Shown piece after piece: positions 1 to 64,000 of a stretch of 64,000 bases of DNA (positions are counted from its first letter, which is position 1; the number at the start of each line of letters is the position of its first letter). Source of the stretch: Roseibium sp. (GTDB lineage: Bacteria; Pseudomonadota; Alphaproteobacteria; Rhizobiales; Stappiaceae). The notes under the pieces were generated by a model. It searched no databases, was not told the origin of the DNA, and was given only the letters and a program-made list of their open reading frames with translations. The DNA lies in contig JAEPNV010000013.1 in the NCBI GenBank assembly GCA_017643215.1, positions 62,001 through 126,000 of the forward strand. The letters are read 5' to 3'. Both the position numbers and the translations under genes were made by a program.

Positions 1-396
1 CGGACATGTCCTTATGCTGTTCGAACCCGCATGCTGTTCGAACCCGCCGCTGTCCGGTCGCGGCACGCCATGACCTGGTATGTTCCGTTGAATCGCCGCC
101 GGCGCGGGATCGCCGTAGGGATCCCGGACGGATTGGCCACTACGCTGGCTCAGAAGCCGATCCAGCTCATTTGCGACGGCATCGAGTGCGTTTCCATCAT
201 CGCCAGGCCCGCCGTGCGCGCCAGCATCGGGACGGCCCAAGGACGTGGCCGTTTTAGTCAATCGCTCCACGCGCGCGCCAAGGCCGTTGCGGTGCGCACC
301 GTATGTACCGTCCGCATAGGTCTCGTCCCGATACCCTTGAGGTCCGTAGGGATCGCGGCCGCGGCGTCCTGCTTCGCGGTTGTTCCAAGCCGACAT
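1..396 (-). CDS. Partial gene, N-terminus of a probable PodJ-like localisation factor
   Basis: The minus-strand frame opens at an ATG (complement of 394-396) and stays open for 132 codons to the left edge, so only the N-terminus is present. The product starts MSAWNNREAGRRGRDPYG and is very hydrophilic, rich in Gly, Arg and Asp, with a short helix-prone stretch (ALDAVANELDRLL) about two-thirds along. No enzyme motif is visible. From memory, Rhizobiales genomes carry the polar organiser podJ next to a MerR gene and the acyl-CoA dehydrogenase/thiolase genes, which is the layout here; that is the only support for the name. A 17-bp tandem duplication (14-47) near the edge changes the reading frame, so the gene may be disrupted. 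Confidence 0.45.
   Translation of the reverse strand, partial: MSAWNNREAGRRGRDPYGPQGYRDETYADGTYGAHRNGLGARVERLTKTATSLGRPDAGAHGGPGDDGNALDAVANELDRLLSQRSGQSVRDPYGDPAPAAIQRNIPGHGVPRPDSGGFEQHAGSNSIRTCP
14..47. repeat. 17-bp perfect tandem duplication
   Basis: The unit ATGCTGTTCGAACCCGC occurs at 14-30 and again at 31-47 with no mismatch. Seventeen is not a multiple of three and the repeat lies inside the partial minus-strand gene, so the second copy shifts its frame. Without one copy the frame would read GGFEQHKDMS instead of GGFEQHAGSNSIRTCP. Confidence 0.9.
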
Positions 397-625
397 ATCT
401 TGACCCTGACGTGACGGTCTTCTGACCGCAGCTGTTGATTGGTCTGCCTGGTTCCGTGAATTCAACACAGGAACCGGCAGTCTTCTCGAAAACTTTCTCT
501 TGACAGGGTAAACAGGGCGTTAACCGCCCTCGCTTATTGCAACAACGGCCAAATGCGAACGGTGTTTGTGCACCGGCAATCCTGTTTTTCGACTGCATTT
601 CTTTCGTCGCGGGCGCCGCGACTGG

Positions 626-641
626 ACGTTTACGGAAGCGT
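626..641. promoter_or_regulatory. Putative MerR (LiuR-like) operator upstream of the merR gene
   Basis: ACGTTTACGGAAGCGT is an imperfect dyad (ACGTTT / AAGCGT, 5 of 6 paired) about 145 bp before the MerR start. It differs at one of 16 positions from the site at 1514-1529. LiuR-type MerR proteins are known to bind ACGTTTACG-like dyads. Autoregulation is inferred. Confidence 0.55.
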
Positions 642-785
642 AAGCTAAACATAGGCCAATCGCTGCGGCATCTGGCGCGGCCCCACACACATGAGACGCA
701 CGTCCGGCCCGTGCCAAACCAAGGCGCCGAAATCTCGGCGCAAAAGCAAAGCCGGCCTCCGATCTCACGAAGAGCACCAATTCAA

Positions 786-1253
786 ATGAGCGAAGCCCTT
801 TCCATACTCAATGAGAATGAACTCGTGGACGTGGTCGCGGCCCGTGACGACAGCACGAAAAAAACCCAGTTCACGATTGGCGACCTGGCCAAAGAGTTCA
901 ATTGCACCTTGCGGACCTTGCGGTTTTATGAGGACAAAGGCCTTTTAAATCCGAAACGTGACGGCCTGAACCGTGTTTACACGCGGCGTGACCGGGCCCG
1001 TTTGAAATTGGTCCTGATGGGCAAGCGGGTCGGTTTTTCCTTGTCGGAAATCCGGGACATGCTGGACCTTTATGATTTACGGGACGGACAGGTCACGCAA
1101 TTGCGGGTCGCGCTCACAAAGTTCAATGAGCAGATCGACGTCCTCAAGGAACAGCGCCAGGACATTGAACAGGCCATCGAGGAACTGTCCCGAACGGTCG
1201 AGATCGTTTCCGGCATGCTCAAACACAAAGAAGCGGAAGAACGGGCGGTCTGA
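786..1253 (+). CDS. MerR-family transcriptional regulator (LiuR-like)
   Basis: This is a 155-aa regulator. The winged-helix MerR domain covers about residues 28-97, with FTIGDLAKEFNCTLRTLRFY as the helix-turn-helix followed by the YEDKGLL and RVYTRRDRARLKL segments. Residues about 110-148 form the dimerising coiled coil (KEQRQDIEQAIEEL). There is no metal-binding Cys array, which fits the acyl-CoA-responsive branch (LiuR type) rather than metal sensors. The ATG at 786 was chosen because residues upstream of it look non-conserved. It is followed by a strong terminator, and the near-identical dyads before it and before the acyl-CoA dehydrogenase suggest it controls itself and the fatty or branched-chain acid genes downstream. 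Confidence 0.85.
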   Translation: MSEALSILNENELVDVVAARDDSTKKTQFTIGDLAKEFNCTLRTLRFYEDKGLLNPKRDGLNRVYTRRDRARLKLVLMGKRVGFSLSEIRDMLDLYDLRDGQVTQLRVALTKFNEQIDVLKEQRQDIEQAIEELSRTVEIVSGMLKHKEAEERAV

Positions 1254-1294
1254 CGCGTCTTCCTTGAGTTCACTCGTCTTTTGATCGATCCAAG

Positions 1295-1320
1295 CCCCGG
1301 CGCAAGCCGGGGTTTTGTTT
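1295..1320 (+). terminator. Rho-independent terminator after merR
   Basis: CCCCGGC (1295-1301), loop GCAA, GCCGGGG (1306-1312), then TTTTGTTTT. A perfect 7-bp GC stem with a T-rich tail, 42 bp after the MerR stop. It separates the regulator from the dehydrogenase transcript. Confidence 0.85.
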
Positions 1321-1513
1321 TGTGGCCGCGGCCGGAGATGTGGAAATCGGACCTTGCTGCCGATCGGCGCTGAAACGCACGAAAGTGGCCGTATTCTTGA
1401 CATTCCGCGCCTTCAAAAACACTCGATAAGAGCAAATCAACCATTTTCGCGCATCGTTTCGTCGGGATAGCTCTTGCCCGGCGGCGCAAGGCAGCGTATA
1501 TCCCATCAAGTTG

Positions 1514-1529
1514 ACGTTTACGGAAACGT
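1514..1529. promoter_or_regulatory. Putative MerR (LiuR-like) operator upstream of the acyl-CoA dehydrogenase
   Basis: ACGTTTACGGAAACGT contains perfect 6-bp arms ACGTTT / AAACGT and lies 38 bp before the dehydrogenase start. TTGACG at 1511-1516 overlaps it and could be a -35 element. One mismatch to the copy at 626-641. Confidence 0.65.
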
Positions 1530-1567
1530 TATGCTGAACCAGATGCGGCAGATAGGGGAGGAATTCC

Positions 1568-3364
1568 ATGCCGAGCTATAGCGCACCGGTTGAGGACACC
1601 CTTTTCCTACTCAAAGATGTGTTGGGATATGAAAGGTACTCAAATCTGCCTGGATTTTCCGATGCCACGCCCGATCTGGTCGAAGCCATCCTGCGGGAAG
1701 GCGCAAAATTCGCCGAAGACATCGTCCAGCCGTTGAACCAGCCGGGAGACCAGGAGGGCTGCACACGCCACGACGATGGCTTGGTCAGCACTCCGGACGG
1801 GTTCAAGGCGGCCTATCGCGCTTACTGCGAAGGCGGATGGGGAACTTTGTCGGCTGATCCAGACTATGGCGGCCAGGGCCTGCCCCACACACTCGCAACG
1901 ATTTTCAACGAGTTCCTGTCATCCGCCAACATGGCCTTTGCCATGTATCCTGGCTTAACGGCAGGTGCTGTCGCCGCGTTGACCTTGCACGGAACAGATG
2001 AACAAAAACAGACCTACTTGCCGGGCATGATCGACGGCAAGTGGACCGGAACGATGAACCTGACGGAGCCCCATTGTGGGACCGATCTTGGCCTGATCCG
2101 GACCAAGGCGGTGCCGCAAGGCGACGGCAGCTACAAGATCACCGGGACAAAGATCTTTATTTCAGCCGGCGATCACGACATGGCGGAGAACATCATCCAC
2201 CTCGTGCTCGCGCGGATCGAAGGCGCGCCTGAGGGCACGAAGGGCATCTCCCTGTTTGTCGTTCCAAAACTGACCGTGAATGGCGATGGGTCCGTCGGTG
2301 CGCCCAATGCGGTCAGCTGCGGCTCGATTGAGCACAAGATGGGCATTCATGGAAATGCGACCTGCGTCATGAACTATGATGCGGCGACGGGCTGGCTCGT
2401 GGGAGAAGAGAACAAGGGACTGCGGGCGATGTTCACGATGATGAACGAGGCGCGTCTCGGCGTCGCCGTTCAAGGTCTGGCGCAATCCGAAGTCGCCTAT
2501 CAGAACGCCGCAGCCTATGCCAAAGACCGTTTGCAGGGCCGCTCCTTGACCGGCGCAAAGGCTCCGGACAAAGCGGCCGACCCGATCATCGTCCATCCGG
2601 ATGTACGCCGCGTGCTCATGTCGATCCGCTCGTTCAACGAAGCCGCGCGGGCGCTCGTTTTGTGGACCGCGCTGCAAGGCGACGTTTCCCACCGGTCGCA
2701 AGACGCAAATGCCCGCGAGGCCGCGGACGACATGATGGGACTGATGACGCCGGTCCTGAAAGGTGTTCTGACCGACACCGGATTTGCCAACACCGTCGCC
2801 GCACAGCAAATGTTCGGCGGGCATGGCTATATCCAAGAGTGGGGCATGGAGCAGTTTGTGCGCGATTCTCGCATCGCCATGATCTACGAGGGTGCAAACG
2901 GCATCCAGGCGCTTGACCTTGTCGGACGGAAACTGCCAGCCGATGGTGGACGCGCCGTCATGGCGTTCTTCAACGAAGTCGGCGGTTTTCTGAAGGAAAA
3001 TGCCGAAGACGCGGAGCTTTCGCGCTTCACCGGTCCCCTGCAAAAGGCCTTGGAGGATCTGCAGGCGGCCACGATGTGGTTCATGAACAATGCGATGGCC
3101 AAACCGGACAATGCCGGGGCCGGCTCGACCGACTACATGCACCTGTTCGGCCTTGTCGCGATGGGCTACATGTGGGCTAAAATTGCCAAAACCGTTAAGA
3201 GCCAGCTTAAGAACGGGGCAAATGGCAACGCGGATTGGCTTGAGACCAAGCTCACCTTCGGTATCTTCTTCATGGAGAGAACGCTGCCGGAAACCGGTGC
3301 CCATCTGGCGCGCATTTCCTCCGGTGCAGACACCGTGATGGCCCTGGACAGCGCGGCCTTTTAG
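1568..3364 (+). CDS. Acyl-CoA dehydrogenase (long FadE/DmdC-like form)
   Basis: A 598-aa flavoprotein expected to oxidise acyl-CoA to 2-enoyl-CoA and pass electrons to ETF. It has the N-terminal, middle ([13 protein letters not shown] and KIFISAGDH) and C-terminal acyl-CoA dehydrogenase domains. The segment [14 protein letters not shown] carries the usual active-site Glu at about residue 441. The length, about 200 residues over the classical 380-aa type, matches the subfamily with a helical C-terminal extension. That subfamily includes the 3-methylmercaptopropionyl-CoA dehydrogenase DmdC, so a DMSP-related substrate is possible but not shown. A clear ribosome-binding site (AGGGGAGGAATTCC) supports the start. 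It heads the dehydrogenase-GST-thiolase run behind a MerR operator. Confidence 0.92.
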
Positions 3365-3477
3365 GGTTTCGCCGCGCTTTGACCGGAAGAACCGCCTCAA
3401 GGCAACATCGACTTGTGCCGGTTCACGAAACGGACCACATGAACTGGGTCAAGCACCAGGTCGCGGAGACCATTCGA

Positions 3478-4116
3478 ATGGCCGAATTCACCCTTCACTG
3501 TTTTGCCCAATCCGGTAATGCCTACAAGGTGGCCCTGATGCTGGAGCTGAATGGCGCGGACTGGGAACCGGCATGGATGGACTTTTTCAATGGCGCGTCG
3601 CGCCAGCCCGACTTTCGGGACAATGTCAATGAAATGGGGGAAATCCCGGTTCTTGAACATGGCTCGACCAAACTGACCCAATCAGGCGTGATCCTGGATT
3701 ACCTGGCAGAACACTTTGAAACCTATGGCTGGAATGGCAGCACCGAGCGGCGCGATATCCTGCGCTGGATCCTTTTCGACAATCACAAACTGACAAGCTA
3801 CACCGCGACGCTCCGGTTTCTCCGCGCCTTTGCAAAAACCGGGGAAACCGAGATAACCCGCTGGCTGGAAGGGCGCGCGCTCAGCGCCTACAAGGTCCTG
3901 GACAGGCATCTGGCCGAACGCGATTTTGTCGTCGGCGGACGGCCGACGATCGCGGATCTGTCGCTCTGTGGTTATCTGTTCTGGCCTGACGAAATCGGCA
4001 TTGATCTTTCCCGCTTCGAAAACATCAACCGCTGGCTCGGCAACATCAAATCGCTGCCCGGCTGGACGGACCCTTACGCGCTGATGCCGGGCCACCCGCT
4101 GCCCGCCGCCGGCTAA
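3478..4116 (+). CDS. Glutathione S-transferase family protein
   Basis: A 212-aa cytosolic protein with an N-terminal thioredoxin-like domain (about 1-80; FTLHCFAQSGNAYKVALML, then EMGEIPVLEHG and TQSGVILDYLAEHF, the usual cis-Pro and glutathione gamma-Glu-binding segments) and a C-terminal all-helical domain (about 90-205, with ADLSLCGYLFW). The frame is open further upstream to 3379, but family alignment starts at MAEFTLHCF, so 3478 is used. It lies between the dehydrogenase and the thiolase genes on the same strand, spaced 113 and 27 bp, so probably co-transcribed. Its substrate is not predictable; a detoxifying role in acyl-CoA metabolism is a guess. Confidence 0.85.
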   Translation: MAEFTLHCFAQSGNAYKVALMLELNGADWEPAWMDFFNGASRQPDFRDNVNEMGEIPVLEHGSTKLTQSGVILDYLAEHFETYGWNGSTERRDILRWILFDNHKLTSYTATLRFLRAFAKTGETEITRWLEGRALSAYKVLDRHLAERDFVVGGRPTIADLSLCGYLFWPDEIGIDLSRFENINRWLGNIKSLPGWTDPYALMPGHPLPAAG

Positions 4117-4143
4117 AAACAGACGCTCTTCAGGAGGAACACC

Positions 4144-5352
4144 ATGCCCGAGGCCTATATTTACGACCATGTGCGCACGCCCCGGGGACGCGGCAAGAAA
4201 GACGGCGCCCTTCACGAAGTGCCAAGTGTTCAACTCGCGGCGACCACATTGGAAGCCGTGCGGGACCGCAACGGGCTCGACACCAAAAAAGTCGATGACG
4301 TCGTTTTGGGCTGTGTGGATCCTGTCGGCGAAGCCGGCGGCGATATCGCACGGGCCGCCGTCTTCGCCGCAGGTTACGATCCGGCGGTGCCCGGCATGCA
4401 AATCAACCGGTTTTGCGCGTCCGGTCTTGACGCCGTCAACATGGCCTCGGCGCAGGTCATGTCCGGCCAGCACAAACTGGTCATCGCCGGCGGTGTGGAA
4501 AGCATGAGCCGCGTCGGGATCGGGGCCTCAGGTGGCGCCTGGCCGATTGAACCCCAAGTCGCTGTCCCGTCCTACTTCATGCCGCAAGGTGTTTCGGCTG
4601 ACCTGATCGCAACCAAATACGGATTCAGCCGGGTTGATGTGGACGCATATGCCGTCGAGAGCCAAAAAAGAGCCGCCAAATCCTGGTCGGATGGGCGTTT
4701 CAATAAATCCGTGGTACCGGTCAAGGACGTGAACGGGATCACGATCCTCGATCGGGATGAACACATGCGGCCCGAGACCGACATGCAGTCCTTGGCGTCG
4801 CTCAATCCCTCTTTTGAACTCATCGGCAATATGGGCGGATTTGACGCCGTCGGCATCCAGGCGCATCCGGAGGTCGAACGGATCACGCACGTCCATCACG
4901 CAGGAAACTCCTCGGGCATCGTGGACGGCGCCGCCGCCGTGCTCATCGGGTCGAGAACCGCCGGGCGGTCCGCCGGGCTGAAGCCACGGGCGCGTGTCAA
5001 AGCATTCGCCAATGTCGGGTCCGAGCCGGCCCTGATGCTGACCGGTCCGGTCGACGTGACAGAAAAACTCCTCAAAAACGCCAGAATGGACCTGAAGGAC
5101 ATCGATCTCATCGAAATCAACGAGGCATTCGCTTCGGTGGTCTTGCGCTTCCAGCAGGCCTTTGACCTAGACCCGCAAATCGTAAACGTAAACGGCGGCG
5201 CGATTGCACTCGGGCATCCGCTTGGCGCGACCGGCGCAATGATCCTTGGCACGGTGCTGGATGAACTCGAGCGGCGGGATCTTAACACCGCACTGGTCAC
5301 GCTCTGCATTGGCGCCGGCATGGGAACAGCGACGATCATCGAAAGGGTCTGA
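4144..5352 (+). CDS. Acetyl-CoA C-acyltransferase (thiolase, FadA-like)
   Basis: A 402-aa thiolase catalysing CoA-dependent cleavage of 3-oxoacyl-CoA in beta-oxidation. The nucleophilic Cys is at about residue 91 in NRFCASGLDAVNMAS. GGVESMSR follows, and the C-terminal half has EINEAFA, NVNGGAIALGHPLGATGA with the catalytic His, and the second Cys in CIGAGMG. Length is typical. The start is fixed by AGGAGG seven bases before the ATG. It is the third gene of the run behind the MerR operator at 1514. Its partner FadB is 0.9 kb downstream, separated by an opposite-strand EAL gene. Confidence 0.93.
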   Translation: MPEAYIYDHVRTPRGRGKKDGALHEVPSVQLAATTLEAVRDRNGLDTKKVDDVVLGCVDPVGEAGGDIARAAVFAAGYDPAVPGMQINRFCASGLDAVNMASAQVMSGQHKLVIAGGVESMSRVGIGASGGAWPIEPQVAVPSYFMPQGVSADLIATKYGFSRVDVDAYAVESQKRAAKSWSDGRFNKSVVPVKDVNGITILDRDEHMRPETDMQSLASLNPSFELIGNMGGFDAVGIQAHPEVERITHVHHAGNSSGIVDGAAAVLIGSRTAGRSAGLKPRARVKAFANVGSEPALMLTGPVDVTEKLLKNARMDLKDIDLIEINEAFASVVLRFQQAFDLDPQIVNVNGGAIALGHPLGATGAMILGTVLDELERRDLNTALVTLCIGAGMGTATIIERV

Positions 5353-5368
5353 TCCAGCGATGCAACCG

Positions 5369-6124
5369 CTAGGTCACCATTTCGTGAGCAAGCCTCGGCG
5401 CGGGCAGTCCGGCCACCTTCGGGCGAGCAAAATAAAAGCCCTGCATCAGATGGATGCCCATGTCGCGCAACGCGGTCGCTTCGGGCTCGGATTCGACCCC
5501 TTCGGCGAGCACGATTATTCCAAGATCGCCGCAGATCGCCGTGAGTCCTTGGACAATCGCTTGCTTTCGCCGATTTTCATTCACGTCGCGGATCAACTCC
5601 ATGTCGATCTTGATCATGTCAGGCATAAGGCTCGACAAGACGGTCAGACCGGCAAAGCCGGCGCCAAAATCGTCAATGGCCGTCAGAAATCCGTGGCGGC
5701 GGTAGACGGAGATGATGTTGTTGACATGGGCGATGTCGGTGACCGGTTCATTTTCGGTAAACTCGAAAACAATGCGTTTGGAACAAAAGCCCACGCGCGC
5801 CGCGGCCATCAGCGTGGTCCGGATGCACGCGGCCGGTTCGTAGACAGCATTGGGCATGAAATTGATCGACAGCCGGCTGCCATCGTCCGGAAACAAGTCG
5901 CCAGCCAGTTCGATTGCCTTTACCCGGCAGTTCTGGTCGAACCGATAGCGCACGTCGTCGGTTACCCTGGACAGGATATGCCCAGCGCCCTCGCCGTTAA
6001 TACCCCGAACAAGGGCTTCATGGCCCCAGATCCGGTCCCGACTCAGATCAACGATGGGCTGAAACGCCATTGTGAAGTCGAAGCCCAGTTCGTCACCACC
6101 GCGACACTCAATACAACTCATCAT
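5369..6124 (-). CDS. Stand-alone EAL-domain cyclic-di-GMP phosphodiesterase
   Basis: A 251-aa cytosolic protein made almost entirely of an EAL domain, predicted to hydrolyse c-di-GMP to pGpG. The catalytic signatures are intact: EALVR at residues 36-40, the metal-binding Asn in SINFMPN, Glu in FEFTENE, IDDFGAGF, the Lys in IKID, EGVES, and a closing MQGFYFARP. It has no sensor, GGDEF or membrane domain. It converges on the thiolase gene (16-bp gap) and diverges from fadB, so it interrupts the beta-oxidation genes on the opposite strand. ATG 6124 and ATG 6121 are both possible starts. Confidence 0.9.
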   Translation of the reverse strand: MMSCIECRGGDELGFDFTMAFQPIVDLSRDRIWGHEALVRGINGEGAGHILSRVTDDVRYRFDQNCRVKAIELAGDLFPDDGSRLSINFMPNAVYEPAACIRTTLMAAARVGFCSKRIVFEFTENEPVTDIAHVNNIISVYRRHGFLTAIDDFGAGFAGLTVLSSLMPDMIKIDMELIRDVNENRRKQAIVQGLTAICGDLGIIVLAEGVESEPEATALRDMGIHLMQGFYFARPKVAGLPAPRLAHEMVT

Positions 6125-6238
6125 TTTCTCGCTTTACGCCGCAATCTGAAGTTATTATTCGAATCTCGGTCTACAATATTTGGTTTTATGGAGTCTTATC
6201 TCACCGAAATTAAAGAGACTTTACGTGAACAAGTGCTT

Positions 6239-6270
6239 TTCCGACAGCCCATTTCTTAGCTTTGTCGGAA
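6239..6270. promoter_or_regulatory. 8-bp perfect inverted repeat in the fadB leader
   Basis: TTCCGACA (6239-6246) and TGTCGGAA (6263-6270) are perfectly complementary with a 16-bp spacer and end 25 bp before the fadB ATG. This could be an operator with half-sites about two turns apart or an mRNA hairpin. It does not resemble the MerR dyads. Confidence 0.4.
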
Positions 6271-6295
6271 TTCCACTGCAGATAGGTATAGATCA

Positions 6296-8512
6296 ATGCC
6301 ATACACGCACTTCACCCTCGAGATCGATGACAACGGCTTTGCGGTCATTACTTGGGACATGCCTGGCAAGACCATGAACGTGATAGACATGACGGTCATG
6401 GATGAACTGAATGCCCTGATCGACACAGTGGTGAGCGACGAAGCCGTTAAGGGTGCGATCATCGCGTCCGGCAAGCCAGCCTTTTCCGGCGGCGCCGACC
6501 TCACGATGCTTGAAGGCCTGTTGAAAGACTTCCACGTCCAGCGCGCGCAGAATACCGAAGCGGCCGCCAAACTGCTTTTTGACGGCTCGCGCAAGCTGAG
6601 CCAGATCTACCGGAAACTGGAGACTTGCGGAAAACCGTTCGTCGCGTGCATTTCCGGGACCTGTATGGGCGGTGGAACCGAACTTGCGCTCGCCTGTCAC
6701 GCGCGCATCGCGGCCGATGATAACGACTTTAAGATGGGCCTGCCCGAAGTGAAGGTCGGCCTGTTTCCCGGCGCCGGTGGCACCCAGCGGGTCATGCGGA
6801 TGACCGACGGCCAGCAAGGATTGCAGTTCCTTTTACAGGGCCGCACATTACGGACCAAACAAGCCAAATCCATGGGGCTGGTTGATGAAACAGCCGCCCC
6901 GAAAAAACTGGTTGACGCGGCCAAGAAGCTTCTGAAAGGCGGTGTGGATCCGGTCAAAGCCTGGGACAAGAAGGGCTACAAGCTGCCCAATGGAAAGATC
7001 TACTCGCCCGCGGGTTTCCAGTTCTGGCCGGCGGCGAACGCGATCTACCGGCGTGAAACCTTCGACAACTATCCCGGCGCCCGCTATCTGCTGCGCGCCG
7101 TCGTCGAGGGGCTTCAATTGCCGATGGACCTTGCCCTCCAGGTTGAGAGCCGATACTTCGCAAAAGTCCTGCAAACGCCCGAAGCGGCAAACATGATCCG
7201 GTCCTTGTTCGTATCGATGCAGGAGCTGAACAAGCTTGCGCGGCGGCCTGTTGATCAAAGGCCCAACAAAATCAAAAAGATCGGTATCCTGGGCGCCGGG
7301 TTTATGGGCGCCGGCATTGCTACTGTCACGGCGCAAGCCGGGATCGATGTGATTTTGATCGACCGGGACCAGGAGGCCGCGGACAAGGGCAAAGCGCATA
7401 CCGACGGACTTCTGACGAAGGCGGTTCAACGGGGCCGCACGACCGAAGAACAAAAACAAAAGGTGTTGTCGCGGATCACGGCGACGATCGACTATGACGC
7501 GTTGGCCGATTGCGACCTGGTGATCGAAGCGGTCTTCGAGGATCGGGAGATCAAACGCCAGGTCACGGAAAAGGCGGAAGCGGCGATGAAGAGCCGTGCC
7601 ATCTACGCCTCCAACACATCGACCTTGCCAATTACATCCCTCGCGGAAGCCTCCAAACGGCCCAGGAACTTCATCGGCATCCATTTCTTTTCGCCGGTCG
7701 ACAAGATGATGCTGGTGGAGGTGATTCTGGGCAAAAAGACCTCCGACCGCGCGCTCGCCATGGCTTTGGATTACATCAAAGCCATCAAAAAAACGCCGAT
7801 CGTCGTAAATGACAGCCGCGGCTTCTACACCTCGCGCGTTGTCATGACCTACATCCGTGAGGGGCTGATGATGCTCGCGGACGGGGTACCGGCAGCCATG
7901 ATTGAAAACGCCGGCAAGATGGCCGGCATGCCGGTGGGCCCGCTTTCGCTCGGTGACGAAGTTGCATTGGACCTGGCCTGGAAAATCGTATCGGCAACCC
8001 GCAAAGATCTTGGCGTCAAATATGTGGAGGGACCGCTCGACAACATCCTCGAAGAGATGGTTGTTCGGCGCGAACGCTTCGGACGCAAGAACGGCAAAGG
8101 CTTTTACGACTACAAAGGCAAAGACAAGAGCCTGTGGCCCGGCATTCCCGAAGTCGTGGGTGCGCCCAAACCGGCGGAAAGCTTTAACGTGGAGGAATTG
8201 AAACAACGGCTGTTGGTCATGCAGGCCTTGGAGACGGCCAGGATATTTGAGGAGAAATGCCTAACCGATGTACGCGAAGCCGATGTTGGATCGATCCTTG
8301 GCTTCGGATTTGCGCCTTATTCGGGCGGAACGCTCAGTTACATCGACACTATGGGCACGCAGGCCTTCGTTGACGTTTGCCGTCAGTTCACACGAAAATG
8401 GGGACCGAGGTTCAAACCGAACAAGCTGTTGCGGGAGATGGCAAAAACCGGCGCAACGTTTTACGAAACGTTTCCGCCCCAAACGGACAAAAACGTCGAC
8501 GAAGCCGCGTGA
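6296..8512 (+). CDS. fadB: FadB-like bifunctional enoyl-CoA hydratase / 3-hydroxyacyl-CoA dehydrogenase
   Basis: A 738-aa bifunctional enzyme for the second and third steps of beta-oxidation. Residues about 1-190 form the crotonase domain (SGGADLTMLEG and GGTELALACHARI, oxyanion-hole loops; LPEVKVGLFPGAGGTQR with the catalytic Glu). The NAD-binding domain starts near residue 329 with the Rossmann motif IGILGAGFMGAGIA; NFIGIHFFSPVDKM and the C-terminal helical HCDH domains follow. Length and order match the FadB/FadJ alpha subunit. The thiolase beta subunit is upstream. The ribosome-binding site is weak (ATAGGTATAG). It has its own upstream region with an inverted repeat and no good copy of the MerR dyad. 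Confidence 0.93.
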   Translation: MPYTHFTLEIDDNGFAVITWDMPGKTMNVIDMTVMDELNALIDTVVSDEAVKGAIIASGKPAFSGGADLTMLEGLLKDFHVQRAQNTEAAAKLLFDGSRKLSQIYRKLETCGKPFVACISGTCMGGGTELALACHARIAADDNDFKMGLPEVKVGLFPGAGGTQRVMRMTDGQQGLQFLLQGRTLRTKQAKSMGLVDETAAPKKLVDAAKKLLKGGVDPVKAWDKKGYKLPNGKIYSPAGFQFWPAANAIYRRETFDNYPGARYLLRAVVEGLQLPMDLALQVESRYFAKVLQTPEAANMIRSLFVSMQELNKLARRPVDQRPNKIKKIGILGAGFMGAGIATVTAQAGIDVILIDRDQEAADKGKAHTDGLLTKAVQRGRTTEEQKQKVLSRITATIDYDALADCDLVIEAVFEDREIKRQVTEKAEAAMKSRAIYASNTSTLPITSLAEASKRPRNFIGIHFFSPVDKMMLVEVILGKKTSDRALAMALDYIKAIKKTPIVVNDSRGFYTSRVVMTYIREGLMMLADGVPAAMIENAGKMAGMPVGPLSLGDEVALDLAWKIVSATRKDLGVKYVEGPLDNILEEMVVRRERFGRKNGKGFYDYKGKDKSLWPGIPEVVGAPKPAESFNVEELKQRLLVMQALETARIFEEKCLTDVREADVGSILGFGFAPYSGGTLSYIDTMGTQAFVDVCRQFTRKWGPRFKPNKLLREMAKTGATFYETFPPQTDKNVDEAA

Positions 8513-8673
8513 TCACGCGTCCGCCATGGTAAATCTGTCGGCAGCCGGCCGGGGCCCGGTTGCCTGTTCACCAAATACTATCTGACACACTTTGCAATGG
8601 GCGCCATAAACTTGATTTTACGCGCCACATCTGCAACGCTTCACGCAACGGCACAACAGATAGTGGCACCCAA

Positions 8674-9714
8674 ATGGCCATGCCATTGGAAGACGAGTGG
8701 GCGCGCGCGGACGTGCTGCGCATTCTAAGAGACCGCTTCGGGCCGGAGACGATCGACTGGCAGGAAGTGGCCACAAAATACAACTTCTGCCTGTCGGTGA
8801 TAGACGATCCCCAGGGCGTCGTGTCCATCCCGGTCTGGTTCGGTGTATTCGAAGACATCGCTGAACGGCTCGGCGACGATGCCGTGTTTTTTGACATGTT
8901 CAACACCCTGGAAGTTGGTACCTTTTCCGTGTTCGACTATCTGTTCGTGCATGCGGCCACGCTGCGGGATGGCTGCCAGGCATGGGAACGGTTCATCCCT
9001 ATTCGCACGAACGCCTACCGTATGAGATTTGTGGAAGGCGCTGAGCAATCCTATCTGGACTGGCCGGTATTGGAGGGGCGCGGCGTCTGGCGTCAGAATG
9101 TGTTCGCACGAACCGCTTGGGCCGCGCGCCAGTTTGAGCTGGCTCTGGATGTTGACGTTGCGCCAATCCATATCGAGATCGCCGCGCCGCCTCCAAACCG
9201 CATGTCGCGCTTTCAAGAAAAATACGGTGACCGGCTGCGTTTCAACGGGCAATACAACCGCATCTCGTTCGCTTCCCACTTGTTGTCAGTGCCATTGCAA
9301 AAAAACGAGGACAACCTTTACTCCATTATCTTAAGGGCGGCGGTTTCCGAATTGTCCGTGTTCAAGAGTATGGACTCACCCATTTCCCAAGTTGCGAACC
9401 AGATCGCCGCAAGCCTGACCAGCGGCAAATCCACACTGCCCGAAATCGCGGCCAGGGTCGGGCTATCACAAGGCAGCCTGCAACGGCTCTTGGATCAAGA
9501 GGGAACCTCCTTCCGCAAACTCACCGACGATATCAGGCGGGCGGCGGCGGAACGATACCTTAAAAACACCGATCTACCGCTCAAGGAAGTGGCGTTCTTG
9601 CTCGGTTTTTCCGATCTCAGTACGTTTTCACGTGCCGTTAAAGGATGGTTTGGGATTTCACCGCGACGGGTGCGGGACTCTTTGCATGGCCAAGGGGACC
9701 TTGCAGCGATTTAG
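8674..9714 (+). CDS. AraC-family transcriptional regulator (first of a tandem pair)
   Basis: A 346-aa regulator with an N-terminal effector-type domain (about 20-215) and a C-terminal double helix-turn-helix (about 245-340). The AraC signature region is DIRRAAAERYLKNTDLPLKE followed by VAFLLGFSDLSTFSRAVKGW. It is closely related to the next gene: both share GTSFRxLTDDIRR, the LGFSxLSxFSRAVKGW helix and the IFDYV/VFDYL and RFISLRTN/RFIPIRTN segments. The frame opens upstream at 8560; ATG 8674 or 8680 fits the paralogue. The N-terminal domain looks like the family annotated as arabinose-binding-like (OruR-type regulators). It sits 161 bp after fadB; targets are unknown. Confidence 0.85.
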   Translation: MAMPLEDEWARADVLRILRDRFGPETIDWQEVATKYNFCLSVIDDPQGVVSIPVWFGVFEDIAERLGDDAVFFDMFNTLEVGTFSVFDYLFVHAATLRDGCQAWERFIPIRTNAYRMRFVEGAEQSYLDWPVLEGRGVWRQNVFARTAWAARQFELALDVDVAPIHIEIAAPPPNRMSRFQEKYGDRLRFNGQYNRISFASHLLSVPLQKNEDNLYSIILRAAVSELSVFKSMDSPISQVANQIAASLTSGKSTLPEIAARVGLSQGSLQRLLDQEGTSFRKLTDDIRRAAAERYLKNTDLPLKEVAFLLGFSDLSTFSRAVKGWFGISPRRVRDSLHGQGDLAAI

Positions 9715-9715
9715 A

Positions 9716-9739
9716 CCGGACTGTCGGACGCCAGTCCGG
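9716..9739 (+). terminator. Strong hairpin after the first AraC gene
   Basis: CCGGACTG (9716-9723), 8-nt loop, CAGTCCGG (9732-9739): a perfect 8-bp stem directly after the stop. There is no T-run, so it may be an mRNA 3'-end stabiliser or an inefficient terminator rather than a classical one. Confidence 0.4.
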
Positions 9740-9797
9740 AGTCGCGCCATAGGGCATTTACGACAAAAGCACCGGATTTGGGGGAGTTGAGGTGCAA

Positions 9798-10814
9798 ATG
9801 GCAGGACTTCAGGAATGGGCACAGGCGGAACAAGTTGCGTATCTCGTCCCCTTTGTGAGGGAAAAAGGATACCATTGGTGCGATATAGCTCGCCGATTTG
9901 GGCTGCCGCCGGAAGCTGAAAAGCTCAAGAACCGTAAAATCGACCTTAAGATGCTCCTCGGGGCCTTTGAGCATGTCGCAGAACTGGTTGGCGATGACGC
10001 CGTCGTATTTGATCTTTATTCCGAGCTTCCTCAGGGCGCGATTCCGATCTTCGATTATGTCGCCTTATGCGCGCCGACAGTCCGCATGGGCCTGCAGAAC
10101 TGGCAACGATTCATATCTTTGCGGACCAATTGTTATACCATGGAGTTCACTGAGGACGCGGACTACGGATATCTTACCTGGCAGATTCCTGACCGTTACG
10201 GACCCAGAACCCAGAACATGTTCGCAAAAATCGCCTGGGCCACGAGCCGGATTGAACAAATGGTCCAGGATCCGGCACCGGATCTGCGAATTCAATTGAC
10301 ATGCCCCGAGCCAACTTGCACGTCGGAGTTTCAAAAGCGGCTCGGCTCCCGTCTGAAGTTCAATCAATCCGTCGACCGGATCAGCATTCCAGCTCATTAT
10401 CTGGATTTGGCCCCGCCAAAGACCGAGGCCAATCTCTATGCCCTCGTAGAAGCGGCGGCGCTGTCCGAAATTCAAGCCAATGTATCGCGGACTGATCCGA
10501 TTCTACGGATCAAAACAGCCATCAACGAACACCTCAAAACCGGCACCTGCACGCTCGAACAAGTGGCGGAATCCGTAGGTAAGTCACAGCGCAGCCTGCA
10601 GCGCGTTCTGGAATTGCATGGCACGTCGTTTCGCCAACTCACCGATGATATTCGCCGGTCGATCGCCGCCCGATATCTTCAAGAGTCGGATCTCAGCTTG
10701 AAAGAAATCGCGTTTCTCCTCGGTTTCTCCAATCTGAGTTCGTTTTCCCGGGCCGTGAAGGGTTGGTACGGGACGTCGCCCAGTCAGATGAGGAAACGAA
10801 AACACGAGCATTGA
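9798..10814 (+). CDS. AraC-family transcriptional regulator (second of a tandem pair)
   Basis: A 338-aa paralogue of the preceding gene, with an N-terminal sensing domain (about 25-215) and a C-terminal AraC domain (about 240-335). The DNA-reading segments are SLQRVLELHGTSFRQLTDD and LGFSNLSSFSRAVKGWYGTS. GTG 9792 is also in frame, but it overlaps the ribosome-binding site (TTGAGG 9787-9792), so ATG 9798 is preferred. The recognition helices of the two paralogues are nearly identical while the N-termini differ more. This suggests overlapping DNA targets but different signals. Only 83 bp separate the genes. Confidence 0.85.
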   Translation: MAGLQEWAQAEQVAYLVPFVREKGYHWCDIARRFGLPPEAEKLKNRKIDLKMLLGAFEHVAELVGDDAVVFDLYSELPQGAIPIFDYVALCAPTVRMGLQNWQRFISLRTNCYTMEFTEDADYGYLTWQIPDRYGPRTQNMFAKIAWATSRIEQMVQDPAPDLRIQLTCPEPTCTSEFQKRLGSRLKFNQSVDRISIPAHYLDLAPPKTEANLYALVEAAALSEIQANVSRTDPILRIKTAINEHLKTGTCTLEQVAESVGKSQRSLQRVLELHGTSFRQLTDDIRRSIAARYLQESDLSLKEIAFLLGFSNLSSFSRAVKGWYGTSPSQMRKRKHEH

Positions 10815-11417
10815 TGCCCAACAATAGGCTTCAAACGCCGGTCAGAGCATCCGGGCCACTGCTTTAGAAGCTTGGTTCATCGGATGTTGGTCAAGTCGGA
10901 AAGACAGACAAAAAAATACGGGCGCAGTTGAAACCGCGGCCCGTGGGTAGTGTCGCCGGCCAGCCGGCAACGGGGTGCCGGGATCGGGTTTTGGCCGCCG
11001 TCTGCAGTTTCGTCCAAACGCGATGTTCTTATACTCGCCGTTGTTCATTTACCACACAAACCCGCAGCCGATGGGGCCTAACGCTAAGTTGCGCAGCGTC
11101 CGCCCCTACGAGGCGGATGTTTGGACGTGAAGACAGATTTCAAAAGCGTGGTGGGAAAACTTCGGAAACCGTCCTTCAATAGTTTCGAAATTAGTGATTT
11201 TTCGGACCTTGTATTTGGCATGAAACCCATCTTTTTTGCCGATCTACGCCAATTTTGAAGTCGGGCTGCGAACGGACAGTTTGGCTGGATGTGCCCACAT
11301 TGGGCGTTTTACCGGTCGGGCGACCCGTCATCGTGGAGATCGTTGCGCCGGCGCCGACAAGTGACTAACTAAAACGGATACCGTCCGCGCAATCCGGACG
11401 TTTCTTGAGGTACAGCC
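10815..11417. other. 603-bp intergenic region, no gene recognised
   Basis: No convincing ORF, tRNA or classical terminator was found. Small dyads exist, for example CGTCCGCC...GGCGG...GGACG around 11097-11128. The part from about 11150 to 11350 is more AT-rich than its surroundings. The promoter of the DUF6460 gene must lie near its right end. Confidence 0.5.
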
Positions 11418-11696
11418 ATGCCAGCACCCAGTTTGTCGCGATTGATGGGCGGTTCGCCAGGACAGGTGGTTCTGCGCCTTGTGTTTCTGTCGTTTGTCGT
11501 AGGTGTCATCCTGTCGGCACTGGACCTCAATCCGCTGGACCTTATCGATCTTGCACGAACGTTCGTTGTCCGGTTGTGGAACATGGGCTTTGACGCGCTT
11601 GGCTCAATCGGCCGGTATTTCTTGCTCGGAGCGGCTGTCGTTCTGCCGATTTGGCTTGTGTTGCGCTTCATCCAGTTTGCCCGGCAGCGCGGCTGA
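11418..11696 (+). CDS. Small inner-membrane protein, DUF6460-like
   Basis: A 92-aa protein with two hydrophobic segments, about residues 17-38 (VVLRLVFLSFVVGVILSAL) and 65-85 (YFLLGAAVVLPIWLVLRFI), joined by the conserved-looking linker LDLIDLARTFVVRLWNMGF. This pattern fits the small DUF6460 family of Rhizobiales inner-membrane proteins; function unknown. TTGAGG lies 7 bp before the ATG. Its last 93 bp overlap the 3' end of the convergent deacetylase gene, so either this gene or the deacetylase tail is under unusual constraint. Confidence 0.7.
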   Translation: MPAPSLSRLMGGSPGQVVLRLVFLSFVVGVILSALDLNPLDLIDLARTFVVRLWNMGFDALGSIGRYFLLGAAVVLPIWLVLRFIQFARQRG

Positions 11697-12629
11697 TCCA
11701 GCGCCGGTCGATTTCGCCATACCCTTCGATGCGACCTTGCGCGCCGCCCGATGGAGGGTCAGGTGCCGGTCCGCAAGTTCATCGATGTCCTCGCCATAGC
11801 CACCGCCCAGCACGCCGGCCACGGGGATGCCCCGCTCGGCGAGGCTGCCGAATACATATTCATCGCGGAGCCTGAGGCCGCTCCGGGAAAGGGCCAGGCG
11901 GCCAAGCCGGTCGCCCACAAATGGATCCACGCCGGCATTGTAGAAGACAATATCGGGTCTCGCTGCTTCGACCGCGCGCGGCAACAAGTCGGCAAGCTGG
12001 GTGAGATAGTCATCATCGCCAAGTCCGTCCGGTAATCCGACGTCCAGGTCGGATGGCACTTTCCTGACCGGATAATTCTTTGCCGCGTGCATGGACAGGG
12101 TGAACACACTTGGATCCTGTCGGAAGATATCCGCCGTTCCATCTCCCTGATGGACGTCAAGATCCACAACAAGCGCCCTGTTGATCGCTCCGTCGGCCTG
12201 CAGCACCCGAATGGCGACAGCGACATCGTTGAAGACACAAAATCCCGCACCATGAACGTGCCGGGCGTGATGACTGCCGCCGGCCGTGTTGCAGGCGATG
12301 CCGTACTCCAGAGCGAGCGACCCTGTTAAAACCGTGCCGCCGGTCGCGCACCGCGCCCGCAAGGCGATGTCCGGCCTGATATCAAATCCGATCTCCCGGG
12401 CGATTGGCCGTGGCACATCCGCCGAGAAGACCTGATCCACATACGTCGCTGCGTGGGCGAGCGCGACCCACTCAAACTGGGCCGGACGCGGCCGATAAAA
12501 CTCTTTGCCATCAAGCAAATCTTCACGTTTGATCCGGTCCGCGACCGACCGGAATTTATCCATTGGAAACCGGTGGTTGGCCGGCAGGCTCGCGCAGTAG
12601 GCGGGGTGATGAACGAACGGCACGGACAT
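11604..12629 (-). CDS. Histone deacetylase-superfamily protein (AcuC/HDAC-like amidohydrolase)
   Basis: A 341-aa zinc amidohydrolase of the arginase/deacetylase fold, expected to remove acyl groups from lysine or polyamine amines. Motifs in order: HHPAYCASLPANHRFPM near the N-terminus; GGSHHARHVHGAGFCVFND, the tandem His pair and Gly-rich loop; LVVDLDVHQGDGTADIF, the zinc-binding D-x-H; NAGVDPFVGDRLGRL, with the second zinc Asp; GGGYGED near the end. The start MSVPFVHHP is set by homology, since the open frame continues antisense to the MATE gene. The last 35 or so residues (after HRAARK) are low-complexity, polar and antisense to the DUF6460 gene. They probably arose by loss of an earlier stop. 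Confidence 0.85.
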   Translation of the reverse strand: MSVPFVHHPAYCASLPANHRFPMDKFRSVADRIKREDLLDGKEFYRPRPAQFEWVALAHAATYVDQVFSADVPRPIAREIGFDIRPDIALRARCATGGTVLTGSLALEYGIACNTAGGSHHARHVHGAGFCVFNDVAVAIRVLQADGAINRALVVDLDVHQGDGTADIFRQDPSVFTLSMHAAKNYPVRKVPSDLDVGLPDGLGDDDYLTQLADLLPRAVEAARPDIVFYNAGVDPFVGDRLGRLALSRSGLRLRDEYVFGSLAERGIPVAGVLGGGYGEDIDELADRHLTLHRAARKVASKGMAKSTGAGSAALPGKLDEAQHKPNRQNDSRSEQEIPAD

Positions 12630-12746
12630 ATCGACCGTTATAGCGACAATCGATTTGAGGAAAAGGGCGCATAGCCGGTCTTCGGAATTGGCGGCTTGAC
12701 CGGAGGGTCCTGCCGGGCCATGTGGGTGCTTTAGCCGATATCGCCC

Positions 12747-14102
12747 ATGACAACTCCACCTCCCGCCACCCCGACCGCCGTTCCCAAGGCGTTTTCCGTG
12801 ACCCATCGCGGAGTGCTCGCCATTGCTGTGCCGATGACGCTCGCCTACTTGTCGACCCCGCTTCTTGGCGTCGTCGACACTGCTGTCATTGGACGGCTCG
12901 GAGATGCGGCGCTGGTCGGCGGGATCGCTCTCGGTGGGGTGATTTTCGACGTTGTTTTCACAACCTTTAACTTCCTTCGTTCCGGGACCACCGGACTGAC
13001 CGCGCAGGCGCTTGGTGCGCACAACCAAAGCGAAATGCGCGCCACACTCCTGCGGGCACTCATTATTGCCGTTGGCGCGGGAGTTGCCGTGATCGCGCTC
13101 CAGCAACCGCTCAAATCTGCTGGGCTTTATTTTCTGGGCGGCAGCACAGCGGTCCAAGATGCAACGGCCCTGTATTTCGACGTGCGCGTCTACAGCGCGC
13201 CGTTTCTTCTCGCCAACTATGTGATTCTCGGCTGGTTTATCGGACTTGGACGCGCCGGCACCGGCTTGGCCCTCCAGTTTTTGCTCAACGGGCTCAATAT
13301 CCTTCTCAGCATCTGGTTTGTCGTGGGCCTGGGCTGGGGGGTCGCCGGCGTGGCCGGCGCCACTGTGATCAGTGAGGCGGTCACTATCATCGCCGGCGGA
13401 ATACTGGTGCTCCGCACCGCACGCGGGGGCGGATGGCCCGCAACCGCCCAGGTTTTCGAAAAGCGGCTGCTGCTGCGCATGCTCGCGCTGAACCGCGATA
13501 TCATGATCCGCTCGTTCACGCTCTTGTTCGCCTTTGCGTTTTTCGCCGCACGTTCCGCCGACCAGGGCGATGTCATTCTGGCAGCCAACGCGATCCTGGA
13601 AAAGCTCGTGATCTTGGCCGCTTACTTTCTGGACGGCCTCGCGACCGCCGCCGAACAACTCGCCGGGCGCGCCGTCGGGGCGCGGCACCGGCCCGCATTC
13701 GATCGGGCCGTGCGGCTGACCGCTCTTTGGAGTTTTGCGGTTGCCGCGGTCTTGTCCCTCGTCCTGGTCAGCCTCGGCGGCGTTTTGCTCGACCTGATGA
13801 CCGTTTCCGAGGATGTGCGCCTTGTCGGCCGGGACTATCTTTTCTGGGCAGCGGCCGCGCCCCTGTTCGGCGTCCTTGCCTATCAGATGGACGGCGTATT
13901 CATCGGGGCGACGTGGTCAAAAGACATGCGCAACATGATGCTGCTGTCTTTGGCCGTCTTTCTGGCGGCCTACTACGCGCTGTTTCCAAGCATGGGAAAC
14001 CACGGCCTTTGGTTCGCGCTTGTGCTCTTCTTGGGAATTCGGGGGATTAGCCTTGCCCTCATCTGTCCCAAGCGCGCCGCGGTTACGTTTCAATCGGCGT
14101 GA
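12747..14102 (+). CDS. MATE-family efflux transporter (DinF-like)
   Basis: A 451-aa inner-membrane protein with about 12 hydrophobic segments, expected to extrude drugs or metabolites using a Na+ or H+ gradient. Typical MATE segments are AIAVPMTLAYLSTPLLGVVD at about residues 33-52, GLTAQALGA near residue 90 and its pseudo-repeat ILEKLVILAAYFLDGLATA. The second helical bundle starts at about residue 235 after VLRTARGGGWP. The sequence is nearer the DinF branch than NorM. It is divergent from the deacetylase gene (117-bp gap). Substrate unknown. Confidence 0.9.
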   Translation: MTTPPPATPTAVPKAFSVTHRGVLAIAVPMTLAYLSTPLLGVVDTAVIGRLGDAALVGGIALGGVIFDVVFTTFNFLRSGTTGLTAQALGAHNQSEMRATLLRALIIAVGAGVAVIALQQPLKSAGLYFLGGSTAVQDATALYFDVRVYSAPFLLANYVILGWFIGLGRAGTGLALQFLLNGLNILLSIWFVVGLGWGVAGVAGATVISEAVTIIAGGILVLRTARGGGWPATAQVFEKRLLLRMLALNRDIMIRSFTLLFAFAFFAARSADQGDVILAANAILEKLVILAAYFLDGLATAAEQLAGRAVGARHRPAFDRAVRLTALWSFAVAAVLSLVLVSLGGVLLDLMTVSEDVRLVGRDYLFWAAAAPLFGVLAYQMDGVFIGATWSKDMRNMMLLSLAVFLAAYYALFPSMGNHGLWFALVLFLGIRGISLALICPKRAAVTFQSA

Positions 14103-14138
14103 CCCCTGGCGTTGGAGCATATTGGGCATGCCAGGGTC
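14101..14138. terminator. Hairpin between convergent MATE and pyrD genes
   Basis: GACCCCTGGC and GCCAGGGTC pair with one bulged base across the 34-bp gap between the two stops. There is no T-run on either side. It may act as a weak bidirectional terminator. Confidence 0.3.
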
Positions 14139-15231
14139 AGGGTGATGCGTCCGCCCAAGCATCGACATTGGCATCGCGAGCCTCGCGCAAAGAGCCCATG
14201 CCTTCCTGATCGAGTTTTTTGGAAAGCCCGGACAAGATATCGCCGACAAGCCGCGGACCCTTGAAGACCAGCGCCGAATAGAGCTGGAGAAGGTCAGCGC
14301 CCGCGGTGATTTTGGTCCATGCCGCCTCCGGCCCGTCAATGCCCCCAACGCCGACAATCGGGAGATCGGGTCCAAGCAACCGCCGCGCCTTGGCAAGAAC
14401 AATTGTCGAGAGGCGAAACAACGGCCGGCCTGAGAGGCCGCCCGCTTCACCGATCAGCGGGCCGGGCGACAGGCGGTGACGCGAAACCGTCGTGTTGGAC
14501 ACAATCAGCCCATCAACCTTGTGCGCGATCACCTCCGCACAGATGTCCGCAAGACCGTCATCGTCAACGTCCGGCGCTATCTTGAGCAGAACAGGAACCT
14601 TTCTACCGATACGTTCAGCCACAGCGTCACGTGCCGCCATAACACCGGCCAGCAACTCCGCAAGCGCCGTGCGCGCTTGAAGGTCCCGCAGACCCGGCGT
14701 GTTCGGCGAAGACACATTGACGGTGAAATACGAGGCGAAGCCTGCGAATGCCTCCACCCCTTTGACATAGTCCTCAACCCGATCACGGGTGTCCTTGTTG
14801 GCGCCGACGTTGATTCCGATCACGCCTTGTTTTTGTCGACGCGCCTCAAGCCGCCGCAGCAGCGCCGCATGGCCCGAGTTGTTAAATCCGAATCTGTTGA
14901 TGACACCGCCATCGGGCGCGAGGCGAAACACACGCGGCCGGGGATTGCCGGGCTGCGGCTGGGGCGTGACCGAACCGACTTCGGCAAACCCGAATCCGAG
15001 CCGCAGGATCTGGTCCGGGACCTCCCCATCCTTGTCGAAACCCGCCGCCATCCCAAGCGGATTGGGAAAGGTTAGATCCCACAAGACCGACTCAAGGCGC
15101 GGATCCTGGGTAATGGTGCGGTTTTTTACGAGGCCACTCTTCAAAAGCTTGATTGTCACGGTATGAGCCGTTTCGGCGTCCAACCGTTGAAGCGCGAACA
15201 GCACAATCCGGTCAAGCGAGGGGGGATTCAT
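14137..15231 (-). CDS. pyrD: Dihydroorotate dehydrogenase (quinone), class 2
   Basis: A 364-aa FMN enzyme that oxidises dihydroorotate to orotate in pyrimidine synthesis and passes electrons to quinone at the inner membrane. The class 2 N-terminal helix pair is present (about 1-40), followed by FPNPLGMAAGFDKDGE (FMN site), NRFGFNNSGH, IGINVGANKDT, VNVSSPNTPGLRDLQ with the class 2 catalytic Ser, LKIAPDVDDDG, VSNTTVSR and VGVGGIDG. Length is normal. It overlaps the upstream DUF952 gene by four bases (ATGA), so the two are translationally coupled. Confidence 0.95.
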   Translation of the reverse strand: MNPPSLDRIVLFALQRLDAETAHTVTIKLLKSGLVKNRTITQDPRLESVLWDLTFPNPLGMAAGFDKDGEVPDQILRLGFGFAEVGSVTPQPQPGNPRPRVFRLAPDGGVINRFGFNNSGHAALLRRLEARRQKQGVIGINVGANKDTRDRVEDYVKGVEAFAGFASYFTVNVSSPNTPGLRDLQARTALAELLAGVMAARDAVAERIGRKVPVLLKIAPDVDDDGLADICAEVIAHKVDGLIVSNTTVSRHRLSPGPLIGEAGGLSGRPLFRLSTIVLAKARRLLGPDLPIVGVGGIDGPEAAWTKITAGADLLQLYSALVFKGPRLVGDILSGLSKKLDQEGMGSLREARDANVDAWADASP

Positions 15232-15572
15232 TGCGAAAGGTCCGGGAAAACATGGGCGCCGGTGTCATCAAGAGGCAGTTCCCGCACCCAAAGAGCTTCA
15301 GACACGGACAGGCTTCGATAAAGATGGGGGAACAAATCGCCGCCGCGCGACGGTTCCCATTTCAACTCCGTGCCCAGGTCATCCGCGTCAAATGCGACAA
15401 GTACAAGATCGCTTTGACCCGAGAAGTGTTTTGCGGCGGTTTCGGCAACCTGGCCGGCGGTCGAGAAATGGATAAAACCGTCCGCCATGTCGACCGGCGC
15501 CCCAGAAAACACTCCGGTTTCCAAGGCTTCCACCCAAAGAGGACGCGGCAAAATCTTGAAAACTCGAGGCAT
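15228..15572 (-). CDS. DUF952-domain protein
   Basis: A 114-aa cytosolic protein of the DUF952 family, an ART-like fold without a known reaction. Recognisable parts are FKILPRPLWVEALETGVFSG at residues 5-24, DGFIHFSTAGQVAETAAKHF, and LVLVAFDADDLG followed by LKWEPSRGGDLFPHLY. It overlaps pyrD by ATGA, an arrangement common in Rhizobiales; why it accompanies pyrD is not known. Confidence 0.88.
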   Translation of the reverse strand: MPRVFKILPRPLWVEALETGVFSGAPVDMADGFIHFSTAGQVAETAAKHFSGQSDLVLVAFDADDLGTELKWEPSRGGDLFPHLYRSLSVSEALWVRELPLDDTGAHVFPDLSQ

Positions 15573-15703
15573 CCGAGGATCCTAAACGTTCTTGCTCAAA
15601 GGCCGGTTATACTGGTCAACCAACACGACGGCGCGGACCCTACAGGCCCACTTGGCATGAAACAACATCGCAAAATGTTTGACCGCCGGGCTCGTTCCCC
15701 CTT

Positions 15704-15750
15704 CAGGAATATTTACCGGGTAAATTCTTGACATGAGGGAAATATTCCTG
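15704..15750. promoter_or_regulatory. Nested palindromes in the S24 regulator promoter
   Basis: Two dyads lie 27-73 bp before the regulator ATG. The outer arms CAGGAATATTT (15704-15714) and AAATATTCCTG (15740-15750) are perfect 11-bp inverted repeats. Inside, ATTTACCGGGTAAAT (15711-15725) is a 15-bp palindrome. TTGACA at 15728-15733 lies between them and may be the -35 box. Autorepression by the downstream HTH protein is inferred. Confidence 0.6.
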
Positions 15751-15776
15751 CCGACTCTTTCATTCGGAGGCGAGCC

Positions 15777-16433
15777 ATGCTGTCACACGAACAAATCTGG
15801 GCGGCGATCGACGCACTTGCGGCGCGGCACGGGCTATCGGCTTCGGGTTTGGCACGCCGGGCGGGATTGGATCCTACGACGTTTAATCCCTCAAAACGTG
15901 TAGCTGGCGACGGACGCCCGCGCTGGCCGTCAACCGAGTCGCTTGCAAAGATTCTGGAGGCAACCGGGGAATCACTCCACATCTTCGTCGCAGCGATGCA
16001 GCAGGCCCCTGCGACAGATACACCTGATTTTACGGTTGGAAGCGACGTTCCTCTTGTTCCTCTCGCGGGTATCAGGGACGTGCCTACGACCGGCGCATTC
16101 GATGCACGTGGACAGCCGACGGGCCGAATTTGGGACCGGATCGCGTTTCCCGATCCGCAGGCCAAGGGCCTTTTTGCACTCGAGATTTCCGGACAGGAGC
16201 TCACGCCGTTTTACCGGGACGGCGATGTGGTTATCGTTGCGCCTACGTCGGCCATTCGGCGCGGAGACCGGGTCGTGGTCAAGCCGCAAACCGGTCCCTT
16301 GTTGCTTTATCTTCTCCACCGGCAAACATCGAACACGATGGAATTTCGGTCGATGACCGAGCCGGAAACACGCTATTCTATGGACCGATCGGAAATCGAG
16401 TGGGTCGCACGGATCATCTGGGCGAGCCAGTGA
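15777..16433 (+). CDS. HTH transcriptional regulator with S24 (LexA-like) C-terminal domain, apparently non-cleavable
   Basis: A 218-aa repressor-like protein. Residues about 5-75 form an XRE-type helix-turn-helix (HGLSASGLARRAGLDPTTFN). Residues about 115-210 form a LexA/CI-like S24 domain (LFALEISGQELTPFYRDGDV then GDRVVVKPQTG). The catalytic Ser expected in the G-D-S-M context is replaced (SGQEL), and the Lys of the V-x-V-K strand is not where expected (LLLYLLHRQ). Self-cleavage is therefore unlikely. GGAGG at 15766-15770 supports the start. The dyads just upstream suggest autoregulation. This conserved Rhizobiales protein is often labelled a phage repressor, but no prophage genes are near. 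Confidence 0.85.
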   Translation: MLSHEQIWAAIDALAARHGLSASGLARRAGLDPTTFNPSKRVAGDGRPRWPSTESLAKILEATGESLHIFVAAMQQAPATDTPDFTVGSDVPLVPLAGIRDVPTTGAFDARGQPTGRIWDRIAFPDPQAKGLFALEISGQELTPFYRDGDVVIVAPTSAIRRGDRVVVKPQTGPLLLYLLHRQTSNTMEFRSMTEPETRYSMDRSEIEWVARIIWASQ

Positions 16434-16456
16434 CACAGACATGTCCGGGTTGATGA

Positions 16457-17398
16457 ATGCAGGTTCGCACCCTAATCCTTCCCGGCTTTTTGGTTCTTGC
16501 GGCCACCGGCGCTGTCTTGTGGCTGACGGTCGCCGATCTTCGGACGCAGACAGTGCCGGATCGTTTGCCAAAGGCTCAACATTCAACCGCCGAAGCCAAA
16601 CCGACCGACCGAACCACACGGTCAGACGATATTCTCACGGATCGGACGGCTCTCCCAGACAGCGCTCCCCTTCCCGCAGAAATCCGAGATGTTTCTCCCG
16701 AAGGTGTTTCAGCGCCGCTGGTCACCCAAGCGTTGACACGGGTTGAACCGTCCGAGCGATACCTGGAGCTCAAGAACCCATCGCGCGCGCCGATCCCCGA
16801 CGGGCCGCTGGAGTTTCGCCGGGTCCAGGTTCTCGATTCCGCGACCCTGAAGGCCGGCGATCTCACCATCCGCATCGCCCATGTCGAGCCGCTGGCACCT
16901 GATCAGGTTTGCGCTGCCGAAACATCAACGCATTGGCCGTGCGGCCGGCGGGCGCGAACCGCGCTCCAAGGCGTAGTGCGCCAGTTTAAAATCACCTGCA
17001 CAAAAACCGAGGAGTTCGGCGCTGGCGAGATTTCGGCCGTGTGCACTCGCGGGAGGATCGATCTGGGCCAATGGCTCACGCGTTATGGGTGGGCCAATGT
17101 CGCCGATGACGCTCCTGAGACGTATTCGGCACTTGCCGCGACCGCTCGGGAAACCAAGGCCGGACAATGGCGCACGGATTGGATAAAACCGGCGGTCGAG
17201 CCGACCGCCGGAAGTTTGGAAACACTGCCGGACCTTACCGACATCCTGCCGCCAGAGGCGAGCGCAGCGCTGGAAGCGGAGGACGGGTTGGATCCGTCAT
17301 TGCCAGGAAGCCCGTATACCATTTTCGACAGGTCCGGGGCAGAGCAGCCACCATCGATTGCACCGCTCGAGGCCGGCTCGGATCTTGGTGCCGAATAA
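16457..17398 (+). CDS. Membrane-anchored SNase-fold protein, probably catalytically inactive
   Basis: A 313-aa protein. Residues about 5-26 form one transmembrane or signal-anchor helix. A polar linker follows to about residue 115, then a thermonuclease-like domain (about 120-235) and a disordered acidic C-terminus. Family landmarks are LTIRIAHVEPLAPDQVC, WPCGRRARTAL, and RIDLGQWLTRYGWANV. By alignment to staphylococcal nuclease, R35 is kept (IRI). D40-x-x-E43 has become E-P-L-A, and the GR with R87 has become GA in EEFGAGEIS, so catalysis is probably lost. It starts 23 bp after the S24 regulator and probably shares its transcript. Confidence 0.7.
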   Translation: MQVRTLILPGFLVLAATGAVLWLTVADLRTQTVPDRLPKAQHSTAEAKPTDRTTRSDDILTDRTALPDSAPLPAEIRDVSPEGVSAPLVTQALTRVEPSERYLELKNPSRAPIPDGPLEFRRVQVLDSATLKAGDLTIRIAHVEPLAPDQVCAAETSTHWPCGRRARTALQGVVRQFKITCTKTEEFGAGEISAVCTRGRIDLGQWLTRYGWANVADDAPETYSALAATARETKAGQWRTDWIKPAVEPTAGSLETLPDLTDILPPEASAALEAEDGLDPSLPGSPYTIFDRSGAEQPPSIAPLEAGSDLGAE

Positions 17399-17437
17399 CC
17401 CGCTGATGGGTCTGCGCCGCGGAGGCCATCGGGTCGC

Positions 17438-19099
17438 TCAGCTTGCCGCAAGGTCTCCGCTGAGCGCCTTTGCAATCAGGGCGCGGGTCTCGCTGATGCC
17501 ATAAAGGGCGACGAAGGACCCGAACCGGGGACCGCGCTCTTGTCCCAGTAAAAGCTGATAGAGCGCGGAGAACCAGGCAACGGATACGCCCGGACCGCCA
17601 TCGGGACCCTTCTTCTTCGGATCCTGATACTGTTCAATGGCCCTGGCAACGTCGAGAACAGCGTCTTGAATGGCCGCACCATCAGCATCGGAAGGCAAAG
17701 CGGCCAGTTTGGCATCGAGATCCATCAATGCCGCACGCTCCACGTCGTCGGGCTCTTTGAACAGTTTGTGCGGCTTCACGAAATCATCGAAGTAGCGGAT
17801 CGCGTAGCCCACAAGATCGTCCAACTCCGGGTGGCTCGACGGCGTCACGCCGGGTGCGTAGCGGGAAATGAACGCCCATAAGACATCCTTGTTTTCCGCG
17901 TTCGACGCAGAAACCAGATTGAGCAACATGGCGAATGGCACCGGCAGGTCCACCGCCGGCACGTTGCCTGAGTGAATGTGCCAAGCGGGGTTTTGCAGCT
18001 TTTGCTCAATGGGCATCGCCGCGTATTTTTGCGCGAACGTGTAGTATTCATCGACCGCCTTGGGTATGACGTCGAAGTACAATTTCTTCGCGGTTTTCGG
18101 CTTCTGGAAATTGTAGAGCGCCAGGCTTTCCGGCGCGGCATAGGTCAGCCACTCGTCGATGGTCAGGCCGTTGCCTTTGGACTTGGAAATCTTTTCACCG
18201 TTTTCGTCCAGGAACAGCTCGTAAACGAAGTGCTCCGGTGCTGTGCCACCGAGAATGTTGCAGATTTTGTCGTAGATCGGCGCGTTGGTCAGGTGGTCCT
18301 TGCCGAACATCTCGAAATCGACATCAAGCGCGGCCCACCGCATGCCAAAATCCGGTTTCCACTGCAGCTTTACGTGGCCGCCCGTTATCGGCAAGGTCAC
18401 GTCGGTGCCCTCCTCGCCTTCAAAAGTGACCGTGCCGTCCTTCGGATTCACCTCTTTCATCGGTACATACAGCACCCGCCCGGATGATGGCGAAATCGGC
18501 AGGAACGGCGAGTATGTGGCCTGACGTTCAGCTCCCAGAGTGGGCAGCATGACATCCATGATCGCCTGATATTTTTCCGCCGCGCGGATCAGGACCTCGT
18601 CAAATTTTCCGGAGGTGTAATAATCCGTCGCGCTGGCAAACTCATACTCGAAATCGAAGGTGTCGAGGAACCGCCGCAACGTGGCGTTGTTGTGGTCGGC
18701 GAAGCTTTGATAATCGCCACCAAAGGGGTTCGGCACCGCGCTCAACGGCTTGTGCAAATGCGGCTCCAGCATAGCGCGATCCGGAACGTTTTCCGGGATC
18801 TTGCGCATGCCGTCCATGTCGTCCGAAAAGCACAACAGCCGGGTCGGGATCTTGTCTTCAGTCAACAGCCGAAATGCGGTGCGGACCATTGTGGTGCGCA
18901 ACACCTCGCCGAACGTACCGATATGCGGCAATCCGGACGGTCCATAACCTGTTTCAAACAGGACCGGTTTTTCCGGATCCCGCTTTTCAACCCGTTTGAC
19001 CAGCCGGCGTGCTTCCTCAAACGGCCAGGCTTTGGACTTCTGGGCCGCCTCGACAAAGTCAGGCGATAGGTCGAGTGGCGGCAGGATTCGGTCGGTCAT
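17438..19099 (-). CDS. lysK: Lysine--tRNA ligase, class I
   Basis: A 553-aa class I aminoacyl-tRNA synthetase, the archaeal-type LysRS found in many alphaproteobacteria instead of the class II enzyme. The HIGH motif is at residues 59-62 ([13 protein letters not shown]) and the KMSKS motif at about residue 302 ([11 protein letters not shown]). The Rossmann domain also carries [13 protein letters not shown]. The C-terminal 200 residues form the helical anticodon-binding domain. Length is normal. It is monocistronic on the minus strand. The symbol lysS is also used. Confidence 0.96.
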
Positions 19100-19440
19100 G
19101 ATGTCGGAACGGTTCTAATGTGAGGTGGTGTAGACGCCGGCACCTGGATATTCAGTCAGTGCCCGGCTCGGCGGCGCGACACTAGAGCAAAACCTATTCG
19201 GATTGAACCGCTCCGGTAGCGGTATGGCGGATTAATTCGCGCTCTGATTCAAACGCGTAGATTGCGGTTTCCAGTCGCTTCCGATCGCAAGGCCCATCAA
19301 ACCGACGGCGAGGCCTCCACAAAAGCGCGTGCTGTCCGTCAGCGACTTGCCGCACGGGCTTGACTTGAAGCCGAACCCAGGAGCGGATATGCCTCGCTCA
19401 AGGATTCATCCAATTCGCTGTTTGAAAGGCCATTCGCCCC
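19100..19440. other. 341-bp intergenic region between lysK and terB-like gene
   Basis: No ORF or RNA gene was recognised. A short dyad CCGCT CCGGT AGCGG is at about 19209-19223, within an AT-richer stretch (about 19185-19260) that resembles Rhizobiales intergenic mosaic repeats. Only one copy was noticed in the window. Promoters for both flanking genes must be here. Confidence 0.4.
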
Positions 19441-19854
19441 ATGAATAAAGACATCAGTATTCAAGAAGCACTCATTTATGTGATGGTCATCATGTCCGCC
19501 GCCGACAGCAGCATGACCGACAGCGAGTTGGCCTCTATTGGCGAAATGGTCAAGACGCTCCCCGTTTTTGAAGGCTATGACCAAGACGGCATATTGATCG
19601 CCGCACAGCGGAGCAGCGAAGTCCTTCAAGAACCGGACGGTTTGGACACGATCCTGACCCTGATTGCCGAAACGCTGCCGCGCAAGTTTTACGACACGGC
19701 CTATGCGGTCGCTGTGGATGTGGCCGCAGCCGATCTAAATCTGAAGCAGGAAGAGCTCCGGCTTCTACAGATGCTCCGCGATCGGTTTGGCCTCGACAAG
19801 TTAACCGTAGCTGCGATCGAACGCGGCGCCCAGGCCCGGCACCGCACCATGTGA
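19441..19854 (+). CDS. TerB-family (tellurite-resistance-like) protein
   Basis: A 137-aa, all-helical, acidic protein of the TerB fold (about residues 5-125). It has VMVIMSAADSSMTDSELASI near the N-terminus and VAVDVAAADLNLKQEEL about 80 residues later, the paired acidic metal-binding-type segments of the fold. No ter operon genes are near, so tellurite resistance is not implied. Stand-alone TerB proteins of this kind are frequent in Rhizobiales; function unknown. Confidence 0.8.
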   Translation: MNKDISIQEALIYVMVIMSAADSSMTDSELASIGEMVKTLPVFEGYDQDGILIAAQRSSEVLQEPDGLDTILTLIAETLPRKFYDTAYAVAVDVAAADLNLKQEELRLLQMLRDRFGLDKLTVAAIERGAQARHRTM

Positions 19855-19902
19855 CAGGAGTGGCCGGGCACTGGCAATCTGCAGCCTGTCCAGCAAATCA
19901 GG

Positions 19903-20295
19903 TCAATTCACGCTGCGGGCAACGTCCGGTAAATCCAAGGAAAACGCCGGAATATCGACATCGAATTTCGAGCCATCCGGCCGCTCCATGCCATAGGAGC
20001 CGACCATAATGCCGGAGCTTGTCTTCAACGGGCACCCGGAAGAGTATTCGAAGGTTTCGCCCGGCTGAATGACCGGTTGTTCACCGACGACGCCCGGACC
20101 GCGAACCTCCTCTGTTCGGCCGAGCGCATCTGTGATTTTCCAGTAGCGCGTGCGAAGCTGCACAGCTTCAGCGCTTTCATTGCGGATTTCGATCATGTAC
20201 GCCCAGATGTACTGACTGGACTCCGGCTTTGACTCTTCGTCCAGATAGTAAGGCTCGACCGAAACCTCAATTCCATGTGTAACTGCGCGATACAT
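19903..20295 (-). CDS. apaG: ApaG protein
   Basis: A 130-aa beta-sandwich protein of the ApaG/FBXO3 family, linked in enterobacteria to cobalt/magnesium phenotypes; its biochemical role is unsettled. Hallmarks are [75 protein letters not shown] and [10 protein letters not shown]. The frame is open further upstream, but the family start is MYRAVTHGI, with GGAG before it. It lies near metZ, as in other Rhizobiales. Confidence 0.95.
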
Positions 20296-20453
20296 GCTGC
20301 CTTGCTCCAGCCGTGTTGCCACGTGCCGCGTTGTTCTAAAACTGTTTGATCTGCTTATAGGGCCGATGACGCGTCCGTGAAAGGGCAGCCCTTGTTCAAT
20401 GCGGCGCAATCTCACATGTACAGCCAAACAATTGCGCGACCGGATCTGTGTTC

Positions 20454-21077
20454 ATGTTCGATGCCCGTCTCCGCCCGTTCATAGATCCGCCTCTGAACAA
20501 GGCCGGTGCTGCGCTCGCCCGTTTAGGGGTGACCGCCAACTCTGTTACGCTTGTCGGTTTCGGACTTGGAATAGGTGCCGCCCTTGCGGTTGTTTACGGT
20601 CAGTTTCTGGCCGCTTTCCTGCTCATCGCAATGAACCGTATCGCCGACGGACTGGATGGCGCCGTTGCGCGGGCGACCCGTAAAACCGATCTGGGTGGCT
20701 ATCTGGATATTGTCCTGGATTTTGCGTTTTACGGCGCCATTCCATTCGCCTTCGCGCTCTACGATCCGGCGCAAAATGCCTTGCCGGCCGCCGCGCTTTT
20801 GCTCAGTTTTTATGCGAATGGGTCGGCGTTCTTGTGCTACGCCATCATGGCGCAAAAACGCGGCATCGAAACCCGGGCGCAAGGTGTGAAATCGCTATAC
20901 TATCTGAGCGGCATTGCGGAAGGCACTGAAACGATTGCGCTTTTTCTGTTTTTTTGCCTCTGGCCAGCCGGATTTCCGGTTCTGGCATGGGCGTTTGCTG
21001 CCATCTGTTTCGTCTCGGCCGCGGCGCGGATCATCGCCGCTGCGCAGACGTTAAAAGGCACGCAATCTGAAGTTTGA
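20454..21077 (+). CDS. CDP-alcohol phosphatidyltransferase family protein
   Basis: A 207-aa inner-membrane enzyme with about six hydrophobic helices. It carries the CDP-alcohol phosphotransferase motif D-G-x2-A-R-x8-G-x3-D-x3-D, seen as DGLDGAVARATRKTDLGG then YLDIVLD, at about residues 65-90. It should transfer a phosphatidyl or related group from a CDP-alcohol to a hydroxyl acceptor in phospholipid synthesis. The closing acidic residues are intact. Whether it makes PG-P, PS or another lipid cannot be told. GTG 20448 is an alternative start. It converges with metZ (35-bp gap). Confidence 0.85.
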   Translation: MFDARLRPFIDPPLNKAGAALARLGVTANSVTLVGFGLGIGAALAVVYGQFLAAFLLIAMNRIADGLDGAVARATRKTDLGGYLDIVLDFAFYGAIPFAFALYDPAQNALPAAALLLSFYANGSAFLCYAIMAQKRGIETRAQGVKSLYYLSGIAEGTETIALFLFFCLWPAGFPVLAWAFAAICFVSAAARIIAAAQTLKGTQSEV

Positions 21078-21112
21078 GACCCAGACGCCCAGTTCAGCCA
21101 AATTCGGAGGTC

Positions 21113-22312
21113 TCAGACCGCGTTCAACGCGTTTTCAATGTCCTCCAGAAGGTCCGCGGGATCTTCCAACCCCACAGACAGACGCAATATCCCGTCCGAA
21201 ATGCCGAGTTCGGCGCGCGCATCCTCGCCGATCGACTGGTGCGTTGTCGTCGCTGGATGGGTGATCAGGCTCTTCGCATCCCCGAGATTGTTGGAAATCC
21301 TTATGATGTCCAAAGCGTTGGTGAAGCGGAACGCGGCTTCCTTTCCGCCGGCAATCTCAAATGCCACCATTGTCGATCCACCGGTCATCTGACGTTTGAC
21401 GATCTCGGCCTGGGGATGGTCCTCCCGGCCGGGATAGATGAGACGGGCGACTTTCGGCCGGTCCGCGAGAAATCCGGCGATTTGACTTGCCGAGGACGAT
21501 TGGCGTTCGACCCGCAAGGGAAGGGTTTCGAGGCCCTTCAAGAGAACCCAGGCATTGAACGGGCTCATGTGCGGACCGGTGTGTTTGACAAACGGCATCA
21601 CATCGTCGGCAATCCACTCCTCATCGCCAAGCACCACACCGCCGAGACAGCGCCCCTGCCCGTCGATGTGTTTTGTCGCCGAATACACCACAACATCTGC
21701 GCCAAGCGTTAGAGGCGCCTGATAGAGCGGAGTCGCGAAAACGTTGTCGACGATCAAGCGGGCGGCAACGGAGTGGCCAATGTCGGCAACAGCTGCAATA
21801 TCAATGACTTCCAAAGTCGGATTTGTGGGGCTTTCCAGAAAGAGTGCTTTGGTGTTCGGCCGGAGTGCGGCCTGCCACTGATCGAGGTCCGTTCCGTCGA
21901 CCAGTGTGGAGTCGACGCCGAACCGCGGCAGGAGCGTTTCGCAAATGTAGCGGCATGATCCGAACAGGGCTTTTGACGCCACAACATGGTCACCGGCTTG
22001 TACGGACGCCATCAGCGCCAAATTGACCGCCGCCATGCCACTGGCGGTGCCGCGCGCGGCTTCGGCGCCTTCCAGCGTTTTGATCCGGTCCTCGAACATT
22101 TGAACCGTGGGATTGGCGTATCGCGAATAGACGAAACCAGGATCCTCGCCATTGAACCGGGCTTCTGCTGCCTCCGCACCGGCGTACACGAATCCTTGCG
22201 TCAGAAAGATGGCCTCGGAGGTTTCACCAAATGCTGACCGCGCCGTACCTCCGTGCACAAGTTCAGTCGCCGGCCGCAAAGACCGCGTGCCGGTTTTCTT
22301 TCCACTTGTCAT
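21113..22312 (-). CDS. metZ: O-succinylhomoserine sulfhydrylase
   Basis: A 399-aa PLP enzyme of the Cys/Met metabolism family that makes homocysteine from an O-acylhomoserine and sulfide. Features: ATELVHGGTARSAFGETSEA at the N-terminus, SRYANPTVQMFEDRI, GTASGMAAVN, and the PLP lysine in VVYSATKHIDGQGRCLGGVV. The C-terminal SLGDAKSLITHPATTTH pattern is present as NLGDAKSLITHPATTTHQSI. The start is fixed by ATG 22312 (MTSGKKTG); the open frame upstream runs into the leader. A SAM-II riboswitch and a terminator hairpin precede it, so expression should fall when SAM is plentiful. This fits methionine synthesis. Confidence 0.95.
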   Translation of the reverse strand: MTSGKKTGTRSLRPATELVHGGTARSAFGETSEAIFLTQGFVYAGAEAAEARFNGEDPGFVYSRYANPTVQMFEDRIKTLEGAEAARGTASGMAAVNLALMASVQAGDHVVASKALFGSCRYICETLLPRFGVDSTLVDGTDLDQWQAALRPNTKALFLESPTNPTLEVIDIAAVADIGHSVAARLIVDNVFATPLYQAPLTLGADVVVYSATKHIDGQGRCLGGVVLGDEEWIADDVMPFVKHTGPHMSPFNAWVLLKGLETLPLRVERQSSSASQIAGFLADRPKVARLIYPGREDHPQAEIVKRQMTGGSTMVAFEIAGGKEAAFRFTNALDIIRISNNLGDAKSLITHPATTTHQSIGEDARAELGISDGILRLSVGLEDPADLLEDIENALNAV

Positions 22313-22329
22313 TTGATCCCACTCCAAAC

Positions 22330-22358
22330 GCAAAACCCCGGCCTGGGCCGGGGTTTGC
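22330..22358 (-). terminator. Riboswitch-controlled terminator hairpin in the metZ leader
   Basis: On the minus strand GCAAACCCCGGCC pairs with GGCCGGGGTTTTGC around a short CCAG loop, giving a 12-13 bp stem, 17 bp before the metZ ATG. The upstream GGGCCGGGTT at the end of the aptamer can pair with the same AACCCCGGCC strand, which is the classical antiterminator arrangement. Confidence 0.75.
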
Positions 22359-22365
22359 AACCCGG

Positions 22366-22420
22366 CCCTTTTAGCAACTTGTTTAACGTGGCTGCAAGCC
22401 GGCCGGCCCAAATCACCACG
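22366..22420 (-). ncRNA. SAM-II riboswitch upstream of metZ
   Basis: The minus strand reads CGTGGTGATTT, a GC-rich loop, then CTTGCAGCCACGTTAAAC and AAGTTGCTAAAAGGG. This matches the SAM-II aptamer. The P1 stem is CGTGG / CCACG. The conserved TGATTT, TTGCA and GCTAAA segments are in the right order, and the 3' segment closes the pseudoknot. SAM-II is known in front of met genes in alphaproteobacteria, and metZ follows at once. The loop GGGCCGGCCGG is more GC-rich than the structures I remember. Confidence 0.92.
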
Positions 22421-22433
22421 AAAGCTGCAGGTG

Positions 22434-22461
22434 GTTTAAGGCAATTGCCACCTTCCGTCAA
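22434..22461 (-). promoter_or_regulatory. Candidate metZ promoter
   Basis: On the minus strand TTGACG (22461-22456), 16-bp spacer, TTAAAC (22439-22434). This would start transcription about 7 bp before the SAM-II aptamer. The -10 element is a weak match; position relative to the riboswitch is the main support. Confidence 0.4.
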
Positions 22462-22578
22462 TTCGCTCGGGTTCCGCCACTGTCAACTGGCGGCAAATCC
22501 TGAGAAAGGCGGTTGGCGCCGGTATGCCGATCCGGTAAGCACGAACCAGAACTTTCGCGGAGCAACTGGGACAAACGC

Positions 22579-23676
22579 ATGACCATACGGCACTCTGGAA
22601 TCCTGCCCGCGCACATGATTGAAGCCCTGTTTGAAGACGGCGCAATAATGTCGGCGCACCCGCCCGTCGACGGGCAGATCCAGCCGGCGAGCCTGGATTT
22701 GCGGCTTGGCGAGACCGCGTACCGGGTCCGCGCGAGTTTTCTTCCCGGCCCGCATGTCAGCGTCGCATCTAAACTGGATGCCCTGGAGCTGCATAAGATC
22801 AGCCTGACGGATGGCGCGGTTCTTGAAACCGGATGCGTCTACATCGTGCCGCTCCAGGAGAGCCTTGCCCTTCCGGACGACATTTCCGCCACCGCAAATC
22901 CCAAAAGCTCCACGGGCCGGCTGGATGTCTTCACCCGGGTGATCGCCGACGGCGGTCTGGCGTTTGACACCGTACCATCGGGCTATCACGGCCCGCTCTT
23001 TGCCGAGATTTCTCCCCTCACCTTTCCAATTCTCGCGCGATTCGGCTCACGCCTCAGCCAGATCCGGTTTCGGCGAGGATCATCGGTGATCCCGGACCCA
23101 GATCTGAAAGAAATTCAAGCCACACAAACGCTCGTCAGCGGCGGCAACGAACGGATCGGCGGCGGCGTGCAGTTGTCCATCGACCTGGAAGGCGATGGTT
23201 CTGGGAGCCTCGTCGGATACCGGGCCAAACACCATTCCGGCCTGATCGATGTCGACCTCACCGGCGCCCAGGATCCGCTGGACTACTGGGAGCCCATCCA
23301 CCGGCGCGGCGCCCCGGAGCTTATTTTGGACCCGAACGAGTTCTATATTCTGGTCAGCCAGGAAGCCGTCCATGTGCCGCCCGATTTTGCCGCGGAGATG
23401 GTGCCGTTCGATCCGCTGGTCGGCGAGTTCCGGGTCCACTATGCCGGTTTTTTCGATCCCGGTTTCGGGCACGCGGGTGCGGGCGGCATTGGATCCCGGG
23501 CGGTCCTGGAAGTTCGCTCCCACGACGTGCCCTTCATTGTCGAGCACGGCCAGACCGTCGGCCGACTGGTTTATGAAAAAATGGCCGAGCGGCCGCGGCG
23601 GCTCTATGGTGATGGTATTGGCTCCAATTATCAGGGTCAGGCGCTGAAACTGTCCAAGCATTTCATTCAAAAGTAG
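22579..23676 (+). CDS. dcd: 2'-deoxycytidine 5'-triphosphate deaminase, long double-domain form
   Basis: A 365-aa protein of the Dcd/dUTPase fold, expected to deaminate dCTP to dUTP for thymidylate synthesis. It is about twice the usual 190 aa. The N-half has QPASLDLRLG and NPKSSTGRLDVFTR (the S-S-x-G-R active-site motif). The C-half has a second set of fold elements with HYAGFFDPGFGHAG and GQTVGRLVYEKM. This looks like an ancient duplication in which active-site parts are split between the halves. The start MTIRHSGILP is by homology. It is divergent from metZ. Confidence 0.88.
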   Translation: MTIRHSGILPAHMIEALFEDGAIMSAHPPVDGQIQPASLDLRLGETAYRVRASFLPGPHVSVASKLDALELHKISLTDGAVLETGCVYIVPLQESLALPDDISATANPKSSTGRLDVFTRVIADGGLAFDTVPSGYHGPLFAEISPLTFPILARFGSRLSQIRFRRGSSVIPDPDLKEIQATQTLVSGGNERIGGGVQLSIDLEGDGSGSLVGYRAKHHSGLIDVDLTGAQDPLDYWEPIHRRGAPELILDPNEFYILVSQEAVHVPPDFAAEMVPFDPLVGEFRVHYAGFFDPGFGHAGAGGIGSRAVLEVRSHDVPFIVEHGQTVGRLVYEKMAERPRRLYGDGIGSNYQGQALKLSKHFIQK

Positions 23677-23679
23677 TAT

Positions 23680-23708
23680 TTGACAATAATACGCTCATTC
23701 CGATTAAC
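23680..23708 (+). promoter_or_regulatory. Candidate sigma70-type promoter of the DUF4760-like gene
   Basis: TTGACA (23680-23685), 17-bp spacer, ATTAAC (23703-23708). The perfect -35 and optimal spacing stand out against the GC-rich surroundings. Predicted transcription start is near 23715, which favours ATG 23739 over GTG 23712. Confidence 0.45.
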
Positions 23709-23738
23709 ATCGTGCTTCTTGTGAAATGCGGGGCGATC

Positions 23739-24266
23739 ATGCCATCAATCGGAGAATGGGCCGCGATAGCGGCGGCTGTAGCGACCTGGATTCTCGCAGT
23801 CTTCGGGCTTTGGCAGTTGCGCGCAATCAGCGTCCAAAGCCGCGCAGCGACAGAGCAGACAACGTTGTTGGCAAATCAGGCCGTTGAACAGAACAGACGG
23901 GATCAGAAGTGGAAAACACTTGAAGCATGCCGGCTTCTTGATACCGATCCCGTTCTGGATCAGTGCACAGATCGAATTTGGTCATTAAGCGCCAATGGTA
24001 CCGACTACTCCGATATGAAACAATGCCAACGCGACATCATTAATCTATTGAACCACCTAGACGCGATTGCGATTGGGGTGAAGCAAGGGCTTTACGTCGA
24101 AGAAATTGCCCGAGACCACCTGGAAACGTGGTTTGAAAAGGTATGCGCGGAGTTTTTACGAGAAGACCGAGCAGTGCTTATCGGCCTGAATCGAAATCAT
24201 TTTCGCCAACTTATTGATCTGAATAAGAAATGGTCAAAGGTTGAAACTCACTATAAAGACTCGTAA
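23739..24266 (+). CDS. Single-span membrane protein, DUF4760-like
   Basis: A 175-aa protein with one N-terminal transmembrane helix (WAAIAAAVATWILAVFGLW, about residues 6-24), a short Gln/Ala-rich linker, and a cytoplasmic helical domain (about 50-170) with CRLLDTDPVLDQC and INLLNHLDAIAIGVKQGLY. This order fits DUF4760-type proteins of unknown function, often found in variable regions. The gene is clearly more AT-rich than its neighbours and has its own promoter-like sequence between two housekeeping genes. It may therefore be horizontally acquired. GTG 23712 is a possible earlier start. Confidence 0.6.
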   Translation: MPSIGEWAAIAAAVATWILAVFGLWQLRAISVQSRAATEQTTLLANQAVEQNRRDQKWKTLEACRLLDTDPVLDQCTDRIWSLSANGTDYSDMKQCQRDIINLLNHLDAIAIGVKQGLYVEEIARDHLETWFEKVCAEFLREDRAVLIGLNRNHFRQLIDLNKKWSKVETHYKDS

Positions 24267-24383
24267 TTTGATGCGAGAGAGGATTTGTGAATGTTCAAAG
24301 GTCAACCGAAGTTCTGATCGTAGGGCGACTGGAGGGTGCCAGAGCAATCTGGCCTGCCGAATATGTGCCGCCCCGCTAACTGC

Positions 24384-24932
24384 ATGCCGATCAATTCTAT
24401 AACCCGCGAAGCCACGGGATATCTGGAAGACCGGAAGTCCCGCTTTTTCGCGTATGTGGTGCCGTTTGCCCGATTTCCTGAACGTCTGACCGACCTGAGG
24501 TCAGAGCACCGAAAAGCCCGCCATTTTGTGACGGCGTATCGCCGTATCCTTTCAGACGGTCGGATCGTGGAAAGCGGCAAGGATGACGGCGAGCCAGCAG
24601 GCACGTCCGGAATACCAACCCTCAAAGTGTTGCAAGGTGCCAACCTGGTCGACACTGCCGTCATCGTTGTCCGCTATTTTGGCGGGATCAAACTCGGCGG
24701 TGGCGGGCTCGCCCGAGCCTATTCCGGCGCGGCCGCCGACGCGATCGCCCATGCGCAACTGGTGCCCTTTGAACGGATCGCGCGCCGCGTACTCATTGCC
24801 GGGTTCGCCGATGCCGCCGGGCTCGAGCGCCGCATTGCGGATCTACGTCTTTCCGTTGTCGATCGCGTGTTTCACGAAAGCGGTGTGACCATCGCCGTAG
24901 AGGGCCCCGAAGCGATCGTCGCCAGACTATGA
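24384..24932 (+). CDS. yigZ: IMPACT/YigZ family protein
   Basis: A 182-aa protein of the IMPACT (UPF0029) family. The N-terminal domain (about 1-115) has REATGYLEDRKSRFFAYVVP, KARHFVTAYRR, DDGEPAGTSGIPTL and VVRYFGGIKLGGGGLARAYS, the family signature. A smaller C-terminal domain follows (about 130-180). In eukaryotes IMPACT modulates translation control; the bacterial role is unclear. ATG 24363 is an alternative start. The last six bases overlap the convergent ion-channel gene. Confidence 0.9.
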   Translation: MPINSITREATGYLEDRKSRFFAYVVPFARFPERLTDLRSEHRKARHFVTAYRRILSDGRIVESGKDDGEPAGTSGIPTLKVLQGANLVDTAVIVVRYFGGIKLGGGGLARAYSGAAADAIAHAQLVPFERIARRVLIAGFADAAGLERRIADLRLSVVDRVFHESGVTIAVEGPEAIVARL

Positions 24933-25733
24933 TCGTGGGGCGACTTCCAAGCCGTTTGCCTTAAGTTCCGCCACTTCCCGCCGCAATTTGCGCACCTCTT
25001 CCAAGATCAGCCCGGTTTCATCGTGGATCGCCTGCCGATTGGCATCGGCTTCCTGCTCGTGTTCTTCCTGCATGGCTGACACGATGATCCCGATAAACAG
25101 GTTCAAGACCGTGAAGGCCGTGCACAAGATGAACGGGACGAAAAACAGCCACGAGTACGGATAAACCTCCATGACCGGGCGCACGATACCCATCGACCAG
25201 CTTTCCAGAGTCATGATCTGAAACAGCGTGTAGACGGACCGCCCGAGATCGCCGAACCAGTCGGGAAAGGACGCACCGAAAAGCTTGGTCGCCATGACGG
25301 CAAACACGTAAAAAACGAGCGCCATCAGTACAACGATGGAGCCCATACCTGGAAGCGCCGCCATCAAGCCGCCGATGACCCGGCGGAGCGACGGCACGAC
25401 GGAGATCAGACGCAGCACGCGCAAGATCCGCAGGGCGCGCAACACGGTAAACGGTCCACTCGCCGGCACAAGCGCAATTGCCACAATCGTGAAATCGAAC
25501 AAGCTCCAAGGGTCCTTGAAAAACCGCGGACCGTGCGCGAACAGCCGCAAGGCGATTTCAACGACAAAAACCGCCAGGATCGCCCGGTCGAAGGCAACGA
25601 GAGACGGGCCAATGGCCGCCATCACGCTGCTGCTGGTTTCCAGACCGAGTGTAATTGCATTGATGACGATGATGCCGATGATCGCCATTTCCCACCGCCG
25701 CGATGTGACCAGCGCCCTGACTCTTTCCCGCAT
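24927..25733 (-). CDS. Bacterial voltage-gated sodium channel (NaChBac/BacNav family)
   Basis: A 268-aa six-helix channel subunit that should form a tetramer in the inner membrane. S1-S3 span about residues 15-90. S4 (VLRALRILRVLRLISVVPSL, about 97-116) has Arg at every third position as a voltage sensor. The pore loop carries the selectivity filter TLESWSM at 175-181, matching the TLESWAS type that selects Na+. S6 ends with FIGIIVSAMQEEHEQE. The tail (about 228-265) is a heptad coiled coil typical of BacNav tetramerisation. Confidence 0.92.
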   Translation of the reverse strand: MRERVRALVTSRRWEMAIIGIIVINAITLGLETSSSVMAAIGPSLVAFDRAILAVFVVEIALRLFAHGPRFFKDPWSLFDFTIVAIALVPASGPFTVLRALRILRVLRLISVVPSLRRVIGGLMAALPGMGSIVVLMALVFYVFAVMATKLFGASFPDWFGDLGRSVYTLFQIMTLESWSMGIVRPVMEVYPYSWLFFVPFILCTAFTVLNLFIGIIVSAMQEEHEQEADANRQAIHDETGLILEEVRKLRREVAELKANGLEVAPRS

Positions 25734-25932
25734 CCTTCGTCCCTGTCGCTGCCGGCCGCGCCGCGGCCTTGGGAGTTCCTGGTTCCGGCGCGAACATGGC
25801 GATTTGCGCTAATTTGCGCAAGGGCGTTGTCAGTTGTCTGCGGCCGCCACGGCCGACGGCAGGACCGCCGGATGACGTCGGGGCCTGATTGCGCTTGACA
25901 GGCTACTAAACGCAGACACATAAGCGGTTAAC

Positions 25933-26006
25933 GCGGGTGTAGCTCAATGGTAGAGCAGGAGCTTCCCAAGCTTAAGACGAGGGTTCGATTCCCTTCACCC
26001 GCTCCA
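25933..26006 (+). tRNA. tRNA-Gly (anticodon CCC)
   Basis: A 74-nt cloverleaf with encoded CCA. The acceptor stem is GCGGGTG / CACCCGC, the D-arm GCTCAATGGTAGAGC, the anticodon loop TTCCCAA with CCC at positions 34-36, and the T-arm GAGGGTTCGATTCCCTT. The anticodon stem has a wobble pair and a G-A mismatch at its outer end. Confidence 0.96.
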
Positions 26007-26527
26007 ATGATTTCAGTTACTTATAGAGATTTTCACCAAACGCACCGCTATCGGGGAAGCATGCGGCAGAGTTTTATCCGTCCCTTTTGAACGCCATTTT
26101 CACCCTAGGATCTCCTAGAGAATCTTTCGTCCAAGTTGCCCAGACGGCGACCAATGGGAGGACTGCTGGCGCACGTTGCTTCCGTGCGTTGCCGCCCATC
26201 CTGTCCAACCTCATGTCCACTGTTGGGCGGATCGCCGACTTGGATTGGATAAGGGTGGGATAAGGAAAGGTCAGCGTATCCTGCGGATGGCGAGCCATTT
26301 ACTGACTTGTACGAGCCTATCAAAAACCTCTTATGCGGTGCGCCGAACTCGAAACTCGGGCGGACAGGGTGAATGCGCTGCGCTTGAGCCCAACGTCCGC
26401 ATTGGGCGCCATCAAGGTGTCTGGATTTGATGTGAAGCATCCCACTATGGCATCAATGACTACTTGGTCATGAAATACGTGTATTTGTCAGTTTGATCAT
26501 GGATCGTCCGGACTGATGGAGATTGAT
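26007..26527. other. About 520 bp between tRNA-Gly and the transglycosylase, no gene recognised
   Basis: Overlapping short frames exist on both strands, but none has a ribosome-binding site or a recognisable domain. Base composition is lower in GC than the flanking genes. No repeat of the tRNA 3' end was found, so integration at the tRNA is not shown. A palindrome near the right end is listed separately. Confidence 0.5.
26473..26486. promoter_or_regulatory. 14-bp perfect palindrome upstream of the transglycosylase
   Basis: AAATACGTGTATTT has perfect arms AAATAC / GTATTT around GT, 41 bp before the ATG at 26528. It could be an operator; no cognate regulator is adjacent. Confidence 0.35.
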
Positions 26528-27355
26528 ATGACACCAAAACGGGCCACACTTCGAACTGTGGCGTTCGTTGCCGGGGCGCTGTTCGCAACACCGGCTTTGG
26601 CCGTATCTTGCATTACCAGCAAAGGGCAGTTTGAGGCCTATAAGCAGCAATTCGCGCAACAAGCTGCAAGGTCCGGCGTTGGGCAACGCGGCCTGCAGGC
26701 GCTGCGGGAGGCGCGGCTTTCAGGCATCACGTGGCGGTTTGAATCAAACCCTGCCTCACAATCCAGCATGCGCCATCGCAGTCCCGAGCAGTTCTTGAAG
26801 AGCCGGTTTTCGAGCGTGAATTCATTTGTCGCTGGCGCTCAACGAAGGTTGCGGCAAAACGCAAGACTATTCCAGGCCATTGAACAGCGCTACGGCGTGC
26901 CCGGTTCAATCCTGGTGGCGATCTGGGGTTATGAGACCAGCTGGGGCGGCTTCAAAGGCGACACACGCATTGTTAGCGGCGCTGTCACCTTGGCGTCCTA
27001 TTGCCGTCGTCATCCGCGCTTTGAAGATGATGCAATCGCAGCCCTGCAACTTGTTGATCGGGGGCTCATTTCCGGCAACAGCCGCGGTGGTCCCTCAGGT
27101 GAATTGGGGCACATGCAGTTTTTGGCTGGCAATTGGGTCCGGTTTTCCGTGGATGGCAATGGCGATGGCCGCGCCGACCCCAACACTGCAGCTGATGCTC
27201 TTGCAACCGCAGCCAATATGCTGCGCCGCAACGGTTGGCGGGCCGGGCGTTCCTTCGCCAAAGGGTCGGCCAATTTCCGTGTTTTGTCCAAGTGGAACGA
27301 CAGCGGCAACTATCAGCGCGCAATCGCTTACGCAGCCGGTTTGATCGATCAATAG
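26528..27355 (+). CDS. Periplasmic lytic murein transglycosylase (MltB-like SLT family)
   Basis: A 275-aa secreted muramidase-type enzyme that cleaves peptidoglycan to 1,6-anhydro products. Residues 1-25 form a signal peptide ending near TPALAVS. Residues about 40-275 form the SLT_2-type domain. The catalytic Glu lies at about position 136 in VAIWGYETSWGG, followed by GDTRIVSGAVTLASYCRRHP and the EF-hand-like DGNGDGRADP near residue 215. GGAG at 26518-26521 places the start at 26528 rather than 26516. It lacks the peptidoglycan-binding domain some homologues carry. Confidence 0.88.
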   Translation: MTPKRATLRTVAFVAGALFATPALAVSCITSKGQFEAYKQQFAQQAARSGVGQRGLQALREARLSGITWRFESNPASQSSMRHRSPEQFLKSRFSSVNSFVAGAQRRLRQNARLFQAIEQRYGVPGSILVAIWGYETSWGGFKGDTRIVSGAVTLASYCRRHPRFEDDAIAALQLVDRGLISGNSRGGPSGELGHMQFLAGNWVRFSVDGNGDGRADPNTAADALATAANMLRRNGWRAGRSFAKGSANFRVLSKWNDSGNYQRAIAYAAGLIDQ

Positions 27356-27447
27356 GCAAGATTCTTGGCCACATCCGCCCCAAAGCTGGACGATTTGGCC
27401 GGCGCTGACCGACGATAGCGCGGGTTTGGTTTTTGGTGGCCTGCGCC

Positions 27448-28182
27448 TTAGCAGAGCTGGACCGCCACCTCGCCGAGGCCCGCAATTCGCCCCTTCACCG
27501 CCTGGTTCGTCCGGATAAAAGTCAACGGATGGACACTTCCGGTGAGGAGCCGCTGTCCAACCTGGAGCCCGCCGCAGTGGCTGCCGGCCATGCGCACGAG
27601 CGTTTCAAGGGCGGCAAGTGCCGACCCGTTTGGCACCTGCGCCTGACCAGTACAGATATCACCCTCGTCCGAAGCCATGGAAATGTCGAGCGCACCGAAA
27701 TCGCTGCCATCCCAGGACGCCAGTGGCTCGCCAGCGATCAATCCTTCGCTGGCCTGCAGATCGGCCAGTTTCGGCATTGGCTTCTCCGCCGGTTCCCCGC
27801 TCAGGCGGCTGGCCACCAACTCGATCATCGGAGCAGGCCGGACAGCCGCAACAAGCTTGTCCTGGAATGCGGGATCGTCGGGCGCCGGCAGTCGTCCGGT
27901 GACAACAAACCCGACTTCCAGCTCAACACCGACCCTTGCCGTCGTACCCACACGGTCGCCGCTTTTAAAACACCGGCTGGACGGGATCGGCGCCATCGTT
28001 GCGACGGCGCCGGATTTACGGGACACCTTGAAACCGCCTACCGGGCCGATGGACGCCATCAGCGCGGACTGAACCGCATAGGCCTCCTCCGCCGTTTCAG
28101 GAACCGGGGCTTTTGCGTCGAAGGTCGCCTTTTGCCGATGGGCGGCGATCAAGTGGTTTGTGAAAGAAGACAGATCGCGCAT
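27448..28182 (-). CDS. FAH-superfamily hydratase (2-keto-4-pentenoate hydratase-like)
   Basis: A 244-aa protein of the fumarylacetoacetase fold in the MhpD-like branch, which hydrates or decarboxylates 2-oxo acids with a divalent metal. Landmarks are GFKVSRKSGAV, VGVELEVGFVVTGRLP with the metal-binding Glu residues, PAPMIELVASRLSG, and the C-terminal LTGSVHPLTFIR. It is the last gene of the minus-strand catabolic cluster, 76 bp after the CoA-transferase. The start at ATG 28182 (MRDLSSF) is chosen by family length. The substrate is unknown; acting on a 2-oxo acid intermediate of the cluster is an inference. Confidence 0.75.
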   Translation of the reverse strand: MRDLSSFTNHLIAAHRQKATFDAKAPVPETAEEAYAVQSALMASIGPVGGFKVSRKSGAVATMAPIPSSRCFKSGDRVGTTARVGVELEVGFVVTGRLPAPDDPAFQDKLVAAVRPAPMIELVASRLSGEPAEKPMPKLADLQASEGLIAGEPLASWDGSDFGALDISMASDEGDICTGQAQVPNGSALAALETLVRMAGSHCGGLQVGQRLLTGSVHPLTFIRTNQAVKGRIAGLGEVAVQLC

Positions 28183-28258
28183 CACGTTCTTTCTTGATTT
28201 CGAACTTGATTGGGATGAATCAGCGGGCCTGTCCGGACTCGCCCGGGCGCCTTGGCTT

Positions 28259-29461
28259 TTATCCCACAACCAGCGCGCCCTGCCGAACCAGCGTGTCGAT
28301 CCGCTCGGACGGAAAACCGCAGTCCAACAGAATCTCCCGGCCGTGCTGACCAAGCGTCGGGGCCGGGCGGTTAACGCCACCCGGGGTTTCTGAGAATTTG
28401 ACCGGCAAGCCGATCGCCTTGACGGGTCCGGCGACAGGATGCTCGGTTTCGACGATCATGTCCCGTGCCAGCGCCTGCGGATCTTGGTGCATCTGACTGA
28501 TGGTCATCACAGGTCCGGCGGGCAAACCTGCCGCCTCCATTCGAGCGAGCCAGTCTTCCGTGCCGCGCGTGCACAAGAATTCTTCGAGCAACTCCACCAG
28601 TTCCGGAAGATTGTTCATCCGGTCCAGATTGGAGGCGAACCTCGGATCGTCCCTAAGCTCCGGCGCTCCGATGACCTCAAGCAAGCGAAGCCAATTGCGC
28701 TGATTGGCCGCGCCGATGTTGATCCAGCCGTCGCGCGTCCGGAAGGACTGGTAGGGCGCGTTGAGCGGATGGGCGGATCCGAGCGCGCCGGGCGCTTCGC
28801 TGGTCGCAAAGGCAATGGCGGATTGCCAGTAGGTCAAGGATATGCCGGCTTCGAAAAGTGATGTGTCGACCATCTGGCCCTGCCCGGTCGCCTGCGCCCG
28901 GCTATAAGCCGCAATGCAGCCCATTGCCGCAAGAAAGCCCGCGGTGATATCGGAGATCGGTGCACCGGGTTTGACTGGCGGACGTCCGGGTCCCTCACCG
29001 GTAATGGACATCAGGCCGGACATGCCTTGAGCAATCAGATCGAAGCCACCCCTCGCGGCGTAAGGTCCGGTGCGACCGAAACCGGAAATCGCGCAATAGA
29101 CCAGCTTCGGATTGATCTCGCGCAGCGTCTGGTAGGGTAATCCGAGGCGCTCCATTGTGTCGATGCGGTAGTTCTCGACCACCACATCCGCGCTTTCCAG
29201 TAGCCGGCGGAGGATCGCGATCGCGTCCGGGTCCTTCAGATTCAAGGCAATCCCGCGCTTGTTGCGGTTCATCATCATGAAGGCGGCGCTTTCGCCTTTG
29301 ATGTCCGGGGGCAGGAACCGGCGGCTGTCATCGCCATCCGGCTTTTCCACCTTGATCACGTCCGCGCCCATATCCGCCAGCATCATGCCACAGGCCGGCC
29401 CGGCCATAATATGCGCCAGTTCGATGACCTTCATGCCCGCAAGAGGACCCTTTCCGGTCAT
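28259..29461 (-). CDS. CaiB/BaiF (class III) CoA-transferase
   Basis: A 400-aa class III CoA-transferase that moves CoA between acyl-CoA and a free carboxylic acid through an aspartyl anhydride. Family features are VIELAHIMAGPACGMMLADM, GADVIKVEKPDGDD, NRNKRGIALNLKDP, the region around the catalytic Asp (GGFDLIAQGMSGLMS) and the C-terminal LPVKFSETPGG. It overlaps the hydratase gene upstream by ATGA at 29458-29461, which fixes the start. The CoA donor and acceptor are unknown; the context implies activating an organic acid brought in by the TRAP transporter. Confidence 0.92.
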   Translation of the reverse strand: MTGKGPLAGMKVIELAHIMAGPACGMMLADMGADVIKVEKPDGDDSRRFLPPDIKGESAAFMMMNRNKRGIALNLKDPDAIAILRRLLESADVVVENYRIDTMERLGLPYQTLREINPKLVYCAISGFGRTGPYAARGGFDLIAQGMSGLMSITGEGPGRPPVKPGAPISDITAGFLAAMGCIAAYSRAQATGQGQMVDTSLFEAGISLTYWQSAIAFATSEAPGALGSAHPLNAPYQSFRTRDGWINIGAANQRNWLRLLEVIGAPELRDDPRFASNLDRMNNLPELVELLEEFLCTRGTEDWLARMEAAGLPAGPVMTISQMHQDPQALARDMIVETEHPVAGPVKAIGLPVKFSETPGGVNRPAPTLGQHGREILLDCGFPSERIDTLVRQGALVVG

Positions 29462-30234
29462 TTTCCGCGCCATTCTGGCTTGGCCTTGGCGAGGAACGCC
29501 TCCATGCCGTTCTTGAAATCCTCGCTCATGTAACACAGGGTGATTAGGTCGGCGTCGTCGACGGCAAAGGCTTCGCGGTTGCGCCGCATCGCTTCCTTGG
29601 TGGCCCGAAGAGTGAGCGGCGCCATGCCGGCCAGCTCATCGGCAAGCATTGCGGCGCGGTCCAGCAACGCCGCCTCATCGGGCAGAACCTGCGACACCAG
29701 ACCGACCGACAGTGCCTCGTCCGCCTCCAGAAGACGTGCCGTGAAGACCATCTCGCGCACGCGTCCCGCGCCCAGGAGTTCGCTGAGGCGGGCGAGATTT
29801 CCAGCGCTCAAGCAGTTTCCGAGGGTGCGGGCGATCGGAAAACCGAATTTGAGCCGGGCGCTGGCGATCCGGATGTCGCAGGCCGCCGCGATCGAGGCGC
29901 CGCCACCGGTGCAGGCCCCGTGTATGGCGGCTACCGTCGGCACCGGACATTGGTCAACCGCCGACAGGATCCGGGCGATATCGTCCTCGTATTTGAGAGC
30001 GTCTTCTGCCGTCTTGAAACCGCGAAACTGGGTCATGTCGGTGCCGGCGGCAAAGGCCTTGCCGCCGGCCCCCTTGATGACCATGGCCTTGACCGATCCG
30101 TCCGTGGGGGCGTTGGCGCACTGATCTGCCAATTGCTCGTACATGGCAAAGGTCAGCGCGTTGCGCGCCTCGGGCCGGTTGAATGTGATCCAGAGCGTTG
30201 TGCCCTTGAGCTCGGAAACCAGTTCACCGGTCAT
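29458..30234 (-). CDS. Enoyl-CoA hydratase/isomerase family protein
   Basis: A 258-aa crotonase-fold protein. Motifs are ITFNRPEARNALTFAMYEQL, the oxyanion-hole segment GKAFAAGTDMTQF, and IHGACTGGGASIAAACDIRI with its Gly-rich loop. In place of the Glu pair of classical hydratases it has FGFPIARTLGNCLSAGNLAR, so it may be a lyase, isomerase or decarboxylase rather than a hydratase. It overlaps both neighbours by ATGA (30231-30234 with dctM, 29458-29461 with the CoA-transferase gene), so all are co-translated. Confidence 0.88.
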   Translation of the reverse strand: MTGELVSELKGTTLWITFNRPEARNALTFAMYEQLADQCANAPTDGSVKAMVIKGAGGKAFAAGTDMTQFRGFKTAEDALKYEDDIARILSAVDQCPVPTVAAIHGACTGGGASIAAACDIRIASARLKFGFPIARTLGNCLSAGNLARLSELLGAGRVREMVFTARLLEADEALSVGLVSQVLPDEAALLDRAAMLADELAGMAPLTLRATKEAMRRNREAFAVDDADLITLCYMSEDFKNGMEAFLAKAKPEWRGK

Positions 30235-31511
30235 CGGTAGAAATACTCCACAAGGAACAGCGGCACGGACGGCACGTAGGTGCACAGAAGCAACACCGCA
30301 AGAAGCACAAGAATGAACCAGATGTTGACCTTGGAAACCGCCCAGATATTGGCACGCGCCACCGCACAGCTGGTGATGAGCACCGAGGCCACCGGTGGGG
30401 TCTGCTGGCCAATGGCAAGGTTCAAGGTGACCACAAGACCGAAATGCACCGGGTCAATCCCCGCCGCGTTGATCAGTGGAATGACGATCGGCACGACCAG
30501 AATGATGGCCGCAGCCGAATGCAAGAAGAACCCGACCACCAGAAAGAAGAAGTTCAGGATCAGCAGGATCATCCACTGCTGGGCCGTCACCGCAAGGATG
30601 CCCTCGGCCAGCTGCTGCGGGATCTGCGCACGGGTCAGGAAGCCGCCGATCAGCACCGATGCGGCCACGAGAAGCATCACAACCGCCGTCTGCATGCCGC
30701 CATCCAGCATGGCACGGCGCAGGTGCTTCAGGTCGATATTGCGGTACCAGGCCGACACCAGCAGCGCGGCGATAACGGCAAGACCCGCGGCCTCGGTCGC
30801 AGTAACAAAACCACCAAAGATACCGCCGAGGATGATGACCGGAAGCGCGAATGCCGGCAATGCGTCAACAAAGGTATGACGCAGCTCGCGCCAGTTGAAC
30901 GCCTCTTCAGTCGGCAGGTTGTAGCGCCGGGCAAACGCATAGGCGACCCCCATTAGACCTGCAGCCCCCAGAAGACCGGGCACAACACCAGCTACAAACA
31001 ACTGTTCGACCGAGGTGTTGGACGATGCCGCGTAGAGAATCATCGGGATTGAAGGTGGAATGATGATGGCTAGAGATGCGGAGGACGATGTCACCGCCGC
31101 CGCGAAGGGGGCGGAATAGCCACGCTTTTTCATTTGCGGGATCAGGATCGATCCCATGGCCGCGACGTCGGCCACGGCCGACCCGGAGATTTCGGCAAAG
31201 AACAGCGACACGCCGATATTGACCATGGCCAAGCCGCCGCGCACGAACCCGATCAGGGCGGATACAAAATTGATCAATCGGTCGGTTATGCCGCCCGCAT
31301 TCATGATGGCGCCGGCGAGCACGAACATGGGGATCGCAATGAGCGAGAACTTGGTCGATCCTGCATACATGTCGAGTGCAATGGTGACGATCGCCGAAGT
31401 CCCTTCCACGGCTACGAGACCAATCACCCCGGCGACGGCGAGCGCAATCGCAATCGGAACGTTGATACAGATCAGGACGAGCAGCACCACAAAAATGCCC
31501 AGCATTAGCAT
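30231..31511 (-). CDS. dctM: TRAP transporter large permease (DctM type)
   Basis: A 426-aa inner-membrane protein with about 12 transmembrane helices, the ion-coupled transport subunit of a tripartite ATP-independent transporter. Family segments are CINVPIAIALAVAG, the SLIAIPMFVLAGAIMNAGGI hairpin, SGSAVADVAAMGSILIPQM and ASSASLAIIIPPSIPMILYA. The C-terminal half repeats the pattern (GQQTPPVASVLITSCAVA). It shares one base with dctQ (TGATG) and overlaps the enoyl-CoA hydratase by ATGA. Confidence 0.95.
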   Translation of the reverse strand: MLMLGIFVVLLVLICINVPIAIALAVAGVIGLVAVEGTSAIVTIALDMYAGSTKFSLIAIPMFVLAGAIMNAGGITDRLINFVSALIGFVRGGLAMVNIGVSLFFAEISGSAVADVAAMGSILIPQMKKRGYSAPFAAAVTSSSASLAIIIPPSIPMILYAASSNTSVEQLFVAGVVPGLLGAAGLMGVAYAFARRYNLPTEEAFNWRELRHTFVDALPAFALPVIILGGIFGGFVTATEAAGLAVIAALLVSAWYRNIDLKHLRRAMLDGGMQTAVVMLLVAASVLIGGFLTRAQIPQQLAEGILAVTAQQWMILLILNFFFLVVGFFLHSAAAIILVVPIVIPLINAAGIDPVHFGLVVTLNLAIGQQTPPVASVLITSCAVARANIWAVSKVNIWFILVLLAVLLLCTYVPSVPLFLVEYFYR

Positions 31512-32074
31512 CAGGAGGCCTCCTTTATCCGATGGGCGTTTTTCTGGAGCTCGCTATCGACCTCCTCCTCGATCTCAGCGTGTTCCAGGGAGATGCCTTT
31601 CATCGTCTTGGACAGGTATTCGGGCAGGCTTAGAAGCTGGCAAATGATGAACAAAATCGCACCGATTGGGATGACCGACTGGGTAAACTGGATTGGAACC
31701 CAGGTCAGGGAGACCAGATACTCACCCTCAAGCACCTGAAGCACTTCCCAGCCCGCCTTCGCCAGCAGGATGAAGAAGGTCAAGACAATGGCTTCCCCGA
31801 TCAGAACTGCCACGAGCCGAGGTGTGCCGTGGAGCGACAGGAGAACGGAATCAAACCCGATGTGGCGCCGCTTCAGCGCCGCAAGAGCCGATCCGTAATA
31901 GGTGATCCAGGCCAGCATGATTGCCGCGACTTCGTCGTACCAGGAAAAACTATCGCCAAGGAGCCGGGCGATGACGGCCAGGATGACGACGACGGTCAAG
32001 ATGACCATCAAGAGAACCGTGATCCACTCAAGGAGCAGGCTCATGGCCGCGGAAATGCGTTTGATGATTTTCAT
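31511..32074 (-). CDS. dctQ: TRAP transporter small permease (DctQ type)
   Basis: A 187-aa inner-membrane protein with four hydrophobic helices and the DctQ signature region around SFSWYDEVAAIMLAWITYYG and ALKRRHIGFDSVL. It pairs with the large permease, with which it shares one base. It has an extended acidic C-terminal tail (SLEHAEIEEEVDSELQKN) beyond the last helix, longer than in many homologues. Confidence 0.93.
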   Translation of the reverse strand: MKIIKRISAAMSLLLEWITVLLMVILTVVVILAVIARLLGDSFSWYDEVAAIMLAWITYYGSALAALKRRHIGFDSVLLSLHGTPRLVAVLIGEAIVLTFFILLAKAGWEVLQVLEGEYLVSLTWVPIQFTQSVIPIGAILFIICQLLSLPEYLSKTMKGISLEHAEIEEEVDSELQKNAHRIKEAS

Positions 32075-32185
32075 TCAGGGGCACTCAATTCCAGAGGCGC
32101 GCATCCGGCCCGAAGCTTGTTCAGCTGGTCAGAGCGGGCGCGAAGAGGCCGGGGCGAAGAGGATCGCCCCGGTCTGATGTCCGGA

Positions 32186-33163
32186 TTAGCTCGATGAGCC
32201 GAGCGACAGAACCATTTCAATCATGTCGCCACCGCCGTCGACTTCCGATGCAAAGGCATCGTAGATCGGCTTGGACGCCTCGATGAATGCATCCTTGTCG
32301 GCCTCGTTGACCTCAACGCCGGCCGCCTTGATGACACCGAGCAGTTCGACTTCAAGCTCAGCCGCTTTCTGGTAGGTGAAGTCCTGGGTCGATGTTGCGC
32401 ACTCTTTCAGGGTTGCCTGAAGGTCGGCGGGCAGTTTGTCGAAGTGTTTCTTGGACGCCAGGATATAGGCCGGCGTGTAGACGTGGCCGGTCACCGAAAG
32501 GTATTTCTGCACTTCCTGGAACTTGGCCGATGCGATCTGGGCGTATGGATTTTCCTGACCGTCGATGACACCGGTCTGCAGCGCGGTGAAAACGTCCGAA
32601 AATGCCATCGGTGTCGGGTTTGCGCCGTACTCCTTGAACATCTTCACGCGCCATGCACCGTTCGGAGTGCGCAGTTTCACACCCTCAAGGTCAGCCGGAA
32701 CATTGATCGGCCGGATGTTGTTGGTGATGTTGCGGAAGCCATTTTCGGCAAGGCCCACGATGGTGTAGCCCTTACTGTTCGCCGCGGCTTCGAAGGTGTC
32801 CATCATCTCGCCCTGAACCCGGCGCATGTGACCCCGGTCCTTGATGATGTAAGGCATTTCGAAGATGCCAAAGACGTCATCGACGGACGACATGACCGAT
32901 GACGGCAGCGCGAATTGCACTTGTCCAAGTTTCAGTTTTTGAAGGAGCTCCTTGTCCTTGCCAAGCTGGGACGCGCCGAAGGTCTGAACCTCGGCGGTGC
33001 CGCCGGCGGCCTCGTTCACGCAGGCTGCGAAATTGTTGACCGTCGCCTCGAACAGCGAGCCCGGATTTCCAACATGGCCGAACCGCAGCGTCGTATCCGC
33101 TGCGAACGCCTGACCGGCGAAAAGAGCTGCTGCTGCAACTCCAACCAATGCACTGATCTTCAT
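32186..33163 (-). CDS. dctP: TRAP transporter solute-binding protein (DctP family)
   Basis: A 325-aa periplasmic binding protein with a signal peptide cleaved near AFAAD (about residue 21). Typical features are LRFGHVGNPGSLFEATVNNF, the Arg/Asn ligand region (FRNITNNIRPINVPADLEGV then KLRTPNG) and QTGVIDGQENPYAQIASAKF, the most conserved part of the family. The conserved LRTP-type arginine that binds a carboxylate is present, so the ligand is probably an organic acid. It is 111 bp upstream of dctQ and 111 bp downstream of the aminotransferase gene. Confidence 0.94.
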   Translation of the reverse strand: MKISALVGVAAAALFAGQAFAADTTLRFGHVGNPGSLFEATVNNFAACVNEAAGGTAEVQTFGASQLGKDKELLQKLKLGQVQFALPSSVMSSVDDVFGIFEMPYIIKDRGHMRRVQGEMMDTFEAAANSKGYTIVGLAENGFRNITNNIRPINVPADLEGVKLRTPNGAWRVKMFKEYGANPTPMAFSDVFTALQTGVIDGQENPYAQIASAKFQEVQKYLSVTGHVYTPAYILASKKHFDKLPADLQATLKECATSTQDFTYQKAAELEVELLGVIKAAGVEVNEADKDAFIEASKPIYDAFASEVDGGGDMIEMVLSLGSSS

Positions 33164-33274
33164 TTCCGTTTCCTCCCTTGGAACGTTTTTTCAGGTGCGA
33201 GGGTAGTTCCTGTCACGCGCCGAAGATCCTCCTGCTCCGGCGCGCTTCAGATCGTTTGTGTGCACTTGTCCCTG

Positions 33275-34462
33275 TCACTCGGCCGCGGCGCGGCCCTGGT
33301 TCATGGTTTCGCCCAGGACATCCATTGCCGCCTGGACGCCGCCAGCCTGATGCGGCACGCCCGCGTCTCGCAGGCCCATCTCCACGCCAGCCAAAGTGCC
33401 GCACAGCATCAGGTCGTTGAAATCACCCAGGTGACCGATGCGGAAGACGCGGTCCGCGACCTTGGACAGGCCATTGCCGAGAGACATGTCGTAATTGGCG
33501 AGCGTTATGGAACGGAAAAGGTCCGCAGAATGCCCCTCCGGCATCAGGACGGCGGTCAGCACGCCCGAGCAGTGTTCAGGCTTCGTGCAAAGCACATCCA
33601 GGCCCCAGGCGCGCACTGCAGCGCGGGTCGCCCTGCCGTGACGGGCATGGCGGGCAAAGACGTTGGCCATGCCCTCCTCCCGCAGCATGGCAATGGCCTC
33701 GTTCAGTCCGAACAAAAGATTGGTCGCCGGTGTGTAGGGGAAATAACCGTTCGTGTTCGGACCGATCATCTCGTCCCACGCCCAGTAGGACTTTTGCAGA
33801 GAGGCTGTCTTGGACGCCTCCAATGCCTTTTCGCTGACAGCGTTGAAGGACAGGCCCGGCGGCAGCATCAGTCCCTTCTGGGATCCAGAGACGGTGACAT
33901 CCACTCCCCAGGCATCGTGCTCATAGGGCAATGAGGCGAGACCCGAGATCGTGTCGACCATGAGTAGGGCCGGATGGCCGGCAGCATCGATTGCTTTGCG
34001 GATATCGGCTATCGGCGAGACTGCCCCCGTCGACGTTTCATTGTGTACCACACACACGGCCTTGATCTCGTGGGCCGTGTCCGCGCGCAGACGCTCCTCG
34101 ATTTTCGCTGGATCCGCCCCGGCCCGCCACTCACTTTCAATGAACACCGGGTTCAGGCCCAACCGGGTGGCAAGCCCTTTCCACAATGTCGCAAAATGAC
34201 CGGTCTCGTACATCAGGACGGTGTCGCCTGGTGACAAGGTGTTCACCAGCGCAGCTTCCCAAGCGCCGGTGCCCGATGATGGATAAATCACGACGTGCGC
34301 TTCGGTCCCGAAGACCCATTTCATGCCATTGAGCGCAGCCTTGCCGACATCCCCGAATGCCGGGCCGCGGTGGTCCATTACCGGAAAGTCCATGGCGCGC
34401 AGAATGCGATCGGGCACGTTGGACGGACCCGGAATCTGCAGGAAATGACGACCGGCTGGCAT
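33275..34462 (-). CDS. Class V aminotransferase (serine/alanine/aspartate--glyoxylate type)
   Basis: A 395-aa PLP enzyme that probably transfers an amino group to glyoxylate. Features are QIPGPSNVPDRILRAMDFPV, SGTGAWEAALVNTLSPGD, VHNETSTGAV, MVDTISGLASLPYEHDAWGV and the PLP lysine in VSGSQKGLMLPPGL. Length matches serine--glyoxylate aminotransferase. BhcA of the beta-hydroxyaspartate cycle is in the same family, but bhcB, bhcC and bhcD are absent here. It heads the minus-strand catabolic cluster, divergent from the YdiJ-like dehydrogenase. The amino donor cannot be told from sequence. Confidence 0.88.
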   Translation of the reverse strand: MPAGRHFLQIPGPSNVPDRILRAMDFPVMDHRGPAFGDVGKAALNGMKWVFGTEAHVVIYPSSGTGAWEAALVNTLSPGDTVLMYETGHFATLWKGLATRLGLNPVFIESEWRAGADPAKIEERLRADTAHEIKAVCVVHNETSTGAVSPIADIRKAIDAAGHPALLMVDTISGLASLPYEHDAWGVDVTVSGSQKGLMLPPGLSFNAVSEKALEASKTASLQKSYWAWDEMIGPNTNGYFPYTPATNLLFGLNEAIAMLREEGMANVFARHARHGRATRAAVRAWGLDVLCTKPEHCSGVLTAVLMPEGHSADLFRSITLANYDMSLGNGLSKVADRVFRIGHLGDFNDLMLCGTLAGVEMGLRDAGVPHQAGGVQAAMDVLGETMNQGRAAAE

Positions 34463-34537
34463 GTATTATTCCTCCCTCAACGCGGCATTCGCGCCGCCCT
34501 TTTTTCCGCCCCGACAATGCATCTGCTCGAGGGCTGG

Positions 34538-34576
34538 TTGACAACTATTGAATTATGAATTCATTTTTAATGTCAA
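34538..34576. promoter_or_regulatory. Nested dyads in the divergent promoter of the catabolic cluster
   Basis: TTGACA (34538-34543) and TGTCAA (34571-34576) are mirror elements that can serve as outward or inward -35 boxes. Between them TGAATTATGAATTCA (34549-34563) has perfect 6-bp arms around ATG. The stretch is sharply AT-rich. It is a good candidate operator for the GntR regulator encoded in the cluster. Confidence 0.5.
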
Positions 34577-34613
34577 GAACAGAAATTTCGGACCATCCGA
34601 AAAGGGAGGATGC

Positions 34614-37532
34614 ATGCTCCGCGAAGGGCTCAGATCGCGACTGGCGAAAAACTTTGACGGTGACCTGCTGTTCGACGACTTTTCCCGCGCCCGCTACGCA
34701 ACCGACGCCTCGCACTACCAGATCGTGCCGGCGGCCGTGGCGGCCCCGCGCACCGCGGAAGATGTGGCCAAGGCGCTTGACGCTGCACGAGAAGACGGCC
34801 TGCCGGTCACGATGCGCGGTGGCGGCACCTCACAATGCGGGCAAACGGTCAACAGCGGCCTTGTGCTGGATTGCTCCAAATACCTCAACGGGCTTCTTGA
34901 GCTTGATGTGGAAGGACGCCGGGCCCTGGTTCAACCAGGTATTGTACTAGATGAGCTGAACCGGATGCTGAGGCCGCACGGGCTCTGGTTCCCGGTCGAC
35001 GTTTCAACCTCATCGCGCGCGACGCTCGGCGGTATGACCGCCAACAATTCCTGCGGTGCACGCTCGCTGCGCTACGGCACAACACGCGACAACATAATTT
35101 CACTAAAGGGGCTTCTGGCAAACGGCACCCCGTTTGAATTCGGCCCAGGTTCGGGAAACCGGGTGCCAGACGACATGCTTCAGCGGTTGACGGCGCTCGG
35201 CCAACGCGAAGCTGACGAAGTTGCCCTGCGGTTTCCAAAGGTCCAGCGCCGGGTCGGCGGTTACAACATCGATGCCCTGGTTCCCGGCAGCACGCCCATC
35301 AACCTGGCACACCTCCTGGTCGGCTCGGAAGGCACGCTGGCGGTTTCAACCGCGATCGAAATCAAACTGTCGCCGCTGCCACCCAAAGATAGGGTCCAGG
35401 GCATCTGTCACTTTCCGACGTTCAGAGCCGCCATGGAGGCCGCGCAGCATCTGGTCAAGCTGAAGCCGACACAGGTCGAGCTGGTCGACCGGACCATGCT
35501 CAATCTTGCGCGCGAGATCCCCGTTTTCGTGCCGACATTGAAGGCCTTCCTCAAGGGTGATCCGGCGGCCCTCCTAATTGTCGAATTCGCCGACAGCCCG
35601 GATGAGAACGCGGAGAGCATCCGCGACCTTCACGATTGCATGGCTGACCTCGGGTATGGCTTTGAGGGGGACGGAGACAAACAGGGCGGTGTCGTCGAAA
35701 TATGGGAGGCGGCGCTCATTGCCGATATTGGTGAACTGCGCAAATCCGGTCTGAACATCATGATGTCGATGAAGGACGCGGCAAAACCAGTGTCTTTCGT
35801 CGAGGACGCCGCGGTCCCTCTGGAGCATCTGGCCGACTACACCGACCGGCTGACAGAGGTCTTTCGCAAACATGACACCGAAGGCACGTGGTACGCGCAT
35901 GCCTCCGAAGGCTGTCTGCATGTCCGCCCGGTGCTGAACCTGCGCCTTGAAAAAGACGTCAAGGCTATGCGGGCCATCGCCGAAGAAGCGTTTTCCTTCG
36001 TAAGGGAGTACAAGGGCTCGCATTCGGGCGAGCATGGCGACGGGATCGTGCGCTCGGAATTTCACGAAATGATGTTCGGTCAGCGTCTTGTGCGAGCTTT
36101 TGCCGAAGTGAAGCAGACCTTCGACCCTGAAGGTGTTCTCAACCCCGGCAAGATCGTCGATCCGCCTAAAATGGACGACCGCAGCCTGCTCCGCTACCCG
36201 CCGGAGTACCGGTTCGACGATCTCCGTACCGGTTTTGACTGGTCAGCATGGTCCGGCGCCTCGGGCGGTTTCCAGGGCGCCATCGAGATGTGCAACAACA
36301 ATGGCGCGTGCCGCAAGCTCCAGGGCGGCGCCATGTGCCCCTCATACCGGGTGACGCGCAACGAGAAGGACGTAACACGGGGCCGGGCCAACACCCTGCG
36401 GCTGGCGATGTCCGGCAAACTTGGCAAGGACGCTTTGCTGCGCGATGAAATGGCGGAGACGATGAAGCTCTGCGTCGGATGCAAGGCCTGCCAGCGGGAA
36501 TGCCCGACCGGCGTCGACATGGCCAAAATGAAGACCGAGGTGCTCCACCAGCGCGGGCAGAAACTCGGCTTTTCGCTAAAGGACCGCCTGATCGCGGAGC
36601 TGCCCCGCTATGCGCGCCTTGCCGTAACGCTGCGCCCGCTGTTCGCGCTCCGCAACAAGGTCCCGGCCCTGGCCAGACTGAGCGAGCGGATAACCGGTAT
36701 TTCAGCACGGCGGTCATTACCGGTGTTGCGCGTGGATTTCTTCCGCGAACGCGAAATCGCCGCCACAGCCGAGGGCGAAAATGCTGAGGCGGTGGTGCTG
36801 TTTGCAGATACCTTCAATCGCTGGATGGACCCCGAGATCCCGAGAGCCGCCCTCAACGTTCTCACCCGGGCCGGCTACCGGGTTCATGCGGCCAGTCCTT
36901 TGACAGGCCGCCCCTTGTGCTGCGGACGGACCTATCTCGCGGCTGGCATGATCGACAAGGCCCGGGCAGAAGCGCGGCGGACCGCCAAGGCGCTTTTGCC
37001 CCATGTCCAAGCCGGGCGCCCGGTGGTCGGACTGGAGCCGTCATGCCTTTTGACGCTGCGCGATGAATTCAAAGCTCTGCTGCCGGGCGCGGACAGCGGT
37101 CTGCTCGCGGACAACGCCCTTTTGTTTGAAGAGTTTGTCGCCCGCGAGCTCGAGGCGGGGCGCATGTCCCTATCGGCAACCGGAGGCACGTCAAAGGCCT
37201 ACGTGCATGGGCACTGCCACCAAAAGGCCGCCGGCGTGATGGGCGATATGGCGCGCACGCTGCGCGCGGTGCCGGGGCTTGACGCCGACTTTATCGAATC
37301 GTCTTGCTGTGGCATGGCAGGCGCGTTCGGATATGATGCCGACACAATCGACGTTTCGATGGCGATGGGAGAGTTGACGTTGCTACCGAAAGTGCGGGCG
37401 GCTGAAGATGATGCGCTGATCATCGCGAACGGTACGTCCTGCCGGCATCAGATCGCAGACGGGACAGGACGCAAGGTGCTGCACGTGGCGCAGGTTTTGG
37501 AGGCTGCAATGCAAAGGGGAGAGCCTGAATAG
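34614..37532 (+). CDS. FAD-linked oxidoreductase with iron-sulfur and CCG domains (YdiJ/GlcD-GlcF-like fusion)
   Basis: A 972-aa fusion expected to oxidise a 2-hydroxy acid and send electrons through Fe-S clusters towards quinone. FAD_binding_4 is at about 30-230 (MRGGGTSQCGQTV, TANNSCGARSLRYGTTRDN). The FAD-oxidase C-terminal domain spans about 260-520 (SGEHGDGIVRSEF). Two ferredoxin-like Cys groups are at about 560-630 (CNNNGACRK; CVGCKACQRECPTGVD). CCG-type cysteine-rich segments follow (LCCGRTY; SSCCGMAGAFGYD). The closest characterised type is D-2-hydroxyglutarate or D-lactate dehydrogenase. GGGAGGA before ATG 34614 sets the start. One base overlaps the GntR gene. Confidence 0.92.
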   Translation: MLREGLRSRLAKNFDGDLLFDDFSRARYATDASHYQIVPAAVAAPRTAEDVAKALDAAREDGLPVTMRGGGTSQCGQTVNSGLVLDCSKYLNGLLELDVEGRRALVQPGIVLDELNRMLRPHGLWFPVDVSTSSRATLGGMTANNSCGARSLRYGTTRDNIISLKGLLANGTPFEFGPGSGNRVPDDMLQRLTALGQREADEVALRFPKVQRRVGGYNIDALVPGSTPINLAHLLVGSEGTLAVSTAIEIKLSPLPPKDRVQGICHFPTFRAAMEAAQHLVKLKPTQVELVDRTMLNLAREIPVFVPTLKAFLKGDPAALLIVEFADSPDENAESIRDLHDCMADLGYGFEGDGDKQGGVVEIWEAALIADIGELRKSGLNIMMSMKDAAKPVSFVEDAAVPLEHLADYTDRLTEVFRKHDTEGTWYAHASEGCLHVRPVLNLRLEKDVKAMRAIAEEAFSFVREYKGSHSGEHGDGIVRSEFHEMMFGQRLVRAFAEVKQTFDPEGVLNPGKIVDPPKMDDRSLLRYPPEYRFDDLRTGFDWSAWSGASGGFQGAIEMCNNNGACRKLQGGAMCPSYRVTRNEKDVTRGRANTLRLAMSGKLGKDALLRDEMAETMKLCVGCKACQRECPTGVDMAKMKTEVLHQRGQKLGFSLKDRLIAELPRYARLAVTLRPLFALRNKVPALARLSERITGISARRSLPVLRVDFFREREIAATAEGENAEAVVLFADTFNRWMDPEIPRAALNVLTRAGYRVHAASPLTGRPLCCGRTYLAAGMIDKARAEARRTAKALLPHVQAGRPVVGLEPSCLLTLRDEFKALLPGADSGLLADNALLFEEFVARELEAGRMSLSATGGTSKAYVHGHCHQKAAGVMGDMARTLRAVPGLDADFIESSCCGMAGAFGYDADTIDVSMAMGELTLLPKVRAAEDDALIIANGTSCRHQIADGTGRKVLHVAQVLEAAMQRGEPE

Positions 37533-38242
37533 TGAGCCAGACTCTTGATGTTGGTGGAGAGAACGGTTCACAGCCGGATTTCGGATTGGCCAGGCCGCCG
37601 CTTGCCGTGCAACTGTCGGATATGCTGCGCGAGATGATCCTGGAGGGCGCCCTTCCCGGCGGGGAAAAAATCCGTGAAAAGGACCTGACCGTTCGCTTTG
37701 GTGTGTCTCGCACACCGTTGCGCGAAGCCATGAAGGTTCTTGCCGCGGAGGGGTTGATCGAGCTCATTCCGAACCGCGGCGCAATCGTCAGCCGGCATTC
37801 CGTTGAGGACCTGGCGGACGTCTTTCCCGTGCTGGCGTCACTGGAACGGCTCGCGGGGGAGTTGGCCGCCGTACGCGCCACCGACGCAGAGATTGAGCGG
37901 ATCTGCACCCTGACGGCAAATCTCGGACAAACGGTTGAAGGCGCCAACCGGCCCCAATACTTCAAAATCAACCAGGCAATTCATGATGCTATCCTGGCAG
38001 CGTCCGGCAATGAAACACTGATCCGGACACACGCCACGATTGCCGGCCGCGTTCACCGGGCCCGCTATCAGGCCAACCTGACAAAGTCCCGGTGGGAACG
38101 CGCACTCGAAGAGCACGGGCGCATTGCGGACGCGCTGAAAAAAAGAGATGGCGCCAGGCTGGGTGCATTGCTGAACGAGCACATGTTGGCAAAGCTCTCG
38201 TCTATACTGGACGCGCTTCAGGCAGGCGAAACAGGCACATAA
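37532..38242 (+). CDS. GntR-family regulator (FadR/FCD subfamily)
   Basis: A 236-aa regulator that starts at GTG 37532, sharing one base with the dehydrogenase stop (TAGTG). Residues about 22-90 are the winged helix (LREMILEGALPGGEKIREKD, RFGVSRTPLREAMKVLAAEG). Residues about 100-225 are the FCD effector-binding domain, with metal-ligand-type His in QAIHDAI, TIAGRVHRARY and NEHM. FCD regulators commonly bind carboxylates. The likely target is the palindrome at 34549-34563 between the divergent arms of the catabolic cluster. Confidence 0.92.
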   Translation: MSQTLDVGGENGSQPDFGLARPPLAVQLSDMLREMILEGALPGGEKIREKDLTVRFGVSRTPLREAMKVLAAEGLIELIPNRGAIVSRHSVEDLADVFPVLASLERLAGELAAVRATDAEIERICTLTANLGQTVEGANRPQYFKINQAIHDAILAASGNETLIRTHATIAGRVHRARYQANLTKSRWERALEEHGRIADALKKRDGARLGALLNEHMLAKLSSILDALQAGETGT

Positions 38243-38659
38243 GCGCCGGTGGTCGCCCAAAGCCAGAGCGGCACGCCGTGCCGTGGGTTCGCCACGTGCC
38301 GGGCACCGGACCTCATTGAGGGTCTGACCGGCGAAACGGAGGCGCGTAGCAGGCCCCCTCATGTCTGACCATCAGGTCAGGCCAGGAAGGTCGTGTAATA
38401 CACCGCAACATCTTGCGTATTTTAAAGACGGCTCTTCGTGTTGCGACGATTGCTCCGCCGGTTCAAAGCAAAGAGCAGTTGTCAGCGCATTTTCATGATA
38501 GATCCGCGCTGCCTTGATACATTTCGGACGCGGTATTCCGAAGCTTCGGCGGCCGTCGATAAGTGCCGAGACACAATTCACGAAGTTTAAATTCGTGCCG
38601 AGTAGCCTCGGGCCGATTGAAATCAGATTTTTCAAGTCCCGACGAAGGACATTTGCGCC
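38243..38659. other. 417-bp intergenic region with several hairpins
   Basis: No gene is recognised. The first 140 bp are dense in inverted repeats: CCGGTG / CACCGG (38246-38251, 38304-38309), CGTGG / CCACG (38282-38296), GACC / GGTC (38309-38324), and CTGACC-ATCA-GGTCAG (38365-38380), which has a 6-bp stem. They could be a structured RNA or an intergenic repeat element. GGTCAGGCCAGGAAGG resembles part of the 4.5S RNA loop but lacks the rest. The remainder is AT-richer and must hold the kinase promoter. Confidence 0.45.
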
Positions 38660-41600
38660 TTGACTGCTCCTGCTTGTTTTCCTGCCGATGAAGCGGAACG
38701 CCTTGCCACTTTGCGCCGCTATTCCATTCTGGACACGCCGCCGGAAGAGAACTTTAACCGTATTGTAAGGCTGGCCTCGCGCCAGTTCAAAGTCCCGATC
38801 GCGCTGATTTCTTTGATTGATGAGAACCGCCAGTGGTTCAAGGCGGTACGCGGGCTGGATGCCAAGCAGACGGACCGCGACCCCGCCTTTTGCGCCCATA
38901 CCATATTGGGCGATAGCGTTTTCTACATCCCGGACGCCACCAGGGATGAACGCTTTGCCGACAATCCGTTTGTCACCGGTGATCTCGGCATTCGCTTTTA
39001 TGCCGGCGCGCCACTTGTGACGCCGCTTGGCGTCACGCTCGGCACGCTGTGCCTGATCGACACCGAACCGCGTCATGATTTTTCGGCGGAAGACCAGGCC
39101 CTGTTGACGGATCTGGCGGCCGTTGTCGTCGATCAGATCGAAATGCGCTATGCGACCGGAGACGTGCTCACGGCGGTGGAGGGCCGCATCAAGGCAGAAG
39201 ACGATCTCGCCACAACCGAGCATCAGCTGGAATTGTTCTTCGCGCACACGCCCGTCGCTGTCGCCATGTTCGACACTCAGATGCGCTATATCGCGGCCAG
39301 CAGCGCCTGGCGAGACGTGTTCGAGCTTGAGACCGAACGCCTCGTCGGCCGCTGCCAATACGATGTGGTGCCGCATTTACCGGCCGAGTGGCGGCTCCAG
39401 AACGATCAATGCCTCCAGGGCGCGACGTGGACAATCGAGGAAGACCAGCTTCCACGACCGGGCGGCGGTTTTCACTGGGTCCGCCGCCGCGCCTGCCCAT
39501 GGCGCGAGCGTTCGGGCAAGATCGGCGGCGTAATCGTCTTTGTCGAACTCATCAACGACCGGAAAGAGGCTGAAGCCGAACTGGAACGCAGCCATGCATT
39601 CTTCCAGGCCGTGTTGGAAAACATGCAGGACGGCATCGTTGCCTGCGATGCGGACGGCCGGCTTTCACTTTTCAACGCGGCAACTCGGCGCTTCCACGGG
39701 GTGGACAGTGCACCAATTCCACCGGAGCAATGGACCGAACGCTACGACCTCTTCGATGCCGATGGCGAAACGCCGCTTGCAATGGAGCGCATCCCGCTGT
39801 TTCGGGCGCTCAATGGCGAAACGGTCGAACAGCAGGAAATGGTCATTGCGGCGAAGGGCCAGGAGCCGCGCCGTTTGGTTGCCGATGCGGCGGCGATGTT
39901 CGACTCCAGCGGAAACAAGCTGGGCGCCGTGGCGTCGATGCATGATGTGACGAAGGAACGTAAGGCGGAAGAGCGCTGGAAGAATGCCGAGTCCCGCTAT
40001 CGGGCCATCTTCAACCACACCTTCCAGTTCTGCGGCCTGCTCGATCTTGAGGGGACCCTGCTTGAAGCCAACGACACCGCCATCAATTTCGCCGGTCTGA
40101 CCCGCGCCGACCTTGTCGGCAAGCCGTTTTGGGACTGCCACTGGTGGCAAGTCGGCGAACCAACCAAGGCGCAGTTGCGTGATGCAGTTGAGCGCGCGCG
40201 CACAGGCGCGTTTGTCCGTTACGAAGTCGAAGTCCAAGGCAGGGGTGGCCTTCGGATTCCGATTGACTTCTCGCTCAAGCCCGTAGAGGACGAGAACGGG
40301 GCCGTCATCCAGCTTATCGCAGAAGGGCGGGATATTTCCGATAAGCGCGAAACTGAAGCGCTCCTCCGCCTGGTTGCCGATAACCTGCCGTTTCTTGTCG
40401 CTTATGTGGACACCGATCTAAGGTATCGCTTCATCAACCGCACTGGTGCCCAGTGGTTCGCGCGTCCCGCAGAGGATATTCTCGGACGAACCGCACAAGA
40501 GATCCTCGGCAACGCCAACCTCAAAGGGCTCAAGGAGCATCTGCGACGCGCATCCGGTGGAAAAGGGGAAACCGTCGAGGAAGCGGTGACGTATTGCGAC
40601 GGAATCAGGCGTTTTGTCCAACGGGTTTATGTCCCGGACCGGGATGAAAACGGCACCATTCGCGGATACATCGCCATCGCGATGGACACGACTGAGCGCA
40701 AGACCGCTGAGGAGGCGCTCAAGCGGCACAAAAATGAGCTTGAACTCATACTAAACAGTGTCCCGATCCGTGTGTTTTACAAAGACGACAAGAATCGAAT
40801 TCTCCGGCTCAATAAACCCGCAGCCGATTCTCTGGGCATTTCAGTCGAAGCCGGAGAAGGGGCTGACACTTACGATCTGTTCCCCGAGATGGCCAACAAA
40901 TACCATGACGATGATCTCGAAGTCATCAATTCTGGTCAGCCTAAACTCGGCATCGTCGAGGAATACACGCCACGCGATGGCCGGCGTGGCTGGGTACGCA
41001 CCGACAAAGTTCCCCATACCGATCCTGACACAGGCGAACGCTTCATTTTCGTTGCGGCATTCGACATTACAACGGAGAAGCACGCCGAGGACGCATTGCG
41101 TGCCAGCGAGGAGCGGTATCGACTCCTGTACAACAAGACGCCGGTGATGCTGCACTCGATCGACCGGGAAGGTCGTCTTCTGAGTGTCAGCGACTTTTGG
41201 CTGGACAAGCTGGGCTATGAGCGCAGCGAGGTGATCGGGCGCGATTCGACCGACTTCCTGACGCCAGAATCCCGTGAGCGGGCAACCAAAGGTATTTTGC
41301 CCGAATTCGTGCGGACCGGGACCTGCAAGGACATTGAGTGCCAGATGGTCACGAAATCGGGACAGGTGGTCGACGTATTGCTATCGGCCATTGCCGAACA
41401 TGGCAGCACTGGTGAGGTCATCAAGTCGCTTGCGGTCATGACCGACATCACGGACCGCAAAGTTGTCGAACGCCAGTTTGTCCAGGCACAGAAGATGGAG
41501 TCGGTCGGTCAACTTACCGGCGGACTAGCCCACGACTTCAACAATCTGCTCGGCGTCATCATGGGGAATCTCCAGCTCATAGAACGCTCTGTTAAAGGCA

Positions 41601-42652
41601 ATGAGAGAGCGGAAAAGCGGATAACGGCAGCACTTGGAGCTGTCGATAAGGGTGCCGAACTGACCAGGCGACTGCTTGCGTTTTCCCGCAAGCAGAATCT
41701 GGAGACGGAGGCCGTGGCGCCCGGGCCGCTCCTCACCAACATAAGCCATCTTATCCAGCGGACATTGGGAGAGAGCGTGGAGCTGGAAAGCCATGTTCCG
41801 CCTGATCTTCCGGTTGTGCGTACCGACCCTAACCAGCTGGAGTCAGCCATTCTCAATCTTGCCGTCAACGCGAGAGACGCGATGCCCGATGGAGGCAAAC
41901 TGACCATCGAGGCGAACGCGGTGAGGATTAACGACAACGATGCCGCTAGAAACAACGAGATCGAAGCTGGGGACTATGTTGTCATTGCGGTCACGGATAC
42001 AGGCATCGGCATTCCCAAAGACAAGCTTCAAAGTGTCTTTGAGCCTTTCTTCACAACGAAAGAAGTCGGGAAAGGCAGTGGCCTCGGTCTGAGTATGATC
42101 TACGGCTTCATGAAGCAGTCCGGCGGGCAGGTCCGCATCTACAGCGAAGAAGAGGTCGGGACCACGGTTCGGCTCTATCTGCTGATCGGCAATCAGGCCT
42201 GGGAAACGACAGTGGTGACGCCAGAGGCCGTGGCGCAGGTTTCTGGCGGGCGAGAGAAGATCCTTGTTGTCGAGGACCAGGAAGAGGTACGCGATATCGC
42301 TGTCGCTCTATTGGAAGATCTCGGCTATGTCGTTCATGAAGCCGGTGATGCTGCCCAGGGTTTGCGTCTGCTCGGATCCGATGACGCATTCGATCTGCTG
42401 TTTACCGATATCGTGATGCCTGGCGGTATGGACGGCACCAAGCTGGCGCAACAAGCGCGCGAGTTGCGGCCGGGCCTGCCGGTTGTCTTCACGACGGGGT
42501 ACGCAGAGGCGGCCGTGCTGCATGAAGGAGAGGTGTATTCCGCCAGCAATCTCGTCACCAAGCCCTATCGCCGCAATGAACTGGCGACCAAAATCCGCTC
42601 AGCCCTGGATGCGTCGAAAGTAGGCGCCGTTCCGACTTCCGCGTCGGCTTGA
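38660..42652 (+). CDS. Multi-PAS hybrid sensor histidine kinase
   Basis: A 1330-aa cytosolic hybrid kinase. A GAF domain spans about 20-165 (YSILDTPPEENFNRIVRLAS). About six PAS modules follow at about 190, 310, 450, 570, 695 and 820, most closed by PAC-type ends (VTKERKAEE, DISDKRETEA, DTTERKTAEE, DITTEKHAED, DITDRKVVE). HisKA has the phospho-His at about 958 (GQLTGGLAHDFNNLLGV). The HATPase domain has NARDAMPDGG, DTGIGIPKD and GSGLGLSM. A C-terminal receiver has the phospho-Asp at about 1250 (LLFTDIVMPGGMDG). No membrane helix is evident. The start is a TTG with weak GAAGGA before it; no in-frame ATG precedes the GAF domain. It heads a four-gene c-di-GMP module. Confidence 0.92.
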   Translation: MTAPACFPADEAERLATLRRYSILDTPPEENFNRIVRLASRQFKVPIALISLIDENRQWFKAVRGLDAKQTDRDPAFCAHTILGDSVFYIPDATRDERFADNPFVTGDLGIRFYAGAPLVTPLGVTLGTLCLIDTEPRHDFSAEDQALLTDLAAVVVDQIEMRYATGDVLTAVEGRIKAEDDLATTEHQLELFFAHTPVAVAMFDTQMRYIAASSAWRDVFELETERLVGRCQYDVVPHLPAEWRLQNDQCLQGATWTIEEDQLPRPGGGFHWVRRRACPWRERSGKIGGVIVFVELINDRKEAEAELERSHAFFQAVLENMQDGIVACDADGRLSLFNAATRRFHGVDSAPIPPEQWTERYDLFDADGETPLAMERIPLFRALNGETVEQQEMVIAAKGQEPRRLVADAAAMFDSSGNKLGAVASMHDVTKERKAEERWKNAESRYRAIFNHTFQFCGLLDLEGTLLEANDTAINFAGLTRADLVGKPFWDCHWWQVGEPTKAQLRDAVERARTGAFVRYEVEVQGRGGLRIPIDFSLKPVEDENGAVIQLIAEGRDISDKRETEALLRLVADNLPFLVAYVDTDLRYRFINRTGAQWFARPAEDILGRTAQEILGNANLKGLKEHLRRASGGKGETVEEAVTYCDGIRRFVQRVYVPDRDENGTIRGYIAIAMDTTERKTAEEALKRHKNELELILNSVPIRVFYKDDKNRILRLNKPAADSLGISVEAGEGADTYDLFPEMANKYHDDDLEVINSGQPKLGIVEEYTPRDGRRGWVRTDKVPHTDPDTGERFIFVAAFDITTEKHAEDALRASEERYRLLYNKTPVMLHSIDREGRLLSVSDFWLDKLGYERSEVIGRDSTDFLTPESRERATKGILPEFVRTGTCKDIECQMVTKSGQVVDVLLSAIAEHGSTGEVIKSLAVMTDITDRKVVERQFVQAQKMESVGQLTGGLAHDFNNLLGVIMGNLQLIERSVKGNERAEKRITAALGAVDKGAELTRRLLAFSRKQNLETEAVAPGPLLTNISHLIQRTLGESVELESHVPPDLPVVRTDPNQLESAILNLAVNARDAMPDGGKLTIEANAVRINDNDAARNNEIEAGDYVVIAVTDTGIGIPKDKLQSVFEPFFTTKEVGKGSGLGLSMIYGFMKQSGGQVRIYSEEEVGTTVRLYLLIGNQAWETTVVTPEAVAQVSGGREKILVVEDQEEVRDIAVALLEDLGYVVHEAGDAAQGLRLLGSDDAFDLLFTDIVMPGGMDGTKLAQQARELRPGLPVVFTTGYAEAAVLHEGEVYSASNLVTKPYRRNELATKIRSALDASKVGAVPTSASA

Positions 42653-42669
42653 ACAGTTTGGAGCGTCGA

Positions 42670-43911
42670 ATGCGCCTTCAAAACAGACTCCTCATCGTAG
42701 ACGACGAGCCGGGTATTCGCGCCTTCTTCCGCGATGTCGCGAGCGAGTTGGACTTCATCGTTGCCGACGCAGCGGATGGCGTCGACTTCGACAGGCTCTA
42801 TGACACGTTCCAGCCGACCGTGATCCTTCTGGACTTGACCCTGCCCGGGACGGATGGCGTCGAGCTGCTGCGGGAACTGGCAAGCAAGAAATGCCGAGCG
42901 GCGATCATACTCGCCAGCGGGCGGGATAGGCGCGTGCTTGCGACCGCGCAACGCGTCGGCGACAGTCTGCAACTGGACATGCGCCCACCGCTGCAAAAGC
43001 CAGTAGATATCGTTGCGCTGGAACAAGCACTCAGGTCCGCCGGTCCGAGCACCACCGCACCGGCCGCACTGGCGAAAAACGATGGCGCGAACGAGGCCAC
43101 GATCAGCGCCGAGCAACTGGAACAGGCCATCACGCGCGAGGAGCTTGTTGTTCACTATCAGCCGAAGGTCTGCCTCCAGAGCGGGGAGGTCTATCCGATC
43201 ATCGGCAGCGAGGCGCTGGTGAGATGGAACCATCCGTGGCGTGGCCTTGTCTCGCCGGCGGAGTTCATTCCGCTTGCCGAGCAGTCCGGGTTGATCGGCC
43301 CCTTGACCGATTTCGTGCTGCGGGCCGCCGTCCATCAGTTGAAGACCTGGTCGAAGGCAAAAAAGGCGCGCCCGGTCTCCATCAACCTGTCCCCGGTGCA
43401 ACTCACGGACCTCACATTGCCCGACCAGATCGCAAGCCTGCTCGACACGGCCCGGCTCGAAAGATCGCTTCTTGTGGTTGAGGTCACCGAGGAAGCGGCC
43501 ATGGCCGATATCGAGAAGGCCACCGATATCCTGACGCGGCTTCGGCTCAAGGACATAGCCGTCTCTTTAGATGATTTCGGGTCCGGTTTTTCCTCGCTCG
43601 TGGAAATCTATCGAATGCCGCTGAGCGAATTGAAATTCGACCGATCGCTTATAGTCGATCTCGACACCAACGAAGACGCAAGAACTGTCGTGCGCGCCCT
43701 GGTGGCTTTGGCGAAGACGCTGGGAATATCGGTTTGCGCGGAAGGCGTAGAAACCTGGGAGACGGTATCTTTCCTCAAGGCCATCGGCTGTGAAAAAGCC
43801 CAAGGTTATGTCTTAAGCAAACCTTTACCCGCCGATGATTTCATCAACGAGAAGTGGTTTTCCAAATCCGATGCAAATGACGCGGGCCAAAAGAGACCCG
43901 TTACAGCCTAA
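42670..43911 (+). CDS. Response regulator with EAL output (c-di-GMP phosphodiesterase)
   Basis: A 413-aa protein with a receiver (about 1-125; RLLIVDDEPGIRAFF, phospho-Asp in VILLDLTLPGTDGVELL) and an EAL domain (about 150-395). The EAL residues look complete: SEALVRW, SINLSPVQL, VEVTEEAAM, LDDFGSGFSSL, LKFDRSLI, EGVET and KAQGYVLSKP. Hydrolysis of c-di-GMP under phosphorylation control is therefore expected. GGAG at 42660-42663 sets the start, 17 bp after the kinase gene, so the kinase is its probable partner. Confidence 0.93.
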   Translation: MRLQNRLLIVDDEPGIRAFFRDVASELDFIVADAADGVDFDRLYDTFQPTVILLDLTLPGTDGVELLRELASKKCRAAIILASGRDRRVLATAQRVGDSLQLDMRPPLQKPVDIVALEQALRSAGPSTTAPAALAKNDGANEATISAEQLEQAITREELVVHYQPKVCLQSGEVYPIIGSEALVRWNHPWRGLVSPAEFIPLAEQSGLIGPLTDFVLRAAVHQLKTWSKAKKARPVSINLSPVQLTDLTLPDQIASLLDTARLERSLLVVEVTEEAAMADIEKATDILTRLRLKDIAVSLDDFGSGFSSLVEIYRMPLSELKFDRSLIVDLDTNEDARTVVRALVALAKTLGISVCAEGVETWETVSFLKAIGCEKAQGYVLSKPLPADDFINEKWFSKSDANDAGQKRPVTA

Positions 43912-43926
43912 CCATCTGAATCGCCC

Positions 43927-44292
43927 ATGCCGGATGTTCTGATCATTGACGATGATATGCTTTTCCGGAACATGCTGCGCGATATGCTTGAGGAGCTCAA
44001 ATACCGTGTTGTCGAGGCCGAAGACGGCAGATCGGGTGTGGAGCGCTTTCGCGAAATCAAGGTCGACTTTGTGATGACCGATATCTTGATGCCCAACCAA
44101 GAAGGCATCGAGACCATCCAGAAGATCAAGCACTTGGTGCCGGACGTCGCCATCATTGCGATGTCAGGAGGCGGTTCTAGCCAAAACATGACATTTCTGG
44201 AGCTTGCGGGAAAACTCGGCGCGGATCGAATCCTGCCAAAACCGTTTGGACTTGAAGACCTGGAGCAGGTCTTCCTTGGTCTCAGGGGCTGA
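43927..44292 (+). CDS. Single-domain response regulator (CheY-like)
   Basis: A 121-aa stand-alone receiver with the acidic pocket LIIDDDMLFRNML, phospho-Asp in DFVMTDILMPNQEGIE, the switch Ser in IIAMSGGG and the Lys in RILPKPFGL. It has no output domain, so it may shuttle phosphate or bind a partner. It is 15 bp after the REC-EAL gene and one base before the degenerate EAL gene, and is probably made with both. Confidence 0.92.
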   Translation: MPDVLIIDDDMLFRNMLRDMLEELKYRVVEAEDGRSGVERFREIKVDFVMTDILMPNQEGIETIQKIKHLVPDVAIIAMSGGGSSQNMTFLELAGKLGADRILPKPFGLEDLEQVFLGLRG

Positions 44293-44293
44293 T

Positions 44294-45025
44294 ATGGACA
44301 GTGCCGAGAACAATGCTTCCGAGCTGTTGCTGCGGCCCATATGGGATGTGCGGCAGAACGCGTTGATGGCCTTCCGTCCGGAGGTCAGCGATCTGAAATA
44401 CCGTCACCGTCGTGCGCTTGGAACCGATGGTCTGACCGCAGCGCTAAATGTAGTGGCACGACGCGACCGCAAAGGCGAAACCACACTAGCTCTCTTGCCC
44501 ATCGAGGCGAAAGCCGTTCAACAGCCTAAGAAGCTTGCCGTTTTCACGCAAGCTCTCGGTCTCTTGCCCGAACAATTGCGCAGCCGGCTTGTCATTGAGG
44601 TCCTGTCGGTTCCGGCGGGCCTGTCCGCAAGAGAGCTCCAATTGCAGTTGAAGCCGATCACAAGCCTGAGCAGGGGGTTCATCTGCCATGCGCCCGTTTG
44701 TGCCGGCCGGCTGCGCTTCTTCCGCGAGGCAGGGGCGTTTGCCGTGGGGTTCGATCTGGCGGCCGAACGCGGCCGCGATGAGGCGGAGTTGATGAAACAG
44801 ATCGAAGCCTTTGTGCAACGCGCGAATGCTGCCCGCCTCAAGGTCATCGGTCACGGCTGCCACTCGCGAAGCCTTGTAATGAGTTCCGTATGCGCTGGGG
44901 TAAATTTTCTGTCCGGCGACGCGATCCAGGCGCCCGTTGCCGCCACCGAAGGAGCGGTATGCTTTCGGCCCCATCATCTGTTCGGGCTGGGCAGACCTCG
45001 ACTGGTGGCGACGAACTGCGGCTGA
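44294..45025 (+). CDS. Degenerate EAL-like protein
   Basis: A 243-aa protein whose start and end resemble an EAL domain: RPIWDVRQNALMAFRPEV corresponds to Q-P-I-x-D..x-E-A-L-x-R, and VNFLSGDAIQAPVA to the closing G-x-x-x-Q-G-x-x-x-x-x-P. The EAL triad itself is lost (LMAFRP), as are the DDFG and metal-binding Asn/Glu motifs, so it should not hydrolyse c-di-GMP. It may bind the nucleotide or act as a protein partner for the REC or REC-EAL proteins. ATG 44294 immediately follows the receiver stop; the upstream open frame overlaps the receiver gene and is not used. Confidence 0.65.
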   Translation: MDSAENNASELLLRPIWDVRQNALMAFRPEVSDLKYRHRRALGTDGLTAALNVVARRDRKGETTLALLPIEAKAVQQPKKLAVFTQALGLLPEQLRSRLVIEVLSVPAGLSARELQLQLKPITSLSRGFICHAPVCAGRLRFFREAGAFAVGFDLAAERGRDEAELMKQIEAFVQRANAARLKVIGHGCHSRSLVMSSVCAGVNFLSGDAIQAPVAATEGAVCFRPHHLFGLGRPRLVATNCG

Positions 45026-45974
45026 GTTTAGGCGGCCGGCCACGCTGCTTGTTCTACTGTACATCGATCGATTGGAGCGTCGGGCGTTTACATGGAAACA
45101 AGTCCAGTTGCGTTGAAGTAGGTCAGCATTCTTAGGCTTCGAACATATCGCACATGTTTCCATTGGCTTGCGAGAGCACATCGAATGTGCGGGCGTTGGC
45201 GTTTCTCAAATGCGCCGTTAGTTTAGAGAACGCCATGTCGTTGCTGTGCACCAGCCAACTGCCCCCGATTTGAGTTAGAGTTTTCCGCGGTGATTTTCCT
45301 GGCTGGGAAGGAGCGGAATTCATGACGGCATCGAAGTTTTCGGACGCGCAAAAGCGTTCATCTTTAAGCGCGGGGACGAAGGTGTTCCGGCGGCGGAAAT
45401 ATGCCGTGAGGCAGGTCTCAGCCAGGCGACCTACTTCAATTGGAGGAAGAAGTATATCGGCCTGATACCGTCGGAGATGAAAAGGGTTCGGGACCTGGAG
45501 CAGGAGAACACCCGGTTGAAAAAGATCGCCGCGGACCTGTTTCTCGACAAGGAGATGCTCCAAGACACTGTCAAACGAAATGTATCGTCCGCCCTGCCGT
45601 TGCATGGGTCTTTGATGACGACGGTTGGGTTTGCGCAAATGTATCCGGCGGATCGCGAGCGGGCCAGTTTTCCGGACAGGCCATGATGAGGTCCGCGCAT
45701 TCAGTTTCCAAATAGCTGGTTCGGGCGCGAAGCCCGCTTTCGAGCCGGATTACCGAATGCCGATCGTCCCTTTCGCCATCATCTCGAGCCTCGCAATCTG
45801 TTACGGTTTCATCGGAAAGGCGCTGATCTCAGGTGGTGGTGATGACCTTCTCCCTGACCTTTCCCCCTGATCCGGGGCACGTTTGACTGGAATTTTCCGG
45901 TTGCTGTACTTACCCCATTCTCTAGGCCGCTCTTTTCCGGGGGGGGGCAGAGCACCAGCTTTAACGGGCCTAGT
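45026..45974. other. About 950-bp non-coding stretch holding an IS relic
   Basis: Between the degenerate EAL gene and the 3' end of the glycosyltransferase only a broken IS3-type orfA is recognisable (listed separately). A nine-G run is at 45939-45947. A minus-strand frame at 45132-45242 starting MAFSKLTAHLRNANARTF could be a truncated coding remnant but has no ribosome-binding site. No IS ends or target duplications were identified. Confidence 0.55.
45322..45581 (+). pseudogene. IS3-family transposase orfA relic, frameshifted
   Basis: The frame starts ATG ACG GCA TCG with MTASKFSDAQK, the usual start of IS3-family (IS407/ISRm-like) OrfA. After CAAAAGCG it needs a -1 correction to continue as AFIFKRGDEGVPAAEICREA, GLSQATYFNWRKKYIGLIPS and EMKRVRDLEQENTRLKK. 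The conserved tail LFLDKEMLQDTVKRN is still legible, then homology stops. One base was lost in the A-run near 45350, and the DDE-encoding orfB is absent. It is therefore an inactive fragment. Confidence 0.82.
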
Positions 45975-47837
45975 TTACCGAACGTTGCGCCGACGGCGAC
46001 GCACGATTGACGACGACCGGAACCGCCGTTTCGCCTGACCATGTTCGGTCTTGTTCCAATGATATGGTGCGCGGAAGAACTCCCAAAGCGCCCGATAAAA
46101 CGCAAAACCTGTGAACACCCAATAGACCGGCACGGCCAAAAGGTCGGCATATCTTGGCTTGATCCGGCGGCGAGCGGCCGCCGCCCACGCAGCAACGGCC
46201 GCCCCCAGATATCCGATGGCCGCAGCAGCTGCGCCAATTACAAGAAACACCCGGCCGGCCGGCCCGTCCTGCCAGGGCAGGTCCATGACGCCGGTCGCAT
46301 AGCCTGTTAGGAGCAGCAGGAACACAGGATGAAGCGCGATCAAGAACAAGCTTCCGACGAAGACCGCTGCCAGTGCGGCCACGGGTACAATGCCGAGATC
46401 CTTCACCAATTCCGCCGGAGCCCGCATGTGAACACATATCGTTTGCAGCCAACCCTTGTACCATCGCGCCCGCTGGGCAAACCATGTGGAAAACCGGACA
46501 GGCGCTTCCTCGTAGGTGGAACTGGCCAGTACGGCAAGACGATATCCAAAACGCGCGAGGCGTACCCCGAGATCAGCGTCTTCTGTAACGTTGTGCCGGT
46601 CCCAACCGCCGACACGATCAAGCGCGGATTTGCGGAAATGATTGGAGGTGCCACCCAGCGGAAAGGGAAGGCCGTTCCGATAAAACCACGGCAGCAACTG
46701 GTCGAACAGACAGGCATATTCCAATGCAAATTGCCGGGAAAAAAAGCCGTCATGGGAATTGTCGATGCTCAGCCGCGCCTGAATGCAGGCCAGGTCATCG
46801 GGGGCCAGGACGAACATCAGCGCGGCCTTCTTCAACTGGTCGGGTGCCGGGCGGTCTTCGGCGTCAAAGACCGTGACATAGTCTCCGGTTGCCGCATCCA
46901 GACCGTAGGACAACGCTCTTGGCTTCGTCTTCGGCCACCCCCTTGGCACAACAAGAATGTCCATGTGCCGATCAAGCGGCTCGCCGCGTAATGCCGCGAG
47001 GGTTTCACTGTCATCGGTTTCAACGAGGAGCAGGATCTGCAAGCGGGACACGGGATAGTCGATCTGCCGCAACGCCCTTAACAGTTCGCGCACGACCGCG
47101 GCCTCGCGGTATAGCGGCACCAGGACGGAGTAGCGCGGCCAGCAAATGTCACTTTTGTGAAACCGTCCCGGCAGCCGAAAATCCAGTGGATCAAGCCATG
47201 TCGTCCAAACGCTGATCAATCTGGCAAGGCCTGAGACAAGACAGGCCACCGCCACCAACACCGCCAGCAGGTAGAACCAGAACAGAACAGGCACGGTGAT
47301 AACACATATCGCAGCGGTAAAAGCCGCCAGGAAGACCGGCCAAGTGCGGCCGCCAGAGGTAGGCTTTGCGGACAAATCGGGAAACCGGCATTCAAGGTCT
47401 GAAGCCGGCGAGTTCATCACTGTCGCCGCAAACCGCAAGGCGGACGGCTCTGCGATCCGCACCTGCGCAGCAAAGTCCGGATTGCGTCGCAAATGGTCCC
47501 GCACCATATCGAATTGCTCATAATCGGGCGCAACCACATACACCGGCTTGCCGTCCGACACGCTGACCAACATGGGACCATGCTCGAATTCGCCCATTTG
47601 TATGGGCCGGTCATTGATTGTGCGCGGCCGGAAACTGCGCTTCGGCAAAAAAGGAACTCCGCAATGTTCCGCGTAAGCGCTATATATTGCTTCCGGACTG
47701 ACAAGGCCGTTGCGCACCAGATACTCGACGGGTGTGATGCCTTTTTTCGCCGCGATGCGGCATGCCGACAGGATCACGGACTTTGACACGCCGCGCGACA
47801 ACAGCACCTTCAAAGCGCCAGGAATCTCCGTCTCCAC
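45975..47837 (-). CDS. GT2 family membrane glycosyltransferase with N-terminal GspE/MshEN-like domain
   Basis: A 620-aa inner-membrane protein. Residues about 1-150 look like the N-terminal domain of type II secretion ATPases (LVRNGLVSPEAIYSAYAEHC, PFLPKRSF). Two helices follow at about 165-215. A GT-A domain spans about 230-470, with YSVLVPLYREAAVVRELLRA, FDAEDRPAP (D-x-D), VTEDADLGVRLAR and QRARWYKGW. Several C-terminal helices end with a basic tail. It should use a nucleotide sugar to make an exopolysaccharide or glycolipid. The N-terminal domain often binds c-di-GMP in MshE-type proteins, so c-di-GMP control is possible. The start is GTG 47837. Confidence 0.88.
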   Translation of the reverse strand: METEIPGALKVLLSRGVSKSVILSACRIAAKKGITPVEYLVRNGLVSPEAIYSAYAEHCGVPFLPKRSFRPRTINDRPIQMGEFEHGPMLVSVSDGKPVYVVAPDYEQFDMVRDHLRRNPDFAAQVRIAEPSALRFAATVMNSPASDLECRFPDLSAKPTSGGRTWPVFLAAFTAAICVITVPVLFWFYLLAVLVAVACLVSGLARLISVWTTWLDPLDFRLPGRFHKSDICWPRYSVLVPLYREAAVVRELLRALRQIDYPVSRLQILLLVETDDSETLAALRGEPLDRHMDILVVPRGWPKTKPRALSYGLDAATGDYVTVFDAEDRPAPDQLKKAALMFVLAPDDLACIQARLSIDNSHDGFFSRQFALEYACLFDQLLPWFYRNGLPFPLGGTSNHFRKSALDRVGGWDRHNVTEDADLGVRLARFGYRLAVLASSTYEEAPVRFSTWFAQRARWYKGWLQTICVHMRAPAELVKDLGIVPVAALAAVFVGSLFLIALHPVFLLLLTGYATGVMDLPWQDGPAGRVFLVIGAAAAAIGYLGAAVAAWAAAARRRIKPRYADLLAVPVYWVFTGFAFYRALWEFFRAPYHWNKTEHGQAKRRFRSSSIVRRRRRNVR

Positions 47838-47929
47838 GTAACCGCCCCCCCACGAGCCGGGCTGGCTTCAAGGCCGTTCCAGCTCAAACGCGCACACGAA
47901 ACTTGCAGGAACGACGCATACAAAGATTA

Positions 47930-48790
47930 ATGCACAAACCATTTATACACGCAATAGGTGTTGTATTTGTCGCTGCATTTTTTGGTTTTAAGCCGCTGAT
48001 CACTTCTGCTTGGGCGCAAACCGTGCCGCAGATATCCACGGTTCCGAACTTCTGGGATCCCAAGGGTGTCCAAGACCGCCCGGGCAGTGTCCCGGACAAG
48101 ATCCAGTTTCTGGCTGCTGACGGCCACCCTCCATTCGTGTTTCGCGATGCGGATGGACGGCTGACCGGCTTCAACGTCGATCTCGCCCGCGCTTTATGTG
48201 AAGTGCTGGAAAGCTCCTGCGCGCTTCGGATCAAGGACTTTGAGGTCCTTATTCAAGCACTCGAAGAAGAAGAGGGTGATGCCGTTATCTCCGGCCTGGC
48301 ACGCAGTCCTGAGCTGGCATCACGAATTGCGTTTACAGAAGACTACCTCAAATTGCCCGCCCGTTTCGTCGTTCGGGCCGAACCGGCGCCGACACTTGAT
48401 CTGCGGAAGTTCGATGGTGTGCGCCTTTCGGTTGAAGCCGGATCGCGGCACGAGGCGTTCGCCCGCCGATTTTGGCCGGAAGCTGACCTTTTTACTTTTG
48501 AATCGGCGGCCCTTGCCCGACATGCGCTCAAGGACAATACGGCGGACGCCCATTTCGGGGACGGGCTTTCTCTATCGTTCTGGATCCGCGGTGCGGCTTC
48601 CGAAGGGTGCTGCGGCTTTACCGGTGGCCCGTGGCTTGAGCCTGGATATTTCAGCGAGGGATATTCAATCGCCGTCCGAAAGGACGATCGCGAGCGCTTG
48701 GAGGCGCTCAGCTACGCGCTCAAGCAGGTGCATCTGTCGGGCATCTACCGTGAACTTTATCTGCGCTATTTTCCGCTCAGCTTCTATTGA
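47930..48790 (+). CDS. Periplasmic solute-binding protein, family 3 (amino-acid type)
   Basis: A 286-aa secreted protein with a signal peptide (about 1-28, ending near AWAQ). The SBP_bac_3 domain (about 55-280) has LAADGHPPFVFRDADGRLTG, FNVDLARALCE, VISGLARSPELASRIAFTED and YSIAVRKDDRERLEALSYAL. The two Cys in EGCCG are unusual. No ABC permease or ATPase gene is adjacent, so it may work as a sensor-type or orphan binding protein. It is divergent from the glycosyltransferase gene with 92 bp between the starts. ATG 47930 is chosen for the signal peptide. Confidence 0.85.
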   Translation: MHKPFIHAIGVVFVAAFFGFKPLITSAWAQTVPQISTVPNFWDPKGVQDRPGSVPDKIQFLAADGHPPFVFRDADGRLTGFNVDLARALCEVLESSCALRIKDFEVLIQALEEEEGDAVISGLARSPELASRIAFTEDYLKLPARFVVRAEPAPTLDLRKFDGVRLSVEAGSRHEAFARRFWPEADLFTFESAALARHALKDNTADAHFGDGLSLSFWIRGAASEGCCGFTGGPWLEPGYFSEGYSIAVRKDDRERLEALSYALKQVHLSGIYRELYLRYFPLSFY

Positions 48791-48795
48791 ATGCT

Positions 48796-49605
48796 TCAAA
48801 CCTTCCGCCTGTGCGGGCGGAAGGGAAACGCCAGGCTCCATCCAAGTTTTCGGGCGCCGACTGCGCATTCGGCATCGAGGCCGATGGTCATACCATCATG
48901 GCCGCCTTCCGGCTGTGCGGTATAGGTCCGGAACATCCGGTCCCAAATCGACAGGTTGAAACCGTAATTGGAATCGGTCTCCACGGTTCGTGCCGAGTGG
49001 TGAACCCGGTGCATGTCGGGTGTGACAACGGCAAGCCTCAAAATGCTGTCCAGCCAGCGCGGCAGGGCGATATTGGCATGGTTGAACATCGCCGCTCCAT
49101 TGAGCACGATCTCAAAGACAAGGACAGCCAATGCGGGGGCGCCGAGTGCCACGATCACGGCACCCTTCCAAACAAAGGACAGGAGGATCTCGATTGGATG
49201 GAACCGCAAGGCGGTGGTCACATCCATGTCACCATCGGCATGGTGAACCCGGTGAATTCGCCATAAAAGCGGGATCTTGTGCGCGGCCCAATGCTGGAAC
49301 CAGACAGCGAAATCGAGCACCAAAAATGCCACGACGCCCATGGCGATCCCGGTCCAGCCTAGAGCATTGAACAGTCCCCAACCCTGGCTGGCGGCCAGCG
49401 CCGCCAGACCGACCCCGCCGATCGGAAAAATAAACCGGACCAAAAGCGCATCCAGGATGACGATGCTCCAGTTCGTCGGCCAACGGGACATACGGCCAAC
49501 CGACAGATCCCGGCGCGGCAGGACCACTTCAAACAATGCCATGAAGCCAAAGATGCTGGCGAAAAACAACATTCTCAGGCTGTTGGTGTCCAGGCTTTCA
49601 AACAT
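48796..49605 (-). CDS. Sterol desaturase / fatty-acid hydroxylase family protein
   Basis: A 269-aa inner-membrane di-iron enzyme with about four hydrophobic helices and the three His clusters of the family: HWAAH, HRVHHADGD and HRVHHSARTVETDSNYGF. It should hydroxylate or desaturate a lipid using O2. The start MFESLDTNSLRML is chosen; the open frame upstream lacks hydrophobic character and conservation. It converges with the solute-binding gene (5-bp gap). The lipid substrate is unknown; bacterial members act on fatty acyl chains, carotenoids or sterol-like lipids. Confidence 0.9.
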   Translation of the reverse strand: MFESLDTNSLRMLFFASIFGFMALFEVVLPRRDLSVGRMSRWPTNWSIVILDALLVRFIFPIGGVGLAALAASQGWGLFNALGWTGIAMGVVAFLVLDFAVWFQHWAAHKIPLLWRIHRVHHADGDMDVTTALRFHPIEILLSFVWKGAVIVALGAPALAVLVFEIVLNGAAMFNHANIALPRWLDSILRLAVVTPDMHRVHHSARTVETDSNYGFNLSIWDRMFRTYTAQPEGGHDGMTIGLDAECAVGARKLGWSLAFPFRPHRRKV

Positions 49606-49713
49606 TCCGGTGTAGGAACTCACTATTGGTTTCGGTTTCAGCCCGCGTTCACTCGTGTAACAAACACTGTAGACCGTTGTTTTAAAAGATCCGATTGGAC
49701 TGATTACCGCATC

Positions 49714-50367
49714 ATGACCGAGTTTATATGGACCCATCCGTCCACAGCTTCCACCGCAACCGTTTTGCTCGCCCATGGGGCCGGCGCGCCGATGGATTCC
49801 ACCTTTATGGAAAAAATGGCGGCATCGCTAGCGGCTGAAGGTGTGTCCGTGGTCCGGTTCGAGTTCGGCTACATGGCGCAGCGCCGGACCGGCGGTGGCA
49901 AACGCCTGCCACCCAAGGCCGAAAGACTGGTGGGGGAATTTCAGACCGCGCTGCAGATGGCACTCCAGCAAATCGATGGACCGCTGTTCATTGGCGGAAA
50001 ATCGATGGGCGGCCGTGTCGCGGTGATGCTGGCCGGCGGTGCATCGTTGCCCACACGAGTTCGCGGTGTGTGCGTCGTGGGGTATCCGTTTCATCCGACT
50101 GGCAAGCCGGACGCGCCCTGGCGGCTTGCACCGCTCGAAGCGGCCCGAAGGCCCGTTCTGGTGCTTCAGGGAGAGCGCGATCCGTTCGGTTCAAAAGCCG
50201 AGCTGACCGCAATTGAATTGCCCGAGGTGATCGCGATCTCCTATCTGGACGATGGCAACCACGATTTTGGACCACGGGGCAAATCGCCGGCGACCCTTGA
50301 CGGAAACATTGCCGAAGCCGCGCGCCGCATCAAACGCTTCGCAAGCGAACACGCGGCATCTTCATAG
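49714..50367 (+). CDS. Alpha/beta hydrolase, TEX30/KANL3-like
   Basis: A 217-aa cytosolic alpha/beta hydrolase. VLLAHGAGAPMDSTFMEKMA gives the oxyanion loop, the nucleophile Ser lies in FIGGKSMGGRVAVML (G-x-S-x-G at about residue 94), the Asp in LVLQGERDPFG, and the catalytic His in DGNHDFGPRG. This matches the KANL3/TEX30-type family found in many proteobacteria. Substrate unknown. It is divergent from the desaturase-like gene (108-bp gap). Confidence 0.88.
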   Translation: MTEFIWTHPSTASTATVLLAHGAGAPMDSTFMEKMAASLAAEGVSVVRFEFGYMAQRRTGGGKRLPPKAERLVGEFQTALQMALQQIDGPLFIGGKSMGGRVAVMLAGGASLPTRVRGVCVVGYPFHPTGKPDAPWRLAPLEAARRPVLVLQGERDPFGSKAELTAIELPEVIAISYLDDGNHDFGPRGKSPATLDGNIAEAARRIKRFASEHAASS

Positions 50368-50457
50368 GCGGCCCCAGACGACGGCGCGGACACCTTGGCA
50401 AACGTGCGCGCCGGTGAAACCGGCGTCCGGGTGATCGGATGAGTTGGCGGACGACAG

Positions 50458-53400
50458 CTATTCGGCAGGCGCCAAATCGCGTCCGGGCGCCGGCGGCCTG
50501 TCCGGGCGCTGTCCACGGAACAAGACCAGTTGGGCAAGGTCTCCACCAACGGTCAGCAGCGCCGGCACCAGGACCAGAACCAGTACGGTCGCCGTCGCAA
50601 GACCAAACACGATGGTGATGGCCATCGGTAGCAAAAACTGCGCCTGAAGACTGGTTTCAAACATCAGTGGCAGTAATCCGCCGATCGTCGTGAGTGATGT
50701 CAGGATCACCGCCCGCAACCGGTCGCAGCTTGCCTCGATCGCAGCCTGGCGCAGACTTTCACCGGTCGCACGCCGTTCCTCGTATCGGGCGACCAGGATG
50801 ATCGAATTGTTCACCAAAATGCCCGCCAGGCCCAGCAATCCGATAAAACTGAGGATCGTCAAATTGAAGCCCATCAGATAGTGGCCGACGACCGCACCGA
50901 CCACGCCGAAAGGAATGATGGACATCACAACAATTGGACGCGAGTAGCTGGCGAAAATCGCCGCAAGGATAATGTAAATGCCGGCAACGGCCATCAGCAC
51001 ACCGGTCAACAGGTCGGAGAAGGCATTGGCCTGCTCTTCCGCTTTGCCCGCGAATGAGTATTCAAGGCCATAACTGTCGGCCAGGCGCGGCAAGAATTCC
51101 TCGCTGAGGCTGGCGATGATCTCGTTGTTCGACGTGACCGTGCTGTCAACATCGGCCACGACAGTCACAACCGTCTGGCCGTCCCGCCGCAAGATGAGCG
51201 AAAAGCCCTGGGAATCCCGCAAATTGACCACTTCGGTCAGTGGTACGAATTCGCCATTCGGCGCGCGAAGGGAAAGCCGCCGCAAAGCCGATGTTCCCCC
51301 CTCGCCAATTGCCTGGCGCACACGTACGGTGACTTCCTCATCGCCTTCGGCGAACCGGCGGGCGATGTTGCCTTGAAACGCATCGCGGATCTGACGGGCC
51401 GCGCTTTCGACCGTAAATCCGAGCGCCCGGCCACGTGGGGTCAGGTCAACCAGCAGCTCCGGCTTGCCGAATGGCAAATCATCAGCAACCGCGCTGGTGC
51501 CGGGAAACGCGGATAGCTCGTCCTGCAAGAGCAAGGCCGCAGCTTTCAGATCCTTGAGCGGTGCGCCTGTCAGGCGAACATCCAGATCGCGGCCCGGAGG
51601 GCCGCCGCGGCGTTCGGCGATCGCCACGCGGGATGTCCCAGGGATTTGCGGCACAGCCGCCCGCCACTCCCGGACTATTTCCGGTGTCCGTGTTTCGCGT
51701 TCCTCGGACCGGGTCAATTGCACATTGATGTTTGCGACGTTGTCGCCGCGGTTGTCTCCAGCCTGACCAAGCGTTGCATAACTGGAGACCACCATCTGCT
51801 CGCCACGTTCAGCGGCCAAGCGCGCATTCACATCCCACAAGGCGGCTTCGATCTGCCGAATTCCGGAGATCGCCTCCGCTTCCGGGATCCCGGCATGGAA
51901 GAAGATCGACGCTGTCAGGTTTTCTGCCTCCGGCGAGGGAAAAAAAGTGAAGCCGACACGGCCGCCGCGCACCAGACCAATGGCCAAAATTAGGCAGGCG
52001 ATGGCTATCGCGAAGGTGACGTACCGCCAGTTCACGGCGATCTTGACGACACCGCGAAACGGGTTGTCCCGCACCCACACAAAGCCGGCGTCGAAACCGC
52101 GGCGGAACCAGCTAGGGCGCTCTTCGGTCTGCTGGCGCGTCCGGCGCCGCCGCAATGCCTGGAAGCCCGCCTCAGCGGTCATGGCCGCGACAAAGCAGAC
52201 GAAGATGATGATGGCTTCGAAGCCGAACGTGCCAACTGTCTCCATAACCGTGCGCATGGGAACCGCAAGCGGATCGAGATAGGGCGGGACAGACATATCC
52301 GGCTGCCTGGCCAGGCCGCTCAAGAACAGCGCCGGCGCGCCCGCCATGATCACGACCCGCCACCAATTCCACCCCGGGCGCCGGCCCAACGCATGTGCCA
52401 AATGCCCAGGCAGGATGAAGAAGCACTCAATCAGCGAGGCGATCACGACCGCGACGACGACCACCGGCAAGGTACCCATGATCTGACCAAGCACGTCGCC
52501 GATGAGAAAAATCGGTAAAAACGCCGCGATCGTCGTGGCGCTTGCGGCAATGATCGGCGCCAGCATGGTGCGCGCGCCGTTGATCGCCGCCTCCTCCGGA
52601 CCATCGCCGAGCGCCTGGCGTGTTGCGGTATGTTCGCCGACCACGATCGCATCATCGACAATTACCCCGAGCATCATGATCAGGCCGAACATGGAGATCA
52701 TGTTGATACTCTCGCCAAGCAGCCACAACATGCCGAGCGTCGCCATCATTGCCACCGGAATGCCGGCCGCGACCCAAAACGCGATGCGCGCGTTGAGAAA
52801 CAGGAACAAAATTCCGACGACCAACACGAGACCGGACAGACCGTTATCCAACAGGAGGGTGATCCGGCCTTTCACCGCGTCGGCGCGGACGTCATACTTG
52901 AGGACTTCAAGTGTCGGCGGCAGTTGCGGCCGGACCTCATCAAGATAGTCCTCCAGGATCGCGGCCGCTTTAAGCGTATCGGTGCTTTCCACACGCTTGA
53001 CCTCGATCTCGATCGCGCGCGTGCCTTTGGAAAATCCCTGGTTCTCGCTTTCGTCGTAGTCCCGGACCACGGTTCCAATGTCCGAGATCACCGTTTTTTC
53101 GCCCGACGCGAGCGACTTCACCTCGACACGGCCAATGGACTCCGCGGATTTTTCCTCCGCCATGGCGCGGATCTGGCGTTCCACGGCACCATCCAGGCTG
53201 CCAGCCGGCACATCGACCGTGTTTCCAGCGACCAAACCGGCGATCCCGGAAATCGTCAAATCCAGACGGCGCAGTTCGCGTTCCGGGATTTCAACGACAT
53301 ATTCAGGAGAGCGGTAGCCGAGCAAATCGACTTTATCGATGCCGCGGTCCAAAAGATCATCGCGGATCTGCCGGGCGAAATGCTTCAAGGCCTGTTCGGA

Positions 53401-53856
53401 AAACGGCCCCCGCAAAGCCAAGGTCGCGACGCTGTCGGTGAAGGTCGAGGCGGTTATCGTCGGCGTTTCAGAATCCTCGGGCAGCGTGGTGATCCCGGAT
53501 ATGGCCTGCTCGGTGTCGGACAGCGCTTTTTGCATGTCCGCGCCTTCGATGAATTCAAGCACAACGGTGCCGCCACCCTCGCGGCCGTAAGAGACGATTT
53601 CATCGAGGTTGTCGAGGAAACGCAGCTCCGGCTCGACCACCTCGAGAATGTTGCTCGTGACATCCTCCGCGCTCGCGCCGGCCCATGTGATGCTCACGGT
53701 CACGCGGTCGACGGTGACCGTCGGAAAGAACTGCGTGTTCAGTTTCGACAGCCCGTACGCGCCGAAGAGGACCATCACCACCATGATCAGGTTGGCCGCA
53801 TTGGCGTGGTGGACCACATAGTCCACAAATCCCCTCGCTCCGGACCGCATTATCAT
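50458..53856 (-). CDS. RND efflux transporter permease (AcrB-like, HAE family)
   Basis: A 1132-aa inner-membrane pump with two repeats of one plus five helices and two large periplasmic loops. Marks are the N-terminal LNTQFFPTVTVDRVTVSITW, GLIMMLGVIVDDAIVVGEHT (the proton-relay Asp pair of helix 4), a matching SFIGLLGLAGILVNNSIILV in the second half, and NARIAFWVAAGIPVAMMATL. It is about 80 residues longer than typical AcrB, mainly from an insert with two additional hydrophobic stretches around residues 500-570. It is 9 bp after the adaptor gene. Substrate unknown. Confidence 0.93.
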   Translation of the reverse strand: MIMRSGARGFVDYVVHHANAANLIMVVMVLFGAYGLSKLNTQFFPTVTVDRVTVSITWAGASAEDVTSNILEVVEPELRFLDNLDEIVSYGREGGGTVVLEFIEGADMQKALSDTEQAISGITTLPEDSETPTITASTFTDSVATLALRGPFSEQALKHFARQIRDDLLDRGIDKVDLLGYRSPEYVVEIPERELRRLDLTISGIAGLVAGNTVDVPAGSLDGAVERQIRAMAEEKSAESIGRVEVKSLASGEKTVISDIGTVVRDYDESENQGFSKGTRAIEIEVKRVESTDTLKAAAILEDYLDEVRPQLPPTLEVLKYDVRADAVKGRITLLLDNGLSGLVLVVGILFLFLNARIAFWVAAGIPVAMMATLGMLWLLGESINMISMFGLIMMLGVIVDDAIVVGEHTATRQALGDGPEEAAINGARTMLAPIIAASATTIAAFLPIFLIGDVLGQIMGTLPVVVVAVVIASLIECFFILPGHLAHALGRRPGWNWWRVVIMAGAPALFLSGLARQPDMSVPPYLDPLAVPMRTVMETVGTFGFEAIIIFVCFVAAMTAEAGFQALRRRRTRQQTEERPSWFRRGFDAGFVWVRDNPFRGVVKIAVNWRYVTFAIAIACLILAIGLVRGGRVGFTFFPSPEAENLTASIFFHAGIPEAEAISGIRQIEAALWDVNARLAAERGEQMVVSSYATLGQAGDNRGDNVANINVQLTRSEERETRTPEIVREWRAAVPQIPGTSRVAIAERRGGPPGRDLDVRLTGAPLKDLKAAALLLQDELSAFPGTSAVADDLPFGKPELLVDLTPRGRALGFTVESAARQIRDAFQGNIARRFAEGDEEVTVRVRQAIGEGGTSALRRLSLRAPNGEFVPLTEVVNLRDSQGFSLILRRDGQTVVTVVADVDSTVTSNNEIIASLSEEFLPRLADSYGLEYSFAGKAEEQANAFSDLLTGVLMAVAGIYIILAAIFASYSRPIVVMSIIPFGVVGAVVGHYLMGFNLTILSFIGLLGLAGILVNNSIILVARYEERRATGESLRQAAIEASCDRLRAVILTSLTTIGGLLPLMFETSLQAQFLLPMAITIVFGLATATVLVLVLVPALLTVGGDLAQLVLFRGQRPDRPPAPGRDLAPAE

Positions 53857-53865
53857 TTTACGCTC

Positions 53866-55284
53866 CTACCGCGGCGCGGCGCCGGGCGTTGCTGAACCGC
53901 CAGTTGGCGCAGGCTGCGCGCCGGCTACAGTTTCCTCTGTCCCGTCAATCGGACGTACAAGCAAACCTTCACCGGCCTCCGGGATCCGCGTCGCCAGGAC
54001 TGTTTCGCCGTCCTTCAAGTCGCCCTCCACAATCAGGAAGCCATCGTCAAAAGCGCGCGGCGCGACCTTGCGGGCCACGAGACGGTTGTCCTTGATCACG
54101 TAAACGGTCCCCTCGCCGTAAATGGCCGTTTCGGGCAATCGGAAGGATCCAGGATAGGTTTGATCAGGTATTACAACCTCCACGAAAGCGCCTGGTCGCA
54201 ACGGCGTCTGGCCCGCCGCCATCGTGATCTTCGCGAACACATCGACACCGCCCCTGTTGCTGGCCACATCGGCGCCCGTGCGATCCACGATCCCGTCGTA
54301 TTCCAACACCTTGTTCCCGAGTGTCCAAAGCACAGTCACCGGCCGGTCCACAACCGTGCCGCTCTCGGCAACCAGCCGGCCGTATTGATTGTCCGACAGC
54401 GTAAAGCGGACCTCCAATTCATCGCGCGCGTAGATGGAGGCGATGACATCATTCACATTGATAAGGCGCCCCGGCTGGGCTGCTTCCGACCGGACAACCG
54501 CGTCGAACGGCGCCTTCAACACGGTGTTTGCAAGCTGGCGTTCTGCATTTTCAAGGCGCCAGATGTAACGCTCAATGGCCGCTTCCTGCTGGACCACCTT
54601 GGCCTGCTCAAGCGCCAGTGCATTTTGCCGTTGTTCAAGGCCCTGCTGGCGCTGGGAAACAAGAAGCTTGCGCTCATCCGCCGTCCGCTCGGTCACAGAT
54701 CCGCGCTGCAGAAGGTCTTCCGCGCGCTCCAGATCACGTTGGGCGAACTCGAGTTGTTCACGGGCCCGAACCACATTGGCCTTTTCCAGCTCGACCCGGC
54801 CCAGGCTTTCAACAAGCGCCGCCCGCTCCTCGGCCAAATTGGCCTGCGCTTCGGTAAGCGCGCCCTCATAGTCGAACTTGTCGACAACAACCAGTTCCTC
54901 GCCTTCAGAGACCAGGCCGCCAGCCTTCAGCTCCGGATGAACGAGGACGACCTCGCCGGCCACCAAGGCACGCAAATCCACGGTCCGGCCCGCGGTCGCT
55001 TCGCCGAAAACGGAAATCGACGGCGTGTGATCGGCGCGCAGCACGGGCGCCGTGACGACCGCATAGGACTTTTCCTGCACGGGGCGCTTTGCGACATCCG
55101 GCTTCGTGGCGATGAAATAGTTCATGCCCTGGACCGCACCGAAGACAACGGCAAGAGCCAGTACGGTCTGAAGCAACGCTTTTCCAAGCAAAAGAAGGCG
55201 GCTGCCGCCGCGCTGCTCGGAGGGCAAATGATACTCGACAGGCGGTTGCGCCTCGCTTCTCGGCTGATCAACCGATTTCAACAT
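53866..55284 (-). CDS. RND efflux periplasmic adaptor (membrane fusion protein)
   Basis: A 472-aa adaptor with one N-terminal membrane anchor (about 35-58), a biotinyl-lipoyl half-motif (VDLRALVAGEVVLVHPELKA), a long alpha-helical hairpin (about 145-245; LAEERAALVESLGRVELEKA) and beta-barrel segments (LKAPFDAVVRSEAAQPGRLI). The Pro/Gly-rich tail is disordered. The hairpin is longer than in many MFPs. GAGG before ATG 55284 favours this start over 55302. It pairs with the adjacent RND permease; no outer-membrane factor gene is nearby. Confidence 0.92.
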   Translation of the reverse strand: MLKSVDQPRSEAQPPVEYHLPSEQRGGSRLLLLGKALLQTVLALAVVFGAVQGMNYFIATKPDVAKRPVQEKSYAVVTAPVLRADHTPSISVFGEATAGRTVDLRALVAGEVVLVHPELKAGGLVSEGEELVVVDKFDYEGALTEAQANLAEERAALVESLGRVELEKANVVRAREQLEFAQRDLERAEDLLQRGSVTERTADERKLLVSQRQQGLEQRQNALALEQAKVVQQEAAIERYIWRLENAERQLANTVLKAPFDAVVRSEAAQPGRLINVNDVIASIYARDELEVRFTLSDNQYGRLVAESGTVVDRPVTVLWTLGNKVLEYDGIVDRTGADVASNRGGVDVFAKITMAAGQTPLRPGAFVEVVIPDQTYPGSFRLPETAIYGEGTVYVIKDNRLVARKVAPRAFDDGFLIVEGDLKDGETVLATRIPEAGEGLLVRPIDGTEETVAGAQPAPTGGSATPGAAPR

Positions 55285-55461
55285 TCCGACCTCATCCGGC
55301 AAACGGTCTTGCGCGCACAGTCAATGACACGAAAGGCGGGCCGCCCGTTTTGGCTCATCCCGCACCGCAAAAAGGGTCATACCTGACCGATATTCGGCGG
55401 CGAGCGGTAAATTGCAAGCACTCATATGTAACCGATTGTCACAAACTGGAGGATGGCCGGT

Positions 55462-56445
55462 TCAGGCTTCCGGCGGATCGAACTCGTACCGCGTGCTGCA
55501 AAACTCGCAGGTTACGACGATTTTGCTGTCGATCGTCATGTCTTCAAGCTCCGCAGCGTCGAAGCCCGACAGTATGCCGGCCACCTTGTCACGTGAACAT
55601 TGGCAGCGGTCGACGATCGGTTGGGGTTCGAACAGCCGGACCCCGCGCTCGTGGAATAGCCTGAACAGCAGGCGCTCGACGGAGATGTCCGGGTCGGTCA
55701 GTTCCAGGTCCTTCACCGTTTCAACCAGCGCCTTGGCCTCGACCCAAGCATCGTCCTCTTCAAGTGTGTGAAGCTCAGTGCCATCCGGCGCATCGCCGGG
55801 ATGAAGATCCGCCTGTCGCATACGGTCCGGCGTGTCGGGCAGAAACTGGATCAAGATCCCGCCGGCGGTCCAGCCCTTTTGCGGGCGCTCGCCTTCAAGC
55901 CGGGTATACAATTCGCCGACAGCGAGACGCACTTCGGTCGGGATTTGCTCCGATCGGGCGAAGTAACGCCGTGCGACTTCTTCCAGCGAAATTCCGTCAA
56001 GCTCCACCAGACCCTGGTAGCGCTGCATGTGTTTGCCCTGATCGATCGTCAGGGCCAGATGCCCCTTGCCAAGCAGAGTTTCGGCGGTGGCCTTTTTAGC
56101 AGCCGACAAGGCGTCAACGGCGTCCGCGTCATAGCTGGCATAGGCACGCAGCGCATTCGGCGACGTGAAATCGACCACCAGCATCGACACCGGACCGTCG
56201 GTCTGGGCCTGCAGCGTAAACCGTCCTTGAAACTTCAAGGACGTGCCAAGCAGGCTGGTCAGGACCATTGCCTCGGCCAGAAGACGGGACACCGGCTCGG
56301 GATAGTCGTGGCGGCTCAGGACCGTCTCGACAACCGGCCCGAGCGCGACCACCCGTCCACGCACGTCCAACCCTTCAACGGCGAATGGACGCACCGCATC
56401 CTGTCCGGCCGGAACAACGCCGAAGTCCTCAAGGTTCAGTGCCAC
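55462..56445 (-). CDS. hslO: Hsp33 redox-regulated chaperone
   Basis: A 327-aa Hsp33 that becomes an active holdase when its zinc-binding cysteines are oxidised. The N-terminal substrate-binding domain spans about 1-210 (PVSRLLAEAMVLTSLLGTSL, GRFTLQAQTDGPVSMLVVD), with the linker helix region at about 210-275. The zinc centre is C281-x-C283 (RCQCSRDKV) and C313-x-x-C316 (TCEFCSTRY). All four Cys are present. It is the third gene after argD and argF, 21 bp from argF, a conserved alphaproteobacterial order. Confidence 0.95.
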   Translation of the reverse strand: MALNLEDFGVVPAGQDAVRPFAVEGLDVRGRVVALGPVVETVLSRHDYPEPVSRLLAEAMVLTSLLGTSLKFQGRFTLQAQTDGPVSMLVVDFTSPNALRAYASYDADAVDALSAAKKATAETLLGKGHLALTIDQGKHMQRYQGLVELDGISLEEVARRYFARSEQIPTEVRLAVGELYTRLEGERPQKGWTAGGILIQFLPDTPDRMRQADLHPGDAPDGTELHTLEEDDAWVEAKALVETVKDLELTDPDISVERLLFRLFHERGVRLFEPQPIVDRCQCSRDKVAGILSGFDAAELEDMTIDSKIVVTCEFCSTRYEFDPPEA

Positions 56446-56466
56446 GATTTCTTCCCTGGTTGCGTG

Positions 56467-57396
56467 TCAGACGGCGTTGAAGCACCAGGCGAGAATGCCC
56501 TTTTGCGCGTGCAGCCGGTTCTCCGCCTCGTCAAAAACAACCGAGTTGGGTCCATCCATCACGTCCGACGTCACTTCCTCACCGCGGTGCGCGGGCAGGC
56601 AATGCATGAACAGCGCGTCTGTTTTTGCCTCTTTCATGAGGCGCGCATTGACCTGATAAGCGCTCAGAACATTATGCCTGTTCTCGCCGTCATCATCACC
56701 CATCGACACCCAGCAATCCGTCACCACGCAGTCGCTGTTTTTGACTGCCTCGTAAGGATCGTCGGTCACCACGATTTCGCCGCCATCCGCGCGGGCCCGC
56801 TCGATCAGGTCTTCTGGCGGCGCCAGCTCCCGCGGCGTTGCAATGCGCAGTTCGAAATCGAAGCGCGGTGCGGCGTGCACCCAGGAGGCCAAAACATTGT
56901 TGTTGTCGCCGGTCCAGGCCACACTTCGCCCAGATATCGATCCGCGATGCTCCTCAAACGTGAGAATGTCGGCCATGATCTGGCACGGATGGGACAGCTT
57001 GGTCAGGCCGTTGATCACCGGGACCGTGGCGTAATCCGCCAATTCATTCAACGCATTGTGGTCCAGTATGCGGATCATGATCGCATCCACGAACCGAGAT
57101 AAAACGCGCGCGGTGTCGGCAATCGTCTCGCCGCGGCCGAGCTGCATCTCAGCACCGGTCAACATCACGGTCTCGCCGCCCAACTCACGCATGCCAACAT
57201 CAAAAGAGATGCGCGTGCGGGTCGACGGCTGCTCAAAGATCATGGCCAGTACCTTGCCGGCCAAAGGGCCCTTGCCGCGGTGAACGCCGTCCCGGGACTG
57301 TTTGATCTTCTTGCTCACATCCAAAATGGAGCGAAGGTCATCACCGCCAAATTCGGTCAGGTCCAGGAAATGCCGAAGGTTGCCGTTTTCAGTCAC
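56467..57396 (-). CDS. argF: Ornithine carbamoyltransferase
   Basis: A 309-aa enzyme converting ornithine and carbamoyl phosphate to citrulline in arginine synthesis. Carbamoyl-phosphate site STRTR at residues 58-62; HPCQIMAD; ornithine-binding DCWVSMGDD (the SMG loop); and [11 protein letters not shown] near residue 265. Length is normal. It overlaps argD by four bases (ATGA, 57393-57396), so translation is coupled. Confidence 0.97.
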
Positions 57397-58595
57397 TCCG
57401 CCGCTCCTTCCAGCTCCAATTTCTGCTCCATAGCCGTGGCGGTCGCGTCCAGCCGCGCGACGGCTTCGTCCATTTCGTCATCGGAAATCACGAGCGGTGG
57501 AAGAATGCGGACGACATTGTCCCCTGCCGGTACCGCCAGAAGCCCGGCTTCGCGCGCAACACCGACGACATCGCCCGCCGGAACAACGCATTTAATTCCC
57601 AGCATCAGCCCATGTCCGCGCACGCCAGAAAAGATGTTCGGATGACTGTCCACAACCGCGGCAAGTTTTTGCTTGAGCGACCGTCCCTTGGACTGAACCT
57701 CTTCCAAAAAACCTTCGGCAAGGACGACGTCCAGAACCGCGTTTCCAACGGCCATGGCAAGCGGATTGCCGCCGAACGTGGTACCATGTGTGCCCGGCAC
57801 CATGCCCGCCGCAACGGCATCGGTTGCCAGACAGGCGCCAACGGGAAAACCGCCGCCAATGCCTTTTGCGATCGCCATGATGTCCGGCGAAATGCCCGAC
57901 CATTCATGGGCAAACAGTTTCCCGGTCCGGCCAACACCCGACTGGATTTCATCAAAGATCAGCAACAGACCCTGTTCGTCGCACAGTCTTCTCAACTGGC
58001 GGAGGAATTCGGTCGGTATCTCGCGAACACCACCCTCACCCTGGATTGGCTCTATAGCGATCGCGGCGGTTTGCGGGCCGATCACCGCGCGCAAGGCGTC
58101 AAGATCGTCTGCCGGAACCTGGTCAAAGCCCGGCGCCTTGGGGCCAAAGCCCTCAAGGTATTTTTCCTGACCGCCCGCAGCGATGGTCGCGATCGTCCTG
58201 CCGTGGAAGGCCCCTTCAAACGTGACGATGTGGAACCGGTCCGCCTCGCCCCGGTCGTAGTGATACCGCCGGGCGGCTTTGATCGCCGCTTCCATTGCCT
58301 CGGCGCCAGAATTGGTGAACAGGACTTTGTCGGCAAACGTCGCCTCGGTCAGACGCCGGCCCAACCCTTCCTGCTCTGGGATGGTGTGGAGGTTGGAGAC
58401 ATGCCAGAGCCGTTCGGTCTGCGCCTTCAGCGCCGAAACCAGATGGGGGTGGCAGTGGCCGAGCGCGTTGACCGCAATGCCGGATCCGCAATCGAGGAAT
58501 CGTCGGCCGTCCGACGTGACAAGCCAGACACCTTCCCCATGATCGAACTCCAGGTTCGACCTCGCGTAGTTTCCGAACAGCGATGACGCGGTCAT
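57393..58595 (-). CDS. argD: Acetylornithine/succinyldiaminopimelate aminotransferase
   Basis: A 400-aa class III PLP aminotransferase. It should act on N-acetylornithine and may also serve lysine synthesis. Features are [74 protein letters not shown] and the PLP Lys in [19 protein letters not shown]. It heads argD-argF-hslO. Its leader contains a strong hairpin at 58676-58700. Confidence 0.95.
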
Positions 58596-58675
58596 CTTTC
58601 CTCACTCCGGCGATAACAAGACCGGGCCACGCAATGACCATGTCATTCGCTCGTGGCGCAGCGGCCAAAACGCAA

Positions 58676-58700
58676 CGTGCCGCCCCAAAGAGGCGGCACG
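58676..58700 (-). terminator. Strong hairpin in the argD leader
   Basis: On the minus strand CGTGCCGCC and GGCGGCACG form a perfect 9-bp stem around CTCTTTG, followed by TTGCGTTTT, about 80 bp before the argD start. It could be an attenuator for the arg operon or the end of an upstream transcript. No leader peptide was found. Confidence 0.45.
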
Positions 58701-59008
58701 CGCGTCAGGCTCATATACACCGTTCCCGTGCCAGTCTGTCAATGCAAATGGCGCAATTCCGCCAGATTCGAAAAGTTACCAATGTCTTTACATTTGATGG
58801 GGAAAAGTCCGGTCATCCCCAGCTGACTTCGCCCGAATTGTTGCCTCGGCTTTTCAGCGTGATGTAGTCTCAACCACGTCAAACACGATATCTCGTGTAA
58901 TAATCTACTCGCAGGCACTACATATGCCAATGCAAGGAGCAATCCGGCGCGTCTTGGCATCGCCAGAGGGCCTCTTGGCAGGCCGGCGAAGATCAAAGGG
59001 TACAACTG

Positions 59009-59542
59009 ATGAGTTGGACAACGGATCGGGTCGAGCTTTTGAAGAAGCTTTGGGCGGAAGGCCTCAGCGCCAGTCAGATTGCCGGTGAACTGGGGGGCGT
59101 GACCCGAAACGCTGTGATCGGCAAAGTCCACAGGCTTGGCCTTTCCGGCCGCGCAAAGGCGCCCTCGTCGGCAAACAAACCGCGCCGGCAACGTCCTGCC
59201 AACACTACCGCGAGCTCCGGCGGGACGCGGACCGCTGAGCCGGTCACCCATGGTGCAACCGCGCTTAAAATGGCGCCGGCGGCCACCCCTGCCGCCGAAC
59301 CGATGCCAAAGGCCGAACCGGTCGCCGAGCTCGTGCCTATTTCTGAACGGGCAACGATCCTGACTGTCACCGAGCGGACCTGCAAATGGCCGATTGGGGA
59401 TCCGAGCAGCGAGGACTTTTACTTCTGCGGCCGCCAGTCGGATGCCGGTGTCCCCTATTGCGCGCACCATTGCCAGATCGCCTATCAGCCGGTCAACGAG
59501 CGGCGCCGCGATCGGCGCCCCGCAGTCCGGGCCGCGTCATAA
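59009..59542 (+). CDS. gcrA: GcrA cell-cycle regulator
   Basis: A 177-aa GcrA homologue, which in Caulobacter binds sigma70 holoenzyme and methylated GANTC promoters to control cell-cycle genes. The N-terminal HTH (about 1-45) is textbook: MSWTTDRVELLKKLWAEGLS, ASQIAGELGGVTRNAVIGKV, HRLGLSGR. A Pro/Ala-rich linker follows (about 50-125). The sigma-interacting C-terminus includes CKWPIGDPSSEDFYFCGR and PYCAHHCQIAYQP. One GANTC site (GATTC, 58765-58769) is about 240 bp upstream. A bidirectional terminator follows the stop. Confidence 0.97.
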   Translation: MSWTTDRVELLKKLWAEGLSASQIAGELGGVTRNAVIGKVHRLGLSGRAKAPSSANKPRRQRPANTTASSGGTRTAEPVTHGATALKMAPAATPAAEPMPKAEPVAELVPISERATILTVTERTCKWPIGDPSSEDFYFCGRQSDAGVPYCAHHCQIAYQPVNERRRDRRPAVRAAS

Positions 59543-59557
59543 TTCTGCATCACGCTT

Positions 59558-59584
59558 AAAAACCCGGGCTTCCGCCGGGTTTTT
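59558..59584. terminator. Bidirectional Rho-independent terminator after gcrA
   Basis: An A-run, AACCCGG (59561-59567), a 7-nt loop, CCGGGTT (59575-59581), then a T-run. Perfect 7-bp stem 18 bp after the gcrA stop; A and T runs on both sides allow either direction. Confidence 0.88.
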
Positions 59585-60090
59585 GCGGTTGATGACACTC
59601 CCCGGTTTTTCCGTCGTCATCCTCGGACAAAGTTACATTGCTGTCCGGTTCAAAATCCAGTGGCAGCCGAACGTCATTGAACCAACTTCGCTTTGCCCGG
59701 CCAAAACGGATAAGGACATGGATTCTGGCGTGGGCGTGGCCCTATATTCGATGCCTTCCCGGAGGGCGCGCGGCGGCCGTCCGGGACTCAGCAACCACCG
59801 CATCTTGTGCTGGAAAACAACACCTTCCGCAAAGTACTGGGCCCCGGCTCGGTGGCCGGGGCGGCATGGTGAGGATTGCCGGCTGACCATGAACATCCCA
59901 CAACCGGATTAAACCGGACAGCAGTGGAAAAAGTTCCGAGGACCCATAAAAATCAGAGCGTTATGGATGCTCGGGACAGGCCCGAGCAGGACTGCCGAAA
60001 GATAAACCGGTTTGTCAGCAGTCTGAAAAAGCTGGCCTTCCGCCGGTTCTTTTACTGTCTCGGCTCTCGGTGGACTGACACTTTCTGGTC
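59585..60090. other. About 500-bp gap with two strong hairpins, possible small RNA
   Basis: GCCCCGGC / GCCGGGGC (59841-59848, 59855-59862; 8 bp, loop TCGGTG) and GCTCGGG / CCCGAGC (59969-59975, 59981-59987; 7 bp) are perfect stems. A small frame from ATG 59963 encodes about 49 basic and aromatic residues and overlaps the phoB end, but has no ribosome-binding site and no recognised family. No Rfam class was recognised by eye. The stretch may hold a small RNA or be non-functional. Confidence 0.4.
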
Positions 60091-60789
60091 TCAGGTCAGC
60101 GCCGCGAATTGATCGTTGAACGCATAGCCGGCGCCGCGCACCGTGCGGATCGGATCTTTGGCCTTGCCCCGGTTCAACGCCTTGCGCAGACGTCCGACAT
60201 GGACATCGACGGTTCGTTCGTCGACATAAACGTCGTGCCCCCAGACACCGTCAAGAAGCTGTTCACGTGAAAACACGCGGCCAGGCGACGTCATCAGGAA
60301 TTCCAGGAGACGAAATTCCGTCGGACCCAGATGGATTTCCTTGGTATTGCGCCGCACACGATGTGTTTCCCGGTCGAGTTCGATATCGCCGGATCGCAGC
60401 ATGGTCGACACAACGCCAGGGCTTGCCCGTCTCAAGATGGCCCGGACACGGGCCATCAACTCCGGGACCGAGAAGGGTTTGACGACATAGTCGTCGGCGC
60501 CCGTCGACAGGCCTCGGATGCGTTCGGCCTCTTCGCCGCGCGCGGTCAGCATTATAACCGGTAGCCGCTCGGTGTCCTCGCGTGCCCGCAGCCGGCGGCA
60601 CAACTCAATTCCGGACAGCCCCGGCAACATCCAGTCAAGCAATAAAAGATCGGGCTGGTTTTCCCTTAACCGGATTTCCGCCTCATCGCCGCGCGCGCAA
60701 ACTTCGACCGCGTATCCTTCCGCTTCCAAATTGTATCGCAACAACAGGCTAAGTGGTTCCTCGTCTTCGACGATGAGTACCTTCGGCAT
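60091..60789 (-). CDS. phoB: Phosphate regulon response regulator PhoB
   Basis: A 232-aa OmpR-class regulator. The receiver (about 1-120) has LIVEDEEPLSLLLRYNLEA, the phospho-Asp at 52 (LLLLDWMLPG), and DDYVVKPFSVPELMARVRAI. The winged-helix DNA-binding domain (about 130-230) has LGPTEFRLLEFLMTSPGRVF, SREQLLDGVWGHDVYVDERT and VDVHVGRLRKAL. It activates Pho-box promoters at low phosphate. ATG 60789 (MPKVLIVED) is chosen by homology. It ends the pst-phoU-phoB operon; the kinase gene phoR is not in the window. Confidence 0.96.
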   Translation of the reverse strand: MPKVLIVEDEEPLSLLLRYNLEAEGYAVEVCARGDEAEIRLRENQPDLLLLDWMLPGLSGIELCRRLRAREDTERLPVIMLTARGEEAERIRGLSTGADDYVVKPFSVPELMARVRAILRRASPGVVSTMLRSGDIELDRETHRVRRNTKEIHLGPTEFRLLEFLMTSPGRVFSREQLLDGVWGHDVYVDERTVDVHVGRLRKALNRGKAKDPIRTVRGAGYAFNDQFAALT

Positions 60790-60837
60790 TCCAACTTGCT
60801 CCGAACCTCGCACTGCGACTATGGCAAGCCGCGTTTC

Positions 60838-61539
60838 TTACTTAACGACAACGCCGGTTTCGTCGATCTTCTGGCGTTCGTCGCCCAGGCGTTCGCCGGT
60901 AACCATGTAGTAAACGCTTTCGGCAATGTTGGTCGCGTGGTCGCCGATTCGCTCGATATTCTTGGCGCAAAACAGAAGATGGGCGCACTGTGAGATACTA
61001 CGCGGATCTTCCATCATATAGGTCAGCAACTCGCGGAACAGGGATGTGTAGATCGCATCCACTTCCCGGTCCCGTTCGCGCACGTCGGCCGCGGCCGGTG
61101 CGTCTCGCTGAGTATAGGCGTCAAGCACCTTCTTGAGCTGGCTCAAGGTCAATTCGGTCATGTGCTCGACGCCAATCGCCAGTTTCTTCGAGGTCAAGTC
61201 GGAATCAATCGCAATCACACGCTTGGCGACGTTCTTGGCCAAGTCGCCGGTTCTTTCCAGATCGTTGGAAATGCGGCCGGCGGCGACGATCTCCCGAAGG
61301 TCCCTTCCCATTGGCTGGCGCCGGGCGATAATTTCCACGATCCCCATCTCGATTTCCTGGAACAGTTCGTCGAGACGCGCATCCTGTTCAATCGTCGCGC
61401 GGGCAAGGTCGAGATCTTGCGTCACCAGAGCGGTTACGGAATTGCTGACCGTTGTTTCCGCTAGGCCACCCATTTCCGCAATCCGGCCCGCGAGCGCTGT
61501 CAGTTCCTCGTCATAGGCCTTGACTGTGTGCTCAGCCAT
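60838..61539 (-). CDS. phoU: Phosphate-specific transport accessory protein PhoU
   Basis: A 233-aa protein with two repeats of a three-helix bundle. It links the Pst transporter to the PhoR/PhoB pathway and keeps the regulon off when phosphate is sufficient. Metal-binding E/DxxxD-type segments are seen in RISNDLERTGDLAKNVAKRV and in the second half as CAKNIERIGDHATNIAESVY. It lies 48 bp upstream of phoB and 33 bp downstream of pstB. Confidence 0.96.
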   Translation of the reverse strand: MAEHTVKAYDEELTALAGRIAEMGGLAETTVSNSVTALVTQDLDLARATIEQDARLDELFQEIEMGIVEIIARRQPMGRDLREIVAAGRISNDLERTGDLAKNVAKRVIAIDSDLTSKKLAIGVEHMTELTLSQLKKVLDAYTQRDAPAAADVRERDREVDAIYTSLFRELLTYMMEDPRSISQCAHLLFCAKNIERIGDHATNIAESVYYMVTGERLGDERQKIDETGVVVK

Positions 61540-61572
61540 GGAATGTCCTTCTCAAATTGCGCTCAACTTTCA

Positions 61573-62379
61573 CTAGCCAAACCGGCCGGTGATATAATCT
61601 TGCGTGCGCTTGTCGGTCGGATTTGTGAATATATCTTGTGTCGGCCCCTCTTCAACCAGGATGCCGAGGTGGAAAAACGCGGTGCGCTGCGACACCCGGG
61701 CTGCTTGCTGCATCGAGTGCGTCACGATCACGATCGTGAAATTCTCGCGCAGTTCATCGATCAGTTCCTCGACCTTGGCCGTCGCGATCGGGTCGAGCGC
61801 TGAACACGGTTCATCCATCAAGATGACCTCCGGATTCACGGCGATGGCACGGGCGATGCAAAGCCGTTGTTGCTGTCCGCCCGACAGACCGGTCCCAGGT
61901 TCCGACAATCGGTCTTTCACCTCTTCCCAGAGACCTGCGCGCTGCAGGCTGGAGGTCACGATCTCATCCATTGCCGTTTTGTTGGCCGCCAACCCATGGA
62001 TCCGCGGCCCGTAGGCAATGTTGTCATAGATCGACTTGGGGAACGGATTCGGTTTTTGAAACACCATGCCGACCTTGGCCCTAAGTTGCACCGGATCAAC
62101 TTTTGGGTCGTAGATGTCCTCACTGTCGATTAGGATCGTGCCTTCCACCCGGCACACGTCAATCGTGTCGTTCATCCGGTTCAAACACCGCAAGAACGTC
62201 GATTTGCCGCAACCGGACGGTCCAATGAAGGACGTCACCGATCGGGGATTTATTTCAATGTCCACGTCCTTGATGGCATGGATGTCCCCGTAAAAGACTT
62301 GAACTTGTTTGGCGGAAATCTTGCTGTCGGTCATCTCTGCCGCCTTGTCGATGTGAGGCATCTCGTTCATCAGATTCAA
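61573..62379 (-). CDS. pstB: Phosphate ABC transporter ATP-binding protein PstB
   Basis: A 268-aa ABC ATPase that powers high-affinity phosphate import. Walker A is GPSGCGKST at about 54-62, the Q-loop is in [20 protein letters not shown] (typical PstB), the signature is [14 protein letters not shown], Walker B is [13 protein letters not shown], and the H-loop is [10 protein letters not shown]. Met1, Met4, Met7 and Met16 are all possible starts; the longest is used because AGGA precedes it. Three bases separate it from pstA. Confidence 0.97.
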
Positions 62380-62382
62380 ATC

Positions 62383-63735
62383 CTACCAGCGACGCTCGAA
62401 CCGGCGCCGCAAAACGATGGCCAAGATGTTCATGGCCAACAGAAAGACAAGCAGTACGATGATCCCGCCCCAGGCTTTTTCGTAGAAGGCAAAATCGGCC
62501 CGCGCTGCCCAGGTGTAGATTTGCGCCGGCATGGCGGAGTTCGGATCGGTGAAGCCCTCGATCAAGCCTTCCGGGTAGCCGCGCGCGACAAATCCGACCA
62601 TCCCGATCAGAAGAAGCGGGGCGGTTTCCCCCAGAGCCTGCGCCAGACCGATGATTGTTCCAGTCAGGATGCCGGGCATCGCCAAAGGCAGAACATGATG
62701 AAACACGGCCTGCATCTTCGAGGCGCCGACACCCAGCGCAGCATCCCGAATGCTCGGCGGCACCGCCTTCAATGCTGCACGCGTGGAAATGATGATTGTG
62801 GGCAGGGTCATCAAGGTCAACACCAGGCCGCCCACCAACGGCGCGGATTGCGGCAGATGCATGAACTGGATGAACACCGCAAGTCCAAGAATCCCGAACA
62901 CGATGGATGGTACTGCTGCAAGGTTGGAGATGTTCACTTCAATCAGATCCGTGATCCGGTTCTGCGGCGCGAACTCCTCCAGATAAATCGACGCGGCGAC
63001 GCCAATTGGAAGTGACAGGAACAGCACAACTAGCATCATGAAAAACGATCCGACGACCGAGGCGCCAATGCCGGCACCGCCCGGATTGTCCACGCCGGAG
63101 TCGGCTCCGGTGATAAAGTTCCAGTTGAAGGCGTTCCGGATCACCCCGGCCTCGACCAGCGCGTCGACGATATAAAGGTCGGATTTCATCAAGAAGCGGC
63201 TGTCGACGATCGACTCCCGTGTGATACGCCCATTCATGTAGCCATCGACGCGCGAAGACGCAGCCAGCTCAAAGGCAACCGGCTGGCCCAGAAGATCCTG
63301 GTTTTCCCGGAAAAACTCCCGGATGGTTCCACCGGTCTTGCCGACAAGCCGCTCGATGGCGTCCGAATCAAAGGGGGCGTCGATGCCCTTCTGGCGGAGC
63401 TGTTCCTCCAGGCTGGCGATGAAAAAGCCCTCATAGGCCCGGGTCTTGAAAAGCTCCTGCTCAGCCGCTTCAAACTGGTCTTCCGTGATCGTGAATTCGA
63501 CCTGGACGATCGTCCTTGTGAACGCTGGGATACCCTCAAGAATAATCGAAGACGCCAGGACGACCAGAAAGAAGAGGCCGATCACAATCGCCGTGATCCC
63601 GTAGGCCTTGAACCGCGCTTCCGCTGCGTTGCGTTTGCGCGTGAGCGCATCCGTGCGGTAGAGGGACGTTTTGCGTTTTTCAGACGGCGTGGTATCGGCA
63701 CTGGACGCAACCGGGGGAAGAGTGGTGTCGCTCAT
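62383..63735 (-). CDS. pstA: Phosphate ABC transporter permease PstA
   Basis: A 450-aa inner-membrane permease. Helix 1 is at about 48-72, then a periplasmic insert of about 150 residues (DUF3333-like, with EDQFEAAEQELFKTRAYEGF), then five helices. The ABC permease loop is DAALGVGASKMQAVFHHVLP at about residues 333-352. The insert makes it much longer than enterobacterial PstA (about 300 aa), as is common in alphaproteobacteria. It shares one base with pstC (TGATG). Confidence 0.95.
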   Translation of the reverse strand: MSDTTLPPVASSADTTPSEKRKTSLYRTDALTRKRNAAEARFKAYGITAIVIGLFFLVVLASSIILEGIPAFTRTIVQVEFTITEDQFEAAEQELFKTRAYEGFFIASLEEQLRQKGIDAPFDSDAIERLVGKTGGTIREFFRENQDLLGQPVAFELAASSRVDGYMNGRITRESIVDSRFLMKSDLYIVDALVEAGVIRNAFNWNFITGADSGVDNPGGAGIGASVVGSFFMMLVVLFLSLPIGVAASIYLEEFAPQNRITDLIEVNISNLAAVPSIVFGILGLAVFIQFMHLPQSAPLVGGLVLTLMTLPTIIISTRAALKAVPPSIRDAALGVGASKMQAVFHHVLPLAMPGILTGTIIGLAQALGETAPLLLIGMVGFVARGYPEGLIEGFTDPNSAMPAQIYTWAARADFAFYEKAWGGIIVLLVFLLAMNILAIVLRRRFERRW

Positions 63736-64000
63736 CAGTCGTACTGCTCCCGGTATTTGCGCACAATGTAGAGCGCCACGATGTTGAGGCCCAACGTGAC
63801 CACGAAGAGCGTCATGCCGAGCGCAAAGGCAACCAGCGCTTCAGGCGACGCGAAATCGGCGTCGCCTGTGAGCTGACTGACAATCTTTGCCGTCACGGTC
63901 GTCATGGCTTCAAACGGATTGAGACTGAGCCGGGCTGCTGCGCCGGCCCCAAGTACAACGATCATGGTTTCCCCGATGGCGCGGGAGGCGGCCAGCAAAA
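63735..64000 (-). CDS. pstC: Phosphate ABC transporter permease PstC (C-terminal part)
   Basis: Only the last 88 or so codons are in the window; the frame is open through the right edge. The visible part begins LLAASRAIGETMIVVLGAGA, the conserved PstC segment after the EAA loop, then LTGDADFASPEALVAFALGM and a final helix ending VALYIVRKYREQYD. The gene order pstC-pstA-pstB-phoU-phoB confirms the call. The TTG at 63998 is an internal codon, not the start. Confidence 0.93.
   Translation of the reverse strand, partial: LLAASRAIGETMIVVLGAGAAARLSLNPFEAMTTVTAKIVSQLTGDADFASPEALVAFALGMTLFVVTLGLNIVALYIVRKYREQYD

Follow-up and report, generated by a model that had tools for sequence, protein, structure and literature searches.

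A degenerate EAL protein as the candidate output of a split response regulator in a four-gene operon of Roseibium sp.

The operon described here, found in a window of 64,000 nucleotides (the whole stretch of Roseibium sp. DNA that was analysed), probably encodes a branched two-component pathway, in which a lone receiver and a degenerate EAL protein (dEAL) are the two parts of a split response regulator whose EAL output is non-catalytic. A soluble GAF/PAS hybrid kinase would phosphorylate two regulators, namely the lone receiver and a REC-EAL protein that is predicted to be the active c-di-GMP phosphodiesterase branch. The receiver and the dEAL would be in contact in this genome as two halves of one regulator, which elsewhere is a single REC-dEAL protein, and phosphorylation of the receiver would alter what the dEAL binds, so that the output would be protein binding with no catalysis.

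Four genes on one strand

The four genes are the following:

38660..42652, + strand: hybrid histidine kinase, 1330 aa; TTG start with GAAGGA upstream (Pfam, NCBIfam, hydropathy)
42670..43911, + strand: REC-EAL response regulator, 413 aa, catalytic residues intact; ATG start (Pfam, motif alignment)
43927..44292, + strand: lone receiver, 121 aa, SGGG subtype, phospho-acceptor site intact (PF00072, 8.8e-24)
44294..45025, + strand: dEAL, 243 aa, no GGDEF half, catalytic residues lost (hhalign, model)

A preliminary description of this region had placed the four genes on one strand with gaps of 17, 15 and 1 bp, and both coordinates and gaps proved correct when re-derived. The arrangement recurs, and the dEAL has a 34-38% identical relative in another taxonomic family, which makes the four-gene arrangement more than chance. 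By eye, all three receivers keep the acidic pair, the phospho-acceptor Asp, the Ser/Thr and the Lys. The Pfam scan gave no Hpt or HTH match in the four proteins. A scan of eight flanking frames found no H-NOX; upstream of the kinase is a gene for a GntR-family regulator. In the Rfam search every family stayed below threshold, and promoter-like and terminator-like sites were rarer than in shuffles.

The kinase consists of GAF, six PAS_4 stretches, HisKA, HATPase_c and a C-terminal receiver (Pfam). Its most hydrophobic 19-residue stretch (mean 1.66, residue 115) is part of the GAF match (28-156), which leaves no evident membrane segment; domain matches and hydropathy agree with the earlier description of a kinase with about six PAS domains, its own receiver and no membrane segment. 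A CckA-like HisKA-HATPase-receiver core is present; the score against the CckA family NF046020, 392.7 bits, falls below the curated cut-off of 1000.

The REC-EAL protein (PF00563, 1.2e-67; PF00072, 2.8e-15) aligns with RocR chain 3sy8 over residues 7-393 (E 5.8e-41) and combines, as RocR-type proteins do, a receiver with an EAL domain that has its catalytic residues; all compared EAL residues are present in the alignment, in keeping with the earlier claim of intact motifs. Against PvrR (NF052596) it reaches 249 bits, below the curated cut-off of 580.

The fourth protein has no Pfam or NCBIfam match and so lies below the Pfam EAL gathering cut-off. Profile comparison with EALs gave a strong match (hhalign 96.3%, E 1.6e-9), the controls being shuffled and reversed sequences (30 shuffles, at most 0.3%). 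Single-sequence AlphaFold modelling was poor (mean pLDDT 42), and a PDB search with the single sequence returned one insignificant match. The better model, of moderate quality (mean pLDDT 57), came from an alignment of three dEAL sequences with no EAL included; the best 30 Foldseek matches listed for it are all EAL domains (top E 1.4e-6), and its VIA Z reaches 13.8, some other barrels standing near 11.5. Structure prediction, which had been set as the test of the EAL assignment, thus put EAL domains first, and by model and profile the protein has the EAL-type barrel fold of PF00563.

Nine positions, which we take to be the EAL catalytic positions, were compared across the fourth protein and the REC-EAL protein. 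Eight of the nine are changed, and the sole one retained is E102, aligned with E271 of REC-EAL; the reported loss of catalytic and metal residues therefore stands for the eight and not for this Glu. The fourth protein does not have the set of metal and catalytic residues of an active c-di-GMP phosphodiesterase, and together with the fold match this supports its earlier description as a catalytically dead EAL, as predicted from sequence.

Recurrence of the module and the dEAL family

The order kinase, REC-EAL, REC, dEAL, in which the last two are either separate or fused, is found in the window and at three other loci (L038, L099 and L106), and the four loci span three taxonomic families. Separate REC and dEAL genes also occur at L038, L071, L072 and L074. 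The nearest relative of the dEAL (38% identity over residues 5-230) lies at L069 in genome G097, where it is a REC-dEAL fusion without a GGDEF half, directly after a kinase that is 60% identical to that of the window over 1329 aa. From the receiver Lys-Pro to the dEAL RPIW there are 32 residues in the L069 fusion, and 15 + 13 residues plus 4 bases in the window. REC-EAL is absent from the L069 operon and from its 16.6-kb contig; G097 carries a 34%-identical REC-EAL elsewhere in the genome. The best kinase relatives within the taxonomic order stand beside either output: both in the window, REC-dEAL only in the G097 operon, REC-EAL only in G053, and neither within the 11.5 kb read in G136. In genome G750, two operons that each have a kinase of their own carry, respectively, a 60%-identical REC-EAL (L178) and a REC-dEAL fusion (L086). 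Such relatives are few, comprising the own genome and three others of the 297 in the order, with two candidates scored per genome.

Receivers were compared for the window, for a choice of 15 dEAL loci and for 20 REC-EAL loci. The lone receiver of the window shares 39-51% identity with 11 of them, which come from nine other dEAL loci and of which ten are lone and one, that of L069, is fused; with the fused receivers of L086, L099 and L106 it shares just 29-31%. In a quick tree, the REC-EALs of the four modules group at SH-aLRT 93, among seven EALs only, and the smallest starred set holding the window dEAL is its pair with L069 (98). A single clade of the four modules' dEALs was considered and dropped, these being ungrouped in the same tree. 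The low identity of the fused receivers, together with the ungrouped dEALs, suggests that the module may have come together on more than one occasion.

On sequence evidence, the fourth protein belongs to a large degenerate-EAL family without a Pfam or NCBIfam name. Of 385 genomes of the class, 57 carry the family at E<=1e-10; this count is safer than that of the 77 matching genomes, which takes in the source genome itself as well as some true EAL proteins. Pfam EAL matches 32 of 84 members at E<=0.1 (best 9.2e-14). The 83 dEAL genes whose neighbours were counted come from 80 stretches, 76 around profile-search places plus L069-L072. L116 (a genuine GGDEF-EAL) and L082 (a two-piece gene below the 95-bit cut) were excluded; other profile-search places, including most of the weak ones, were also left out (e.g., G695:C26, G587:C4, G684:C1 and G459:C4), as was a weak match in G383 (2.7e-4), which falls in a TonB-receptor frame region and is probably due to chance. 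Neither the plasmid search nor the sample's 36 genomes of the same genus yielded a relative. A search of named genomes with two short peptide patterns, an insensitive approach, matched 161 stretches, of which 2 were confirmed.

A lone or fused receiver lies within 300 bp of 17 of the 83 dEAL genes, against a control of 5.9% that counts any receiver-bearing frame, hybrid kinases too, in 20 regions. Six of the 83 are REC-dEAL fusions, and these, with the same module in three other genomes, bear out the proposed tie between dEAL and receiver. The middle parts of the longer fusions (L086, L099, L106 and L115) have no Pfam GGDEF match. Kinase proximity (15/83, 18%, vs 10.8% in the control) was too weak to serve as a family mark. 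Receiver, kinase and REC-EAL are all absent within 300 bp of 56 of the 83 genes, so that the dEAL is not generally tied to phosphorelays. Of 385 genomes, 77 have the SGGG receiver, 77 have the dEAL and 30 have both (odds ratio 3.5, Fisher p 1.2e-5). We do not rely on this figure, since dEAL loci supplied all 11 rows of the receiver profile and neither genome size nor kinship was controlled for.

What the dEAL may bind

Where a REC-EAL is present, it would be the likeliest single partner of the dEAL, through the EAL-EAL contacts that EAL dimers also use. In the window operon the dEAL may thus antagonize its neighbour. By analogy with HnoD, we consider it possible, at the level of a tentative proposal, that the receiver-controlled dEAL binds REC-EAL and keeps its phosphodiesterase activity low as long as the kinase is inactive. 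The two genes are direct neighbours in the same order at four loci, REC-EAL lies within 300 bp of 4 of the 83 dEAL genes while the 20 control regions hold no EAL gene, and there is a precedent in the suppression of the EAL protein HnoB by HnoD, as given in part of the published account (PMC6335343). Set against this, the nearest relative follows its kinase with no REC-EAL on the 16.6-kb contig, 77 of the 83 dEAL genes have none within 3 kb (some contigs being short), and no dEAL was found in the stretches read around the closest REC-EALs (L176, L177 and L178). Four of 83 genes, and an L069 operon without REC-EAL, mean that antagonism of a neighbour cannot be the general job of the family.

It is unlikely that the dEAL is an effector of the FimX/LapD type, which would have lost hydrolysis and retained c-di-GMP binding. 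Among solved structures, the family profile does match the EAL domain of FimX (4foj, 7lkq and 4f3h) best in sequence (2.1e-7), and c-di-GMP-bound FimX and LapD EAL structures are among the best fold matches; the profile matches to FimX, however, are strongest over the N-terminal third. Moreover, the window protein has other residues at the six ligand-site positions, equivalent to Gln164, Glu181, Arg185, Asp301/302, Lys322 and Gln378, and these positions are unconserved across 83-84 family members, so that the suggestion of a c-di-GMP-binding dEAL finds no support in sequence.

Still more doubtful is an inhibitor like VieB, in which the receiver, with the dEAL, would bind the kinase and throttle its autophosphorylation instead of conveying an output. 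The gene occupies an equivalent place in a kinase/EAL-regulator operon, the dEAL remains beside the orthologous kinase in G097, and VieB, in the part of the source consulted, binds VieS and inhibits its autophosphorylation and transfer, under the control of the receiver Asp of VieB (PMC4352251). VieB, however, has a TPR region and no EAL, whereas neither the third nor the fourth protein, nor the other two of the operon, has a TPR match. At L177, furthermore, an SGGG receiver comes after the closest REC-EAL (67%) and has no dEAL adjacent, which implies that this receiver can work without one alongside.

Finally, the dEAL gene is very unlikely to be a decayed leftover of a REC-dEAL fusion, or a gene split by an assembly frameshift, without separate function: the junction does differ from that of the fused relative by reading frame, with a linker of similar length, and same-genus relatives are lacking in the sample, but the frame is intact over 243 codons at the identity to L069 given above, has its own AGGGG before the ATG, shows neighbour-like base composition by codon position (a weak point, the antisense frame looking similar), and stands apart from the receiver gene at four other loci as well.

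Comparison with known systems

The split response regulator that we favour resembles LapD and TipF in that a catalytically dead EAL would serve as a regulator; those two proteins are membrane-anchored and are not known to have a receiver partner in an operon. FimX, with the architecture REC-(PAS)-GGDEF-EAL, likewise has a degenerate EAL, and its domain order resembles that of the longer fusions L086, L099, L106 and L115. It is one chain, whereas the window has separate REC and dEAL chains without a PAS or GGDEF match, and it binds c-di-GMP and PilZ (PDB titles), whereas the dEAL of the window is without the site residues.

The following comparisons draw on parts of the published accounts. The operon resembles HnoK/HnoB/HnoD of Shewanella oneidensis, comprising a kinase, a REC-EAL and a regulator with a dead phosphodiesterase domain (PMC6335343, PMC8846402). 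HnoD is a degenerate HD-GYP protein without phosphodiesterase activity, which suppresses HnoB by direct interaction, and the kinases relieve this suppression (PMC6335343); the dead domain of the window is EAL-type, and the Hno system has two further members, the NO sensor H-NOX and HnoC, a transcription factor. VieSAB of Vibrio cholerae is, similarly, an operon of a hybrid kinase, an EAL response regulator and a third receiver protein; it differs in that VieA has an HTH, VieS has periplasmic domains and Hpt, and VieB is REC-TPR (PMC4352251). In the Roc systems of Pseudomonas (RocS/RocR/RocA; RocR3), a RocR-type REC-EAL stands under kinases with several regulators (PMC12051241). RocR3 misses one of seven catalytic residues and is 49% identical to RocR (PMC12051241); it is thus a near-intact REC-EAL, unlike the eroded EAL with a separate receiver, and the RocA proteins are transcription factors.

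Among the matches listed from open-licence full-text literature, there was no description of this module. We propose, tentatively, that this large alphaproteobacterial pseudo-EAL family includes response-regulator outputs whose receiver lies in cis or in trans, and that in one recurrent module a phospho-controlled pseudo-phosphodiesterase sets the activity of its paired REC-EAL, under one kinase. The family is common in the sampled class, and Pfam-based counts of c-di-GMP proteins should miss many of its members; one kinase and three small soluble proteins make pseudo-enzyme control of c-di-GMP breakdown open to a direct test here. Dead EAL regulators (FimX, LapD) and a dead HD-GYP restraining a REC-EAL (HnoD) are already known; here a dead EAL is tied to a receiver by fusion and gene order and, in four loci, to a REC-EAL predicted to be active.

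The operon and its fourth protein

The kinase, REC-EAL, receiver and fourth genes lie head to tail, separated by gaps of 17, 15 and 1 bp:

38660-42652, + strand: hybrid kinase (Pfam: GAF, six PAS_4 stretches, HisKA, HATPase_c, receiver)
42670-43911, + strand: REC-EAL protein (Pfam: receiver and EAL, 1.2e-67)
43927-44292, + strand: lone receiver (Pfam receiver)
44294-45025, + strand: fourth protein (dEAL, for degenerate EAL), 243 aa, without a Pfam match

Coordinates, gaps and Pfam domains all agree with the four-gene arrangement that the preliminary description had put forward as a c-di-GMP phosphorelay. The kinase starts at a TTG codon preceded by GAAGGA, and AGGGG in the 3' end of the receiver gene precedes the ATG of the fourth gene. 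A membrane segment was not evident from the hydropathy of the kinase.

The fourth protein, which has no NCBIfam match either, had been described as a dead EAL. When a 19-row profile of its family was compared with seven EAL-containing proteins, 227 columns were aligned (96.3%, E 1.6e-9), against at most 0.32% for the profile reversed or for any of 30 versions with shuffled columns. AlphaFold, given three dEAL rows and zero EAL rows, returned a barrel that is confident in places (mean pLDDT 57, pTM 0.59; 93 of 243 residues at pLDDT 70-90). In the structure comparison that had been proposed for this protein, EAL domains were the best matches: they made up the first 30 Foldseek matches in the PDB (best E 1.4e-6), with VIA Z up to 13.8. 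Unrelated barrels rank after them (e.g., 6w6a, Z 11.5) but match as well, so the claim of an EAL fold rests on profile and model jointly. At nine positions that we take to be catalytic in EAL domains, the alignment leaves one unchanged, the Glu equivalent to E271, which is Glu in 41 of 84 family members. Elsewhere the standard residue is rare in the family (e.g., Glu181 6/83, Asn239 7/84, Glu358 6/84, Gln378 6/84), and Pro (76/83), Trp (52/83), Asp (77/83) and Gly (81/84) are common instead; the window protein has Gly where those 77 members have Asp. Judged by profile, model and the eight changed positions, the fourth protein belongs among the degenerate EALs, as had been supposed; its sequence lends no support to the c-di-GMP binding also suggested for it.

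Just downstream, the DNA of 45262-45580 is 83.5% identical to the part of a Roseibium aggregatum plasmid where an IS3-family transposase region begins, and may mark how the operon arrived; Pfam gave no match in the minus-strand frame 45135-45638. A family-2 glycosyltransferase (45975-47837, minus strand) faces the operon from downstream and is a possible candidate for a c-di-GMP-linked exopolysaccharide gene. On the other side, two pieces that span 28271-37471 (together 28% of a 24-kb query) are about 76% identical to a Limimaricola variabilis plasmid (FAD-linked oxidase, TRAP transporter, CoA transferase, aminotransferase); this match stops short of the kinase operon.

The dEAL family and its receivers

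The dEAL family is large and has no name in Pfam or NCBIfam. Relatives were absent from 36 sampled genomes of the same genus and present in 5 of 396 others of the order, one of the five probably by chance. Across the class, the profile matched 77 of 385 genomes, with true EALs at the weak end of the matches, and 57 of 385 in 32 families at E<=1e-10, own genome included in both counts. Most family frames are 400-650 aa long. At E<=0.1, Pfam matched EAL in 32 of 84 members and GGDEF in 7, so that the longer members look like degenerate GGDEF-EAL proteins; a GGDEF half is missing from the window protein. The solved structure that best matches the profile in sequence is FimX (2.1e-7), chiefly over the N-terminal third.

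We counted the neighbours of 83 dEAL genes in 80 stretches (L-numbers) around family genes, with random positions in 20 control regions of the same genomes for comparison. A lone or fused receiver lies within 300 bp of 17 of the 83, against 5.9% of control positions, and six REC-dEAL fusions occur (L069, L086, L099, two in L106, L115). REC-EAL genes stand equally close to 4 of the 83, and no EAL gene was found in the 20 control regions; kinases are little enriched (15/83 against 10.8%). No receiver, kinase or REC-EAL lies within 300 bp of 56 dEAL genes. The receiver thus belongs with dEAL in part of the family. The co-occurrence search that the preliminary description had suggested for the fourth gene also found a recurrent order: kinase, REC-EAL, receiver and dEAL follow one another on one strand as separate genes in the window and L038, and with the last two fused in L099 and L106, which bears out the tie between dead EAL and receiver.

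Identity to the lone receiver of the window is 39-51% for eleven receivers at nine further dEAL loci (ten lone receivers and that of the L069 fusion), and most of them carry the motif naming this SGGG subtype; the remaining compared receivers reach at most 34%, with those in the L086, L099 and L106 fusions at 29-31%. This gap indicates that the split receivers form one subtype and that the L099 and L106 modules use another. Since two receiver subtypes are involved and the dEALs of the four-part modules are scattered in the tree, the sequences suggest that the module was assembled repeatedly.

In L106, the two fusions (5677-7503 and 7528-9426) are arranged tail to tail, and one is the last gene of a kinase, REC-EAL, REC-dEAL operon. 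Family genes in tandem pairs without nearby receivers (L057:7148-10461, L063:7856-10781, L107:5944-8766) might form heteromers. In L177, an SGGG receiver (8362-8772) follows a REC-EAL gene 67% identical to the window's without an adjoining dEAL; branched-chain amino-acid type transporter genes, by our reading, come next, and that genome has a dEAL match on a different contig.

Related kinases and separable outputs

When two kinase candidates were scored in each of 297 genomes of the order, only the own genome and G097, G053 and G136 passed. Because these three lie outside the window's family, the system is patchy and was probably moved horizontally or lost often. In G097, the closest relative, the kinase (60% identical over 1329 aa) is directly followed by the REC-dEAL fusion of L069, again without a GGDEF half; no EAL gene lies on this 16.6-kb contig, and a REC-EAL 34% identical to the window's is encoded elsewhere. 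In G053, a related kinase (53-55%) precedes a REC-EAL that shares 61% identity with that of the window, with no dEAL in the stretch around them, and the 11.5 kb read around the G136 kinase (52%) contains neither. In G750, which does not belong to the order, the two outputs are divided between operons, and a separate kinase precedes each. REC-EAL and REC-dEAL are two separable outputs.

The G097 fusion linker spans 32 residues, from Lys-Pro to RPIW; its window counterpart comprises 15 + 13 residues plus 4 bases. From these near-equal lengths, what distinguishes the split genes of the window from the fusion is a change of reading frame within the linker, and the split may have arisen either in nature or in assembly; separate REC and dEAL genes also occur in L038, L071, L072 and L074.

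Proposed signal flow and known systems

The third and fourth genes would together encode a single two-chain response regulator whose EAL output is non-catalytic; it would stand beside the predicted active REC-EAL, and the kinase would feed both. We infer phosphotransfer because the receivers are intact and share the operon. As no Hpt domain was found in the four proteins at the Pfam cut-off, transfer directly from the kinase His to the regulators is the simplest assumption, with the kinase's own receiver acting as a sink or tuner; an Hpt may be encoded elsewhere in the genome.

In its main text, a survey covering the c-di-GMP genes of five orders of Alphaproteobacteria uses neither "degenerate" nor "inactive" (PMC9756655). 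RocR3 of the Roc system illustrates that a partly eroded REC-EAL can persist in such a network (PMC12051241). If dEAL acts on the REC-EAL, perhaps as the antagonist that the preliminary description suggested, the nearest working parallel would be HnoD (PMC6335343); if it acts on the kinase, it would be VieB (PMC4352251).
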